In this document: in pieces, positions 1-64,000 of the stretch
Numbering within the stretch: the first letter of the stretch is position 1
How the letters are laid out: every line of letters starts with the position of its first letter
Origin: Cymodocea nodosa
Taxonomy: Eukaryota; Streptophyta; Magnoliopsida; Alismatales; Cymodoceaceae
Length of the DNA: 64,000 nt
Direction of reading: 5' to 3'
Assembly (NCBI GenBank): GCA_036874045.1
Contig: CM072344.1
Span: 14,914,501 to 14,978,500, forward strand
Translations under genes and position numbers: made by a program
The notes under the pieces: generated by a model
Told to the model about the DNA's origin: nothing
The model's database searches: none
Seen by the model: only the letters and a program-made list of their open reading frames with translations

Positions 1-738
1 TTAAAATCATCAAATAGAATTGTAGTTTTTGTTTCCATCATTCCTTTTTTTACTTGTAATACTTTTTCATTTTCATTTTTTTATTCACACATATATTTGG
101 ATGATTGTAAATGAGAACATTGCAAGCATTAGATTGAATATATTTATTGTAATTTACCTTTTATTGTTTCAAACATGCAGTACAACTAAGATCTTCTATT
201 TTTGAATTTTTTATTAAAGTGGAAGACATGAATAATCTAATTTTATATGAAATAAATGAAATACATAGATGATCTAAATGAAATAATGATATACTTAATT
301 AATTAATAAATGATATAATAAAGATCTAACTTTATAACAGGATTATTTGATTAATGTAAGTAATTAGTTCCTTGATTAATTACATTTTGACTAATTACTT
401 TAATTTATTACTTAACTTCATTAAAGATCAATTCAATTCTATTATATGTACAAATGCCTAAAATTTCATCATATTCAATTTTAAGTATACAAATAAGCCT
501 TTAGAATGTTATCACATGCAAGCATATTGCTTATGAATATTTGTGAGACGCAGGAAATGTGTAACAAAAAGGAGTTGGCTTAAACTTTTAGAGTATATTT
601 GTGTACTTAGAAAATAGTGGAAAACACTAAAAACAAAAATGATGAAAATTTTTCTGGATGTTTGAAAAACAAAAATGTTAGTGGTAGACGGTTGCCATTG
701 CTAAAGAACCTTTGCATTGATATGGAATTTATGCTTGT
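1..738. other. AT-rich intergenic DNA, no gene seen
   Basis: AT-rich sequence with no open frame of interest, no RNA gene and no recognisable transposon end. It lies outside the left arm of the inverted repeat and has no counterpart that I can see beyond the right arm. Confidence 0.6.
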
Positions 739-960
739 TTGTGGTTAGGTAGTGTTATTATTATGTGGAAGAAATATTTATTCTTTTTTATTATTTTCTT
801 CCATCTATTTTCTTCTCTTTTTCCTTTTTTCTTTCTTTCCCCTTCTTCCTTCTGCCTTTCCATTTATTATTTATATCATTTTTACTTCCATTTCCTTTGT
901 CATTCTTTTCCCTTATATTTTCCTTTCCCCCCCCCCCCCCCTCTTCTTCATCTTCTTCGC
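739..960. repeat. Polypyrimidine tract with a C15 run, outer edge of left repeat arm
   Basis: The + strand is almost pure T and C, with a run of 15 C at 927-941. The matching polypurine tract near 38,661-38,815 in the right arm has a 10-G run in the equivalent place. The inverted repeat therefore probably extends into this tract, but low complexity hides the exact end. The several overlapping short open frames here are products of composition, not genes. Confidence 0.7.
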
Positions 961-1812
961 CCGCTAGAAACCTTAATTTCATGCCAGTTGAGCACCGTCG
1001 CCAATAATGTCGGTCCACTCCATCCCTGAGTTGGAATCACTAAGGAAGATTGATGCCACACTGTTCGACCATGAGTAGAGTAGAATCTTCCCATCCCGCC
1101 TTGGATGACGAGTTAGGCACGATCGACATAGCAGATGGGCGGATAGACCACACAGGTTGCATGTGCTACCGTTCTAAGTCGCAATGCATTTCTTTTATTC
1201 GAAAGCACCACCCAAGCATCTATTTTTAATGCCATATACGCATTTGACACGAGGAGGATAATGAAATAAAAAGGTTTTGTCGACCAACTTCTGTAATTCA
1301 CATTCTTAGAAGCAAAGCGTACATGTGCCTCTATGCCTATTTCATTGTTTTATGGCATCTCTTGATAAATCATACCACCACTAGTCCAGTCGCATCCACC
1401 CTACTTATAACGAAAGTGGTGGTTGTGATGTTTTAAATTACCGTGTAATTTACGATATACCATGCATCTTAAAGAATACCACATCACGGATGCATATTTT
1501 GAAAGCACTTCATGGCCATTTCATTGTCAATTACATTAACAATACTTTAAGTTTTGCCATGAAGATTATTGTTTGGGCATGATAAGCATCTAGCTGGGTT
1601 TCAGCAGCATTTCGCTTCCATCTCTGTAGTTATTAGTTTACAAAGTCAGCTACCTCACATGCAACCATCCCCATTTTCTTACAATAGCTGGCACTATTCA
1701 CCTAGAATAATTGGAATCCACGCTGGAAGATCTATGTGATGTAAAGGTTTGAATATTTCTATCAAGGTAACATGAAGGCGAGAGATATGTATGTACAAGT
1801 GAATCAAAATCC

Positions 1813-1820
1813 TATAAATA
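1813..1820 (+). promoter_or_regulatory. TATA box of GRP1
   Basis: The sequence tataaata lies 100 bases before the GRP1 start codon. The same box occurs 100-105 bases before the start in all four GRP copies, in the shared context cctataaatacccc or close to it. Transcription should begin near 1845. Confidence 0.8.
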
Positions 1821-1912
1821 CCCCCTCATGGACTGCTAACAATCTCACGCAAGCAGCTAGCAAGTTATCGTGTCTTACGTAGTTGTTTGATCTCCTGAAT
1901 TGATTAAGAAGA

Positions 1913-2170
1913 ATGGCAGGTAGCCTTAAGTTTGCCGTAGTTGCAGTTCTGGTGGTCGTGCTCTGCGTGAGCATGGCCACTGCATCAAGGGAGCTCCAGG
2001 GGATGTATAGCAGCGTCAGAGCTGGAGGTGGCGGCGGCGGTGGTGGAGGTGGATATGGCCCGTTTGGTGGGGGATACGGATCTGGATATGGCTCCGGCTA
2101 TGGAAGTGCCACGTCGTCAATGGGAGGTTACCCGTACTACGGAGGATATCCCGGTTATCCCCGCTATTGA
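1913..2170 (+). CDS. Small secreted glycine-rich protein (GRP1)
   Basis: An 85-residue single-exon protein. Residues 1-25 form a clear signal peptide: a basic/polar start (MAGSLK), a hydrophobic core rich in V, A and L, and a small-residue cleavage region ending ATAS. The mature part opens with RELQGMYSSV, followed by a glycine run, repeated GSGYGSGYGS units and a Tyr/Pro/Gly tail. It should be exported to the apoplast or cell wall. Glycine-rich proteins of this kind are linked to walls and stress, but no specific role can be read from the sequence. The start is supported by the signal peptide and the TATA box 100 bases upstream. An aataaa lies at 2372-2377. Its twin is at 37,468-37,725 and two diverged relatives are at 53.3 and 59.8 kb. 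Confidence 0.88.
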   Translation: MAGSLKFAVVAVLVVVLCVSMATASRELQGMYSSVRAGGGGGGGGGGYGPFGGGYGSGYGSGYGSATSSMGGYPYYGGYPGYPRY

Positions 2171-2371
2171 TGATCGCGCACTTTAGATGGTGTCGACGAC
2201 GACACCATGCACGCATGGTTGGACATCATCAAGGACACTTAATAATAACATGCATGCAGCCACTTTCTATCCATATATGTCTGTAGCTAGCTTGGTGTGT
2301 GTTATTTTGTGTTCAGTATTAATGATCGATTGCAGCAGTAGAAGGCTTCTTATGTAATGTAATGTAGTTTG

Positions 2372-2377
2372 AATAAA
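2372..2377 (+). terminator. Polyadenylation signal of GRP1
   Basis: An aataaa hexamer about 200 bases after the GRP1 stop, preceded by T-rich sequence. The mirrored copy lies at about 37,257-37,262 for GRP2. Confidence 0.6.
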
Positions 2378-2399
2378 GCCAACCATGTTCGATTAGTTT

Positions 2400-3398
2400 G
2401 CAAGTATGAACTTTGTTTGAAATCAGGGCTGCCAATTATTATCTGCATGCTTTATGACATTTTCATGTTTAATTTGCATGTTTTTGGCAAACGCCGTAGC
2501 AGACTCTTAATTTGCTTGCTTACCGTAATCATGGTTGGCCCATCGAAAGAAAAATTTCAATCGCTTTATCATCTGATCACTAATTCATTCATAGAAGAAA
2601 ATATTATTTTTACGATGTAAATGAATCTATCCATAGAGACGTATGATGGCCTCGAGAACTTGTGCTTCTCGACAGACTTCCAAAATATTAATTTTTTAAG
2701 TGTATGTACCCCATTTACTCATCGGAGGCATCTCTTTTTATCATGGACTTTGTTTAAAGGATAAAAATTAACATTAATAACCGTTATGCTGCTAAAGTCG
2801 AGAAAAACCCTATGATGATTTTAACTTCTACATATTTAGATAATATCCGGTAATTGTGCACAAAGTGCTCAATCATGATGTGAGCGTATATATACCAAGC
2901 ATAATCAATCAAGTATCCTATGATGTAAAGAACTACACAACAAATTTTAAAAAAATCTTGAACAAAAAGGATCGAAAATCACAATGACAACAAAGATGAC
3001 GAGAGCAAATAGGTTAATGAAGTCAAAGTATTCTTTATTCCATGAAAGTGATTGAGGTGGTGGTGGTAGACCCAAACAATTAAACAAAGAAAAATATATT
3101 GAAATGCGTGAAGATCGAATGGAAGCAAATAGGTTTAGGGCAAGATAGGACATCCCAAAGGACTAAAGGAGCATGGAGACTACACCCGGAATCACACAAA
3201 AGAGCAGGCACGTAAAAGACAGACATGAATTTTTTTTTATTGGTTTCCTCAGACTTTTCGTCCATTCCGTTTGACATTCTGAGGTCCAAATTATGATTCC
3301 AGACCTGCACACCAGATCCAAGTCGGAGGTGCCACTCGAATCTACCATAACCGACCGTCGGGGAGTCACCGTAAGGGGCCGACGGAGGAGGTTGTATA
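2400..3398. other. Non-coding part of the left arm between GRP1 and the copia fossil
   Basis: No gene is visible. Short open frames here are not conserved as proteins between the arms beyond the general identity of the repeat. The first few hundred bases also resemble the regions 3' of GRP3 and GRP4 (for example a shared gaatgaattagtgatcag), so part of this is the ancestral GRP 3' flank. Confidence 0.6.
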
Positions 3399-4545
3399 TG
3401 TTAGGACCTTATGACTCATCAAAAGAGGGGGTGAACGGTGATTTATGTGTATTTTAATTTTTTTTTAATTTAATTAATTGATATTGAATAATCAACATGT
3501 ATAAGTATTAAGTAAGTAAATCATGTATAACAGAAATATAAATAAAAACACAAGAAAATTTTTAAATGTTTCATCAACTAAGCTAGTACAACCTTAATGT
3601 TTACTTAAGCTTCACTAAGTGTCTTAATACTTATAAACACTTGTTTTCAAGTCGAAATAAGAACTAATCATTTACTTGAATTTTCTGGTCGTAATTCTAA
3701 CCAACCACTCAGAAGTTTTTAAGTATAAACTTCAGTAAACCAACCTTTTGAGTTTTCAGGTTAAAACTTAAACCAACAACTTATAGCTTTCAGGTTGAAG
3801 TTATAAACAAAATGATCTTTCTTGGATCAGACTTTCAACACTTGGAGAGTTTTAAGAATCTTTGTGTAAATCCAACTTTTAATCTATTCTTTGTTGCGTT
3901 TAATCTAAATTGAACTTTCTTCTATAACGGTAGTTGATCTACAATATATATTGTATCTCTATATGTGATTGTATATGTAATCTCACTTGCTAGCTCTACC
4001 TGATATTAAATGATCTGTTTGTATTTATACTTGTAAGTCCAACGATCATATTTTCTCTTCAACAAATTGATTATGTTGTAATTGCTGAATTGCAAGTCTA
4101 AATATGGTAAGTTATTGTTCTATATATTATCCTTTATGTAGCCTTTTGATTTCCTTTGATTTTTGGATAGTTAGATTTATAACATTTCAAAAAAATCAAA
4201 TGGTTATCTTGTAATTCTTCGAAAAACTTGAATAGTTTACTTGTCATGTGATACTTTAAGTTATGTACATGAGTTTTTAAGTTCGGATAGTTGTAACTGT
4301 AACTTTTTGAAAAACTCAAATAATTATTATATAACTATCCAAAAAACTCAAATATTTATACTTCAAGGCTTTTGACTGCTCAACATGTGTTTCTTATTTA
4401 TATACTTACATAATTGAATGACTTAAGTTTCGAATAGTTAGACTTCCTAACTTTTCGATTTCCTTAGACTTTCAAATAGTAAGCCAACTACTCAGCCACT
4501 GTTTTGTTGATTTTTATCCAAATCTTTGTTACATTCAAGACCTAC
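3399..4545 (+). mobile_element. Ty1/copia LTR-like fossil (candidate)
   Basis: The segment starts near tgttaggacc, with an aaaagaggggg purine run at about 3420 of the kind seen as a polypurine tract in Sirevirus-like copia elements. The rest is AT-rich and non-coding. It contains several imperfect direct and inverted copies of a short motif around aactatttgagttttt between 4130 and 4360, as LTR promoter regions of this lineage often do. It runs straight into copia pol-like sequence. Exact ends are uncertain. The mirrored copy is about 35,080-36,225. Confidence 0.45.
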
Positions 4546-4800
4546 ATACGAGGACAGTTGGAGTTGGGAAGCACTTCAATGACCTTTACATCATCATTTC
4601 AGATGTTCCAACGAGGCAGGCCATGGCTACAATTTTCGCTAATGTCTAGCATAGGCGATTAGGCCACCCACTTGATGATTCTATTTTGTTGATTAGATTG
4701 CTATCTATCAGTAATGAAACAAACTTGTTGTGATGTATGCCACTTAGCTAAACTAAGACATTTGCCATTTCAAACATCTACCAATAGAAGTACTCAACCT
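4545..4800 (+). mobile_element. Ty1/copia pol fossil, pre-integrase region
   Basis: Reading on the + strand gives the copia pre-integrase signature: RRLGHPL, then CDVCHLAKLRHLPF, the zinc-binding segment that precedes the integrase core. Only this short piece is present and the element is broken. It abuts a gypsy fossil in the opposite orientation at about 4800, so two unrelated retroelement pieces have been joined. The mirrored copy is at about 34,824-35,080. Confidence 0.7.
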
Positions 4801-5700
4801 TGTAACGGTGGCTGCCTTGTAACTAGCGTTGGCTTGTGTAATGTGCTGGCGAACCTCATGTTGAATGTCGCAAATGGAGGAGATGAGGTCGTCAACATTG
4901 TGATGACCGGTAGAAGGAATGCAAGGTCGACCGGTTGGCTTGGGAGACGGCCATAAACAATAGTAAACGGTGCCTTACCTATGGTTCGGTTGACCATACT
5001 ATTATAAGCGAATTCAGCTTGTGCCAGAGATTGATCGCACTGTTTGGGACGAGCACCGGAAATTGCACGAAGTAGATTACCGAGAGTGCAATTGACGACT
5101 TCCGTTTGGCCGTCGGACTGAGGGTGGCAAGTGGTGCTGAAGTTAAGGGCGTTGTCGAGCTTACCCCAGAGTGTCTTCCATAAATGGGAAAGGAACCGGG
5201 TATCCCGGTCAGAGGTGATAGAGTGTGGAACGCCGTGGAGTCGAACAATCTCCTGGAAGAACAGGTTGGCGACATGGTGGTCATCTGTCGTCTTCTTGCA
5301 AGGCAGAAAATGGGCCATCTTCGAGAACCGATCAACAACTACGAGAATGGAGTCCATGCCCTTGCAAGTACGTGGAAGTCCTAGGATGAAGACATCCACC
5401 CATGATGCTTGTGGGATGGGAAGTGGTGTGTATAGATCCGTATTTTGACGTTGTCCTTTGGCACTTTGGCATGTGGGGGCAGCTACGGACAAATCGTTCG
5501 ACGTCACGCTTTAGTTGGGGCCAAAAGAAACGAGCTTCAAGGGCAGCCACCGTTTTGTCCCGTCCTGGGTGGCCTCAGCCTTGAAATAAGAAGCCTTCCT
5601 ACTACAAGAAGTCCTTCTCTGGTTGATGGTGGTGACATTTGTCCCATGACTGCTGGAAATCACTGTCAGTCTCATACAAGTCAAGGAGGCTGTCAAAACT
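4794..5700 (-). mobile_element. Ty3/gypsy integrase fossil
   Basis: The 237-residue open frame at 5507-4794 carries the retroviral-type integrase core. The D, D and E positions fall in [18 protein letters not shown] and HPQSDGQTE, and further gypsy features such as [10 protein letters not shown] are present. Sequence upstream on the same strand (to about 5700) resembles the zinc-binding region before the core. No LTR, protease or reverse transcriptase adjoins it, so this is a broken fragment. The copy in the right arm (about 33,930-34,830) is nearly identical, which means the insertion predates the inverted duplication. Confidence 0.88.
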
Positions 5701-6309
5701 AATTATTTCATGGCGTACAGTGATTAATAGGCAAGATCTTGTCCCTCGCCCACTCACACCGAAGATATAAATTTAATTAAACATGTACATGCAAAATATA
5801 AATTAGCATTTCCATTTGACTGCATTTGTTGATCTCGTGTATAAAAATGCGGCTCTCAGTTACTCTTGACAACACTAAGCCCATATTAATAACCACACGT
5901 AAAAATTTGATTCAATTTAATGTTTGAAACCATGGTTAATCATGATTTCAGTTTTTTTAGTGTCGACATTTGTGGCCGAATAATCATTTCACATTTCTTC
6001 TTCCTTTCAATTTTCATAATTACTCGTCGGTTTTTCCCTCAATTTATGTTTAAATATTCTGTGCAAGGTTCTTTCTTATAATTTAATATATTCAGTTATG
6101 TTTCATTTTTTCTTCCTGAACTTTGTATAGGACTTCTCTAAAAATAAAGGGTGTAGATTTTGCAAAGTGGTTTCACCTTGTAGTAGTTCAGACTTTGAAA
6201 TTTTTCATACATGTTCACCATATCACATATCACAATAAAATTGCATCATGACTTTTCAAGCATTGAATCTCACATATCATATCAAATATCCTACTCATAT
6301 CCATCTAAA
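5701..6309. other. Inner end of left arm and unique spacer
   Basis: 5701-6060 matches the right arm closely. 6061-6309 has no counterpart that I can find elsewhere in the window. No gene is seen. Confidence 0.6.
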
Positions 6310-6893
6310 AATACCCTCATAAGAAGGTGAAGATGAAACAACAGGAGCTAAATTGGTGGAGTGTGGAAATTGATTATATCAGTGCAGATAAAAAGAAAAC
6401 AGCTTAAATGGCTAAACCAAACTAATACCAGCTGCTAAATATCAATCAATCAATGACAGATTCAGACAAAATGCTAGCCTCCATTATTGACCACTTCAAT
6501 TTTTTTATGTTCATACATCAACCTCTCAAGCCTAACTAACACTGTTGCTATATATCAATCAATCAATGGTAGATCTAGACAAAATGCTAGCCTCCACTAT
6601 TGACCGCTGCAATTTTTTTATGTAAGCCAGAAGACGTCACGAGAATTATTAAAAAAATCACCACTGCTTAGAATTCTCGCCTCCCTTTGTTGTTAGTACT
6701 TGCTCTATCTTCAAATTATGTAATGTTATCTTGCTTCGCTCTTCCATCAGTCATCCCTTCTTCATCCACGAAACCCATCCTTCTTGTTTTCTTTCTTTCT
6801 TATCATGCTTCATCCTTCCATCTATCCTCTTCTTTCTTTCTTGCAAGAACAAATCAATCCTCATCTTCAGTTCTCACCTTGCTCGCATAAGCA
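6310..6893 (+). promoter_or_regulatory. CNL1 upstream region, direct repeat of the CNL2 upstream region
   Basis: From aataccctcat at about 6310 to the start codon, this matches the sequence before CNL2 (about 25,417-26,000) in the same orientation. Within it, a block of about 110 bases is tandemly repeated (about 6431-6540 and 6541-6622), each copy containing atcaatcaatcaatg and acaaaatgctagcctcc. CNL2 has the same internal repeat. CNL3 keeps only the last 120 or so bases before its start codon. Confidence 0.75.
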
Positions 6894-9800
6894 ATGGGGA
6901 ATTTCATCCCCTGCAACTGCAACTTTGAGGTTGTGGAATGCATGAAGATGTTCGAGTTGGATAAGACTATACGTTTCTGTTTGTGCCCAAGGAGAGATAG
7001 AGATAAGCTTGAAGATGAGGTACAACATCTTCGAAGAATGAAAGATGATGTCGACAATACAATCTCCTCTCAACGACAAATACAGCCAGGAACCGAGTGC
7101 AAGGTAAATCAAAAATCGTTTTATAGTATATTTCTTACAAAGTTATGCACCTTAATTCTTAGATTTTTCACAATAAACACATACCAATTTCTTGAGCTCG
7201 TAATACCATATTCTAATCATCTATTTTTTTATAAACAAATTTAACTAAAGCTGGCAGTTACAAGATGGATGAAAAGAGTAGAAGAATTGAATACAGAAGT
7301 AACAGAACTTCTTGGATCATTACAAGAGAGGAGTTGTTCATTTCTATCTAACTATAAGCTTGGAAAGAAGGTTAGCAGGATGCTTAAAAGAGCTCAAAGA
7401 TTGGCTACAGAAAGAGAGAAATTTGGTGACAGCCTCGTTAGTTCATATCGAAGAAGGGATAGAGATAATCTAAGACGAGAGATGCAAGAATTGCAAGAGA
7501 TGAAAGATGATGTCAACAAAATGGTCATCGAACAACAACGGATAGAACCAAGAACTGAGTGCAAGGTAAATTGCAAATATGTTGTCATATATTTCTCACA
7601 AAGTTATATATGTTAACTCTTAGAATTTCACATTAAGTACATACAAAATACCTCATCTTGTAATAACATGTTCTAATCATCTTTTTTTTTATAAACAAAT
7701 TTAAATAAAGCTGGAGGTTGGAAGATGGATGCAAAGAGTAGAAAAATTGAATACAGAAGTAACAGGACTTCTTAATTCAGTGGAAGAGACGAGTAGCTCA
7801 TTTGTATCTAATGATGAGCTAGGAAAAGACATTGACACGATGCTTGAAAGAGTTCGAAGATTGTATACAGAAAAAAAGGATTTTCCTGACAGCCTCATTA
7901 ATCCAAGAGTAATTGAAGATGTTCCATATCCAGTACCAAAATTCTACAGTAACAGAGAAGAAACATTGTCTGAAATTCTCCATCATCTGCAAGATGATGC
8001 TGTAAAAATGGTAGGAATTTATGGGATGGGAGGTGTAGGGAAGACCACCATCTTAAAGAAAATCCAAAAAGAGATGAAGACAACCGATTGGAGGCATGTG
8101 TTTGAATCAGTGGTCTGGATCACAGTTTCAAAAGTTGTTGATGTCACTGACATCCAAAAGCAAATAGCTAAGCAGCTAAAAATTACCCCAACATCTGATC
8201 AACGAGGAATTGAAGAAGAAGAAGAAAGGGCTCAAACTCTACGTACTGCTTTGATGGACAAGAAGTTGTTATTGCTCATGGACGACATATGGGATGTTCT
8301 AGATTTAAAAAAGATTGGAATTCCAATGCCAACTATTGATAGTGACACGATTAAAATTGCATTTACAACAAGAGATGAGAAAGTCTGTATTGACATGGCT
8401 TCTCAAAAACGAGTCATGGTGAGACCAATGAATGAGGAAGACTCATTGAAACTCTTCGGAAAGAATTTGGATTCAGAAGAAATTCTAAAAGATGCCATTG
8501 GATATTATGCAGAGAAAATTGTCGACAAATGCGATGGATTACCATTGGATATTATCACCATTGCAAGGGTAATGACAAAATGCAAAATGCCTCATGAATG
8601 GCGAGAAATGTTTGAAAATCTTGATCACTCTCTTCATCAAGAAATTCCAAATATGGAAAATGTGATGAGGATTTTAAAATTCAGTTTTGACAGGTTGGAA
8701 AGTGATAAGCTTCGATCTTGCCTTTTATATTGCTGCCTTTATCCAGAGGATGACAACATTGATAAAAAACATCTCATTGAGCAGTGGGTTGGAGAAGGAT
8801 TGGTAGATTCCCATGGGGAAGGACAAAACATCATCAACATACTTACATCTGCTTGCCTTCTTGAAAGAGGTGGATATTCTTCTGATGTGGTTCGAGAGAT
8901 GTGGTTCGAGAGATGGCACTTTGGCTTACAAATGGATCAAATGATCTAGATAATTATTTTAAAGTGTACGTCACATCAGCTGCAAATAAATTGCATAACT
9001 ATGGCGGATGGTTTATGGCCAAGAGGATCTCTCTCATGAAATGTGATTTGAAAAGTTTACCTGATTCCAAAGATGATAATTGTCCCTTTCTTGTTACACT
9101 ATTATTAAATCGAAACCCGAGTTTCCATAAATTCTCCACAGTCAATTTCTTCAAGTTCATGCCGTCACTCTGTGTTTTGGATCTAAGCCATACGAAACTA
9201 ATGGAGATCCCAAGGTCAATCAAGTTTTTGGTTAATTTACAGTATCTCAATCTATCTTGGACGGAGATTGAGTGTCTTCCTGTTGAAGTAGGTAGTCTGA
9301 AAAAACTAAAGACATTAAACCTAGAGAACCCATGGAAACTTAAAAGGGTTCTGCAAGGAGACAACATTGAGTTGGTGAATTTACGAACACTATATTTGTT
9401 ACATTCTGAGTATGACTTTGAATTAGCACACAATGTAGAAAATCAACCACAGCTCATGTTCAAGGATTTGAAGGAATTGAAGCATCTCGAAGATCTTAGT
9501 ATAGATGTTAAGTCAGGAAGACATTTTCAGATACTTGTTAATAATCCTACCCTTTCAGCAGCTATAACTAAAGTAATCCTTTGGTTTTTGGATTGCAAAG
9601 ATGATGATATGAATTCAGCAATTTCTAAATTCTCAAAACTGCTTGAACTCAAAGTACATTTTTGTTCTAACATAAGGAAGATAGAATTTTTTCGAACTCA
9701 ACCATTCTGCCTTGAGGAACTTGAGTTGATTGGTCTATGGATTTTGAGCATTTCTATCAGAAAAACTGTTAATCTCACGTGTCTTATGGAAAATCTTTGT

Positions 9801-10292
9801 ACTGTGAAAATTAGATATTGTTCAAGGTTGAGGGATGTGACGTGGACGGCAGAACTTCCAAACTTAGAATATCTTTTGTTGTGTGGATGTGATGGAATGG
9901 AAACACTTGTGGTTGGAGATGACGAAGGACAAGAAGGGAGACTGACAAGAACAAATAAGTATAAAGAAAACAAGGAAGAATATCAAAATTATTACTTCCC
10001 CAAGTTGGAGAGTTTAAATCTTTGGAGTATGCAGAATTTGGAGAGCATTTCCAAGTTGACATTCCCATTTCTCTTTCCTTCCTTGAAATGGCTCGATGTA
10101 CAAATGTGTCTCAAACTACAGAACATTTGTTTGGGAAGTGATAGTGCCAAAGGTATGGAATTCATAAGTGGAGAGCAGGAATGGTGGAATAGATTGAAGT
10201 GGCAGGATGAAGACACAAAGTATATTTTCTTTCCTCATTTTCAACCAAGGGATGAAGACTGGGATGTATATATAAAGAAAAGCACAGAATGA
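6894..10292 (+). pseudogene. CNL1: RPS2/RPS5-type CC-NB-ARC-LRR gene, frameshifted and mosaic
   Basis: Exon 1 is 6894-7103 (MGNFIPCNCNFEVVEC start, possible N-terminal acylation), exon 2 is 7251-7565 and exon 3 begins at 7711. Introns of 147 and 145 bases have GT and AG ends and lie in phase 0. Exon 2 arose from a tandem duplication of about 460 bp running from mid exon 1 to mid exon 3, giving a doubled coiled-coil region. The NB-ARC has P-loop GMGGVGKTT, kinase-2 LLLLMDDIW and RNBS-B IAFTTRDE; the usual GLPLA reads GLPLD. At 8887-8914 the 14-mer gtggttcgagagat is duplicated, shifting the frame. About six codons including the MH of MHD are missing just before it. The LRR part reads on in another frame to 10,292. 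Pseudogene status is likely; a truncated NB-ARC product ending at 8949 is possible. Confidence 0.85.
6996..7917 (+). repeat. Tandem duplication within the CNL1 coiled-coil exons (period about 460 bp)
   Basis: gatagagataa occurs at 6996 and again at 7458. The acceptor-exon junctions (taaag then ctg) fall at 7251 and 7711, 460 bases apart. Each unit spans the second half of exon 1, an intron and the first part of the CC-encoding exon. The donor gtaaat and the acceptor are kept in both units, so the extra exon 2 (105 codons) is in frame and could be spliced in. Confidence 0.85.
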
Positions 10293-11699
10293 TTTCATCT
10301 TGTTAAGGTAACTGCTTCTATCCTACCTTTCTTGTTTTCAAATTAAAAAAGTGCGGATGAGTGGAGTAGTAACGATTTTTTATATTTTGTATATTTGTGT
10401 GTCTTCAGGAAAAAGACAAAATATATATATATTGTTGGTGTATCGCGGCACGGCAATGCTGGTTGTCTCGGATCGTCCTATGCAGATAAGCGTGATTAAA
10501 TAGAATTGTTTATTTCCCTCCTCATTTTCAACCAACTAAATTTTATTCTTAATAAACTAAAGTATGCTTTTATTCCTGTTCCCAAAATAAATGCCAAAAT
10601 GTATTAGTGGTCAAATAATTTTCTATTTGTCGATTTATGTGTCTTCAAGTAAAACAAATTCTTGTGTTGGTGTTTGCATTGTATGGCTAGTCGATTTAGA
10701 TCGACGACCTTTTCAAATAAGTGATTTATCAAATTTGTTTATTTTCTTCAATCCCTATGTGATGATGATATATGTGTTTTCAGATTATAGTACTTTACAT
10801 TAAAAATTATTAATTAAGGAAGTTTTGATATCCTGGCCTAGTCGATCTCAAGCCATGCATCCTGGCCTAGGCCTTCATTAACCCATCTAATTGACGTGAC
10901 TCAAGATTATCATCTGATGGATCCTCCCACTTGCCCTTATTCAACACATTCTAGCTTTTTTACTTAAATCATTGAAGAAGTTAATGAGTCTTGCAAATGT
11001 TATATATATATATATTGAACTCTGGACTCCTCACGTTGTCGACTCCAACTAATAACACGTGTTTATTGCTAATTGGACACCTACATCCTCTCAAATATAG
11101 GCTATAAATTAATTATCTATCAGTTGCAAAAATAGATGGTTATATATGGTCAAAATGGGTTTTATCTGACTTTTAACCATATCCAAATGACTAAATTCAT
11201 CCCGTTAGTTAGTTATTTAACTCAATAAATTGTTAACCATTAATAGACTCCACAAAATTAAAGTTGCATCTACTTGTCCATTTTATAATTATCCATTAAC
11301 CATAGTGAAAATGATAGATTAATAATTAAAAATTATATAAATCATTTAATCAATCCGACTTATAATTTCATTATTTTTAGCTATCTATTTCAAACATATC
11401 TAGATATAAGTTTATATTATCAAAGAAATAGAAAGAATAATAAAACAAATAAAAGTATAAAATATACCTATCTTCTACTTGAATCAATTAATTGATCGAG
11501 TTAGTGAATTGAACGAGTACTTCCGATATATATTCAACATATATATATTAATAGTAAACCATATATTAAACAACCTAATACAAATCTACTTGGCTATTAC
11601 TCCACTGAACAATTAATTATTCGATGAAAACAATCAACAAGTAGACGTCTACAGCCAGAACAAGATCCTATTCCACACTCTAAATACTTACCAAGCTAT
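10293..11699. other. CNL1 3' flank, shared with CNL2
   Basis: No gene is seen. Much of 10,300-11,110 matches 28,900-29,950 downstream of CNL2 in the same orientation, for example the block around ttctatttgtcgatttatgtg near 10,620 and the stretch before ctataaattaattatct. About 11,120-11,370 resembles a 245-base segment inserted in the CNL2 3' flank. Confidence 0.65.
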
Positions 11700-11989
11700 C
11701 ATGTAAAGCCAATGCTCAAAATTGCTACTTCTCCAAGTTGGTGTATTTACAACTTCGAGGTTTGCGGAGTTTGAAGAGCATTTCCAAGTTGACATTTCCA
11801 TTACTCTTTCCTTCCTTGAAAAGACTTAAGGTAAGAAATTGTCTCAAACTAGAGAACATCTGTTTGGGACGTGATAGTGCCGAAGACATGAGATTCATAA
11901 GTGGACGGCAAGAATGGTGGAATGGATTGAAGTGGCAGGATGAAGACATAAAGTCTATTTTCTTTCTTCATTTTGAACCATTGCAATAA
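11700..11989 (+). pseudogene. Orphan 3' end of a CNL gene (last LRRs)
   Basis: The 11,738-11,989 frame encodes the C-terminal end of the CNL family: SLKSISKLTFPLLFPSLKRL, then CLKLENICLGRDSAEDM and QEWWNGLKWQDED, ending shortly after. It matches the last 85 or so residues of CNL1 and CNL2. It has no NB-ARC or start of its own and lies 1.4 kb after CNL1 on the same strand. It is the remnant of a fourth CNL copy. CNL3 lacks exactly this part of the protein. Confidence 0.85.
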
Positions 11990-12695
11990 AGACATGGATG
12001 CAGATATAAAGAAAATTACAGAATGATTTCATCTTGAAAAATAAAAATAAATATCGGCTTAACCGAACATGTTCGGTCAAACAGTTTAGTACCGTATTTT
12101 TAAAATAATATATATATATATATAATCTAAAAAAAGGCAACTTATGTTGGCCTGATAAAACACACGAAGCTGATCTGACCATCGGAAAACAAACAACGTA
12201 GACTATGATTATTAAAAAAAAAAATTGAACGCGAACAATGAAAAACATAATTGCAACGAAAGCTATATATGTCGCGGTCTGACTGGTGTTCATAGGATAA
12301 CTGATGACGCTGTCAGAGGTGGTCAGAAGGTCTTCGGTTTGCACCATTTGTATTCTGATTTAGTCTGGTTTGCAGGCACCTGACCGCCAGATGAAATATT
12401 GGGTTAGGTTTTTGTTAAAAAAGAAAAAAGCTCTATGAAAATTTTGGTTGGTTGGACAGAATGAATGTTATATATATATGATATATAATTATCTTTAAAA
12501 TCATATATACATAATTATAATAAAAGATATATTAAAAATAAAAATAATGAGCGGTTGAACCGAAGTATCATGGGTTCGACCGATCTTTTAAAAGATTATA
12601 AATTTATAGGTTGAACAGAAATGACTGCATTTCAACCGTTTTCTACAAAAAATTAATATAATAATAGTAATAAATTTTCGACTCAAGACACTTCC
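11990..12695. other. AT-rich, transposon-like spacer
   Basis: No gene. It contains (TA)n near 12,106-12,122 and short mirrored motifs (ggttgaaccg, ttaaccgaac) of the kind found in small non-autonomous DNA transposons. I could not define an element. Confidence 0.4.
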
Positions 12696-12711
12696 CACTA
12701 CAAGAAAAGGG
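12696..12711 (+). mobile_element. CACTA-type transposon terminus (single end)
   Basis: cactacaagaaaaggg is the typical 5' terminal sequence of plant CACTA (En/Spm) transposons. I found no matching inverted end (reading ...cttgtagtg) downstream, so either the other end is lost or the match is to an old truncated copy. Confidence 0.5.
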
Positions 12712-14594
12712 TAAATTATGTATTTCAATAATTTAACATTAAACGAAACTTCAATTTAAAACAATCTTTTAGAATTGTTTTATTCAAACTTTTATATTCA
12801 ACATTTCAATTACAATTTACATTCAATTCTCCTTTAGAATTTTAAGTGCAAAGATATAACAATTAAAACTACATTTAGTATAATCCACTAGTACAAATAG
12901 AGAAAACTAAAATGTATAATTTAAAACATATTTCTCCTTATCTTAGATCTTCTATTTCTTCTTCTACTTTTGCAAATCTTCAATGATGAATATTTGAACT
13001 AATGCTCTTCACCAAAGTTGTTGAACTTTTTTTATTCCAAAGAATTTTCTCTCGAGAGATGTATCCTTGTAAGTGTAATTTTATAAGGTACTTAGGGACC
13101 TTTTTATCAACGAGAATTTTATACCCTATATAATCAATTTCCATTGCATGTATATTTTCCACATTCATCCATGATTAACATCTACTCTTCATGTTTTTTG
13201 TTTTAATTTCAAATTCAAAATTTGTAAGTGTATGTTTCTCTTTCATGTTTTCTTCTTAAATTCTCTTGAATCATCTTAAGTCATCAATCTTGAATCCTTT
13301 GAAAAATTTCTTACACAATAAACTTTTTCGTACAAAATTTTTCATTAAATGTAATAACAAAATGTTATGTTAATACTAACTACATGTGTAAAATAGAATA
13401 GAATAGTAACTCAATGTGACTTACTCAATGAGTTCAATATGTGACATACACGTGATATGTTCGTTGATAACTCAACGAACTAATTCCATTGGATTATTAG
13501 GTTAATCAATGGATCAGTATTGAATCAATGATCAGTATTTTATAAACTTGGTCTCAATAGAAAGGTTGTGAAGTCTATTTCAAACAAAAATATAGATCAG
13601 TGATGTTCCTAAGCCAATTAATTTATGGCAGAAATTGCATATATTAAACAGTGTAGGTTTATATCAAGGAGTGCTTGATGATTGTGTCCGTATAAGGTCA
13701 TTTTCCCTGTAGAAGATATGTAAAGGTCTTTTTTTAATGTCTTAACATTTATGATCGTTTTTATGTCAAGATATGTTTTTTTTTAAACACCTATCTAAGA
13801 ATATCTTATACTTCAGCAAAGGTAGAGAGTATTTTAGTTATTTTACTTATAGATGAGTATGCTTTAAGGTCTCACTTTTAATATTTGACATTCATATACT
13901 TTTATCTCAAAATATATTTTGCAGATAATTTAAACTCGTATTTAAAAGCACTTCGATAATCATAGTATAACATGCATGCATATATAATCTATATTATAAC
14001 TTTGATATCGGCGGCGATTCAGATTGGGGTCCCAGATCATGATGAAAGGTTTGCTTTCTACATCCCTCCCCCCCCCCCCCCCCCTTTTCTTTCTCTCTCT
14101 TAGTTTCCTCCTGGTTCACTCTAGATCATCTTAGTGAGATGAGTGCCACCATTGTGTGTCTCCTCAGCATTCCTCGTCATCCTCCTTGCACGCTGCCGTG
14201 GTAGACTTATTGTCAAGAGGCCATAAGGTCCTTTTAACAAAAAGCATACCAGGGGAAAACCTCTCGTGAGTGAATAAAATGAACATCACGAGCAAAAGAT
14301 GCTATCTCATATTTCATGGAACTTCAAATATTTGATAAGCATTTCTTGTCAAACAACTTATCGTCGTTTGGGGTAGCTTTCCAGGTAGGAACCCATGATA
14401 ATCCTTTTTCCAAAGGTATCTGGGAAATCCAGGGCAGGTACATAGGTTGAAGTTTTACGAAACTTTCTTTAATCCGGACCTCCCTCACTTCATCAATGTC
14501 CTTCGGGTGATCAGTTATAGACTGAAAAGTCGATTTCGACAACTTAATCGCCGGTCTCCCACTGTTCGCTGGCCGTTTAACCATTGCTATAGGT
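12712..14594. other. AT-rich spacer with a C17 run
   Basis: No supported gene. A run of 17 C lies at 14,068-14,084 followed by a TC-rich tract. The minus-strand frame at 14,324-14,662 overlaps the LINE fragment start and I do not recognise it. An 18-base match (tagtgagatgagtgccac) links about 14,132 with about 16,168 near the LINE 3' end. Confidence 0.45.
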
Positions 14595-16340
14595 GCAGGT
14601 GGTACCCTGCTTGAGAAGATGAGGGGAAGATTCTCAGCATGGAAAGCACGACTACTATACATGGCGACATGGCGGGCTGGTTAGAATTGATCAACACAGT
14701 ACTGGCGTCCTTCCATGTCTATTGGAGTGCCGCTTTAGTGCTTCCGGCCAGTGTGATTGATGAAATGGAAAGGATAATGAGGCAGAGATATTTACAGAAG
14801 GGGAGGCTGGAGAAAAAGGTGATTGCGGTCAGCTGGGCTGATTGTTGCCTACCAAAAGAAGAAGGGGGGCTTGGCATCAAGCGTATAAGGGACTGGTCTA
14901 CTGCAGCTAATCTTAAGCATCTGTGGGATGTTGTTACAAAAAAAAGACAGTCGCGGGTCCGGGGACTATAAAAGTATGTTAAACATCGTTCATTCTGGGC
15001 TCTTAAGGCGTCCTCTTCTGCTTCGTGGGTGTGGAAAAGAATCCTAGGGAGCGGTGGCGCGGCAATTTATACGGATTGCTATTGGTCGTGGAGACGGAGA
15101 CATTTCTATGGCTCGATCCATGGCTACTCTCAATTGAGGAGAGCGGTATGGAGAGAGGATTCACTATGACCTGGGGGGGCGTGGGCGATGGCTCAGAGTG
15201 TCAGAATTCATTGCAAATGGGAATTGGCGTCTGTCGACTCCATGTTCACCATCAGTATTTACAGGAACTTTGGCCGATAATCACCGCTTATCAACTGCCT
15301 GCGAACCCGGGCCCCGACCATATTATCTGGACCCCTTGTGCAGATGGTGTGTTCACAACAAGATCCGCATGGGAGGGCCTTAGACCACATGCTGTGAGGG
15401 TCCCTTGGGCGAACTGGGATTGGCGTCGCATTCTAAGCTGCGGGGAGACTGCTAGACCTTTCATCAGATACAAAGTTTGGGATGGAGCTAGCATACTGAT
15501 GTGGTTGGAGCTAGTGATGTTATCTAGTCAGTGTCGATTGAGGAAATGATAGGCACCAGAATTCAGTATGATCTTGGTACTGGGAGGTTTATTACCGTGA
15601 ATCATTTCATTAGAGATGGTCACTGGGCTCTTCCGCCTCCTACTTCTCCAGGCCCTTGACCTCTACCTCCAACCCGCGAGGGTGAGGCTGGACCAGGTAC
15701 GAAGAATGAATCTATGCCCTCTTTCTCTTTAAGCCCTTACGGCACGGAAGTTAGTTGCTGGCCAACGCCTGCCCAACTGTTCGAGCGCAATGCAGTGGTA
15801 GTTGGTGGAGATTCGACGACGGGAAGGCAAAGTCGTCCCCTCCGCCCCTGCCTTTTTGTAGTACGGGGCTGGTGGCCAAGGAGAAAGTAAAGACCCCCCT
15901 CGGGAGAGAAGGATCTGTGCTATTCGCTTGATCCATCTCTCCTCTCGGGCAATCGCCAGTCCCTCGGGATAGAAGGCTCTGCGCTATTCGCTGGATCCAT
16001 CTATCCTCGGGTCAAGATATTTCTTATTAGCTCGCTTACTTGCTCGATGAATAACAGGCTCTGCGCTATTCGCTTCAGGTATGGTTTCTGCACCCTTTCC
16101 CCCTCCCTTATCTCTATAATCTTCTGGTGCATTGGGCTACTCCAGTTTTGGAAATGAGATGCCCCTAGTGAGATGAGTGCCACATCTCCTGTGGTCTTGT
16201 GCTGGTGTAAACGTAGTTTCTTCTTAGTTTAGTTGTTTCATTGCTTTGCTTGTGAGTTTCTTCTTCTGTGTGGGGTATGTGTGTGTATTTGGGCTACGGC
16301 CCTCCTGATTTTTGGGAATAAAGGTTGTTGTTGTAAAAAA
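14595..16340 (+). mobile_element. 5'-truncated LINE (L1-type), C-terminal ORF2 and 3' tail
   Basis: The frame at 14,639-14,971 encodes the end of the reverse transcriptase region: a VLASFHVYWSAALVLPAS segment, then SWADCCLPKEEGGLGIKRIRDWSTAAN, a hallmark of plant L1-type ORF2. The frame at 15,025-15,549 gives the region before and within the zf-RVT domain (WLDPWL, then DGVFTTRSAWEGL). The reading frame is interrupted. The 3' end (ttgggaataaaggttgttgttg plus a short A tail, about 16,300-16,340) is the same as that of the LINE at 43.7-46.9 kb, so both belong to one family. Confidence 0.85.
15893..16080 (+). repeat. Imperfect direct repeats within the LINE 3' region
   Basis: Three copies of a unit containing ctctgcgctattcgct (the first reads tctgtgctattcgct) lie at about 15,914, 15,987 and 16,058. 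The first two are followed by a gatccatct-ctcc-like stretch. The unit looks like about 70 bases. Confidence 0.65.
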
Positions 16341-16932
16341 TATATACATATATATAATCTATATTAGTCTCTTGCTCTTAGTTTTCGCTGAAATGTGGTG
16401 GTTTAGAAAATTTATAATAATACGTTACGTTTAACAACATTCAAACGAGACCATACAGACTTTTTCACGAACCTTTTTGTATAGTTTTTTATATTTTTAT
16501 GTAAACATTTATATAGTGTGTGTGTATATATTAGGTGAAGGTACTCAAGTCATTTCATACGGAAAATCGACTTTCGTATGAACATATCATTTTTTTAAAA
16601 AAGAAAAAAAAAATTGAAGAGAGAGTGTCAAACGTAGTTTAACTTTAGATTTAATATCGTCGGACAAAAAAGATAAGACTTAAAATCTAGTATTAAAAAT
16701 GAAATATCAATTATTGTCGTTAACTTTATAATAAAATATCAATTCTTATTAATTGAAAATATAAACGCAAAGGTTCTAATACAACTTTGGCGGCGCTACC
16801 ATCAGGTACCCGCAGGATATCGCCGAACAAAAAAGAAAAAAACTTTGAAAATATAAACGTAAAAGGTCTCCCCTCCAATTTATTCATGCCTGCACAACAC
16901 TTTAACAAGCTCTATTTAGGTCTCCCGTCCAA
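16341..16932. other. AT-rich spacer
   Basis: No gene is seen. The end of the stretch (16,865-16,940) has two copies of ggtctccc-tccaatttattc, which on the - strand supply possible polyadenylation signals for the peptide gene to the right. Confidence 0.5.
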
Positions 16933-16938
16933 TTTATT
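16933..16938 (-). terminator. Possible polyadenylation signal of the peptide gene
   Basis: On the - strand this reads aataaa, 51 bases past the stop at 16,989. A second aataaa lies at 16,879-16,884. Confidence 0.5.
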
Positions 16939-16988
16939 CCGGACAACCGATAAGATCATACATCCGGTGCATGCATGGGTCCGATCTA

Positions 16989-17291
16989 TTACGTTCCAGG
17001 GCAATCTGCCGGGCCGTTGCTTTCACACGGAGATCCGGGAACCGTAGCTTTCAGAATCTGGAGTGGTAAACCACCACCACCTCCTCCTCCCCGTAGAAAC
17101 CCACGTACGGGCACCGCTGATCTCAAAGGCCTCGCCTCCACTGGGGCAGACGGGCAACTGCTGATGATCACAATTAGCAGCAGCAATACAAGAAGCGGCA
17201 GATGGCGGGCCCTGTACGTCAATGTTGCACCCAGAGAGCACTTCTTCATCTGGGAGATGCCCAGGGTCGACGTTGACATCATGAATCCCAT
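16989..17291 (-). CDS. Putative secreted signalling-peptide precursor, two-Cys C-terminus
   Basis: A 100-residue single-exon frame in a GC-rich island that stands out from the AT-rich surroundings. A strong hydrophobic stretch (residues 31-45) forms a signal peptide, best if translation starts at Met15 (MKKCSLGATL). It is followed by CPSAPVEA, a basic/variable middle with seven glycines (68-74), and a compact C-terminus VPGSPCESNGPADCPGT whose Cys89 and Cys97 are seven residues apart. Signal peptide, variable linker and short conserved-looking tail is the layout of plant peptide hormones and phytocytokines. The two-Cys tail recalls SCREW/CTNIP-type peptides, but I cannot assign a family. A TATA-like box lies at 17,498-17,491 and aataaa follows the stop. 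The overlapping + strand frame (16,975-17,322) is a shadow. Confidence 0.6.
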   Translation of the reverse strand: MGFMMSTSTLGISQMKKCSLGATLTYRARHLPLLVLLLLIVIISSCPSAPVEARPLRSAVPVRGFLRGGGGGGGLPLQILKATVPGSPCESNGPADCPGT

Positions 17292-17490
17292 GACTTCGGC
17301 GAACAGATCGATCGATCAATAGATCTACGTACGTACTACGTATGAACCTTAGCTTGGGTATGTGCGTGCACGCCCGTCCAAGCAAGTGCCTCTTCACTTA
17401 ATTGGGAAGGTGGTGGGATTTTAGCGGCCAGTCGAGATTCGGAATATTAATGGAGCAGCGGATGGAAGCGTCCGGCATGCGTCCGTCCAG

Positions 17491-17498
17491 TACTTATA
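17491..17498 (-). promoter_or_regulatory. TATA-like box of the peptide gene
   Basis: On the - strand the sequence reads tataagta, about 200 bases before the ATG at 17,291. That leaves room for a leader of about 170 bases. Confidence 0.45.
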
Positions 17499-17499
17499 G

Positions 17500-19680
17500 C
17501 ACAAGCAGCGAGCCGTTTCGTTGAGAAATTTTTGCGGTCTCTGGTCCAATATTTGACCTCCGGCACGCGGCTGATCTCCGACATTCTCTTCTATCTCCCG
17601 CCTTGCACGTCTTCAACTACTGTTGGTTAAGTATCAACTTATAAGTTGGGTAAATATAGCTTCCATCGATCGTACGTTTGTTTCAATTAATTCAAATTCT
17701 CTACACGTTGATTTCACCCTTCCTAATTGGTAAACGTTTTTGAATGGAATTAAATCGGGCAGCATCCATGTCCCGAACCCATTCAGCCACTCTTGAATGA
17801 TTCAAGATCATTTTTATGTGATCCATCCATGGTCTCGTGAAATTTGAGTAGATGGAACGATCAACCACGTATGTAAATCCGCACGCAACTCTTCGATTAT
17901 TCCTCAGGACCACATATTTCTTCCATTCCATCCATTATTTATTTAGGAATCTTGGATATATATGTCGATAACTCAACAACCTGATGAAGTACGTTTATTA
18001 TTCACACCCACGTATAAACAACTTCTGAATCTCCACCGGCACCGGAATCAGGTTACGAGTATTATTAGATATATGTAACGAAATAATGAAACAGAAAATA
18101 CCGTGAATGTAGTTTGAAATATACAAAATACGGTATGTCTTAATAGTATATATCTTGTTCCCACGTGGACTAAACTGAAGTAAGATTAACATATATAGAA
18201 ATGGATCCCTATGTTTAGTTATGATCAATGGGTTGGAAAATAAGATCTTCTAAATTCAGAGAATATAGGATTTTCTTTCTTATATAATCTATTGATTTGT
18301 TGAAATTTATGACAGTCAAATATTTCATTTTTCTTCAGACGACCGAGTGACGGTCTCATTCATCCTTGTGAATGAAGTCCATAACTTGTCCAACAGGAAA
18401 AGCACAAGGATGCGATTTACGGTGAGAAGACTGGTGGACATATTCGGCGCATCGTCCGTCTTAATTTCATCTATACTTCACAAAAATTTCCCATTGTGCT
18501 CAAAGTATTATATATAGGTCAAATCAGGTGCTTGGAAATTTGACCATAAAATATTGGAATGCATGCATGATCTGGACTCAGTCAAACAGTTTTTCTATTT
18601 TCAACTACAACTTGATTCAAAGGTTTTACAAATAACTACATTTTGTAGAAAAAAGAATTGCAAAATATTTGCTGATAATAAATTCTTTCTTAAATGTATC
18701 GTTTTTGTTGTTTTAAATAATAACGATGTCGAAAATTTGTGCTATAGATTCAAATCTTAACTCTTAACAAGAACGAATGAGTTATTAAGCTTCCCAGAGA
18801 TAATTGAAGGGTCGGAACGTACGTTACCAGTTCAAGACCGGCTTACGTGTGCTCCTCATTATCAATAAAATACCTGCAATGTGAAGTACGTTCTTATTCT
18901 CATCCATGTAAGGAAGGGTATTAGAAAATTTTCATACATGCCATCAAATAATCTTACCGTATTTGTAACTGTTACTTGGCGCAGAGTGCAAAGATCGTTT
19001 CTTCAACAATCTGAATGTACCATAATTCAGAATCTTAATAAAAATTATAAATATCACTATTGTAATTGACTAAATTATTACAGTTAATTGTTATATTCTG
19101 TTGCCTGGAACTTTGCGGAGGTTATGGTTGAGGCACGCAAGTCCATCGGTCCACAACAATGTTCAGAAATGTGGATACCGGGATTGACTGGCAGCACGAG
19201 AGTTACTCAACGTGCACGTCTTCCTTGCTGGGTGAGACGAGACAACTATTTTAGTTGAATTGCTCTCTTCTCTGTCATTTGATATGCTGCCACCGTCTTC
19301 TTCGTTAGTTCTTGAATTAGTTACTGTTATTGTATCCAATGGATGGCTTAGTCGCTCTTCTTTTTGTTACTTGAAATGCTAAAATGCGTCTCGTTCTTGT
19401 AATCTCTCTTAGCTTTAATTGATGCAACCACATGCCTTTTGCTTCGTTCATAAAGTAATTGGTTGAAATAAACATTTTCAACAACATTATGCGCTATTGA
19501 TGTCTAAGATGATTTACATGCACGAATGATTCCACAGGAAATTTTCAGACACAAAGGAAGCATATAGCTAGCCTAAACCAAGGAAACACAAGTGACAATC
19601 TATTTCATCTAATTCCTTTCATCTACCCCACGGCCTAGTGTAGTTACAAAAGTTGCCTTTATGCTTTCCTTACGAACCTT
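17500..19680. other. Spacer with no supported gene
   Basis: Mostly AT-rich. A short exon-like stretch follows ttttcttcag at about 18,340 and reads through to 18,520, but matches nothing I know. No transposon ends are recognised. Confidence 0.45.
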
Positions 19681-19689
19681 CACAGTTCT

Positions 19690-21870
19690 AGGTTAAATAC
19701 ATGACATCTTCGACTCGTGGTAGTGCTCGGCGAAACACGGTGGACGACGGTGGTGGTGGGATTGGGGGATCCGATTGTGGGTCTTTTCTTGTTTTCGGTG
19801 ATTTCTTGGATGATTATTTCCCTTTAACCACTCCTTATTTATACAGCATTGGGAGCATTACAAATTTCTCCACAATCTCTACCCCTACATCTTTCCTTAA
19901 TTAAATTTGTATTTCAAATTCAAATTGGTCTTCTTCACCAATTCCTTTATCTCCCACTTGATCATGAATATCAATTATATTTTTCTATACGACAAATATT
20001 ATATGACATCATTTCTGCATTCTACTCTCACTGTTTGTAGGTAGCATATATACATAATTTTTCTTGCTCTCACTATCTACGAGAAAATTTTAATGTTCCA
20101 CTCCAACTATTCATGAAAATATTCTTTATTTCCGTTATCTATGGAAATATTCTTTAATCTCATTAAATTTACAAACTTAATGTCTTTTTTCATTGAAATT
20201 CCTTTTGTCAAAGGATAAACAATCATGTCTTTTGTGGAAATATAACTTAATTTTATTTCCCTTTTTCCTACAATATTACAAATGTAACGATAATGTATAT
20301 TTATATGCTATCTTTTTATTGTATTTACACCACTATGTATAAGACTTATTGTTGCTTGATTATCATAATACATTTCTATTAGACTATTCACCAAGTTGAG
20401 ATTTAAATTATTTATAGATATCTTGATTCAAACAGCATGTGATACAACTACATTACAGACAATATATTTAGCTTCTTATGTGTATTTCGCTACACATTCT
20501 TACTTTTTACTATCTCAAGATATAACTACACTTATAAAGATGAATGAATGTTCTAAAGTGGTCTTCTCATCATCTTTGTCACCACCTAGATCTGCATTTG
20601 TATAACCAAGCATTTTAAGTCAACTTATGGTGTAAAGTTCAATTCACATATTTCATTATTCTTTGGATAACTTCTCAATGTTTTGTTTCATGATTACTTT
20701 AATACCCACTAACAATACTTACTATATATGCCAAGTTAGATCTTGTACACAACATAGCATACATTAAACTTCTAACTACTTAAGCATAAAGTGCTCTTAA
20801 AGGTTCCTTCCCCTTTTTAGGACACTAGTCTTTACTCAATTTCTCCCTAAAACATAAGATGTAGGGGCTAAGGAATAATTGTCCATTCTAGACTTTTTTA
20901 GCATTGTACACAAGTATGTTTCTTGATTTATATTCAATATTCTAGATTTCCTATCTCTAAAGATTTGAATTCCAAGAACATAGGATGTTTCCCCTATGTC
21001 CATCTTAAATCTTCTGCTAAGTTCTTCCTTTATTTCATTTAACATATCAATGTTATTTTTGGTAAGTAACATATTATCCATGTATAAGTATAATATAATA
21101 AATTTACTTCCACTTTTGTTGATAAATCACAATAATCTAATCTATTTGAAATAAATCTCAATCTCACAATTATATCATGAAATTTGTGATACCATTGTCT
21201 AGATACTTGTTTCAAACCATATTAACCTTTTTAATTTGTACACTTTTTCTTCATGTACTTCCACCTGAAATCCCTTAAGCTATGATATGTAGATTTTTTC
21301 TTGCAAGTCTACATTTAGAAATGAAGTTTTTACATTCATTTGATCTAATTTTAAATCTAAATGTGCAACTATAACCAATATAATTCTTATAGATGTAGAC
21401 TTAGTCACTAGAGAATATGTTTCAAAAAAATCAATTCCCAATTTTTGTGTATAACCTTTAGCAATTAATTAGGTCTTATATTTAACAATAGACCCCTCAA
21501 CTTTTAACTTTTTCTAGAATTTCCATTTCATTTTATAGTTTTTCTTCCTTCAAGTAAATCACATAATTCTCATACTTAATTCCTTTTTATAGAATCAATC
21601 TCATCATTCATGGCTTCCAACCATAAATCTTTTCCGTGAGATTCAACGATATCCTTATATGTCACATGTTCTACGTGATTTTCCTTCATATCTATTAATA
21701 AACAAGAAATCTCACAAAAATACAAATGATAATCATTCATCCATGTAGACTGATATCTCATCTTTTTGTTACTAACAAGTACATTCGGTTCTTCATGTTC
21801 TCCATTCATATTAGTTTCAACATTTTCATTTATAGTCTCATTTTTGGATTCCTTCCACAATTTTCATGGG
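19690..21870 (-). mobile_element. Ty1/copia fossil: reverse transcriptase and RNase H region, 3' end
   Basis: On the - strand, 21,860-21,576 matches the region just before the reverse transcriptase (DLWLEAMNDEIDSIKRN). 21,081-20,836 matches the later RT (IGETSYVLGIQIFRDR, then LNINQETYL). 20,600-20,380 resembles the RNase H part. gatcaagtgggag on the - strand at about 19,950-19,962 is a typical copia polypurine tract, so the 3' LTR should lie below it. The element is heavily broken and the 5' half is not recognisable. It looks old. Confidence 0.8.
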
Positions 21871-22689
21871 TTCATTTTCATTTCTACCAGTAATTTCCAT
21901 AGGCTCATTTCTACCATTAATTTTTGACCATGTTAATAAAAATCTTAAGCATGGCAAACGTTTCCAATTTTATATGTCATCATTTTCCCATTCCCACCAT
22001 TATACTTTCCATAGCGTTGATACACTTGCGTTTGCACATTTATTGAAGGATGTTGTGTTCTGGTTGCTCTCTTTATGCCATATCTTCCTTGACATTTGCC
22101 TCTTAGTTATTGCTTTTAGCTCAAGCATTTGTCCAGTGATCACCTTTGCATTGGTCATCTTTTGTCTGTCTTTTGAAAATAGTAATACAGTTTTCTCCAA
22201 ATCTAAGTCACTTGTCATTTCTCCTTTCTAGTGCTTGTACAGTTTTCTTGTTATGGTAGTTGTTATGACATAGCCATCTGAAGCTTAGCAATTCTTGTCA
22301 CCACAAAGACACCTAGGATTGAATTTGTCGAATATCTTCTAACCAAGCTATATGGCTTCCATAAAATAAGGACCTCCATTGATGGTTTGATTTGTGTATC
22401 TCAAAAATGCCATGTGGTTTGAGCAAGCCATAGCATTAACTTGATGATGAAGTTCCATCCACTTCATTAGCTTTCTGTCGTAGAGCAAAACTGGTCACCA
22501 CTACTTACCTTATCCCCTTTTCTCCCCCTTCCCCTCCTACACAAGAAAAGATGTGGGGTACCACTTCCCATGTTCGATCATTAGGAATACATTGATGAGC
22601 TCTGAGCATGCAGTACTCCCATCCCACAAAATACATCGTCATATGGAAAGCTTTAACTCTCCTAGGAATGGTCAAACAGTTGGCGTCGC

Positions 22690-23282
22690 AAGCGACGTTT
22701 CCTATTAGCAGTAACGAGGAGTTGTCGGTGCGGACGGCGCTGTCCTTTCCTATTAGCAGTAATTAGTGTTATTTTCTCTTTTCTTTATAAGGGAGGATCA
22801 TACGTGTAGAGGGAGCAATTTTTTGAATGTGATAGAATCAATCAAGTTCCACCATTTTCTTGGTGCATCCTTCTTCTTCCTTGGTGGATTCCGAAGACCT
22901 CATCACTCCCACCTCTCAGTGGATTCTGAGAGTTCTCGGTTTCTCTTCCTCCACCTATAGTTCATTCTCCACACCTTCCGCCGTATCATCTGGTATCAGA
23001 GCATGGCTCAACAGGTCACCCGTGCAGAGTTCGATGAGCTCCGCAGCACGTTGGAAAGGCTGACAACGACGGTGGAACGATTAGCGGAGGGACAGGTTCA
23101 CCACACACGACGCCGTTTCACGCCTCCTGTTAATGGGTCATCAAGTGATGAAGATCAAGAGCATCCAGAACCTCGAATGCATCGCCCGCGACAAGGGGAC
23201 GAGCTGGCTGGAGGCTTCAAGTTAAGGATGGACCTACCATCCTTCAACGGTCAACTGCACATTGAAGCTTTCCTTGATTTGG
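22690..23282 (+). mobile_element. Ty3/gypsy fossil: end of 5' LTR, primer-binding site, start of gag
   Basis: tggtatcagagc at about 22,991 is the initiator-tRNA-Met primer-binding site used by many plant LTR elements. It directly follows a region with a TATA-like ctttataagg (22,785) and a pyrimidine-rich end, as expected of an LTR. The frame from 23,003 begins a gag-like protein and includes MDLPSFNGQLHIEAFLD, a gypsy gag signature. It stops being gag at about 23,282, where it meets a CNL remnant. Only a fragment is left. Confidence 0.8.
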
Positions 23283-23690
23283 GAGGTGTTGTGGACAATA
23301 TCTTTCGCCGTTCTCCCACCTCATATTTAAACTTGTCTCCATCCTTTCTTCCTTGAATACAAACAGAAACATATGGCCTTATCTAACTCGAATAGTTTCA
23401 TGCATTTCACAACCTCAAAGTTGCAGGCATTGCAGGCAAACCAATTGTTCATGGTTTATGGGAGCAAGGTGAGAGGTAAAGATGAAAAAAGGTCTATTTC
23501 TGAGAAAGAAAGATGAGTTTCATAGATGAAGAATGGATGAAATAGTTTTATTGATGAAAGAATATTGAAGTATGATAAAATTACATAATTTGAAAATAGG
23601 GCAACCAACAACGAAACAGGTGAGAATTCAGTGGTAGATTTCTTAATCTGTCTTCGCATCATTCTAACCATGATTCTTCTTGGTTACACC
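23283..23690 (-). pseudogene. Orphan CNL exon 1 with its upstream region
   Basis: On the - strand, 23,690-23,453 matches the sequence before the CNL start codons. The ATG at 23,452 opens MNNWFACNACNFEVVKCMKL, then FELDKAICFCLYSRKKGW, recognisably the family exon 1 but without the Gly2 found in CNL1-3. Reading stops at about 23,327 while DNA similarity continues to about 23,283, where gypsy gag sequence takes over. No NB-ARC follows. It is the remnant of another CNL copy, on the opposite strand to its neighbours and cut by or fused to the gypsy fossil. Confidence 0.8.
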
Positions 23691-25060
23691 ACCAACAGAA
23701 ACTTTAAATTTTGTTTAGGTTTATTTCTCCTTTTCCCTTCTGGAGAAGGAAAGCCATTTCACTTGACAAGAAGGGGGACACGTGAAGGGCTAAGTCGTCA
23801 AGTGGATTCTTTTCACACGAAGGAAGTCAAAAAAATGATGGCCATGAGAGAACATGTGTGTGTGTGTGTGTTTGCAGACTTCGGCTTCCTGGATCCACTT
23901 GTTCTCGATTTCATGGTAGTTTCAAAGCTTCGCGTTTAGTGCCATGCATCGTCCTCACAATCCATCTTGCCATATTACTAAGTTTGGTCTATTATTTTGC
24001 GTGTGAAATGTCTGTGCGTAAATTATCATCATCATCTTATCTCTCACGTCATATGTTTCAAGACAATAGTTTTGAAAGTATCACATGCATCGTGATGAGT
24101 TTTTGGTAGCATGTAATATTGTTATTTTTATATATGATGATTCAATATTCAATAGTGACCATTTACCGTAGTTTTCGGTAGGCTTGCAACATCGTTAATT
24201 TTTATATATGTCACGATTCAATATTTTATAGTGATCAGTCGCTGGTCATCTCTCTAAACACACTTCTCTAAGAGAGATCTCGACAATTGTTACATTAGCT
24301 GAATCTCTTACTTCTTTTATTTATTACCCTCCTTGCTAGGAATCTCTGGGCTATACGTAATTTTCTTGAACTATCACACTAGCATCTCAGAGATCCCGGA
24401 AGGAGAAAAACACATCCCCCACACATTTCATCATCTATTGGCCTTTTCCTCTTTTAACCCCTTAAAACTGCTTCTCCCTCATTTTGTTCTTTGTAGTTGG
24501 TAGACGTTTCAAAGCTTTGTTTTTCTCTCTCTTAGGTTAATAGTTCACATTGTAATTCCCAGATCTATTCTCCATACTTCACTTTTGCTTTTGGCTTTAT
24601 ATTCCTTTAGTTTCTGTTCTTGCAATATACATATGCAATAGATGGGTAGGTGGTATATAGGTTCATTAATTAGAAACATTTTTTATTCAAGGTTAAGTCC
24701 CTACCGAATACTTAAGTGGTTGCAAACATGTGGTGTGAGTTTGTGAAGATGTAGGCCATAATTTGGTATGCGAGAATTGGGAAGAAACACTTCTTCACAC
24801 GCAAATTAGTAATAGACTAAATGTACGCCACACATGGCAATCCGACATTCAATCAAAAAATCAATATCAACATAGCAGGATGTATTGTCAGCATAGTGGT
24901 TAGAAATTTGACTAATTCTATCATTGATCGATATTCAGCTAGTAGTCTTAATTCTATTTGATTATGTTATATGTGAGAAATGAGAAACCTAAAGAAAATT
25001 CAACCCAATTCTAGAAGCAATAAAAAGGATGTATTGTCAAAATACATCATTCTTTCTTTC
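23691..25060. other. Spacer with a short tandem repeat
   Basis: No gene. A unit of about 77 bases containing atttttatatatg and gattcaatatt is repeated once (about 24,110-24,165 and 24,187-24,240). Confidence 0.5.
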
Positions 25061-25114
25061 TTGCAAAAAGCAAATCAATCCTCATCTTTAGTTCTCACCT
25101 CGCTCTCATAAGTC

Positions 25115-25422
25115 ATGGGGAACATCCCCTGCAACTGCAACTTTGAGGTTGTTGAATGCATCAAGATATTCGAGTTGGACGTTTTTCTTTGTACCGCAGG
25201 AAATATGTTGATGGGCTTAAATCAGAGATGGAAGCTCTGCGAAGGTTCAAAGATCACGCGTCAAGGGAATGCTCAACGTTGAAAGACCAAGAACCGTGCA
25301 TGAGGTAATTAGTTGAAAACATGTATATTTCTCGCATTAATAATGTTGTACGTGCATGTTAATTCTTAGCCTTTTCATGTTAAGCAAGCACTTGCAGAAT
25401 TTCTTGAGCTTATAGTAATACC
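25115..25422 (+). pseudogene. Orphan CNL exon 1 and part of intron 1
   Basis: The ATG at 25,115 opens MGNIPCNCNFEVVECIKIF, then ELD. A short deletion then breaks the frame relative to CNL2, although the rest of exon 1 and the gtaatt donor are still recognisable. The intron is followed to aatacc at 25,417-25,422, where the sequence switches to the CNL2 upstream region. It lies 0.9 kb before CNL2 on the same strand and is closest to CNL2 in its second half. Confidence 0.85.
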
Positions 25423-26000
25423 CTCATAAAAAGGTCGAGATGAAACGACAGGAGCTAAATTGGTGGAGCGGGGGAATTGATTATATCATTGCGGATAAAA
25501 AGAAAACGGTTTAAATGGCTAAACCAAACTAATACCAGCTGCTAAATATCAATCAATCAATGACAGATTCAGACAAAATGCTAGCCTCCGTTATTGACCA
25601 TTTCTACTTTTTTACATTCATATATCAACCGCTAAAGTCCAATCAACACTACTTGCTAAATTAAATATCAATCAATCAACGATAGATCTAGAAAAAATGC
25701 TACTAGCCTCCATTATTGACCGCTGCAATTTTTTTATGTAAACATGATTAAAAAGTCACCACTACTTAGAATTCTCGCCTCTCTTGTTGTTGGTACTTGC
25801 TCTATTTTCAAATTATGTAATCTTATCATGTTTCATTTTTCCATCTTTAAAAATAGGTCATCCATTCTTCATCCACGAAAACCATCCTTCTTGCTTTCTT
25901 TCTTTCTTATCATGCTTTATCCTTCCATCTATCATCTTCTCTCTTTCTTGCAAGAACAAATCAATCCTCATCTTTAGTTTTCACCTTGCTCCCATAAGCC
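25417..26000 (+). promoter_or_regulatory. CNL2 upstream region
   Basis: Matches 6310-6893 before CNL1, including the internal tandem repeat of about 110 bases with atcaatcaatcaat and aaaatgctagcctcc-like cores. The part nearest the gene is pyrimidine-rich on the + strand, as in CNL1 and CNL3. Confidence 0.7.
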
Positions 26001-28895
26001 ATGGGGAACATCCCCTGCACCATTGACATCGTGAAATGCATCGAAAAGTTCAAGTTGGATACTGCTACATCTTTCTATTTCTGCCGTAAGAAATATGTTA
26101 ACGAGCTTAAATCAGAGATGGAAGCTTTGCGAAGGTTCAAAGATCGCGTCAAGGGAATGCTCAACGTTGAAACACCAAGAACCGTGCATGAGGTAATTAG
26201 TTGAAAACATGTATATTTCTCTCATTAATAATGTTGTACGTGCATGCTAATTCTTAGCCTTTTCATGTTAAGCAAGCACTTACAGAATTTCTTGAGCTTG
26301 TAGTAATACCATGTTCTAATCATCTACTTCTCATAAACAAATTTAAAGGAGGACTTTAGACACTGGATGCATAAGGTTGAAGATTTGGAGGAGCAAGTAA
26401 CAGGTCTTCTTAACTCATTAGAACAGAGGAGTTGTTGGCTTCTGTCTTGCTATAGCCTTGCAATAGAGGTCAACGAGATGCTTGATAGTGTTCGAAGATT
26501 GGATGGAGAAAAACACAGATTTGGTGACATCCAGTTTAATCAGGAACGAATTGTAAAGGTTCCATATCACGACACAAAATTGATTGGCAGGGACGAAGCA
26601 TTGTCTGAAATTGTTTGCCATCTAGAAGATGTTAATACAAAAATGGTGGGGCTTTTTGGGATGGGAGGTGTTGGGAAGACCGCCATCTTAAAAAAAATCA
26701 AACGAGAAATGATGAAAAACAAGAGGCATGACTTCCAATCAGTGGTCTGGATCACAGTGTCAAAGGATGTCAATGTCACCAGCATCCAAAACCAAATAAC
26801 CGAGCAGTTGCATATTTCCTTGCCACCTCAAGGTGGAAGCGAAGAAGAACGGCAAAGGGCTCAAACTCTACATGAGGCTCTCATGAATAAGAGGTTGTTG
26901 TTGCTCATGGATGACATATGGGAATTTCTAAACTTAGAAAGGGTTGGAATTCCAATACCAACTATTGATTGTGATAGGATTAAGATTGCATTTACGACAA
27001 GAGATGAGCAAGTTTGTATTGACATGAGTTCTCAAAAAAGAGTCTGGGTGAAAACATTGAACGAGGAAGACTCATTGAAACTCTTTCGAAAGGTTTCAGA
27101 TTCAGAAAAAATTCTACAAGATGCTAGATTCTTGAATTATGCAAAGCAAATTGTCAAGAAATGTGATGGACTGCCATTGGCTATTGTCACCATTGGAAGG
27201 GCAATGGCAAATCAGAAAAAGATTGATGATTGGGCCAACATGATCAGTTTGCTCAATGACTCTTTCCACAAAATTCACGGTGTGAATAACATGCTGAAGA
27301 TCTTAAAAGTCAGTTTTGATAAGTTAGAGAATGATGCATTACGATCGTGCCTTTTATATTGCTGCCTTTATCCTGAGGATTGCGAGATTTATATAAAAGA
27401 TCTCATCAATCAATGGGCTGCTGAAGGATTGGTAGAAATTCAAAGTGAAGGACAAGATGTTATCAACAAGCTTAAGTCTGCTTGCCTCCTTGAAAGTGGT
27501 CGATATTTTGATTATAAAGTGACAATGCATGATTTAGTTCGAGAGATGGCACTCTGGCTTACAAATGGATCCAATGATCCATATAATTATTTTAAAGTTT
27601 ATGACAAATCTGCTGCAAGTAATTTAAATAGCTATGATGGATGGGATAAGGCCAAGAGAATATCTCTCATGAATTGTGATTTGAAAACTTTACCTGATTC
27701 CAAGGTTCCTTATTGTCCCAATCTTGTTACGTTATCATTATCTAAGAATTGGAGTTTCCATGAATTCTCTACAGTGAATTTCTTCAAGTTCATGCCGTTA
27801 CTCTGTGTTTTGGATCTAAGGTGTACAAGTATAAAGGAGATCCCAAGATCAATCAAGTCTTTAGTTAATTTACAATATCTCGATCTAAATTGGACAGAGA
27901 TTGAGTGTCTTCCTGTGGAAGTGGGTAGTTTGAAGAAACTAAAGACATTAAACCTAGGGAGAACATATTCCCTTAAAAGGGTCCCGCAGAAAGCCATCAT
28001 TGAGTTGGTGAATTTACGAGAGCTCTATTTGCATGGTTCTCAGTGTGACTTAAATCAACAAAGAATATGGCATCCTTGGTATAAACAATCACAGCTCATG
28101 TTCAAGGATTTGGAAAAATTGAAGCATCTCGAACAACTTAGTATAAATGTTGAGTCAGAAAGTCATTTCGAGATACTTGTTAATAATCCTACCCTTTCAG
28201 CAATTATAACTAGAGTAATACTTCAATATCTTGATTGCAATAACGATGATTTGATGTCAGCAATTTTTAAACTCTCAAAATTGCATCGTCTCCAAATACG
28301 CAGTTGTTCTAATACAAGGAAGTTAGAATTTTTTGGAACTCAACCATTTCATTTTAGGGATCTTCGATTGTATGATCTAAACATTTCGAGCATCGTTGTG
28401 AGGGACAACAGAATTATGCAAAATCTAAGTGCAGTGGCAATTATCAATTGTTCGATGTTGAAGGATGTGACGTGGACGACAGAACTTGCAAGCTTAGAAC
28501 GTCTTCACTTGTCTAATTGTGATGGAATGAAAACACTTGTGGTGGGAGATGATGAAGCAGAAGAAGGAAGAGTGACAAGAACAAGTACTTATAAAGAAGA
28601 TAATGAAGAACATCAAAATTGCTACTTCCCCAAGTTGGCGTATTTAAATCTTCGGTCGTTGCAGAGTTTGGAGAGCATTTCCCAGTTGACATCTCCATTA
28701 CCCTTTCCTTCCTTGAAATGGCTCATTGTAGATATGTGTCCCAAACTACAGAACATCTGTTTGGGACGTGATAGTGCCAAAGACATGACATCCATACATG
28801 GAGAGCAGGAATGGTGGGATGGATTGAAGTGGCAGGATGAAGACACAAAGTCTACCTTCCTTCCTCGTTTTCAACCAAGGGAAGATTTCAACTAG
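26001..28895 (+). CDS. CNL2: intact CC-NB-ARC-LRR immune receptor, RPS2/RPS5 type
   Basis: Exon 1 is 26,001-26,192, the intron is 26,193-26,348 (gtaatt...aaag) and exon 2 is 26,349-28,895, giving about 912 residues. The N-terminus MGNIPCTID with Gly2 and Cys6 could be acylated, as in RPS5, for plasma-membrane attachment. A coiled coil follows, then NB-ARC: P-loop GMGGVGKTAILKK, RNBS-A region VVWITVSKD, kinase-2 LLLLMDDIW, RNBS-B IKIAFTTRDE, GLPLA, RNBS-D CLLYCCLYPED and MHD (MHDLVREMALWL). About a dozen LRRs complete the protein, and the tail ends WWDGLKWQDEDTKS. All switch motifs are present, so this is the one CNL here likely to work as an NLR sensor. Only the splice is inferred. Length is normal for the family. 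Confidence 0.92.
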
Positions 28896-29950
28896 CTTGA
28901 TAAGGTAACCACTAGCTTCTATCTTTAAATTAAATCCTACCTTTCTTATTTTCAAATTATTTAAAAATGTGTGGATGAGTGTAGTAACGATTTTTTATAT
29001 ATTGTCGATTTGTGTGTCCTCAGGAAAAAGACCAAAAAATAAATAAATCTTGTTTCAATATGGAGGCATGGCAAGGCTGGTCGTCTCGGAGTATCATCGA
29101 AAGCAAGTAAGTGTGATTAATTAGACGACTTTTTTATTTCCTTCCACATTTTCAACCAAGCGAATTTTATTCTTAATAAATTGAAGTCTACTTTTATTCC
29201 TCGTTTCCAAAATGTATTAGTGGTCAAATAATTTTCTATTTGTCGGTTTATGTGTCTTCAAGAAAAACAAATTCTTGTGTTGGTGTTTGCATTGTATGGC
29301 TAGTCGATTTAGATCGATGACCTTTTCAAATAAGTGATTCATCGAACTTCTTTATTTTCTTCAATCCTTATGTGACGATGATATATGTGTTTTCTTCGAC
29401 AATAATCCCTATGTGAATTTTCCAGTTGCACAAATTAACGGTTATATGTAGACAAAATGGATTTTATCCAAACGACTAAATTCATCCTATTAATAAATTA
29501 AATATATGGTAAACCATTAATAGACTCCACAAAAGTTGTATCAGTTTGCAGCTAACCATTTTATAACCATCAACCAGGCATAGTGAAATTGATCTATTAG
29601 TAATGAGAAATTATATAAAGTATTAATTAGCTCATTTTTCAGATGATAGTACTTTACTTTAGAAATTATTAATTAATGAAAGTAATTAAGGAAGTTTTGA
29701 TATCCTGGCCAAGGCCTTCATTAGCCCATCTAATTGACGTGACTCAAGATTATCATCTGATGGATCCTCCCACTTGCCCTTATTGAACACATTCTAGCTT
29801 TTTTACTTAAATCATAGAAGAAGTTAATGAGTCTTGCAAATGTTATATATTGAACTCCGGACTCCAACTAATAATGGACTGCCACATGTTTTTTGCTAAT
29901 TGGACACCTACATCCTCTCAAATATAGGCTATAAATTAATTATCTCTCAA
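28896..29950. other. CNL2 3' flank, repeated from CNL1, with a 245-base insertion
   Basis: The flank parallels 10,293-11,110. Where CNL1 has gtgttttcagattatagtac without a break (about 10,775-10,795), CNL2 has about 245 extra bases (about 29,395-29,640). The extra bases resemble 11,120-11,370 further downstream of CNL1. No gene. Confidence 0.65.
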
Positions 29951-29959
29951 TCGATTTCT

Positions 29960-30746
29960 AATAAAAGTTCATCAATTACCACGAAAGATTTCGTAAACGA
30001 CAGTTATTCATAATAAAAATAAAGAATCAAATACAGAAAAGAGTTGTATTTTTATTAATAAAAATAAGTACAACAAAAGAAATTGCAATAATCTTGCAGT
30101 GGAGCATTTTTAAATTTTAAGTAATCCCTAGAAGCTATTTAATTTTCATCTCGAAGGTTTTTGACTCATCCTAATGAGCATTTTGTAAGATAAGGAGTTT
30201 TCGGCTGGTGTTAGAGTCTTTTATGTGACGAAGGGTTTTCGACTCATGTTAAGGAGCCTTTTTATGTGTCAGTGGATTTTTGATTTTTGACTTTGTCACA
30301 ATAGCTATTTCGAATTTATTGTGACAATTTTTTCGACTGTTACAATAGACGAAAATATCGTAACAATTCAAACCGTCATAAAAAAAAAAAAAAACTTATA
30401 TTGCCTGTCACAAAATATAAAAATATACTTGAATGGAGAATTGTTAGTTCAAGACTTGTACATATTAGGCAAACCAATTTTAATAAATTTGAAATGTGTA
30501 ATACTGTTGAAATAAATTACATTAAAAGTTTTTACAATAAAATTGTTCTTGTAACCAAAATGTTTTCAATCCATAAATTTAAAAAGAAGTTCATCCTCAT
30601 CCTTTAACAAAACATTAATTTTCCTTCAGTTCCCGAAATAAAAATGTTCTTCATTTAACAAACATTAATCTTCCTTCAATCTTCCATCTTGCAAATCCCA
30701 AAATCATCTTCTTTCATTATTCCTTCTATTAACTAGAGATCTCCAC
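29960..30746. other. Transposon-like DNA bordering the truncated end of CNL3
   Basis: Contains about three degenerate copies of a unit like aagggttttcgactcatgttaa (30,150-30,270) and CACTA-like attgtgac/gtcacaat motifs (30,290-30,330). The first 70 or so bases resemble 43,622-43,690 next to the LINE. This is probably the material that replaced the 3' end of CNL3. Confidence 0.45.
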
Positions 30747-33424
30747 CTACATAAATAAGGGGAAAAAATAATAATTAGAGTGAATAATACGACAACTTGA
30801 CATATAAGAATAGTACAAAAATAGACTTTTTAAGCTTGGAAGTTCTGCCATCCACGTCACATCCTTCAACATTCGACATACGGAGATGTCCACGTAACTT
30901 AGATTTTGCATAAGACACGTGAGATTAGTGGTTTTTCTGACAGAAATGGAACTCGTGACAACTGTTGCTTCCTTGTCCCCCACAATGATCTTCGAAATAC
31001 TTAGACAAGATAACTTAAGTCCCTCAAGGCAGAATGGTTGAGTTCCAAAAAATTCTATCTTCCTTAAATTAGAACATTCGCGGATAAAAAGATAATGCAA
31101 TTTTGAGAATTTTGAAATTGCTGACATCAAATCATCATCATTGCAATCCAAATTCATGAGTAATACTTTAGTTATTGCTGCCGAAAGGGTAGGATTATTA
31201 ACAAGTATCTGGAAATGACTTTGCGATTCAACATGTATACCAAGATCTTTGAGATTCTTCATTTTTTCCAAATCCTTGAACATAAGCTGAGATTGTTCTT
31301 CCTGATTATAAATGTTGCTATCACTCCCAATCATTTGTTGGTTCTCTACCGATTTCAAAGAATAGTGAGATCCAAACATATTTAATGTTTGTAAATTCAC
31401 CAACTTGGTGATAGCTTTTTGTGGGATCTTTTGAAGGTAACGTGTCTCTCCAAGGTTTAATGTCCTTAGTGTCATTAGCTCACCCACTTCCATGGGAAGA
31501 CTCTCAATTGGCGTGAAAAATAGATTGAGAAATTGTAAATTAGCCAAATACTTGATTGAGCTTGGAATCTCCTTTAACCTTGTAAAGCTTAGATCCAAAA
31601 CACAGAGTAACGGCATGAACTTGAAGAAATTGACTGTGGAGAATTTACGGAAACTCCGATTGTTATATAATAATAATGTAACAAGCTTGGGACAATAAGG
31701 AACCTTGGAATCAGGTAAACTTTTCAAATCACAATTCATGAGAGATATCCTCTTGGCCATATCCCATCCATCATAGCTATGCAAATTATTGGCAGTTGAT
31801 GTGTCGTACACTTTAAAATAATTATTTGGATCATATGATTCATTTGTAAGCCAGAGTGTCATCTCTCGAACCATATCATGCATTGAAACATAAACATCAA
31901 AATATCCACCACTTTCAAGGAGGCAAGCAGACGTAAGTGTGTTGATGATGTTTTGTCCTTCCCTATGGGAATCTACCAATCCTTCTCCAACCCACTGATC
32001 AATGAGACGTTCTATAATAATCTTGTCATCCTCTAGATAAAGGCAGCAATATAAAAGGCAAGATCGAAGCTTATCACTTTCCAACCTATCGAAACTGAAT
32101 TTTAAAATCTTCATCACATTTTCCATATCTGGAATTTCTTCATGAAGAGAGTGATTAAGATTTTCAATCATTTCTTTCCATTCACGAAGTATTCCGCAAT
32201 TTGTCATTGCACTTGCAATAGTGATAATAGCCAATGGTAATCCATCACATTTCTTGACAATTTGCTCTGCATAATTCAAGAATCTATCATCTTGTAGAAT
32301 TTCTTCTGAATCTAAATTCTTTCCAAAGAGTTTCAATGAGTCTTCGTCATTCATTGGTCTCACCATGACACGTTTTTGAGAAGCCATGGCATTACAGACT
32401 TTCGCCTTTCTTGTTGTAAATGCAATCTTAATTGTATCACAATCAATAGTTGGCATTGGAATTCCGATCTCGTTTAAATCCAGATCGTCCCATATGTTGT
32501 CTATGAGCAATAACAACTTCTTGTCCATCAGAGCAGTACGTAGAGTTCGAGCCCTTTGTTCTTCTTCTTCAATTCCTCGTTGATCAGATATTAAGCGAAT
32601 GTTTAACTCGTCAGCTATTTGCTTTTGGATGCCAGTGACATCAACAACTTTTGAAACTGTGATCCAGACCACTGATTCAAACACATGCCTCCAATCGGTT
32701 GTCTTCGTCTCTTTTTGGATTTTCTTTAAGATGGTGGTCTTCCCTACTCCTCCCATCCCATAAATTCCTACCATTTTTACAACATCTATTTGCAGATAAT
32801 AGAGAATTTCAGACAATGTTTCCTCTCTGTTACTGTAGAATGTTGGTACTGGATATGGAACATCTTCAATTACTATTGGATTAATGAGGCTACCACTAAA
32901 ATTCTCTTTTTCTATAGCCAATCTTCTAACTCTTTTAAGCATCCTGCTAACCTCCTTTCCAAGTTTATAGTTAGATCGAAATGAGCAACTCCTCTGTTCT
33001 AGTGAATTAAGAAGTCTTGTTACTTTTGTATTCAATTCTTCCATTTTTTGCATCCATCTTCTAACGTTCACCTTTAGTTAAATTTGTTCATAAAAATAGA
33101 TGATTAGAACATGGTATTACAAGATTAGGTATTTTTCATGTACTTAATGTGAAATTCTAAGAATTAACATGCATAACTTTATGAGAAATATACGACAACA
33201 TATTTTCAACTTACCTTGCACTCGGTTCTTGGTTGTATTCGTCGTTGATGGCTGACCATTTGGTTGACATCATCTTTCATCTGTCGCAAATCTTCCATCT
33301 CCTGTCTTAGATTTTCTCCATCCCTTCTTGGGCACAAACAAAAGCATATGGTCTTATCCAACTGGAATATCTTGATGCATTCCACAACCTCAAAGTTGCA
33401 GGTGCAGGGGATGGAATTCCCCAT
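30747..33424 (-). CDS. CNL3: CC-NB-ARC-LRR gene with truncated LRR and altered kinase-2
   Basis: On the - strand, exon 1 is 33,424-33,215 (MGNSIPCTCNFEVVEC start; Gly2, Cys7, Cys9), the intron is 33,214-33,072 (gtaagt...ctaaag) and exon 2 is 33,071-30,747, giving about 844 residues. Exon 2 begins at a GTG that follows the acceptor, not at a start codon. NB-ARC motifs: GMGGVGKTT, VVWITVSK, kinase-2 LLLLIDNIW (CNL1 and CNL2 have MDDIW, so the second Asp is Asn, codon 32,496-32,498), RNBS-B IAFTTRKAK, GLPLA and MHD (MHDMVREMTLWL). The LRR stops after SLKSLFLYY and a short unrelated tail, lacking the final 100 or so residues found in CNL2. The frame is open, so it may be expressed, but Mg/ATP handling and the LRR end are altered. 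Confidence 0.85.
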
Positions 33425-33544
33425 GGCTTATAGGAGCAAGGTGAGAACCAAGGATGAGGATTGATTTGCTTTTGCATGAAAGAAAGAAGGATGATGGATG
33501 GAAGAATAAAGCATAATAAGAAAGAAAGAAAGCAAGAAGGATGG

Positions 33545-33566
33545 GTTTCGACGAAAGAAAGCAAGA
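33545..33566. other. Breakpoint joining the CNL3 5' flank to the inverted-repeat arm
   Basis: Reading on the - strand, the repeat arm ends with taaatattct. cttgctttctttc then follows and the CNL 5' flank resumes at cgaaaccc. The same 13-mer occurs again a few bases inside the CNL flank, so it looks like templated filler at an end-joining junction. At CNL1 the equivalent points (6060 and about 6763) are separated by about 700 bases. Confidence 0.7.
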
Positions 33567-33929
33567 ATATTTAAACATAAATTGAGGGAAAAACCCACGA
33601 GTAATTATGAAAATTGAAAGGAAGAAGAAATGTGAAATGATTATTCGACGGCAAATGTCGACACTAAAAAAACTGAAATCATGATTAACCATGGTTTCAA
33701 ACATTAAATTGAATCAAATTTTTACGTGTGGTTATTAATATGGGCTTAGTGTTGTCAAGAGTACCTGAGAGCCGCATTTTTATACACGAGATCAACAAAT
33801 GCAGTCAAATGGAAATGCTAATTTATATTTTGCATGTACATGTTTAATTAAATTTATATCTTCGGTGTGAGTGGGCGAGGGACAAGATCTTGCCTATTAA
33901 TCACTGTACGCCATGAAATAATTAGTTTT

Positions 33930-34830
33930 GACAGCCTCCTTGACTTGTATGAGACTGACAGTGATTTCCAGCAGTCATGGGACAAATGTCACCACCATCA
34001 ACCAGAGAAGGACTTCTTGTTGTAGGAAGGCTTCTTATTTCAAGGCTGAGGCCACCCAGGACGGGACAAAACGGTGGCCGCCCTTGAAGCTCGTTTCTTT
34101 TGGCCCCAACTAAAGCGTGACGTCGAACGATTTGTCCGTAGCTGCCCCCACATGCCAAAGTGCCAAAGGACAACGTCAAAATACGGATCTATACACACCA
34201 CTTCCCATCCCACAAGCATCATGGGTGGATGTCTTCATCCTAGGACTTCCACGTACTTGCAAGGGCATGGACTCCATTCTCGTAGTTGTTGATCGGTTCT
34301 CGAAGATGGCCCATTTTCTGCCTTGCAAGAAGACGACAGATGACCACCATGTCGCCAACCTGTTCTTCCAGGAGATTGTTCGACTCCACGGCGTTCCACA
34401 CTCTATCACCTCTGACCGGGATACCCGGTTCCTTTCCCATTTATGGAAGACACTCTGGGGTAAGCTCGACAACGCCCTTAACTTCAGCACCACTTGCCAC
34501 CCTCAGTCCGACGGCCAAACGGAAGTCGTCAATTGCACTCTCGGTAATCTACTTCGTGCAATTTCCGGTGCTCGTCCCAAACAGTGCGATCAATCTCTGG
34601 CACAAGCTGAATTCGCTTATAATAGTATGGTCAACCGAACCATAGGTAAGGCACCGTCTACTATTGTTTATGGCCGTCTCCCAAGCCAACCGGTCGACCT
34701 TGCATTCCTTCTACCGGTCATCACAATGTTGACGACCTCATCTCCTCCATTTGCGACATTCAACATGAGGTTCGCCAGCACATTACACAAGCCAACGCTA
34801 GTTACAAGGCAGCCACCGTTACAAGGTTGA
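33930..34830 (+). mobile_element. Ty3/gypsy integrase fossil, right-arm copy
   Basis: The frame at 34,117-34,830 encodes the same integrase core as the left arm ([27 protein letters not shown]), with zinc-binding-like sequence before it. Broken, with no LTRs next to it. Copied with the arm, not inserted separately. Confidence 0.88.
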
Positions 34831-35080
34831 GTACTTCTATTGGTAGATGTTTGAAATGGCAAATGTCTTAGTTTAGCTAAGTGGCATACATCACAACAAG
34901 TTTGTTTCATTACTGATAGATAGCAATCTAATCAACAAAATAGAATCATCAAGTGGGTGGCCTAATCGCCTATGCTAGACATTAGCGAAAATTGTAGCCA
35001 TGGCCTGCCTCGTTGGAACATCTGAAATGATGATGTAAAGGTCATTGAAGTGCTTCCCAACTCCAACTGTCCTCGTATGT
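34824..35080 (-). mobile_element. Ty1/copia pre-integrase fossil, right-arm copy
   Basis: The - strand shows the same CDVCHLAKLRHLPF segment as 4545-4800, abutting the gypsy fossil in opposite orientation. Broken fragment. Confidence 0.7.
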
Positions 35081-36225
35081 AGGTCTTGAATGTAACAAAG
35101 ATTTGGATAAAAATCAACAAAACAGTGGCTTAGTAGTTGGCTTACTATTTGAAAGTCTAAGTAAATCGAAAAGTTAATAAGTTTAACTATTTGAAACTTA
35201 AGTCATTCAATTATGTAAGTGTAAAAATAAGAAACACATGTTGAGCAGTCAAAAGCCTTGAAGTATAACTATTTGAGTTTTTTGGATAGTTATAGAATAA
35301 CTATTTGAGTTTTTCAAAAAGTTACAGTTACAACTATCCTAACTTAAAAACTCATGTAAAAAACTTAAAGGATCACATGACAAGTAAAATATTCGAGTTT
35401 TTCGAAGAATTACAAGATAACTATTTGATTTTTTTGAAATGTTATAAATCTAACTATCCAAAAATCAAAGAAAATCAAAAGGCTACATAAAGGATAATAT
35501 ATAGAACGATAAATTACCATATTTAGACTTGCAATTTAACAATTACATCATAATCAATTTGTTGAAGAGAAAATATGATCATTGGACTTACAAGTATAAA
35601 TACAAACAAATCATTCAATATCAGGTAGAGCTAACAAGTGAGATTACATATACAATCACATACAGAGATACAATATATATTGTAGATCAACTACCGTTAT
35701 AGAAGAAAGTTCAATTCAGATTAAACGCAACAAAGAATAGATTAAAAGTTGGAGATTCTTAAAACTCTTCAAGTGTTGAAAGTCTGATCCAAAAAAGATC
35801 ATTTTGTTTATAACTTCAACCTGAAAGCTATAAGTTGTTGGTTTAAGTTTTAACCTGAAAACTCAAAAGGTTGGTTTACTGAAGTTTATACCTAAAAACT
35901 TCTGAGTGGTTGGTTAGAATTACGACCAGAAAATTCAATTGAATGATTAGTTCTTGTTTCGACTTGAAAACAAGTGTTTATAAGTATTAAGACACTTAGT
36001 GAAGCTTAAGTAAACCTTGAGGTTGGACTAACTTAGTTGATGAACCATTTAAAAATTTTCTTGTGTTTTTATTTATATTTATGTTATACATGATTTACTT
36101 ACTTAATACTTATACATGTTGATTATTCAATATCAATTAATTAAATTAAAAAAAAATTAAAATACACATAAATCACCGTTCACCCCCTCTTTTGATGAGT
36201 CATAAGGTCCTAACATATACAACCT
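35080..36225 (-). mobile_element. Ty1/copia LTR-like fossil (candidate), right-arm copy
   Basis: Mirror of 3399-4545, with the short repeats around aactatttgagttttt at 35,265-35,460 and the purine run (ccccctctttt on the + strand) at about 36,185. This is the most diverged stretch between the two arms. Ends uncertain. Confidence 0.45.
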
Positions 36226-37256
36226 CCTCCGTCGGCCCCTTACATTGACTCCCCGACGGTCGGTGGACGTGGGCGGTGAGAGGTTGCTTATGGTAGATTC
36301 GAGTGGCACCTCCAACTTGGATCTGGTGTGCAGGTCTGGAATCATAATTTGGACCTCAGAATGTCAAACGGAATGGACGAAAAGTCTGAGGAAACCAATA
36401 AAAAAAAATTCATGTCTGTCTTTTACGTGCCTGCTCTTTTGTGTGATTCCGGGTGTAGTCTCCATGCTCCTTTAGTCCTTTGGGATGTCCTATCTTGCCC
36501 TAAACCTATTTGCTTCCATTCGATCTTCACGCATTTCAATATATTTTTCTTTGTTTAATTGTTTGGGTCTACCACCACCACCTCAATCACTTTCATGGAA
36601 TAAAGAATACTTTGACTTCATTAACCTATTTGCTCTCGTCATCTTTGTTGTCATTGTGATTTTCGATCCTTTTTGTTCAAGATTTTTTTAAAATTTGTTG
36701 TGTAGTTCTTTACATCATAGGATACTTGATTGATTATGCTTGGTATATATACGCTCACATCATGATTGAGCACTTTGTGCACAATTACCGGATATTATCT
36801 AAATATGTAGAAGTTAAAATCATCATAGGGTTTTTCTCGACTTTAGCAGCATAACGGTTATTAATGTTAATTTTTATCCTTTAAACAAAGTCCATGATAA
36901 AAAGAGATGCCTCCGATGAGTAAATGGGGTACATACACTTAAAAAATTAATATTTTGGAAGTCTGTCGAGAAGCACAAGTTCTCGAGGCCATTATACGTC
37001 TCTATGGATAGATTCATTTACATCGTAAAAATAGTATTTTCTTCTATGAATGAATTAGTGATCAGATGATAAAGCGATTGAAATTTTTCTTTCGATGGGC
37101 CAACCATGATTACGGTAAGCAAGCAAATTAAGAGTCTGCTACGGCGTTTGCCAAAAACATGCAAATTAAACATGAAAATGTCATAAAGCATGCAGATAAT
37201 AATTGGCAGCCCTGATTTCAAACAAAGTTCATACTTGCAAACTAATCGAACATGGT
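36226..37256. other. Non-coding right-arm DNA downstream of GRP2
   Basis: Mirror of 2378-3398. No gene is seen. The end nearest GRP2 is the ancestral GRP 3' flank, also found beside GRP3 and GRP4. Confidence 0.6.
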
Positions 37257-37467
37257 TGGCTTTATTCAAACTACATTACATTACATAAGAAGCCTTCTAC
37301 TGCTGCAATCGATCATTAATACTGAACACAAAATAACACACACCAAGCTAGCTACAGACATATATGGATAGAAAGTGGCTGCATGCATGTTATTATTAAG
37401 TGTCCATGATGATGTCCAACCATGCGTGCATGGTGTCGTCGTCGACACCATCTAAAGTGCGCGATCA

Positions 37468-37725
37468 TCAATAGCGGGGATAACCGGGATATCCTCCGTA
37501 GTACGGGTAACCTCCCATTGACGACGTGGCACTTCCATAGCCGGAGCCATATCCAGATCCGTATCCCCCACCAAACGGGCCATATCCACCTCCACCACCG
37601 CCGCCGCCACCTCCAGCTCTGACGCTGCTATGCATCCCCTGCAGCTCCCTTGATGCAGTGGCCATGCTCACGCAGAGCACGACCACCATAACTGCAACTA
37701 CGGCAAACTTAAGGCTACCCGCCAT
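37468..37725 (-). CDS. Small secreted glycine-rich protein (GRP2)
   Basis: 85 residues, differing from GRP1 at only two positions (one in the signal peptide core, one in the MYSS/MHSS segment). Signal peptide 1-25, RELQGM motif, glycine run, GSGYGS repeats and Tyr/Pro/Gly tail are all kept, so both copies remain coding after the inverted duplication. TATA box tataaata at 37,825-37,818, 100 bases before the ATG. Expected in the apoplast; role unknown. Confidence 0.88.
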   Translation of the reverse strand: MAGSLKFAVVAVMVVVLCVSMATASRELQGMHSSVRAGGGGGGGGGGYGPFGGGYGSGYGSGYGSATSSMGGYPYYGGYPGYPRY

Positions 37726-37817
37726 TCTTCTTACTCAATTGAGGAGATCAAACAACTACGAAAGACACGATAACTTGCTAGCTGCTTGCGTGAGATTGTT
37801 AGCAGTCCATGAGGGGG

Positions 37818-37825
37818 TATTTATA
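37818..37825 (-). promoter_or_regulatory. TATA box of GRP2
   Basis: tataaata on the - strand, same position and context as for GRP1. Confidence 0.8.
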
Positions 37826-38815
37826 GGATTTTGATTCACTTGTACATACATATCTCTCGCCTTCATGTTACCTTGATAGAAATATTCAAACCTTTACATC
37901 ACATAGATCTTCCAGCGTGGATTCCAATTATTCTAGGTGAATAGTGCCAGCTATTGTAAGAGAATGGGAATGGTTGCATGTGAGGTGGCTGACTTTGTAA
38001 ACTAATAACTACAGAGATGGAAGCGAAATGCTGCTGAAACCCAGCTAGATGCTTATCATGCCCAAACAATAATCTTCATGGCAAAACTTAAAGTATTGTT
38101 AATGTAATTGACAATGAAATGGCCATGAAGTGCTTTCAAAATATGCATCCGTGATGTGGTATTCTTTAAGATGCATGGTATATCGTAAATTACACGGTAA
38201 TTTAAAACATCACAACCACCACTTTCGTTATAAGTAGGATGGATGCGACTGGACTGGTGGTGGTATGATTTATCAAGAGATGCCATAAAACAATAAAATA
38301 GGCATAGAGGCACATGTACGCTTTGCTTCTAAGAATGTGAATTACAGAAGTTGGTCGACAAAACCTTTTTATTTCATCTTCCTCCTCGTGTCAAATGTGT
38401 ATATGGCATTACAAATAGATGCTTGGGTGGTGCTTTTGAATAGTAGAAATGCATTGCGACTTAGAATGGTAGCACATGCAAACTGTGTGGTCTATCCGCC
38501 CAGCTGCTATGTCGATCGTGCGTAACTCGTCATCCATGGTCGGATGGGAAGACTCAACTCTACTCATTGTCAAACAGTGTGGCATCAATCTTCCTTTGTG
38601 ATTCCAACTCAGGGATGGAGTGGACCGACATTACTGGCAAGAAATTAAGATTTCTAGCGGGAGAAAAGATGAAGAAGGGGGGGGGGACGAAGAAGATGGA
38701 AGAAAAATAATAATAGAAGAAGAAAATGATAGAAAGGACGAAGAAGGAGAGAATAATAATAACAATAATAATAGGTAAAATAAAAAAAAGTGATGAAGAG
38801 GAAGAAAAAATATAC

Positions 38816-38840
38816 ATATATATATATATATATATATAAT
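38816..38840. repeat. (TA)n microsatellite
   Basis: An uninterrupted alternating AT run just outside the right arm. The left arm has nothing like it at the matching point. Confidence 0.8.
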
Positions 38841-39894
38841 TATAAAAATAAAGATAAAGAAAAGATTAAAACCGACAGAGGTGATGGAGATGTTTACCGA
38901 CCGATATCAGCGTGCCAACATGTAAACCAATGCACATGTGAAAAGAAAAGAAGGGAAACCATTTTATGATTGTAACAATTTTGTGGCTAATTTCTTTATT
39001 GATGCTAAATTGATTAAATTTGGATGATACGCAGGAAATGGGAATGTGTATAGATAGTATTATTCTGCCTATTCTTTATCTTCTATATTCTATCATCTTA
39101 TGAACTCTGCATTAATTGATTGAAAGTAAAGGAATTCCCAATTTGGGAAAACAAGCTAGTCATGTAAATTAAAGCTACTAAGTATGGAACTATGTTTATA
39201 GTGGTACAGAAGTCCTTAACAAAATTTGGTAAGAATTTGTGAAAGTGAAATTAATTTTTATAAAAAATAATTATTTTTCTTAACTTAAGTATAGTTGACA
39301 CTTATTTTTTCTTTTTCTAGAATCATTATGAATACAGTACATTTAAAGAAGAACTTTGTATAATATTCAACCAGTTAAAGATGATTTTTGAAATAAGTGT
39401 TGCTACAAGAAGAATAAGTATTGCACCTATAGATTTTAATGATATTGATAATCTAAATGATAATATCTCTTTTAAATAACTTCAATAATATTATTTATAC
39501 GATACCATCAAGTAATAACATGGACATATAAATATTGCCTTTAGTATCCTTAGATCCTAAGAAAATGTGAAAGCATGCTCAGCTTCATGTAGAATCTTTT
39601 AAAAGTATGGTGAACTCGATTGAAGGGATAGATGCAAACATAAAAGAATTTTTACAAGAAAATAATAGAAGTAAAATGCAGATTATAGAATGCATTGCCA
39701 AAGTTGAAGAAGAAAGAAATGATTTCTTAAGAATGCAGCACAATAAGTTCAACATTATTTCTTCATTTACTTGAATTTCATAGTTTAAATGAGGACAACG
39801 TATATAATGCAATAACTTTATTAGAAAATGATAATAAACAAAGGATATTTTTAGGTCTACTAAAAGAGATAAAGTGGAATTAGCTAAAATACAA
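38841..39894 (+). other. AT-rich DNA with an unrecognised coding-like remnant
   Basis: After an acceptor-like ttctttttctag at about 39,320, the + strand reads NHYEYSTFKEELCIIFNQLK and more, and about 39,560-39,775 reads VESFKSMVNSIEG and IIECIAKVEEERNDFLRMQ, with interruptions between. A coiled, charged segment of this kind occurs in plant Myb/SANT-like and Harbinger-associated proteins, but I cannot assign it. Likely a decayed gene or transposon exon. Confidence 0.3.
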
Positions 39895-40082
39895 ACTTCC
39901 ATAAACATTATGTTGTTCTACACTGTTGTTTTTGATATCTTTGATTGTCTAATGGGTTGCATGTTCCGAGTACTTAATGTGATGGTATACTTCCATAAAC
40001 ATTATGTTGTTCTACACTGTTGTTTTTGATATCTTTGATTGTCTAATGGGTTGCATGTTCCGAGTACTTAATGTGATGGTAT
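39895..40082 (+). repeat. Perfect 94-bp tandem duplication
   Basis: Two copies of 94 bases, 39,895-39,988 and 39,989-40,082, each starting acttccataaacattatg. I see no difference between them, so the duplication is recent. Confidence 0.9.
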
Positions 40083-42377
40083 ACTAAACTTTGTTGTACT
40101 AGACTTTATTATTTTTTATGTCTTTTATTTATGTGATAAAGTATGTTTGACATGGATGTGTTATTTGTGAATGCAGTTTAGTACCTTCAAATGTATGAAT
40201 GTGTTATTCGCTTTTATGTCTTTTATTAATGTGATGAAATATGTTTGACATGGGTGTATTACTTGTGAATGTAGTTTATTATACTTTCAAATGTATTAAT
40301 GTGTTATTTGTTTGTAATGTTTATAATTACCCCACTTTTCCACACCCCTTTAACACAAGTTGTACTAATAAAGTTACGTAATGAATTAGACTTGCAAATC
40401 ACACCAAGTCCCCTTTATTTAGGCTTCACCTCAACTAGGTCCTCAAGTGCTTGCCTCATTATGATTTTGACCTACAAATCATGTCAATATTGAGCATCAA
40501 CCCTGTAAACAACATCACTTCTACCCCCTTGTTGCATTTCCACCTTGATTAGCATAGTTAAAGTTGGTGGTCAACTCTATCAAAGTCAACAGTCAACCAT
40601 TGATCAACAGCAGTATCACTTCTTCTATTCACCCAAGCACACCATTTGTTCACTTAGATGTATAGATTTGCACCCATCGGGTGTTGAGCATCACCTCATT
40701 GCGCACATTCTAATGTTCAAGTGTGTTCAATTTTTAGATTATTTAGTGTTTTTAAGACATTATTTCTCCTTATTAGATGATATTTTAGGTGAACAGATTG
40801 CACTGGAATGATTAAGAATATACCCAAAATAAACCTTGCAATTTTTATTTTTTAGCCATTTTCTCTTTCCACCATGTCACCTATTACATCAACATCTTAT
40901 GGCATATCAAATTTTAGCAACCCTAACATGTGGCAACCGCTAATTGGTTAATCAAAATGTCTTCATTGGATTAACCAATGAGAGAGTTAAACATGGCATC
41001 CTACTTTCTCTCTCCATCACATTAGTACTACGAATCAATCAAGGTGTGAAATGTGGCAACACAATCAACGTATTCCTTTCCTTCTCTCCTCATTAGATTG
41101 AATGGCTAAGATTTATCCACGTGGCACCTATCTAACGCTTGAGATCAAATCTCTATCCAACATTCTTGATTTGATCATCTACGATCAGATTTGATGGTTG
41201 GGATTTGGTCACCATCCAACGATCCACATTCCTCCTACTTAAGATCTAATCATCTAGATTTAACTAAATTCATTCGACAATCCAAATTAATTATCCCTTT
41301 TCTTAATCGAATGGTACTAATCCCATCTGACCAAGTCAACTGGATGGTTTAGATTCACATAGTTGGGCGACTATTTGCATGTCCTTTCATCTTCTATTTT
41401 TTTGTGATCATTTTGCATAGAGCCCCCTCGCCTTTTTGAAAATTGCATTTTTTTTAAAAAAAATTTCCACCGACAATTCTCATGTATGAATAGCATATGA
41501 TTAGGCTTATTTAAATGTTCAAAATTAGTGCATCCCAAATTTTAAGACTCATCATCATGAATGAATGCATGATTTCCATGTTAGACAATTAATACACCTT
41601 TAAATGATGGCATCCATCTCACATCGTGCTTAATTGCCAGATTTCAATCAACCATGTTCATGCACTTCTTGTTTGTCATGATTACAAGTATCATTTGAAT
41701 TGCATATTCTTTTTTATTCTTTAACTCAAAAATCTCTACTTCTAACAAATTAGAAAACTTTAATCAAACATAAATTTTTCCCACATAAAAAAGCACTTAG
41801 CACAACACACTCTTCCCTCTCTTACTTTATTTGATTCTTCTCATCTTTTCTTAAGCTACATGAGGACCTTCTCTTGTCTCCCTTTTGGAAGGGTGCCTCT
41901 CACCTTTTCCTCCTTAGCAATGGGATACACTAAGGCACACAAACTTTCCACTTTGAGCTATAGCAAAAACTTCTCATCCTTTAGTCTAATCGAAAGACCA
42001 TGAAAGTTTACCTTTTGTTGACACCTTTACTTTCAAACTTCCCCTACTATCTAATTCTATCTCACCTTAGAACAATAGATATCCTTTTTTGTTAACTTAT
42101 TCACCCCTTTACATTAGCCCTGCAACCTCTCGCTCCTTTGCATGGGCCCCATGACTTAATATTGTTTGGGCCCCGCAATCCATTTTCCACTTTCGGGTTT
42201 AAAGACTCATTTTCATCAATGTCTAGGCCCATTACTCATATTTAGCCCTAAAATGCCAAGCAACCTCTAAGCACAAGCTCTACGGCCCATCACTCTTTGT
42301 ATGGACCGGATGGCCCATTTCCCTCTTTTTTGAGTTCAAAAAACCCATTTTACCCTTATTTAGGCCTAAAGAGAGAA

Positions 42378-42411
<34 letters not shown>

Positions 42412-43691
42412 GGAGGGAGAGAGAGAGAGAGGGAGGGAGAGAGAGAGTGTGTGTGTGTGTGTGTGAGTGAGAGAGAGAGAGACAGAGACAGAGAGAGTGA
42501 GAGAGAGACAGGCAGAGAGAGAGAGACAGAGAGAGAGTGAGAGAGAGAGTGTGTTGGGCCTTTGTGGCCTTTAGACGAAAAGAAGAGTAAACACCTTCAT
42601 CGAGGAAGAAATGAGAAGTTGAGTTACAACTCAAAGAGGGGTGTGTGCCTAGTGCCCTACTATGTCTTTTAACTATGTATGAAGTTGTGATTATAGGACC
42701 TAAATATGCCATGGAGCTATACATTCGTCATGCTATGAGTCTAGATAGGATTCACTAATTCTAAGCATAAAAGTCTAATCATATGCATCCTTCATTAATA
42801 GTACATGAGATTTGGGTTGCATTAGGTGAAAAATGAAATCGTGCAATATGATGCACGTTAATCCTTCATGAAGAAATTAAACCATTCATATTTTCAGTGT
42901 GGCATGAAATTAAAGCTTAAGGTGCAAAGCTATGATAAATATCATGATAGATAATCATGCAAACACACATTCACCACATACATACATTCACAAGAGGAGC
43001 AATCCCATTTGCACATTCACATCCACATAGGCTAGTCACACTTGAGTTGGTCATTCACAAATATATGTATTATTTGTTGGTTGAGTTTGGATTTAGTTTT
43101 CTTCTTGCTTCAAGATAAAATTGATTATTACAATAAATAAAATGCAATAACTGGGATAACATAACTAAGGAGCTCATCCTAGAAGATGTCTGATAAGTCA
43201 TGGGCTACTGTAGTATTTGGAATAACATAAATTAGAGCTCCACCCATCATTTGGTCCAATAGGGGGTTTTTAATTTAACATTAAAAGAATGAAATTGATG
43301 AGAAAGTGTAAAATAAAAAGCCGAGTAAGAAATGTTGTTGATAAAATAAAAGCTTGAAACTTGTTTGATGCATATTAAAAAGACTTGTTAAAAATCATTT
43401 CAAAAGTAGGTAACAAAACAAGGTAGGGACCAAAATCGAAATGTTGTTCCCAAGGAACGGCATGCTGAATTGGGTCAAATGAATGACCATCCTCCAAACC
43501 CCTAATGATATTCTAGTGCTACAATTGGCATGTTGATGTTTATGTGGGATTTTCATACTTTAAATATTCATTTATCAAGTGTTTATTCTTTTTGGACCTT
43601 TCCCTAGCTACTTTTGACGAAAGTTCGTTAATTACCATGAAGAACCTCATAAACAATTGTCATACGTTATAAAACAAAAGGGATTCAACAT
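40083..43691. other. Retrotransposon-like non-coding DNA, no gene
   Basis: Long, C-rich on the + strand and without coding capacity. Stretches such as ctatcaaagtcaacagtcaacc (about 40,575) resemble parts of the solo LTR at 49.8-52.3 kb (atcaaagtcaatagtcaacg). This may be LTR material of a related Ty3/gypsy Tat-lineage element, but I could not find its ends. The LINE at 43,708 is inserted at its right side. Confidence 0.4.
42366..42555. repeat. GA-rich microsatellite with GT interruption
   Basis: About 190 bases of (GA)n with GGGA and CAGA variants and a (GT)n block near 42,447-42,465. The 122-residue minus-strand frame across it (Ser/Leu repeats) is an artefact. Confidence 0.9.
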
Positions 43692-43817
43692 AATTATCCA
43701 TTGACAACTTCCAACCATCCAGTCACGTAAAAGCCTCTGGCGGACGATCCGATCACCTTCCCCGGCTCCGGCGGCCTTGCCGGAGCAGCAAGGAAAGTAT
43801 CTTCAGGTGCTCTCACT

Positions 43818-45035
43818 GTGGGCACATTAGTGACGACAGCGGACATGGCGACGAGTACCCATGGAGGACGTGGGTCGTCTGAAATGGCGATCGGCCCGTC
43901 CCCGACGCAGACGGAAACACCACGAAGAAACATCGGGCCCAGGCAGTACACGCTTGCCGCACCCGGGGCGTCGACATCAACTACATTCCCCGTTCAGGAA
44001 GGCCTAATGGAATCCCCAACAAATAATCCTACTCCCCGCCCTCTTGTGGAAGGGCCAGTTCAACCCCAGCGGGGGCGTTCGTTCGCCGCTGTCATGAGAA
44101 GTTCGCATGTTCCATCGAGTTTCACTAACCTTCCAGCTCGCTCTCCGGATGCCGACGGGGTGGTACACTTCTCGGTGGAGGAAACTATGGCATTGGAGAA
44201 GCCCTTTCGGAATATGGTGGGAAAATTTTTCGGACGCCGACCAGATCTGCAAGCGATTTTGGATGCCATCGTCTCTAGACTAGGAGTGAAGAACGGCGTG
44301 TATCTAGCGGCTGTAGACAATAGGCACGTATTCATTAGATGTGAGAGCACGGAGTTATCTGCGGCAATCCTCAGTCGTGATTGGATTGTGAAAAATCGCA
44401 AGATGCAGGCCTTCCGATGGACAGCGGATTTCCCACCAGAACGAGATTCCTCCCTAATTCCGGTATGGGTGCATCTGGAGCACCTCCCAGTACAACTCTT
44501 CAACCCGGCTGCAATGAGGGACATATTAGCGCCGGCCAGAACCTTCCTGGGTTGTCACCATGACGTTACTAATTTTACCAGATCCGGGGTGGCAGTTGCC
44601 CGGGTAGAAGTCGACGCCGCAATGCCTTTGCGGAAGGTGGTGGAGATAGACTACGGAGGGCACTGGATATCTCAACAAATCTCATATCCTTTCACTCCAA
44701 GATTCTGCTCTAAATGCAAAATATTCGGGCATACAACAGTTGCATGCAAAGCAAAACAACCTGAGAATTATACGTCTGGCAACAACGTTAACCGACAAGC
44801 AGAACAATTGCATTCGAAAACTCAGACACCGGACCCAACCAATGAACCCAACCACACGCACACACACAAGACGGCGACTGAGACACACAATTCGACCACG
44901 CCCCTCCAAATTCAACCCTCGACAGTGGGGGACAACCAAACAGATAACGCAGATTGGAAGGTGGTGAGGAAAGACAGAGAGAAGAATCGAAGAACCCGAG
45001 ATTTTCCGATGGCTGTGTCGTCTCCGATGATATAG
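43818..45035 (+). CDS. LINE ORF1: DUF4283 and CCHC zinc-knuckle protein
   Basis: 405 residues. After a low-complexity N-terminus, residues 110-250 or so form the DUF4283 domain seen in plant L1-type ORF1 (VYLAAVDNRHVFIRCE, then PVWVHLEHLPVQLFNPAAM). It continues to ISQQISYPFTPRFCSKCKIF with a GHTTVAC knuckle (C-x2-C-x4-H-x4-C). This is the RNA-binding chaperone-like protein of the element. The frame ends at 45,035 while similarly composed sequence continues in another frame, so the C-terminus may be shifted. Start could also be Met at 43,845. Confidence 0.85.
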   Translation: MGTLVTTADMATSTHGGRGSSEMAIGPSPTQTETPRRNIGPRQYTLAAPGASTSTTFPVQEGLMESPTNNPTPRPLVEGPVQPQRGRSFAAVMRSSHVPSSFTNLPARSPDADGVVHFSVEETMALEKPFRNMVGKFFGRRPDLQAILDAIVSRLGVKNGVYLAAVDNRHVFIRCESTELSAAILSRDWIVKNRKMQAFRWTADFPPERDSSLIPVWVHLEHLPVQLFNPAAMRDILAPARTFLGCHHDVTNFTRSGVAVARVEVDAAMPLRKVVEIDYGGHWISQQISYPFTPRFCSKCKIFGHTTVACKAKQPENYTSGNNVNRQAEQLHSKTQTPDPTNEPNHTHTHKTATETHNSTTPLQIQPSTVGDNQTDNADWKVVRKDREKNRRTRDFPMAVSSPMI

Positions 45036-45739
45036 TCACCGACCGGCCGGGGCTGAACATCGCCTCAACCAGGCAAGGCGGCACTGGAAAACCTTCTGAG
45101 GTGACCACGGGCCTTCCCGAGGCGGGAGCAGGGTCTGCGTCAAATCTACCAGGCGGCATCTCGAGTCCGATGCACCTAACTTACGCGGTCGATCAACAGG
45201 CAAGAGGATGGGACGGGGTGACCTTGATGGACTTGGGCCGACCTTTCTAACAAACAACACTTCCGTTGATGGGCCAAAGAAAATCAATCGGAGCACAACC
45301 TTGGGCTTTGTAAAATAAAAATGTAGATGGGCCACCAATAGGGAGAGGCAATCACCGATCAAAACCTGTAACTTCAACAAGTACGTGGCGTCGCCTCCTA
45401 CGGAAGAGAAAGACGAGGGCTGTGCTCAACTACGATAGGAGAAGCAGATGACTTGGCCAATTCAAGAATTAAAGACCTCGGTAAATCCTTGACTTCTGAA
45501 TTGGACAAATCGATGGCCATAGATCAAGCTATACCGTGGAATATCGACCTACAATCTTATACATCGGAAGCCCCACCAGGAACTGAGAGGTCGTCAAGAC
45601 GACTTCTGTCCATTTGACGCTCCAATGAAATCAACATCCGTCGCACACGCTCTCGTTTGGTTCCATACTCTACGGTATGTATGCCTGCTTATGTATCCTC
45701 TTATTTATTAGTTTTATAATTCCCTTATGCATTAGGTTT

Positions 45740-46597
45740 ATGGATAAGATAATAATATGGAATTGTCGGGGCCTTGGTAACACAGCTACCAAGCGCCACC
45801 TTAGGGACATGGTGAGACTCCACCATGTCACCTGTTGTGCTATTTTGGAACCCCTAATCTCTATTGATCAAGCTAAAACTATTGCCATGCAATTACATTT
45901 TGACCACATTTTTACTGGCAACAAAAAGATTTGGATCTTTTGGCAAGACCATTTAAAACTTTCAGAGCAGATTATTCATGACCAAGCAGTCTCTGTTACA
46001 GGAGCTGATCGATCGAACAACCTCTGCCATCTTTCTTTTGTCTATGCTGCCTGCAACCAATCTCAAAGACGGGAACTCTATGCGCACCTTCTTTATGTTA
46101 GAGACAACTTCGACACTAACAGTTGGGTTATTGGGGGTGATTTCAATGTCGTCAGATTTCAGACGGAATCCACTTCCCCCCTCTTGAGGGGGGGAATGGC
46201 CCAGGAGGATTTCAACGAGTTCATTGACTTGTGCCACCTTATTGACTTCCCCATGTCGGGACATCAATTTTCCTGGTGTAACAATAGGAGTGGCCCTAGT
46301 AGAATTTATCGTCGCCTTAACCACCTTTTAGGCAATAATCGACCCATATGTGATACTGATTTTTATGCCTCTTACGGGGCCCTAATGTATTTTGATCATC
46401 GACCTATGATTATATCTCCGGGGATGCCTCACTCTTGGGGTCATCCTTCCTTCCGTTTTCACCGTATGTGGACTACTCATGAAGACTTCATGCGTGTGGT
46501 GAAGGAATCCTGGAGAGGTAGAGTCGCCTCTTGTCCCATTAAGAATCAGTATCAAACTGAAAAAACTAAAGGCAGTTTTGAAGATATGGAACCATGA
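45740..46597 (+). CDS. LINE ORF2, endonuclease domain only
   Basis: From the Met at 45,740 the protein opens MDKIIIWNCRGLGNTATKRH, the N of the apurinic-type endonuclease. ILEPL, WVIGGDFNVVRF and a final FDHRPMII (the SDH-like His motif, here DH) follow. A further piece in another frame, 46,578-46,763, is the linker (NEWEENVADRVTYLKGQLAL) that precedes the reverse transcriptase, and it is cut soon after WLKEGDHNT. No RT follows, so the element cannot move by itself. An upstream frame extension to 45,677 is not part of the family start. Confidence 0.85.
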   Translation: MDKIIIWNCRGLGNTATKRHLRDMVRLHHVTCCAILEPLISIDQAKTIAMQLHFDHIFTGNKKIWIFWQDHLKLSEQIIHDQAVSVTGADRSNNLCHLSFVYAACNQSQRRELYAHLLYVRDNFDTNSWVIGGDFNVVRFQTESTSPLLRGGMAQEDFNEFIDLCHLIDFPMSGHQFSWCNNRSGPSRIYRRLNHLLGNNRPICDTDFYASYGALMYFDHRPMIISPGMPHSWGHPSFRFHRMWTTHEDFMRVVKESWRGRVASCPIKNQYQTEKTKGSFEDMEP

Positions 46598-46934
46598 GAC
46601 TTTTGGTAATGTTTTCACCATGAAAAAGGAGCTCCTCTATCAAATTGATAATGCTGAGATCTCTCTTGCCAATGAGTGGGAGGAGAATGTGGCTGATAGG
46701 GTGACCTATCTTAAAGGCCAATTGGCCCTTAATGATAAACGTCGTGAAATTTTCCTCAGCTAGAAGGCTTGCATTCGTTGGCTTAAGGAAGGAGACCACA
46801 ACACAGTTTTTTCTTGTGAGTTTCTTCTTTTGTGTGAGGTATGTGTATGTATTTGGGCTACAGCCTCTCCTGTTGTATCCTCCTGATTTTTGGGAATAAA
46901 GGTTGTTGTAAAAAAAAAAATTATCCATTGACAA

Positions 46935-47610
46935 AAGACTAGTACATAGAAATTTAAGCTCATAAAGTAGTGTCACATTCAAATCATGCTCACAAAGGAA
47001 GCAACTAAATTTGAAACACACTCACGAAAGGAGTGGTTTGATTTTGGAACACACTCATGGAAGGAGCAGCTGTAGTATTTAAACACACTTACAAAGGGAA
47101 TAATTTCGATTGTAACCAAGGTCACACAGAGAGCAAGGACATGCACTTATGAAGGGAGCTGCTCAATTTTGAAACACACTCATAGAGGGAGTAACTTCAA
47201 TATTGAAACACGCTCACAAAAGGAATGGTTTCACTTGTAACCACACTCAGAAAGGAAGCGAGGGCATGTGCGTACGAAGGGAATAGTTGGATTTGAGACA
47301 TACTCACAACAGGAGCAGCTTGGTTTTAAAACATGTTCTCAAAGGGAGTGTTTTTAGTTATAACTACATTCATGAAGCAAGGGCTTGTACTCACGGAGGG
47401 ATGGAGGGAGCGATTATATTGAAAAGTACTCATAGAGAGAGCAATTGTATTGAAAAGTACTCACAAATGAACTGATTATATTGGAAAGTGTTCACGAAGG
47501 GAGCAGTTATAGTTTAGATCACACTCACGAAGAGAGTAGATTCGTAACCATGCTCATGGAGGAAGCAATTAATATTTAAAAACATACTCACGAAAGTTGC
47601 AATAGTGTCA
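46935..47610. repeat. Degenerate tandem array, about 40-base unit
   Basis: Fifteen or so diverged copies of a unit like tttgaaacacactcacgaa, then agggagcagtt. Spacing and sequence vary. No spacer or operon logic is seen; it is an old minisatellite inside repeat-derived DNA. Confidence 0.75.
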
Positions 47611-47939
47611 AAAAAAAAAAATTGTAGGAGCTTAGATGCATATATATTTCTTTTATTTTGTTCATGTCTAGGAGCCTTACATATGTCAAATGTCTTTTTG
47701 CTCACATAATGGAGCATTTCCTGTTTTAAATATATTCAAGTAAAGAGGGTTAATTTGGTATTTTGGATATATTTTCATATCTTTTATACATCTAGACCAA
47801 TATTTCAGATATTTTAAGTTTTTATCCAAGAATGATATGATATTTCTTCATATTTGAATATATGCATGTTTTTTAATATTCATATTTAAGACATTAGACA
47901 ATTTAGGCTTGTATTTAAGAACAATGCAATATTTTAGAT
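47611..47939. other. AT-rich spacer between two arrays
   Basis: No gene or defined element. Confidence 0.5.
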
Positions 47940-48470
47940 GTGTCATAGTGATTTAATATGTATAAAGGTATTTTGGTAATTTTCCATGTTTAGGGCAATT
48001 TAGTAATATAATTATTCATAAGGACATCTAGAAACTTGATGCTCATGGCGCAAATGGTAATATGGATACGCATAACAGCATTCCTAAAGGCATTATGGAA
48101 ACGTATATATGCATGAGAGGCAATTTAGTCATTTGGACATGCATGAAGGGCAATTTGGTAATATAAGCATGCTTCAAGGCACTTTGGTAACTCAAACATG
48201 CTTAAAGGCTATTTTGATTATTTTAACGTGTAGGGGTACCTTGGTAATTTGAGCATTTATAAGGTCATTTTAGTAATTTGGTCATGCAAGGGTGATTTGG
48301 TTATTTGGACATGTGAGGGTAATTTGGTCATTTGGCACATGTGTAAGGATATGTTGATAATCTAGCTGTGTAAAGAGATTTTGGTGACTAATTGTGCATA
48401 ATGGTATTTTAGTATTTTGGCTACAGAAGATGGTATTTTGGTAATTTGTCTATAAGTGTAAACATTTTTT
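47940..48470. repeat. Degenerate tandem array, about 30-base unit
   Basis: Many diverged copies of a unit like gggcaatttggtaatttgg followed by acatgcatga. Arrays of this style are common in non-coding parts of large plant gypsy elements. Confidence 0.75.
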
Positions 48471-49734
48471 CTTTAATAGGATGACATTTTATAGATTTTT
48501 TTTTCATGTCAAAAAATACTTTAAGCTCATATCTAAATGTATTGTAACATTTCGTTTATTTTTAGATATCAATATATATTTTCATATACAAATCTTTCAA
48601 AACACTTGGAGCATTTTATATCTCATATCCAAATAATACTTGAACATTTACGTAGTAAAATATCTTCAAACTATATCATGTATATTCATTCACATCCAAA
48701 TATTTGGTTAAAAATATTTGCACAATAACATATATTTATAACTTTATAAAAAATGCATGCAACAAATATGTGCTTCGTCAAATGTCCAATTTTACACATA
48801 TAATTACGTTGTCATGTGCTTTTTATCGAAGTGATTTTTTTTTTTTTAATACTTGGATAACAAATTATTTGCAAATATTCTGCTCTAAAGCATACATGTG
48901 CTTGTCAATTGATGCATTCTTTTTTTTTAACCTTACGTAGGCGAATGGCATCTTTTATCGAACTTATGTGCCAATATATATGTACAGATGTACATGTGCC
49001 ACAAACTTATGCTCTAATACCATATTAAATTCACTCTTTAAGAGTCAATTAAACATTTGGAATGAGAGTTTACCTTATTATTTAATGTAGGACTATCATC
49101 TAACGTGTTAAATCAACGAACATGCTGACTTATCTCCAATGGTAAGCAAAATAGGCATGAATGAGATGCAAACATGGGGTTTTTATGAAATAAGAAATCT
49201 ACGATTCAAACAAGTCCAAAAACATGCAAAAATAGCATCAAATTACTATGACATTCAATGTGCACAAATAAAAAGACTACGAAAAATCTATTGTCTGGCT
49301 ATTGTTGTACACCTATTATGGGAGCATCAAGCCCGAGTTTCCATTACTATTCCTAAACTATGGAAATAAGAAGAATAGGAGGGTAAACAATGTATCTAAA
49401 CTGAAATAATAACACAAGTATTTTTGGCAAGAAGTAGTTGGTAGACAGTAACAACACAAGCTTTTCCAATGAGAGGTAGCTTATGGATGATAAAGCTTTC
49501 TAGTGAGGGATGACCAATGGTAATGTAAGATTCTCTAATGGAAGATGAACAATGAATAGGGTGTGGCAAAAGGTGATGCAAGCCTTTCGACAAGGCAGAA
49601 AGGTAGTGCAGGAGGGTGAGTGATGAAGTAGCAAGCAAAGGCAATGAGAGTGAGTGAAGGAGAATGGTTGTATACACTTTTAGAGAATATAGAGTCAGGT
49701 CGATTACAACATCTTCAATTTTGGACAATCTAAG
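48471..49734. other. AT-rich spacer, no gene
   Basis: Short frames only, none recognisable. It ends where similarity to the 58.7-kb region begins (aatctaagttgctaac). Confidence 0.5.
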
Positions 49735-49823
49735 TTGCTAACAATTAGTGAATTCACTTCTAACATATTAGTGTTAAGTAAACATGATTACAGCCATATG
49801 TCAACTTTATTAATAATAACATT

Positions 49824-52251
49824 TGTAGACACCTCATTTTTGCGTGCCCCTTTATACCATTTGGGTTTGTAAGCCCCACATTACGAGTCAACCTCGTGCA
49901 CCTCACAACATGCCCTTTTACTGCATTTTTCTAGTATTTGGGTCCATCTTAATCAGACCCCCAAATATGCCCTTTTTCACCACATTGTCGTGTGGACGTC
50001 ACGTCAACGAATTCAACTCATGGAATGTCCTAACACACTAATCTTATCTATTTTGTAAAAGTAAGCAAACTCCACCACCTCAACCTTGCCACGTTAGTAT
50101 CTTAGTCAATGCAATCAAAGTCAATAGTCAACGATCAACATGCCACGTCACCGATCTACCATTTTCCCCAATCAATATGTTGGTCACTAGCCTACTGGAC
50201 ACCCTACTATCTATTGATCCGCTGCTCATCAACCATCGCAATTTTGCAATCACCAACCTACCAGACACCCTGCCGCCTACTGATCTACCACTCATCAACC
50301 TTCGTGACTTCACAATCAAAGGTTAATGCAAGTCGACAGGTCAATGAGCTACCACATCTTCTTCTTCACATATACTCGACCACAACTCGACCTTCCGCCT
50401 TCGTTAACGTCGACGAGTCTTCTCCAATTCCTACACACTCTGCCTAGTTGAAAGTCGTAGCTTCTTAGCTTTTGATGTGATGCCTCAACTTCCAACACAT
50501 TGTTTCATCTCTTAAATGCTCCCCTTTGCCTTCTATGTCGACTCCTTGGCTTCCCATGCAAACTAACACCACATCTAAATGTCTCTTCAGTTTCTAGTGC
50601 CAACTCCTCACAAAACAATGCAACCATCATCGCACATCTCAGGCAAAAAACCAGCACGCCATTTCAACTTCCATGCCACTCAACCGTTTAGCTCCCCATT
50701 TCTATCAATGCCCCTTCGTCCAAGCTTATAAGAGGGGGGTCTCCACCACTTCGGCAAGGGCATCTCAATTGAGTCTAGATCAAATAGAACATTTGAGATC
50801 CGAGAGTAGCTCATCTCCTCTCGTTAAGCTCCACCTGCATCTGCTAGATGCTACCTTTACAGTCGAGCACTACCACCATCTCCTACCACTCATAGTCGTA
50901 GCTTCTTCATAGAAATTTGTTTGTCATTTCACCAAACGACATATCGTTTGCTCATTTCCAGGCTCTGCACAAAGTCGTCAAGATGCACTACTGTCATCAC
51001 TAACACCAGTCTACCGTCTCATCAATCGATATGCCGGTCATTAATCTATCACTTTCCTTAATTGCTCTATTGTTCATTGTCCAACTGCTTGTCGATCACT
51101 GGTCGACATATTGATTTGTCATCTGCGTTGTCGAGCACTACCACTGTCATTAGACTTCACCATCACTACCACTGTACTATCAATTTGATATTGTAGAAGT
51201 GCATCAAGCCATCTTTCACAACTCTCTCAATCTTACAGAAGTACATCAAGCTGTTCATTTGCAACCACTCAATCTTGCAGAAGTGCATTGAGTCGTCCTT
51301 TTCAACATGTCCGATCTTAAAGAAATGTATCGGGCATTATATATTTCAACCATCACAATCCCAACCACTAACGAGCTATCACTCAATCTAGTACGTACAC
51401 TCAGCACCTCATCTATTATATACATCAGGGTGTGGTGGAACCTATGGCTCCATCCCACCCCCACCTATCTTAGGTTGCCACTTAGCACCTAATGATACAT
51501 ACACACCATCGATAGGCCAACCGACCTCTAGTTGTATAGTTAAGTATTCTGCACTCCACTAACATCCTTTGAGTAGTCAAATCTTATGACTTAGACTTCA
51601 GAACCTATCGATAAGACCTTTCTTTAATTCATTTCCTACTTGTCAGTCAACTATTACACTTGGGTTGTTTTAATGGGCCACCCTAGGAAGACAACTCTTC
51701 TTGAGCTTACTTAGGCCTATAGACCTACCATGTTTCCTTTTTCACATTATATTGTTTGTACTTCTCTGTTAATGAATATCTTAGGACTAGACTAATTAAA
51801 TTAGGCCCATATAAGGTTCATTCTTACTTACACATAAATGTGGAATGTTGCACGACTACTCTCTTAAGTTCTTAATTCTATTCCTCTTACATGAATCTAA
51901 AGGTCTATTTTTTCATCTTTTCTTCAAGTTGTCTTACATAGGTACTTACATGCATCACCTTTTGTACACCTATCATGTATGCATCACCTTTCCTACACCT
52001 ATCATTTAGTTAAACTACCAAGAGGTCAAGAAATTAGACATGTTGGGAGGTGCTTAATACCTTCACCTCACATATGTCAAACACTTATCTAATATCTCTC
52101 TTGTTTCATGAACTCTTACCTTATATACCCCACCTTAAGCATATAGTCATACAGGTTTTCCTAGTTTAACCTACAATTAAACTATGTAACGACTTCATCC
52201 TCCCACACATCCCAATGTGCTAAAAAGCACCTCCTACGGGACTACGTCACA
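49824..52251. mobile_element. Solo LTR, Ty3/gypsy Tat/Ogre-like, 2,428 bp
   Basis: Begins TGTAGACACCTC and ends GTCACA, flanked on both sides by the 5-base duplication acatt (49,819-49,823 and 52,252-52,256). The paralogous site near 58,836-58,848 in unit B has a single acatt and no insert. The near-terminal phrase ggaggtgcttaataccttc (about 52,043) is typical of Tat/Ogre LTR ends. No coding sequence. It is a single LTR left by recombination between two. Age: after the GRP3/GRP4 duplication. Confidence 0.88.
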
Positions 52252-52449
52252 ACATTATACCACTTTGTAACATCTTTTTTGTACATAAGAATATGGAAAG
52301 ATGAAAGATTACATTTATATATATATTATTTTTAGAAGATTATACTTGTATGCTTTTATCTAAAATAAAAATAAAAAAAAACATTGATTTACATATGTTA
52401 AATTTCATCCATTTTAAATAGATTTACATGTTAAATTTTGACGGACCAT

Positions 52450-52785
52450 CACTATAACTTAAAAACTGTCACAAAAGGCTTTCCTAGGTCAATTGCAATA
52501 GATAGATAGTATCATGGTAGGCTATTGAAAACGATTTTTTATAGCTATCACAATAAATGGCATATTGTCGTCACCTATTGTGACGGATCCATTACAAGCA
52601 CTCTATTATGATGAATGTTGATCTGTCACAATAAACTATGATTTTGTCATTATATAATGATTAATAGTAATCGATTTGGAGATGTTGTTTGTCACTATTT
52701 ATTTATTGTGACGGATATTTGTTCATCACAATAGGTTCAATGTTTGTCACTATATATGCTATTGTGACGGATGTATCCATGATAA
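52450..52785. mobile_element. CACTA-like transposon piece with subterminal repeats
   Basis: attgtgacggat occurs at 52,577, 52,705 and 52,761, with inverted partners (gtcacaat, gtcacta) between, a pattern typical of CACTA subterminal regions. A cactataac sequence near 52,450 could be one end. Unit B has unrelated DNA at the matching place. No transposase. Confidence 0.55.
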
Positions 52786-53309
52786 AAGGAGATGGTTAAG
52801 ACAAGTAAATGGATTACATGTATGTAAAAAAATCTATTAGAAGCTTGTAGAGGAGTGAAAGTTTTCATGGTAATATTCAATCTCTATCAATGGATTAATT
52901 AGTTGACATTGTAATATATAATAATATCTACTTATATGAATGAATTAGTGATCAGATGATGAAGCCATGGAAATTTTGCTTTCAATGGTCGAAACATGGT
53001 TACCGTGACCAAGCAAACAACATGGAAATGTGTATGCCCAAAACATGCAAATTAAGCATCCAAAATCATAAGGCAGATTATAATTGTGAGCCCTCTTTCT
53101 AAGAAAATTAAAGTTCTTGCTCGCAAACTAATCGAGCAAGGTTGGTTTTATTACATTACGTGATAAGCTAGCCTTCTACGTACTACTAAAACTAATCAAG
53201 ACTGAACACAAAACAACGTACACCTACAGATATAAATGGATAGAAAGCAGTTGCATGCAAGTTATTGTCAAGTGTATGCATGCACGGTGTTGTTCACACC
53301 ATTTAATCA

Positions 53310-53531
53310 TCACCAACGGCCTGAAAATACTCTGTAGAATGGGTAACCTCCTCCCATTGTCATGGCACCTCCATAGCTGGAGCCATATCCAGAACCGATT
53401 CCAAAAAGACCACCACCACTTCTAGCACTGACGCTGCTATACATCCCCTGGAGCTCCCTAGATGCAAAGGCCATGCTCACGCAGAGCATGACTATAACTG
53501 CAACTATGGCAAACTTAGGGCTACCGGCCAT
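53310..53531 (-). CDS. Small secreted glycine-rich protein, diverged (GRP3)
   Basis: 73 residues. The signal peptide (MAGSPKFAIVAVIVMLCVSM..) and RELQGMYSSV segment are kept, but the glycine run and the GSGYGS repeats are shortened, and the tail reads YPFYRVFSGRW instead of YPYYGGY, which suggests a shifted 3' end. TATA box at 53,636-53,629, 105 bases before the ATG. It is still an open frame; whether it is functional is unclear. It lies in segmental unit A, paired with GRP4. Confidence 0.75.
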   Translation of the reverse strand: MAGSPKFAIVAVIVMLCVSMAFASRELQGMYSSVSARSGGGLFGIGSGYGSSYGGAMTMGGGYPFYRVFSGRW

Positions 53532-53628
53532 TCCTGTTTAATCAATTAAGGAGACCAACTACAACAGACACGATAACTTGCTATCTGGCGGTGCACTTGT
53601 GTGAGATTGTGAGCAGCCCATGAAGGGG

Positions 53629-53636
53629 TATTTATA
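53629..53636 (-). promoter_or_regulatory. TATA box of GRP3
   Basis: tataaata on the - strand, in the context shared by all four GRP genes. Confidence 0.75.
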
Positions 53637-54381
53637 GGACTTTGATTCATTTATACATAGATATCTCTCTACTTCATGTTACGTTGATAAATTCAAACCC
53701 TTACATCACAAATATCTTCCTGCATGGATCCCAATAAATCTAGCTCAGTAGATCTAGTTAAGTAATAAGTGAATGGGCGTGCGTGCATGTGAGGTTTTTG
53801 ACTTTGTAAAATGAACCACAGAGAAAACTCAAGAATATCTTTCGATCAACTGTATTCTTCACTATTTATTACATTATTGCACCTAAGTGCGCACATGATG
53901 ATACGTATTAATTCTGAGTCTGGAGACTTCCATGGAGTCTGTGAAATGTTGTAATCAGGATCAGCCCATTACTTAGTATTAATTAGTAGATCTGTTTTCG
54001 TATCAGAACATGCCTTTTTTTTGTGTGACTGATGTAGCCTTGAACTTGATGTACTACATTATTTCCATCCTTTGTTGGATCACGCTTGTTCTTACTCGTA
54101 GCGCTTAAATCGAGAGGAAGACTTCTCAAATTGTATATCTTATTTATGCAAACAATACTAATTATGTATTTCTTCTTGTATTTTTAAAAAGAATACACTT
54201 TCGCTGTTGGCACCCATAATAATTTGTATGTCTTCTCTCTCTCTCACCCTCTCAATTGGTCACCATCGTATTTGCCATCATTCACAGAGCTCTTATGCTC
54301 CATCTCTCTCGCCGCCACCACACCAAACATCTTCTTCTACCTTAGATTCATCTTCAAAAGTGGCTTCCTCTAAGGCGTAAC

Positions 54382-56360
54382 CTCGAAGCATATATATCTT
54401 CAAGTATTTTAGACAATTCATCATGAGCATTATCACATAAGCATTTATATCTCTAAGTATTTTAGACAAATCATCATGTACATTATCACCTCATTCACTA
54501 TTATTGTCATGACTATGATATGCTGTATTAAGTATTAGTTAAGATGTAACTTCTCTGTAATATATTCAATTTATATAATTTTAAAGAATGTCATTCTATA
54601 ATAAGTATTCTTCAACTACTTTAATTTCATCCTTATGTTCCTTGAATGACAAGAGAACTCCATAAACTATTAGTTCTTGCAATATATTCAACTTATTAGT
54701 TCCTATGTATTTTTATATATGCCATGCCAATTGAACTATTCTTATAATACAATAAAAAGAAAACACAATATTGTAATTGACTTGGACAAGTGTTTTTTCA
54801 AATTGACTTCTAACTTCCCCCAATTTAGGCTTGGAATGTTCAAGCCTGAAAGACCAACAATGTATAACATGGTTTAGTGTTTCCTTTTACAAAATCAATC
54901 TTTAACAGAAAAGGTCTTAATTTCAAATCTAAATATATGGGAAAAAGTGATATAACCTAAGAACCAGAATTGGAGTAGTAGAAATAGTTTGAAGATCTAG
55001 CTAAAGATCTCACTTGACACAACCATGAAATTGTTAATCAAACACTATATGATACAAATAGTTTTAAAACAAGTGGAGTGTTTTTTGATAGATCTCTCCA
55101 TCACTAATATTAAAACATCATTACAAATGATAAAAAAACTACTGAAATAGGTTACGCAGAGGTCAAGCAATCGATAGTGGTCAAGCAAGGTCTTCTAGTC
55201 GATGGAGGTTGCGCAAGGTCAACCAAGGTTAAGCAAGGTCGGTCGAGGTCAAGTAAGGTCAATCAAGGACATTTAAGGTTAGAGTAGTCAATAGAGGTCA
55301 AGCAAGTTCAGACAAGGTTGACTGAGATTGCGCAAGCTTTCCTTTCCAAAGTTTGTAGAGGTACATGAAGGTCAAGCTAGGTTCAATAGTTGATAATCCA
55401 ACAAAGCCAAGGGCAAGGTCAAGGCGGGCTTCAAGCGAAGGTCAAGCAAAAAAGGTTGTGTTTTTCTTGGATTTCAAAGTGAGGGCCCTCTAAAATCCTA
55501 GAAAATCTTTTCTTTTATACTTAGGAAAGTTTTTTAACTTTCCTAAATTTTCAAGTTTGCACAAATAGGTATAATTTTTTCTTGACATTCATTTCTTTTC
55601 TTTCTAAGAAATCTTGGTAAGCACAAACCCTCCTTTAATATACAAAATTGGAAAAAAAAAATTGTTGTATATCATTACTTGCATACATATGCTTAATTAT
55701 CACTATCATCATTTTCCATGACAAATATTAATTTATTTTAAAATTCATATCTGTAAGATATTCAAATCAAATTCAGATATATTTCATATTTTCCAATTAA
55801 ATTTGATATCTAATATCAAATTATACCCATCAAATTATTTTTGTTTACCCATCTAATTGGATATCTGATATCCCAACAAACTCTACTTTAATTATTTTCT
55901 TTATAAATTTCTTTGTTTTATCGTTATAATTATAGTTATTTTTTTTATATAAAATAATCATATTCAAATTCGAGTGTCTTGGTGCAGATTTTCAAGTTAA
56001 GTTTTTTACAGATAAAAGATAGCATATCACAATCAAATAGTCATATTCAAATCTAGATTTTTGGATTTGGATCTCCAAATTCAGATATTTTGTTTGAATT
56101 TGACTGAGATTTGATATTATTTGAATTTGGATCTTGGATTCAAGCATATGGATTGAGTTTTCAATCTACATGATATTGACCACTCATAACAAATTAATTA
56201 AGCCCGGCCAATGGAAAAAAAATAATGATAGAAAGGTGATGGGCGCAAGAAAACAAAATAGGCACTTTAATGATAGAATGTTTATACTATTGCTAACATT
56301 AGAAGGCTCCTCAATCATACCCTTATGATGGCATTGAGTGTCAGTAAAGGTAAAGTGCAC
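54382..56360. other. About 2 kb of DNA in unit A with no counterpart in unit B
   Basis: Unit B runs straight from ttcctcacaaggc to agagcggtgcacacac (about 61,300-61,325), while unit A is interrupted here. The block holds a repeated phrase of about 60 bases with agtattttagacaa (54,400-54,500), an array of ggtcaagcaaggtc-like motifs (55,160-55,450), and AT-rich DNA with gatatc-type motifs. It is likely a transposon insertion; I could not define its ends or family. Confidence 0.6.
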
Positions 56361-56939
56361 AACGAGCAAAGCAGTGCACACACATGGTGAAGGGGTTAAG
56401 ATTTAATCTCAACCCTTCATCAATGGTGTCTACAACATTTACATTTTAAAATTTTAAAAGATTTCTTAATTTGACAATGATCTATGGGTTATTTTCCTAT
56501 CATGTGATGATGCTCGAAGAATTTATGTTTTATTTATTTCTGTATAAAATTGAATTCGTTTGGTTTACGTAACTATTTATATATATTGTGAAAATATTAT
56601 TGATATAAAAAAATTTTAAAGTTAAAAACAAAAAAAAATTAAATTTTGACATCACCAACAAAATCTTCGTGAACATGCCATCAAGGGATTTTTTTTTTCT
56701 ATAAGCTTATTTGTGTACTTAAAAAGTGATAAAAAGGAAAATAAAAAATACGACAGAATTCATGAGAAATAAAAAAATAAATTAAGATAACTTTTTTCCT
56801 TCACTTTTGTGACATTTGTCTATTTCAAAATTTGAAAGAATTTGAAATCAAGATACTATTTTTTAGACCAATTTATTAAATTATTTCGAAAATCCATATA
56901 TTATTTATAAAAAGATATATCAATTTTTATACATAACAT

Positions 56940-58370
56940 TAAGTGCTTAATCTGTTAAGTTTGGACCAGTTAATGGAATTTGGATATGATATGCAATGTA
57001 AGGATAATTTTCTTACTATTCTTGACAAGGAAGGCACACCCATTCTAAGGGCTCAATTGACAACGAATCGTGTGTTCCAAGTGAACATCTCTCATGATGT
57101 TTACACTTGTCTTAATACCATGATGAATGATGAATCTTGGTTATGGCATCTTCACTTTAGTCACACCAAAGTTTGAAGCAACTTTCTCAACAAAATATGG
57201 TTGGATTACCAGTGATACACTATCCAAAGCAACTATGTGAAGCTTGCACTCTTGGACAGCAAACTCGACATCCTTTTGTAGTCGTAATCAACATACATCA
57301 CAACCATTAGCGATTGTGCATTTATATGTGTGTGGACTGATGAGTGTTGCATCAAATGATAACAATAAGTGCTTTCTCACTTTCATTGATGATCTTACAA
57401 GGAAAACGTGGGTCTACTTTCTTCAATAAAAATCTGAAGTTTTCAAATTGTTTAAGGCCCTCAAAGCATTTGTAAAGAAGTGGTCATTTTATTAATGTTC
57501 TTTGAAGTGATGATGACAGTGAATATACATCTAATGAGTTCAAGCAATTTGTGAGGAACATGGCATCAAATATGAGATCACATTTCCATATACCCCTCAA
57601 TACAATGGCATTGAGTGAAAGAATAGGTCCATAATGGACATGACTCAAAGCATGTTAAAGGCCAAGGTATGCTAAATTATTTTTAGGTAGAAGTTGTATC
57701 ATGTTTAATTTATTTGTTAAATAGGTCACCAACAATGCATCTTAAAAATATCACACTAGTAGAAGCTTGGAGTGGCTACAAATCGAACGTCAAGCATCTC
57801 AAAGTGTTTGGTTCGATTGCTTAAATGTATGTTCCAAAACAAAAAAGAACCAAGCTTAATAATCAAGGAGAGAAAATAGTTTTAGTTGGCTACATGTGTG
57901 ATGGTTACAAGCTATTTAATCCAATCACAAAGAAGGTTATTGTAAGCCATGATGTGATGATTTGTGAAGAAGAAATATGGTGTTGGAGTGACCAAATGCA
58001 GAATGAAACAAACATACAACCTCCACACATACTTGAGATGAATATTACTCAAGAGAATGATGTTCTTACCATGGACACCACCAACACCCTATGTGATGCA
58101 ATAAATGAAGAAGCATGCACAGATGAAGAGGTATGCACGTTGGATAGACACATGCCACATGATGAAGGCCATGCAAACCACACCATAAGTAGTGTTCCAA
58201 TTGAGAATATGAGGAGCTCTCAATCAAACACTCATGTCGAGCGACCAAGACGACGACAACAACAACCAATAACCTTACGTGATTATGAGGTAACTTTAGA
58301 TGACTTAATTAATAAGGAGAAGAGGTGGGAGGACAGCGTATCAAGACAAAGGTGATAGTACCAGCTTTTT
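56940..58370 (+). mobile_element. Ty1/copia fossil: pre-integrase, integrase and linker to reverse transcriptase
   Basis: Three frames match copia pol in order. 56,943-57,176 is the pre-integrase region (WLWHLHFSHTKV). 57,244-57,429 is the start of the integrase core (FLTFIDDLTRKTWVYFL). 57,825-58,355 is the integrase C-terminal part (VLVGYMCDGYKLFNP, then VIVSHDVMICEE). The element is broken, and no LTRs or reverse transcriptase are seen. It sits at the junction between segmental units A and B. Confidence 0.82.
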
Positions 58371-58735
58371 TGGTGAGAGGGTATCAATGTAATTGTTGGA
58401 ATTTAGTAGTTGTCATACGCATTCTAAAGTTTAATCTTGCTTATAAATAAGATATCACTTATTCATATTCTATGAATATGTACAGTTAGACATAAATTGA
58501 TAGATTTGATTCATATTCTCTTACTTACTTTTATAAACATTTATATAATTACCAACTTTTAATGAGAGAAATTTGACTTATTTTAATAAATAGGTTAAAC
58601 TTATTGTACAAAGTTTCTTAGGGATTGAAGAAGAATTTCTTGTAGCATCATCATCATCATGTTATTGTTATGAGGAAATTATGCAATTTTTGAGAAGATT
58701 GAGTTGGAATGGCCTATTGCAATATCTTTCGAGTA
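58371..58735. other. Spacer after the copia fossil
   Basis: AT-rich. It may include residual copia 3' sequence, but no LTR can be delimited. It ends where unit B begins. Confidence 0.4.
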
Positions 58736-59792
58736 ATCTAAGTTGCTAACAAATTAGCGAATTCAATTCTAACATATTGGTGGTAAGTGGACATGATTAT
58801 ATTATAGCCACATATAGGTCAACTTTATTATTAGTGGTAACATTATACCACTTTTCTAGCATCTTGTTTTTGTGTACATAAGAACATGGAAAGATGAATA
58901 TATATATATATTATTAGAAGATTTTAAATGCACGTTAAAGATTTTACTTAAAATAAAACAGATCAATCACTGATCTAAATCTCTTAAATTTCATGCATTT
59001 TTGTCAAATTTTAATCATTGTTTTCAAGTGAGAAATAACATAAATATAGTACAAATAAATTGAAACTTAATTTGTACAAATAGATTATACTATAATTAAC
59101 TAATTATATAAATAGATTTAAATCTTAAATTTTGAATAATTTTAAAGATTGGGAAATTATTCTTGTTGGCACCACCAAGGACATACAAGTAATCATATAT
59201 TGTTTCTCAAAGTCGGTGATATACATATACAAAAAATAATTAAAACGGCAGGAAGCATCTGCATTTGTTCTTATCCTTTTAACAAAGTCCATAATGGAAG
59301 GAGATGGCCAGGATGAGTAAATGGATTACATATACGTAAAAAAATCTATTGTACTAAGTCTATTTAGAAACAGAAGTTTTCGAGGCCATAGTCACCTCTA
59401 TCAATGAATTAGTCGACAATATTGTAATAATAATATCTACTTATACGAATGAATTAGTGATCAGAAGATGAAGCGATCGAAATTTTGCTTTCGATGGGCT
59501 AAACGTGATTACGGTCACCAAACAAACAACCTGGAACTGTGCACGCCCAAAACATGCAAATTAAGCATCCAAATATCATAAAGCAGATAATAATTGAGAG
59601 CCCTCGATCTTTTTAAGAAAAGTTCTCGCTCGCAAACTAATCGAGCAAGGTTGGTTTTATTCAAACCACGGTACATCATAAGCCTTCTACGTTCTACTAG
59701 AACTGATCAAGACTGATATATATGGATAGAAAGCGGTTGCATGCAAGTTATTGGTAAGTGTGTGCATGCGTGGTGTTGTCCACACCATTTAA

Positions 59793-60029
59793 TCACCAAT
59801 AACCGCCGTAGTACGGGTAACCTCTCATTGACGACGTGGCACTTCCATAGCCGGAGCCATATCCAGATCCGTATCCTAACCCACCAAGGCCAAGGCCACC
59901 GCCACCACCATAACCTCTAGCGTAGATGTTGCTATACATCCCCTGGAGCTCCCTTGATGCAGTAGCCGTGCTCAGGCAGAGCACGACCACCAGAACTGCA
60001 AACAAGGCAAAGTTAAGGCTACCGGCCAT
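59793..60029 (-). CDS. Small secreted glycine-rich protein (GRP4)
   Basis: 78 residues. Signal peptide 1-25 (MAGSLNFALFAVLVVVLCLS..), then RELQGMYSNI, a Gly/Leu-rich middle, GSGYGSGYGS repeats and a RGYPYYGGYW tail. It keeps the full family layout and is nearer to GRP1 and GRP2 than GRP3 is. TATA box at 60,133-60,126. Expected in the apoplast; role unknown. Confidence 0.86.
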   Translation of the reverse strand: MAGSLNFALFAVLVVVLCLSTATASRELQGMYSNIYARGYGGGGGLGLGGLGYGSGYGSGYGSATSSMRGYPYYGGYW

Positions 60030-60125
60030 TCTTTTTTAATCAAGGAGACCGACTACAAGAGATCGCACGATAAATAGCTAGCTGGTGGTGGACTTGTGTG
60101 AGGTTGTGAGCAGGCCATGATGGGG

Positions 60126-60133
60126 TATTTATA
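60126..60133 (-). promoter_or_regulatory. TATA box of GRP4
   Basis: tataaata on the - strand, 104 bases before the start codon, in the context shared by the family. Confidence 0.78.
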
Positions 60134-61805
60134 GGATTTTGATTGATGTTTACATAGATATCTCTCCACTTCATGTTACCATAATAAATTCAAACCCTTA
60201 CATCACATAGATCTTCATGCGCGGATCCCAGTAAATCTAGTTAAGTAATCAGTGAATGGGCGTGCGTGCATGTGAGGTTGTTGACTTTGTAAAATAAAGC
60301 ACAGAGATGGAAGCCAAGTGCTGCTAATCCCTAGGTGCAAGCTTATCAAGCCTAAACAATAATGTCTGTGGCAAAACTCAAGATTATCTTTTAATCAACT
60401 GTATCATTCACTATTGATTACATTATTGTACCTAGTTGTGCACATGATCATATATATATACGTGTTAATTCTGAGTGGGAAGACTTCCATTGAGTCTGGT
60501 ACATGTTGTAATTAGTATCAGCCCATTAATTGGTATTAATAAGTAGATCTGTTTTCATTGCATAACATGCGTTTCTTTATTTTTGTTACTGATGTAGCCT
60601 TTGGACTTTATGTTCTACATTATTGACATCCTTTGTTGGATCACGCGTGTTCTTACTTATAGCTTTTAAATCGAGAGGAAGACTTCTCCAATTGTGTATC
60701 TTAATTATGCAAACAATACTAAGTAATTATGTATATCTTCTTATATTTCAAAAAGAGCGCATTTTTGCCATCGACACTTACAATAATTTTGTTGTGGGTA
60801 TTCAAATTCGGCGACCAAATCCACTCTCTTCGCCACAATCGATCTTTCCTACCTAATCTATGATCTTCAAATGCAGCGATCTCACGAGGTACACCCAAAC
60901 GATAATAGATGATGAAACGGCAGAACCCTAAAACGAGGAAGGGAGAGAGACGGGAACATGCTGGAGGAAAGACAACCCTAACAATGGGTTGGAAGTTCTA
61001 TCTATATGTGGGCCGAATAATGAAGGCTGTCACAACAAAAAAACCGAAATAATAGCAGACAATAGCCATGTTAAAACTTAATTAAAACAGATGCAAATGG
61101 GCTGGGCTAAAACTGGTATTCTAAAGGAAAAAATAATGGGCTCGGCCTGTTGTTTTAATGAGTGGATCGCTCTGTAGCTTTAATACGCCCACTCAATTGG
61201 ACATCATCGTGGTTGCCATTTTGCATACAGCTCTCACAATTCATCTCTCTCGCCACCATGCCAACATCTTCTACTTCCAATTCATCGACCACGATGACTT
61301 CCTCACAAGGCAGAGCGGTGCACACACATGATGGGGGGGTTGAGATTTAAACTCAGCCTTTCATCAATGGCGCACACACATTTGCATTATACAAATTCAA
61401 AAAATGTCTTAATTTAGCAATGATCTATTGGCTTGTTTTCCTTGGTAGATGGTTGAAGACTTCATGTTTTATTTATTTCTGTCCTCTGAAAACCACTTTT
61501 TTTAAAATAAAATTCATTTTTTTGGCTTGTGTAACTATTCACACCATGAAAATATTATTGATATAAATAAATTTTAAAGTTCCAAACAAAATAGTTTTAA
61601 ATTTTGTGTCACCAAGAAATTCTCAATGATCATGTTATCTAGGGATTTTTCCATAAGCTTATTTTTGCACCTAAAAAGTGATAGAAAGGAAAATTAGGAA
61701 TATAGGAGAATTCATAGGAATAAAAAAGTAAAGTAAAATACTTTTCTTTCCTTCACTTTCTAGCATTTCAAAATTTATCTATTTCAAAACTTGAAAGAAT
61801 TTGAA

Positions 61806-62759
61806 TCAAATGGGTTGAGCTGAATGATGTTAGCCCAATCCAACATAGTTTAACTATTGCAGTCAACAACTTGGCACAATCCAACTAACTTTGTTAGGCC
61901 AACACATGTTAAAATCGTGTCATGCCAACCTAGCATGAAGTGCCAAAGGCATGACACGTAAGCATGGGCAGGTCGACAAGTTCACAAGGGGCATGCTATC
62001 CACTATTAGTTGTGCCATCATGGGCAGAGAGCATGCAACCTTCAAGTCATGTGGTTCTGGACAAGTAGACAATTCGCGTGCAAACATAGTTAAAGCAGGT
62101 TTAGGGTTTGCAAGCAAGAGGACAATTCAAAGTGTTGAATAGAGGTGGAGTGGTAGACAACGTGTTGACATGATTTAGGGTTTCATGAGTGGCCCTTCGC
62201 AATGAGGTAGCATGACTGCATGAGGTGTTGACATGTCATGTGAACCGTATAATAAGGTTTCATGAGCAATCAGGCAAGTGTTTAATGAAATCCAACAGGA
62301 AGGTGACAGGTATGCAAATTGTAAATCACAAGTGTGGACTATAGAGGGTTACTTAGCCAACAGGAAGGTGACAGGTATGCAAATTGTAAATCACAAGTGT
62401 GGACTATAGAGGGTTACTTAGCCAACAGGCGGGCGCACAATGGGCAGGCGTCTAATGGTTGAGTGCCCAACAAGTGGGCAATGGATGCTAGGCTAAGAGC
62501 ACATGCAATAAGTCACGAGCTCATGGGCGTGCAACACAACAATGAACAGGCAAGCATCCAATTAGCCATGCCAACAAGTAGTCGACATGGGCTCACATTA
62601 TAAATATTTCTCCTCCTCACTTCTCTTCTCCTCACCATTCCCAACTCAACTTAATCTTAATCTTCTCCTCTCAAATGTTCTCTAAAGCTCAGATATTCTC
62701 TCTAATTTTTAAATTCTCTCAAATCTTAGATCTTCTACTTTTCTTTAGAAACTCTTTCA
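61806..62759. other. Spacer with a 65-bp tandem duplication
   Basis: No gene. 62,292-62,356 and 62,357-62,421 are two identical copies of a 65-base unit beginning ccaacaggaaggtgacagg. A third copy starts (ccaacagg) and breaks off. Confidence 0.75.
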
Positions 62760-64000
62760 ATGGCAAACAACTCCAACTTCAACTTTAACAATAAAGGTCA
62801 AGATTTTGGATATCTATCAAAATGACGTAATCCATGAAAACCATAAAATCAATTGGGGTATCTTCATCAATTGTTATTAAATTCTAAAGATCTTCAATAT
62901 GATCCAAGTTTAACATAAAAATGAAAACTATAAATGATAATACCACAATAGAGAGAACTTACTACAACAATTACAATGTGGATTTTTTTTATAAAAGTTT
63001 TAATAGTATAGGTCATTTAAATAAACATTTAACTACTTGCAAGACTAAATCTATAAGATATAATAAAGATAAAATTATTCAAACTCAACTTAAATTTACT
63101 CCTAAATAAAATATTTCCTCGTATTATTATGATCTCAAAAAGGCTAAGGAACTTTATGTTAGATTTGTTGCTATTAATAATTTACCTATTAACTTGAAGT
63201 ATATATTTTACAAGCATATTGTGTATAATATAACTATGTCTCTAAGAATATCACTAAATAAGATATTATTAATCATTTTCACATTATTAAATAAGAACTT
63301 ATTAATGTTATAGGTTTTATAAATACTTACATTGTTTGTACTTTAAATATTTGAGAGAGTAAAACTAAAGTAAGACATTATTATTACTACTCATTTTATA
63401 GATAACAATTGGATTTTACAAAAGAAATTAATAGGATTTAGAAAAATTATTTTTCCTCATATTGCTAAAAATATCTTTTCTATAAATATGGAAATTTTTG
63501 AATTATTCATACTTAAATATAAAGTAGTTAGTATTGTTTTTAATAATGCTTCAAATAATATTACTATCATTATTATATTTAGAAGTAGATTAACTATACT
63601 AACTAATTTTGATTTATTTCATCAAAGATATATGTATCACATAATTAATCTTATAATTCAAGTTGATATTGTAGAAATAAAAGACTTTCTTAAAAATATT
63701 AAATTTATGTTATCATATACTACAAGTTCTAATAAATGATAGCAATAATTTAATTTTGTGTATGATTCTTTTGATTTACCTCACAAGAAATTTACTCTTG
63801 ATATTTCTCACAAATAAAATTCTTTGTATTTAATGTTAAGTAATTTTCTTCTTATAAGAAACCTATAAAATCTTATTATAATCGTAATTTAAGTGATTAT
63901 AGTAATAACTTAGATGATAATCTCTTTCAAATTATTAATTAAAATTTTAAAAATATTTTATGGTGCATTGGTAAGATTATTTAAAATGTATTATTTAACT
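62760..64000 (+). mobile_element. hAT-family transposase remnant, running off the window
   Basis: The frame at 62,921-63,109 ends in a BED zinc-finger-like segment (SIGHLNKHLTTCKTKS), in which the first Cys pair is replaced by Asn/Phe-type residues. About 63,400-63,740 reads FIDNNWILQKKLIGFRKI, then VVSIVFNNASNN and DLFHQRYMYHIINLIIQ, the classic order of plant hAT transposases. The expected VDNASSN aspartate (catalytic) reads Asn here. Several stops break the frame, so this is a dead copy. The sequence is very AT-rich. The C-terminal dimerisation region would lie beyond 64,000. Confidence 0.85.

Follow-up and report, generated by a model that had tools for sequence, protein, structure and literature searches.

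CNL1, CNL2 and CNL3 as probable mosaics within an exchanging CC-NB-ARC-LRR gene family on one plant contig

Plant immune-receptor genes commonly swap pieces with their relatives. The window analysed in this study is a stretch of plant DNA of 64,000 nucleotides (C16:14914501-14978500, 36% GC) from a genome of 374.6 Mb in 28 contigs, and contains three NLR genes, namely, CNL1 and CNL2 on the forward strand and CNL3 on the reverse strand (Table 1). The NB-ARC domain (PF00931) was detected in all three genes using Pfam with E-values from 5e-55 (CNL1) to 3.9e-52, and LRR families were matched in the C-terminal halves; NB-ARC followed by LRRs, the order expected of a CNL gene, was present in each. 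The N-terminal coiled-coil of the members is a putative assignment based on position and on likeness among members. At least 129 NB-ARC matches were found in the genome. The best candidate matches to a 251-bp piece of the CNL1 LRR were located at 22 places, all on contig C16 between 13.68 and 15.27 Mb. The aligned set, drawn from C16, comprised 22 members: CNL1, CNL2, CNL3 and 19 additional members. One of these is a twin of CNL1 at C16:14859340-14862264, 62 kb upstream, which matches positions 6536-9462 of the window.

Table 1. Features of the CNL locus, in window coordinates
Feature	Position	Strand	Remarks
Inverted-duplication arm	934-6060		Partner arm 33564-38686; patchy
CNL1 5' part	Exons 6894-7103, 7251-7565, 7711-8946	+	Borders inferred from GT/AG and frame
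Tandem duplicated coiled-coil unit of CNL1	6989-7902 (6989-7440 and 7451-7902)	+	
CNL1 frameshift scar	8879-8915	+	MHD codons missing; 14-bp tandem repeat
CNL1 LRR half	8886-10292	+	Other frame, 468 codons, 0 internal stops
Putative exchange tract in CNL1	9068-9263 (196 bp)	+	30 of the 44 CNL1-twin differences
Stretch earlier termed CNL2-like	9209-9420	+	CNL3 differs from CNL1 and CNL2
CNL2	26001-28895 (exons 26001-26192, about 26349-28895)	+	Intact frame, 912 aa
CNL3	30747-33424 (exons 33424-33215, 33071-30747)	-	844 aa

The 5' frame of CNL1 encodes 587 aa with two coiled-coil units and the NB-ARC domain, and ends at a stop at 8944-8946. The double coiled-coil arrangement was also observed in the twin, in g14906m, which seems to be an intact gene, and in g15266m, and wording on duplicated or tandem coiled-coils was not found among the best matches of a literature search. 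The scar consists of two repeat copies (8888-8901 and 8902-8915) with an adjoining deletion of the MHD codons, giving a net length of -4 nt relative to CNL2 and CNL3. The MHD motif, which ends the NB-ARC domain, reads ATGCATGAT in CNL2, CNL3 and in 17 of the 21 aligned members whose sequence covers this position (g14858p ends before it); the motif is altered in g13677m and g15246p and absent in CNL1 and the twin, the only carriers of the scar among these 21 members. A single open frame from the coiled-coil to the LRRs is thus interrupted in CNL1 by the shift at 8888-8915 and the stop at 8944-8946. Removal of the frameshift by splicing was considered by eye and rejected, since the possible GT..AG gap in the repeat spans a few bases, fewer than an intron needs. 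A full receptor is probably not produced from CNL1, which has presumably lost its function; its protein could possibly consist of the two coiled-coil units and an NB-ARC domain without the MHD motif.

The exon-2 frame of CNL2 has its best match to a solved structure in 9h2l_A (E-value 4.6e-88, 826 residues), deposited as an NB-ARC domain-containing protein, a distant likeness from which function is not transferable. The 3' end of CNL3 differs, and its homology to CNL1 and CNL2 is lost near 30815. This loss, the duplicated coiled-coil unit of CNL1 and the frameshift scar were overlooked in the first-pass annotation of this DNA; its proposed left breakpoint in CNL1 falls on the scar.

That annotation had read CNL1 as a CNL3-like gene carrying a segment of some 0.5 kb (8900-9420) converted by CNL2, and the peptide matches among the three genes that it quoted are present. 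The three genes were compared over 2,585 aligned columns, in which sites shared by two genes against the third numbered 374 for CNL1 and CNL3, 157 for CNL1 and CNL2 and 177 for CNL2 and CNL3. Segmentation of 696 informative sites (scar excluded) confirmed that relationships vary along the gene: the single break was placed at 8846/8847 with a log-likelihood gain of 45.8 (maximum 9.3 in 200 permutations), and the best BIC was obtained with three breaks (6916/6924, 8994/8998 and 9202/9209). The distances of CNL1-CNL2, CNL1-CNL3 and CNL2-CNL3 were 0.258, 0.111 and 0.252 in 7711-8846, 0.175, 0.135 and 0.098 in 8847-9208, 0.190, 0.299 and 0.280 in 9209-9420, and 0.222, 0.229 and 0.231 in 9421-9884, respectively. 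Across 8847, the CNL1-CNL3 distance was unchanged (p = 0.24), the CNL2-CNL3 distance dropped (p = 4e-10) and the CNL1-CNL2 distance dropped less (p = 0.0019), indicating that CNL2 comes nearer to both other genes. Across 9209, the CNL1-CNL2 distance was unchanged (p = 0.73) and both CNL3 distances rose (p = 8e-6 and 8e-8). None of the three distances changed significantly between 9209-9420 and its right flank, 9421-9884 (p = 0.36, 0.066 and 0.21). Synonymous distances pointed the same way, with larger errors; the p values across 8847 were 0.005 (CNL2-CNL3), 0.26 (CNL1-CNL2) and 0.21 (CNL1-CNL3), and across 9209 they were 0.013 (CNL2-CNL3), 0.07 (CNL1-CNL3) and 0.62 (CNL1-CNL2). The breakpoints lie in the genes that had served as references, the left switch in CNL2 and the right switch in CNL3, as the comparison with further members below indicates.

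CNL1 does not become CNL2-like from about 8900, as 8847-9208 holds 20 sites shared by CNL1 and CNL3, 7 by CNL1 and CNL2 and 32 by CNL2 and CNL3. The claimed return of CNL1 to CNL3-like sequence past 9420 also disappeared on counting, with 39 sites shared by CNL1 and CNL3, 42 by CNL1 and CNL2 and 38 by CNL2 and CNL3. The RKT-NLTCLM segment, taken earlier as a mark of CNL3, is an insertion/deletion variant carried by 10 of the 17 scorable members and lacking in the other 7 (5 of the 22 could not be scored), and is therefore no marker of CNL3. The core of the supposed CNL2-like stretch, 9209-9327, stood up at the level of amino acids and failed at silent sites: dN was 0.079 for CNL1-CNL2 against 0.266 (CNL1-CNL3) and 0.267 (CNL2-CNL3), whereas dS was 0.374, 0.387 and 0.448 for CNL1-CNL2, CNL1-CNL3 and CNL2-CNL3 (40 codons, wide intervals), and the likeness is thus confined to replacement sites. 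The CNL1-CNL2 distance was 0.109 in this core and 0.235 to its right (p = 0.0018, for a stretch picked after the fact), and a scan for windows with low CNL1-CNL2 distance gave p values of 0.377 (window length 100), 0.077 (120), 0.249 (150) and 0.025 (200). A 3SEQ-like permutation test returned a tract at 9209-9516 where CNL1 equals CNL2 and not CNL3 (p = 0.00005), and was also significant when CNL3 or CNL2 was treated as recombinant (p = 0.00005 and 0.006), so CNL1 is not singled out. At silent sites, a CNL1-CNL2 tract was obtained at 9281-9875 (p = 0.03), together with a three-sequence run at 9264-9282 (p = 0.041, uncorrected for the three pairs).

Recombination was then evaluated across the family. 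The PHI-like and GENECONV-like tests used for this, like the 3SEQ-like test above, were our own implementations rather than the published programs. Segment trees and the PHI-like and GENECONV-like tests were based on 15 full-length members, the twin not included, and constrained AU tests on 19 of the 22 members (g14858p, g14902p and g15246p left out). Exchange among the NLR paralogues in general, which the first-pass annotation had also invoked, was well supported. The four segment trees were mutually rejected by AU (p of 0.0074 or less against the trees of the other segments), and the whole-gene tree was rejected for the segments (p of 0.017 or less). SH left 3 of the 16 tree comparisons unrejected: the NB-ARC (0.449) and 9209-9462 (0.31) against the whole-gene tree, and 9463-9884 against the 9209-9462 tree (0.111). 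The PHI-like test gave p = 0.001, and 31 GENECONV-like fragments exceeded the global 5% threshold; CNL1 shared fragments with g15262p (8115-8229), g15254p (9528-9575) and g14885p (9532-9575), CNL2 and CNL3 shared one at 9056-9088, and none of the 31 fragments among the 15 members linked CNL1 to CNL2 or CNL3. Part of the conflict among segments could stem from convergent selection and from old variation shared among members.

The nearest relatives of each gene, tabulated by window for 19 sequences, shifted along the alignment. CNL1 was nearest to the twin in 9211-9510 (0.95 and 0.94), followed by g13684p and g13729p (0.86-0.87), which lie 1.2 Mb away; its identity to CNL2 was 0.83 and 0.79, and that to g13843m was 0.86 in 9211-9360, as near as g13684p and g13729p, and 0.74 in the next window. 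AU allowed a clade of CNL1, g13684p and g13729p in each of the three LRR stretches examined (0.146, 0.301 and 0.228) and rejected it in the NB-ARC (0.006). An exclusive pair of CNL1 and CNL3 in the NB-ARC was rejected by AU (p = 0.010) and not by SH (0.513), and CNL3 therefore does not clearly stand out as the one parent either; a CNL1-CNL3 clade was allowed in 8913-9208 (AU 0.206). Over the equivalents of 7711-8760, CNL2 shared 98-100% identity with g15254p and g14885p, falling to 75-90% from 8911, and only 4 differences from g15254p were present in 26349-27500, after which a dense run begins at 27501 (CNL1-equivalent 8872). The LRR of CNL2 was nearest to g13843m or g13719p in most windows, to CNL3 in 9061-9210 (0.90) and to g14906m near the 3' end (0.90 and 0.97). 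CNL2 clustered with CNL3, g14906m and g15262p in 8847-9208 (bootstrap 61), and the same group joined by g15266m was recovered in 8913-9208 (bootstrap 77). CNL3 in 9211-9810 was nearest to g14906m and g15262p (0.88-0.98), and to g15266m at 0.90 in the first window, where comparable.

The comparison of CNL1 with its twin revealed 44 differences, of which 11 fall in 6536-7804, 0 in 7805-9067, 30 in 9068-9263 and 3 in 9264-9462. A delimited block of differences thus separates the two near-identical copies at 9068-9263, and no 196-bp window exceeded 14 differences in 20,000 random placements. The twin carries the same scar, at C16:14861690, which indicates that the break of CNL1 predates the duplication that gave the twin. 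The two versions of the tract differ by a pS of 0.160 and a pN of 0.146. Both bases are found in other members at 16 of the 30 sites, which fits copied family variation better than new mutation. Private bases number 11 of 196 in the CNL1 tract (9 of them in 9068-9130) and 3 of 196 in that of the twin, compared with 6 of 155 for both copies in one flank and 6 and 7 of 199 in the other; the CNL1 version is thus not a simple copy of a sampled member. Over 9068-9130, the twin version and g14902p agree in 58 of 63 sites. In a genome search (22 scored matches), the best match to the CNL1 version was the twin at 88%, followed by 86%, and the best match to the twin version was 89% overall; its first 106 bp reached 95%, at C16:14904074-14904179 within g14902p.

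We consider that CNL1, CNL2 and CNL3 are mosaics in an exchanging CNL family on C16, that the pattern seen among them is that of three mosaics combined, and that the tract between CNL1 and the twin was copied from a relative (probability roughly 85%). The family would be confined to 13.68-15.27 Mb of C16, as far as the LRR segment shows, and its members would trade segments, some short and some long, through unequal crossing-over or ectopic gene conversion. Direct and inverted members may pair out of register in repair or meiosis, with stretches being copied and ends exchanged; exchange is what the alignments record, and the repair pathway is our conjecture. Repeated exchange would make each gene a mosaic whose relationships shift from segment to segment, and each LRR may have been built over time from several lineages. 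The switch at about 8850-9000 probably occurred in CNL2 or its near-identical relatives, bringing them nearer to CNL3; at about 9209, CNL3 would have the LRR type common to g14906m, g15262p and g15266m, and CNL1 would retain a type close to g13684p and g13729p. CNL1 was presumably frameshifted before the duplication that gave the twin, after which roughly 0.2 kb of sequence (9068-9263) may have entered one copy from a relative not found in the assembly. The mosaic structure, the twin, the tract and the scar are directly visible in the sequences; gene conversion as the process, the choice of either copy as recipient, the order of events and the loss of function of CNL1 are interpretation.

The conversion of an otherwise CNL3-like CNL1 by CNL2 over 8900-9420 is now extremely improbable. 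The clustering of CNL1-CNL2 sites at 9209-9516, the low distance in 9209-9327, the silent-site tract at 9281-9875 and the peptide match WTEIECLPVEVGSLKKLKTL agree with such a transfer, and a CNL1-CNL2 clade in 8913-9420 was left unrejected by SH (0.148). The same clade was, however, rejected by AU in 8913-9420 (p = 0.0125) and in 9209-9420 (p = 0.007; SH 0.075), the part 8913-9208 remaining unrejected (AU p = 0.10). Moreover, 8847-9208 is not CNL2-like, 9421-9884 is not CNL3-like, silent sites in 9209-9327 show no closeness of CNL1 to CNL2, CNL2 is more distant from CNL1 in 9211-9510 than g13684p and g13729p are, and GENECONV-like fragments between the supposed donor and recipient were absent; the proposal is largely refuted. 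The restriction of the 9209-9327 likeness to amino acids would also be expected if no exchange had taken place and unequal selection on the LRRs, with diversification of CNL3, made CNL1 and CNL2 seem alike. Selection of this kind accounts for 9209-9327 alone, and leaves unexplained the 30 differences within 196 bp between near-identical twins, the sharp change between CNL2 and g15254p at 27501 and the conflicting segment trees. The full-family recombination tests reject it as the sole cause, and we regard it as very improbable.

For the tract between CNL1 and the twin, clustered mutation in one copy without any copying would agree with the failure of the genome search to return a donor and with the crowding of 9 of the 11 private bases of CNL1 into 63 bp. 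The presence of both bases elsewhere in the family at more than half of the differing sites, and the likeness of the twin version to g14902p in 9068-9130, argue against it, and we regard it as very improbable. A further reading, compatible with the mosaic family and in our judgement unlikely, is that CNL1 and the twin act as a silent cassette, whose open, out-of-frame LRR half would go on acquiring LRR segments after the loss of function and could donate them to live members. If so, the unmatched 9068-9130 would be a segment lost or absent from this haplotype and kept in a broken gene.

The C16 cluster resembles the resistance-gene clusters called Type I in PMC4161772, which also speaks of Type II. 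That paper reports 154 exchanges among 76 homologues of tomato I2, with tracts of 77 to 3,022 bp and a mean of 533 bp; the C16 cluster agrees with I2, as described there, in its chimeric members and in the lack of stable relationships along the gene. Type I genes also lose their allelic or orthologous correspondence among genotypes; the likeness drawn here covers chimeric structure within one genome, and the extensive chimerism with paralogues was supported by the AU rejections and in part not by SH. In the coffee SH3 cluster of CC-NBS-LRR genes, PMC3113787 describes gene conversion between paralogues in both orientations, with tracts including 139 and 200 nucleotides. Both clusters would share gene conversion between clustered CNL paralogues and short tracts, whereas the C16 family, with 22 scored matches to the LRR piece spread over 1.6 Mb, is larger than SH3 as described there and has in addition a frameshifted twin pair. 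The C16 cluster is a new instance of a kind of cluster that is already known.

When three genes are compared out of a large family that recombines, the donor, the recipient and the extent of an exchange are assigned wrongly, and all three shifted here when the rest of the family was added. In the CNL1-twin pair, the tract lies within the first LRRs, is cleanly delimited and can be measured; the pair also allows a test of whether NLR genes still exchange sequence once they are broken.

The flanks of the locus form an inverted duplication (Table 1), whose arms align by BLAST at 97.2% over 5.15 kb, with 88 mismatches in 5032 aligned columns. A complete retrotransposon pair was considered as the source of this 97% inverted flank and rejected, as no direct repeat of more than 78 nt was reported in 1-6900. 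An integrase fragment is located inside the inverted flank arm.

The MHD codons are absent and a frame-shifting 14-bp tandem duplication is present in both CNL1, one of the three CC-NB-ARC-LRR (NLR) genes of the window, and its twin, a near-identical copy 62 kb upstream on C16. The LRR half of CNL1 remains open in another frame despite the frameshift. NLRs are often autoactive when the MHD is altered, and thus the frameshift may have silenced a putatively harmful version. The twin is truncated at the equivalent of CNL1 position 9462 and followed by an inverted copy of the window region 5734-6957; g14858p, another family member, is truncated at the equivalent of 8690, and the start of the twin follows directly. 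The coiled-coil unit is doubled in four genes, namely, CNL1, the twin, g14906m and g15266m. In g14906m, the doubled coiled-coil region is apparently open, as is an NB-ARC/LRR frame of 883 aa, and therefore this member may be an intact CC-CC-NB-ARC-LRR gene.

Coordinates of the duplicated and rearranged features (bare positions refer to the window)
Feature	Position	Remark
Frameshift scar	8879-8915; twin C16:14861690	MHD codons missing, 14-bp tandem duplication
Truncated-gene junctions	C16:14857828-14863482	g14858p and twin
Duplicated coiled-coil unit	6989-7902; C16:14908699-14904900 (-); C16:15268400-15267000 (-)	CNL1; g14906m; g15266m
Inverted duplication arms	934-6060 and 33564-38686	upstream of CNL1 / CNL3
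CNL2-CNL3 spacer	29609-30367	counterpart C16:14904176-14904928, between g14902p and g14906m
5.6-kb block	18578-24172	copy C16:14879495-14885090
Tandem CNL2 promoter and first exon	25045-25422 and 25933-26310	86% identity
Related block copies (four)	1547-2767, 36871-38091, 52776-53824, 59268-60381	glycine-rich frame 1904-2170 in first copy
Fragments of other family members	11716-12036 (+); 23318-23541 (-)	

The arms of the inverted duplication shared 98.25% identity over 5032 columns, whereas the genes CNL1 and CNL3 themselves shared approximately 82%. Mismatches between the arms were patchy, including one 678-bp mismatch-free run (p 0.0003), as if portions of the arms had been homogenised later. 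The spacer of the convergent pair CNL2/CNL3 was 97.9% identical to that of the convergent pair g14902p/g14906m, whereas the flanking genes were far less alike (CNL3-g14906m, 91%; CNL2-g14902p, 76%).

The 5.6-kb block was 98.9% identical to its C16 copy, which sits immediately upstream of the family member g14885p; this block belongs to a large duplication of the cluster in which some of the order has been rearranged. The four-copy block contains a short open frame rich in glycine, and a Pfam search with this frame returned no matches. CNL2 is preceded by a second, tandem copy of its own promoter and first exon.
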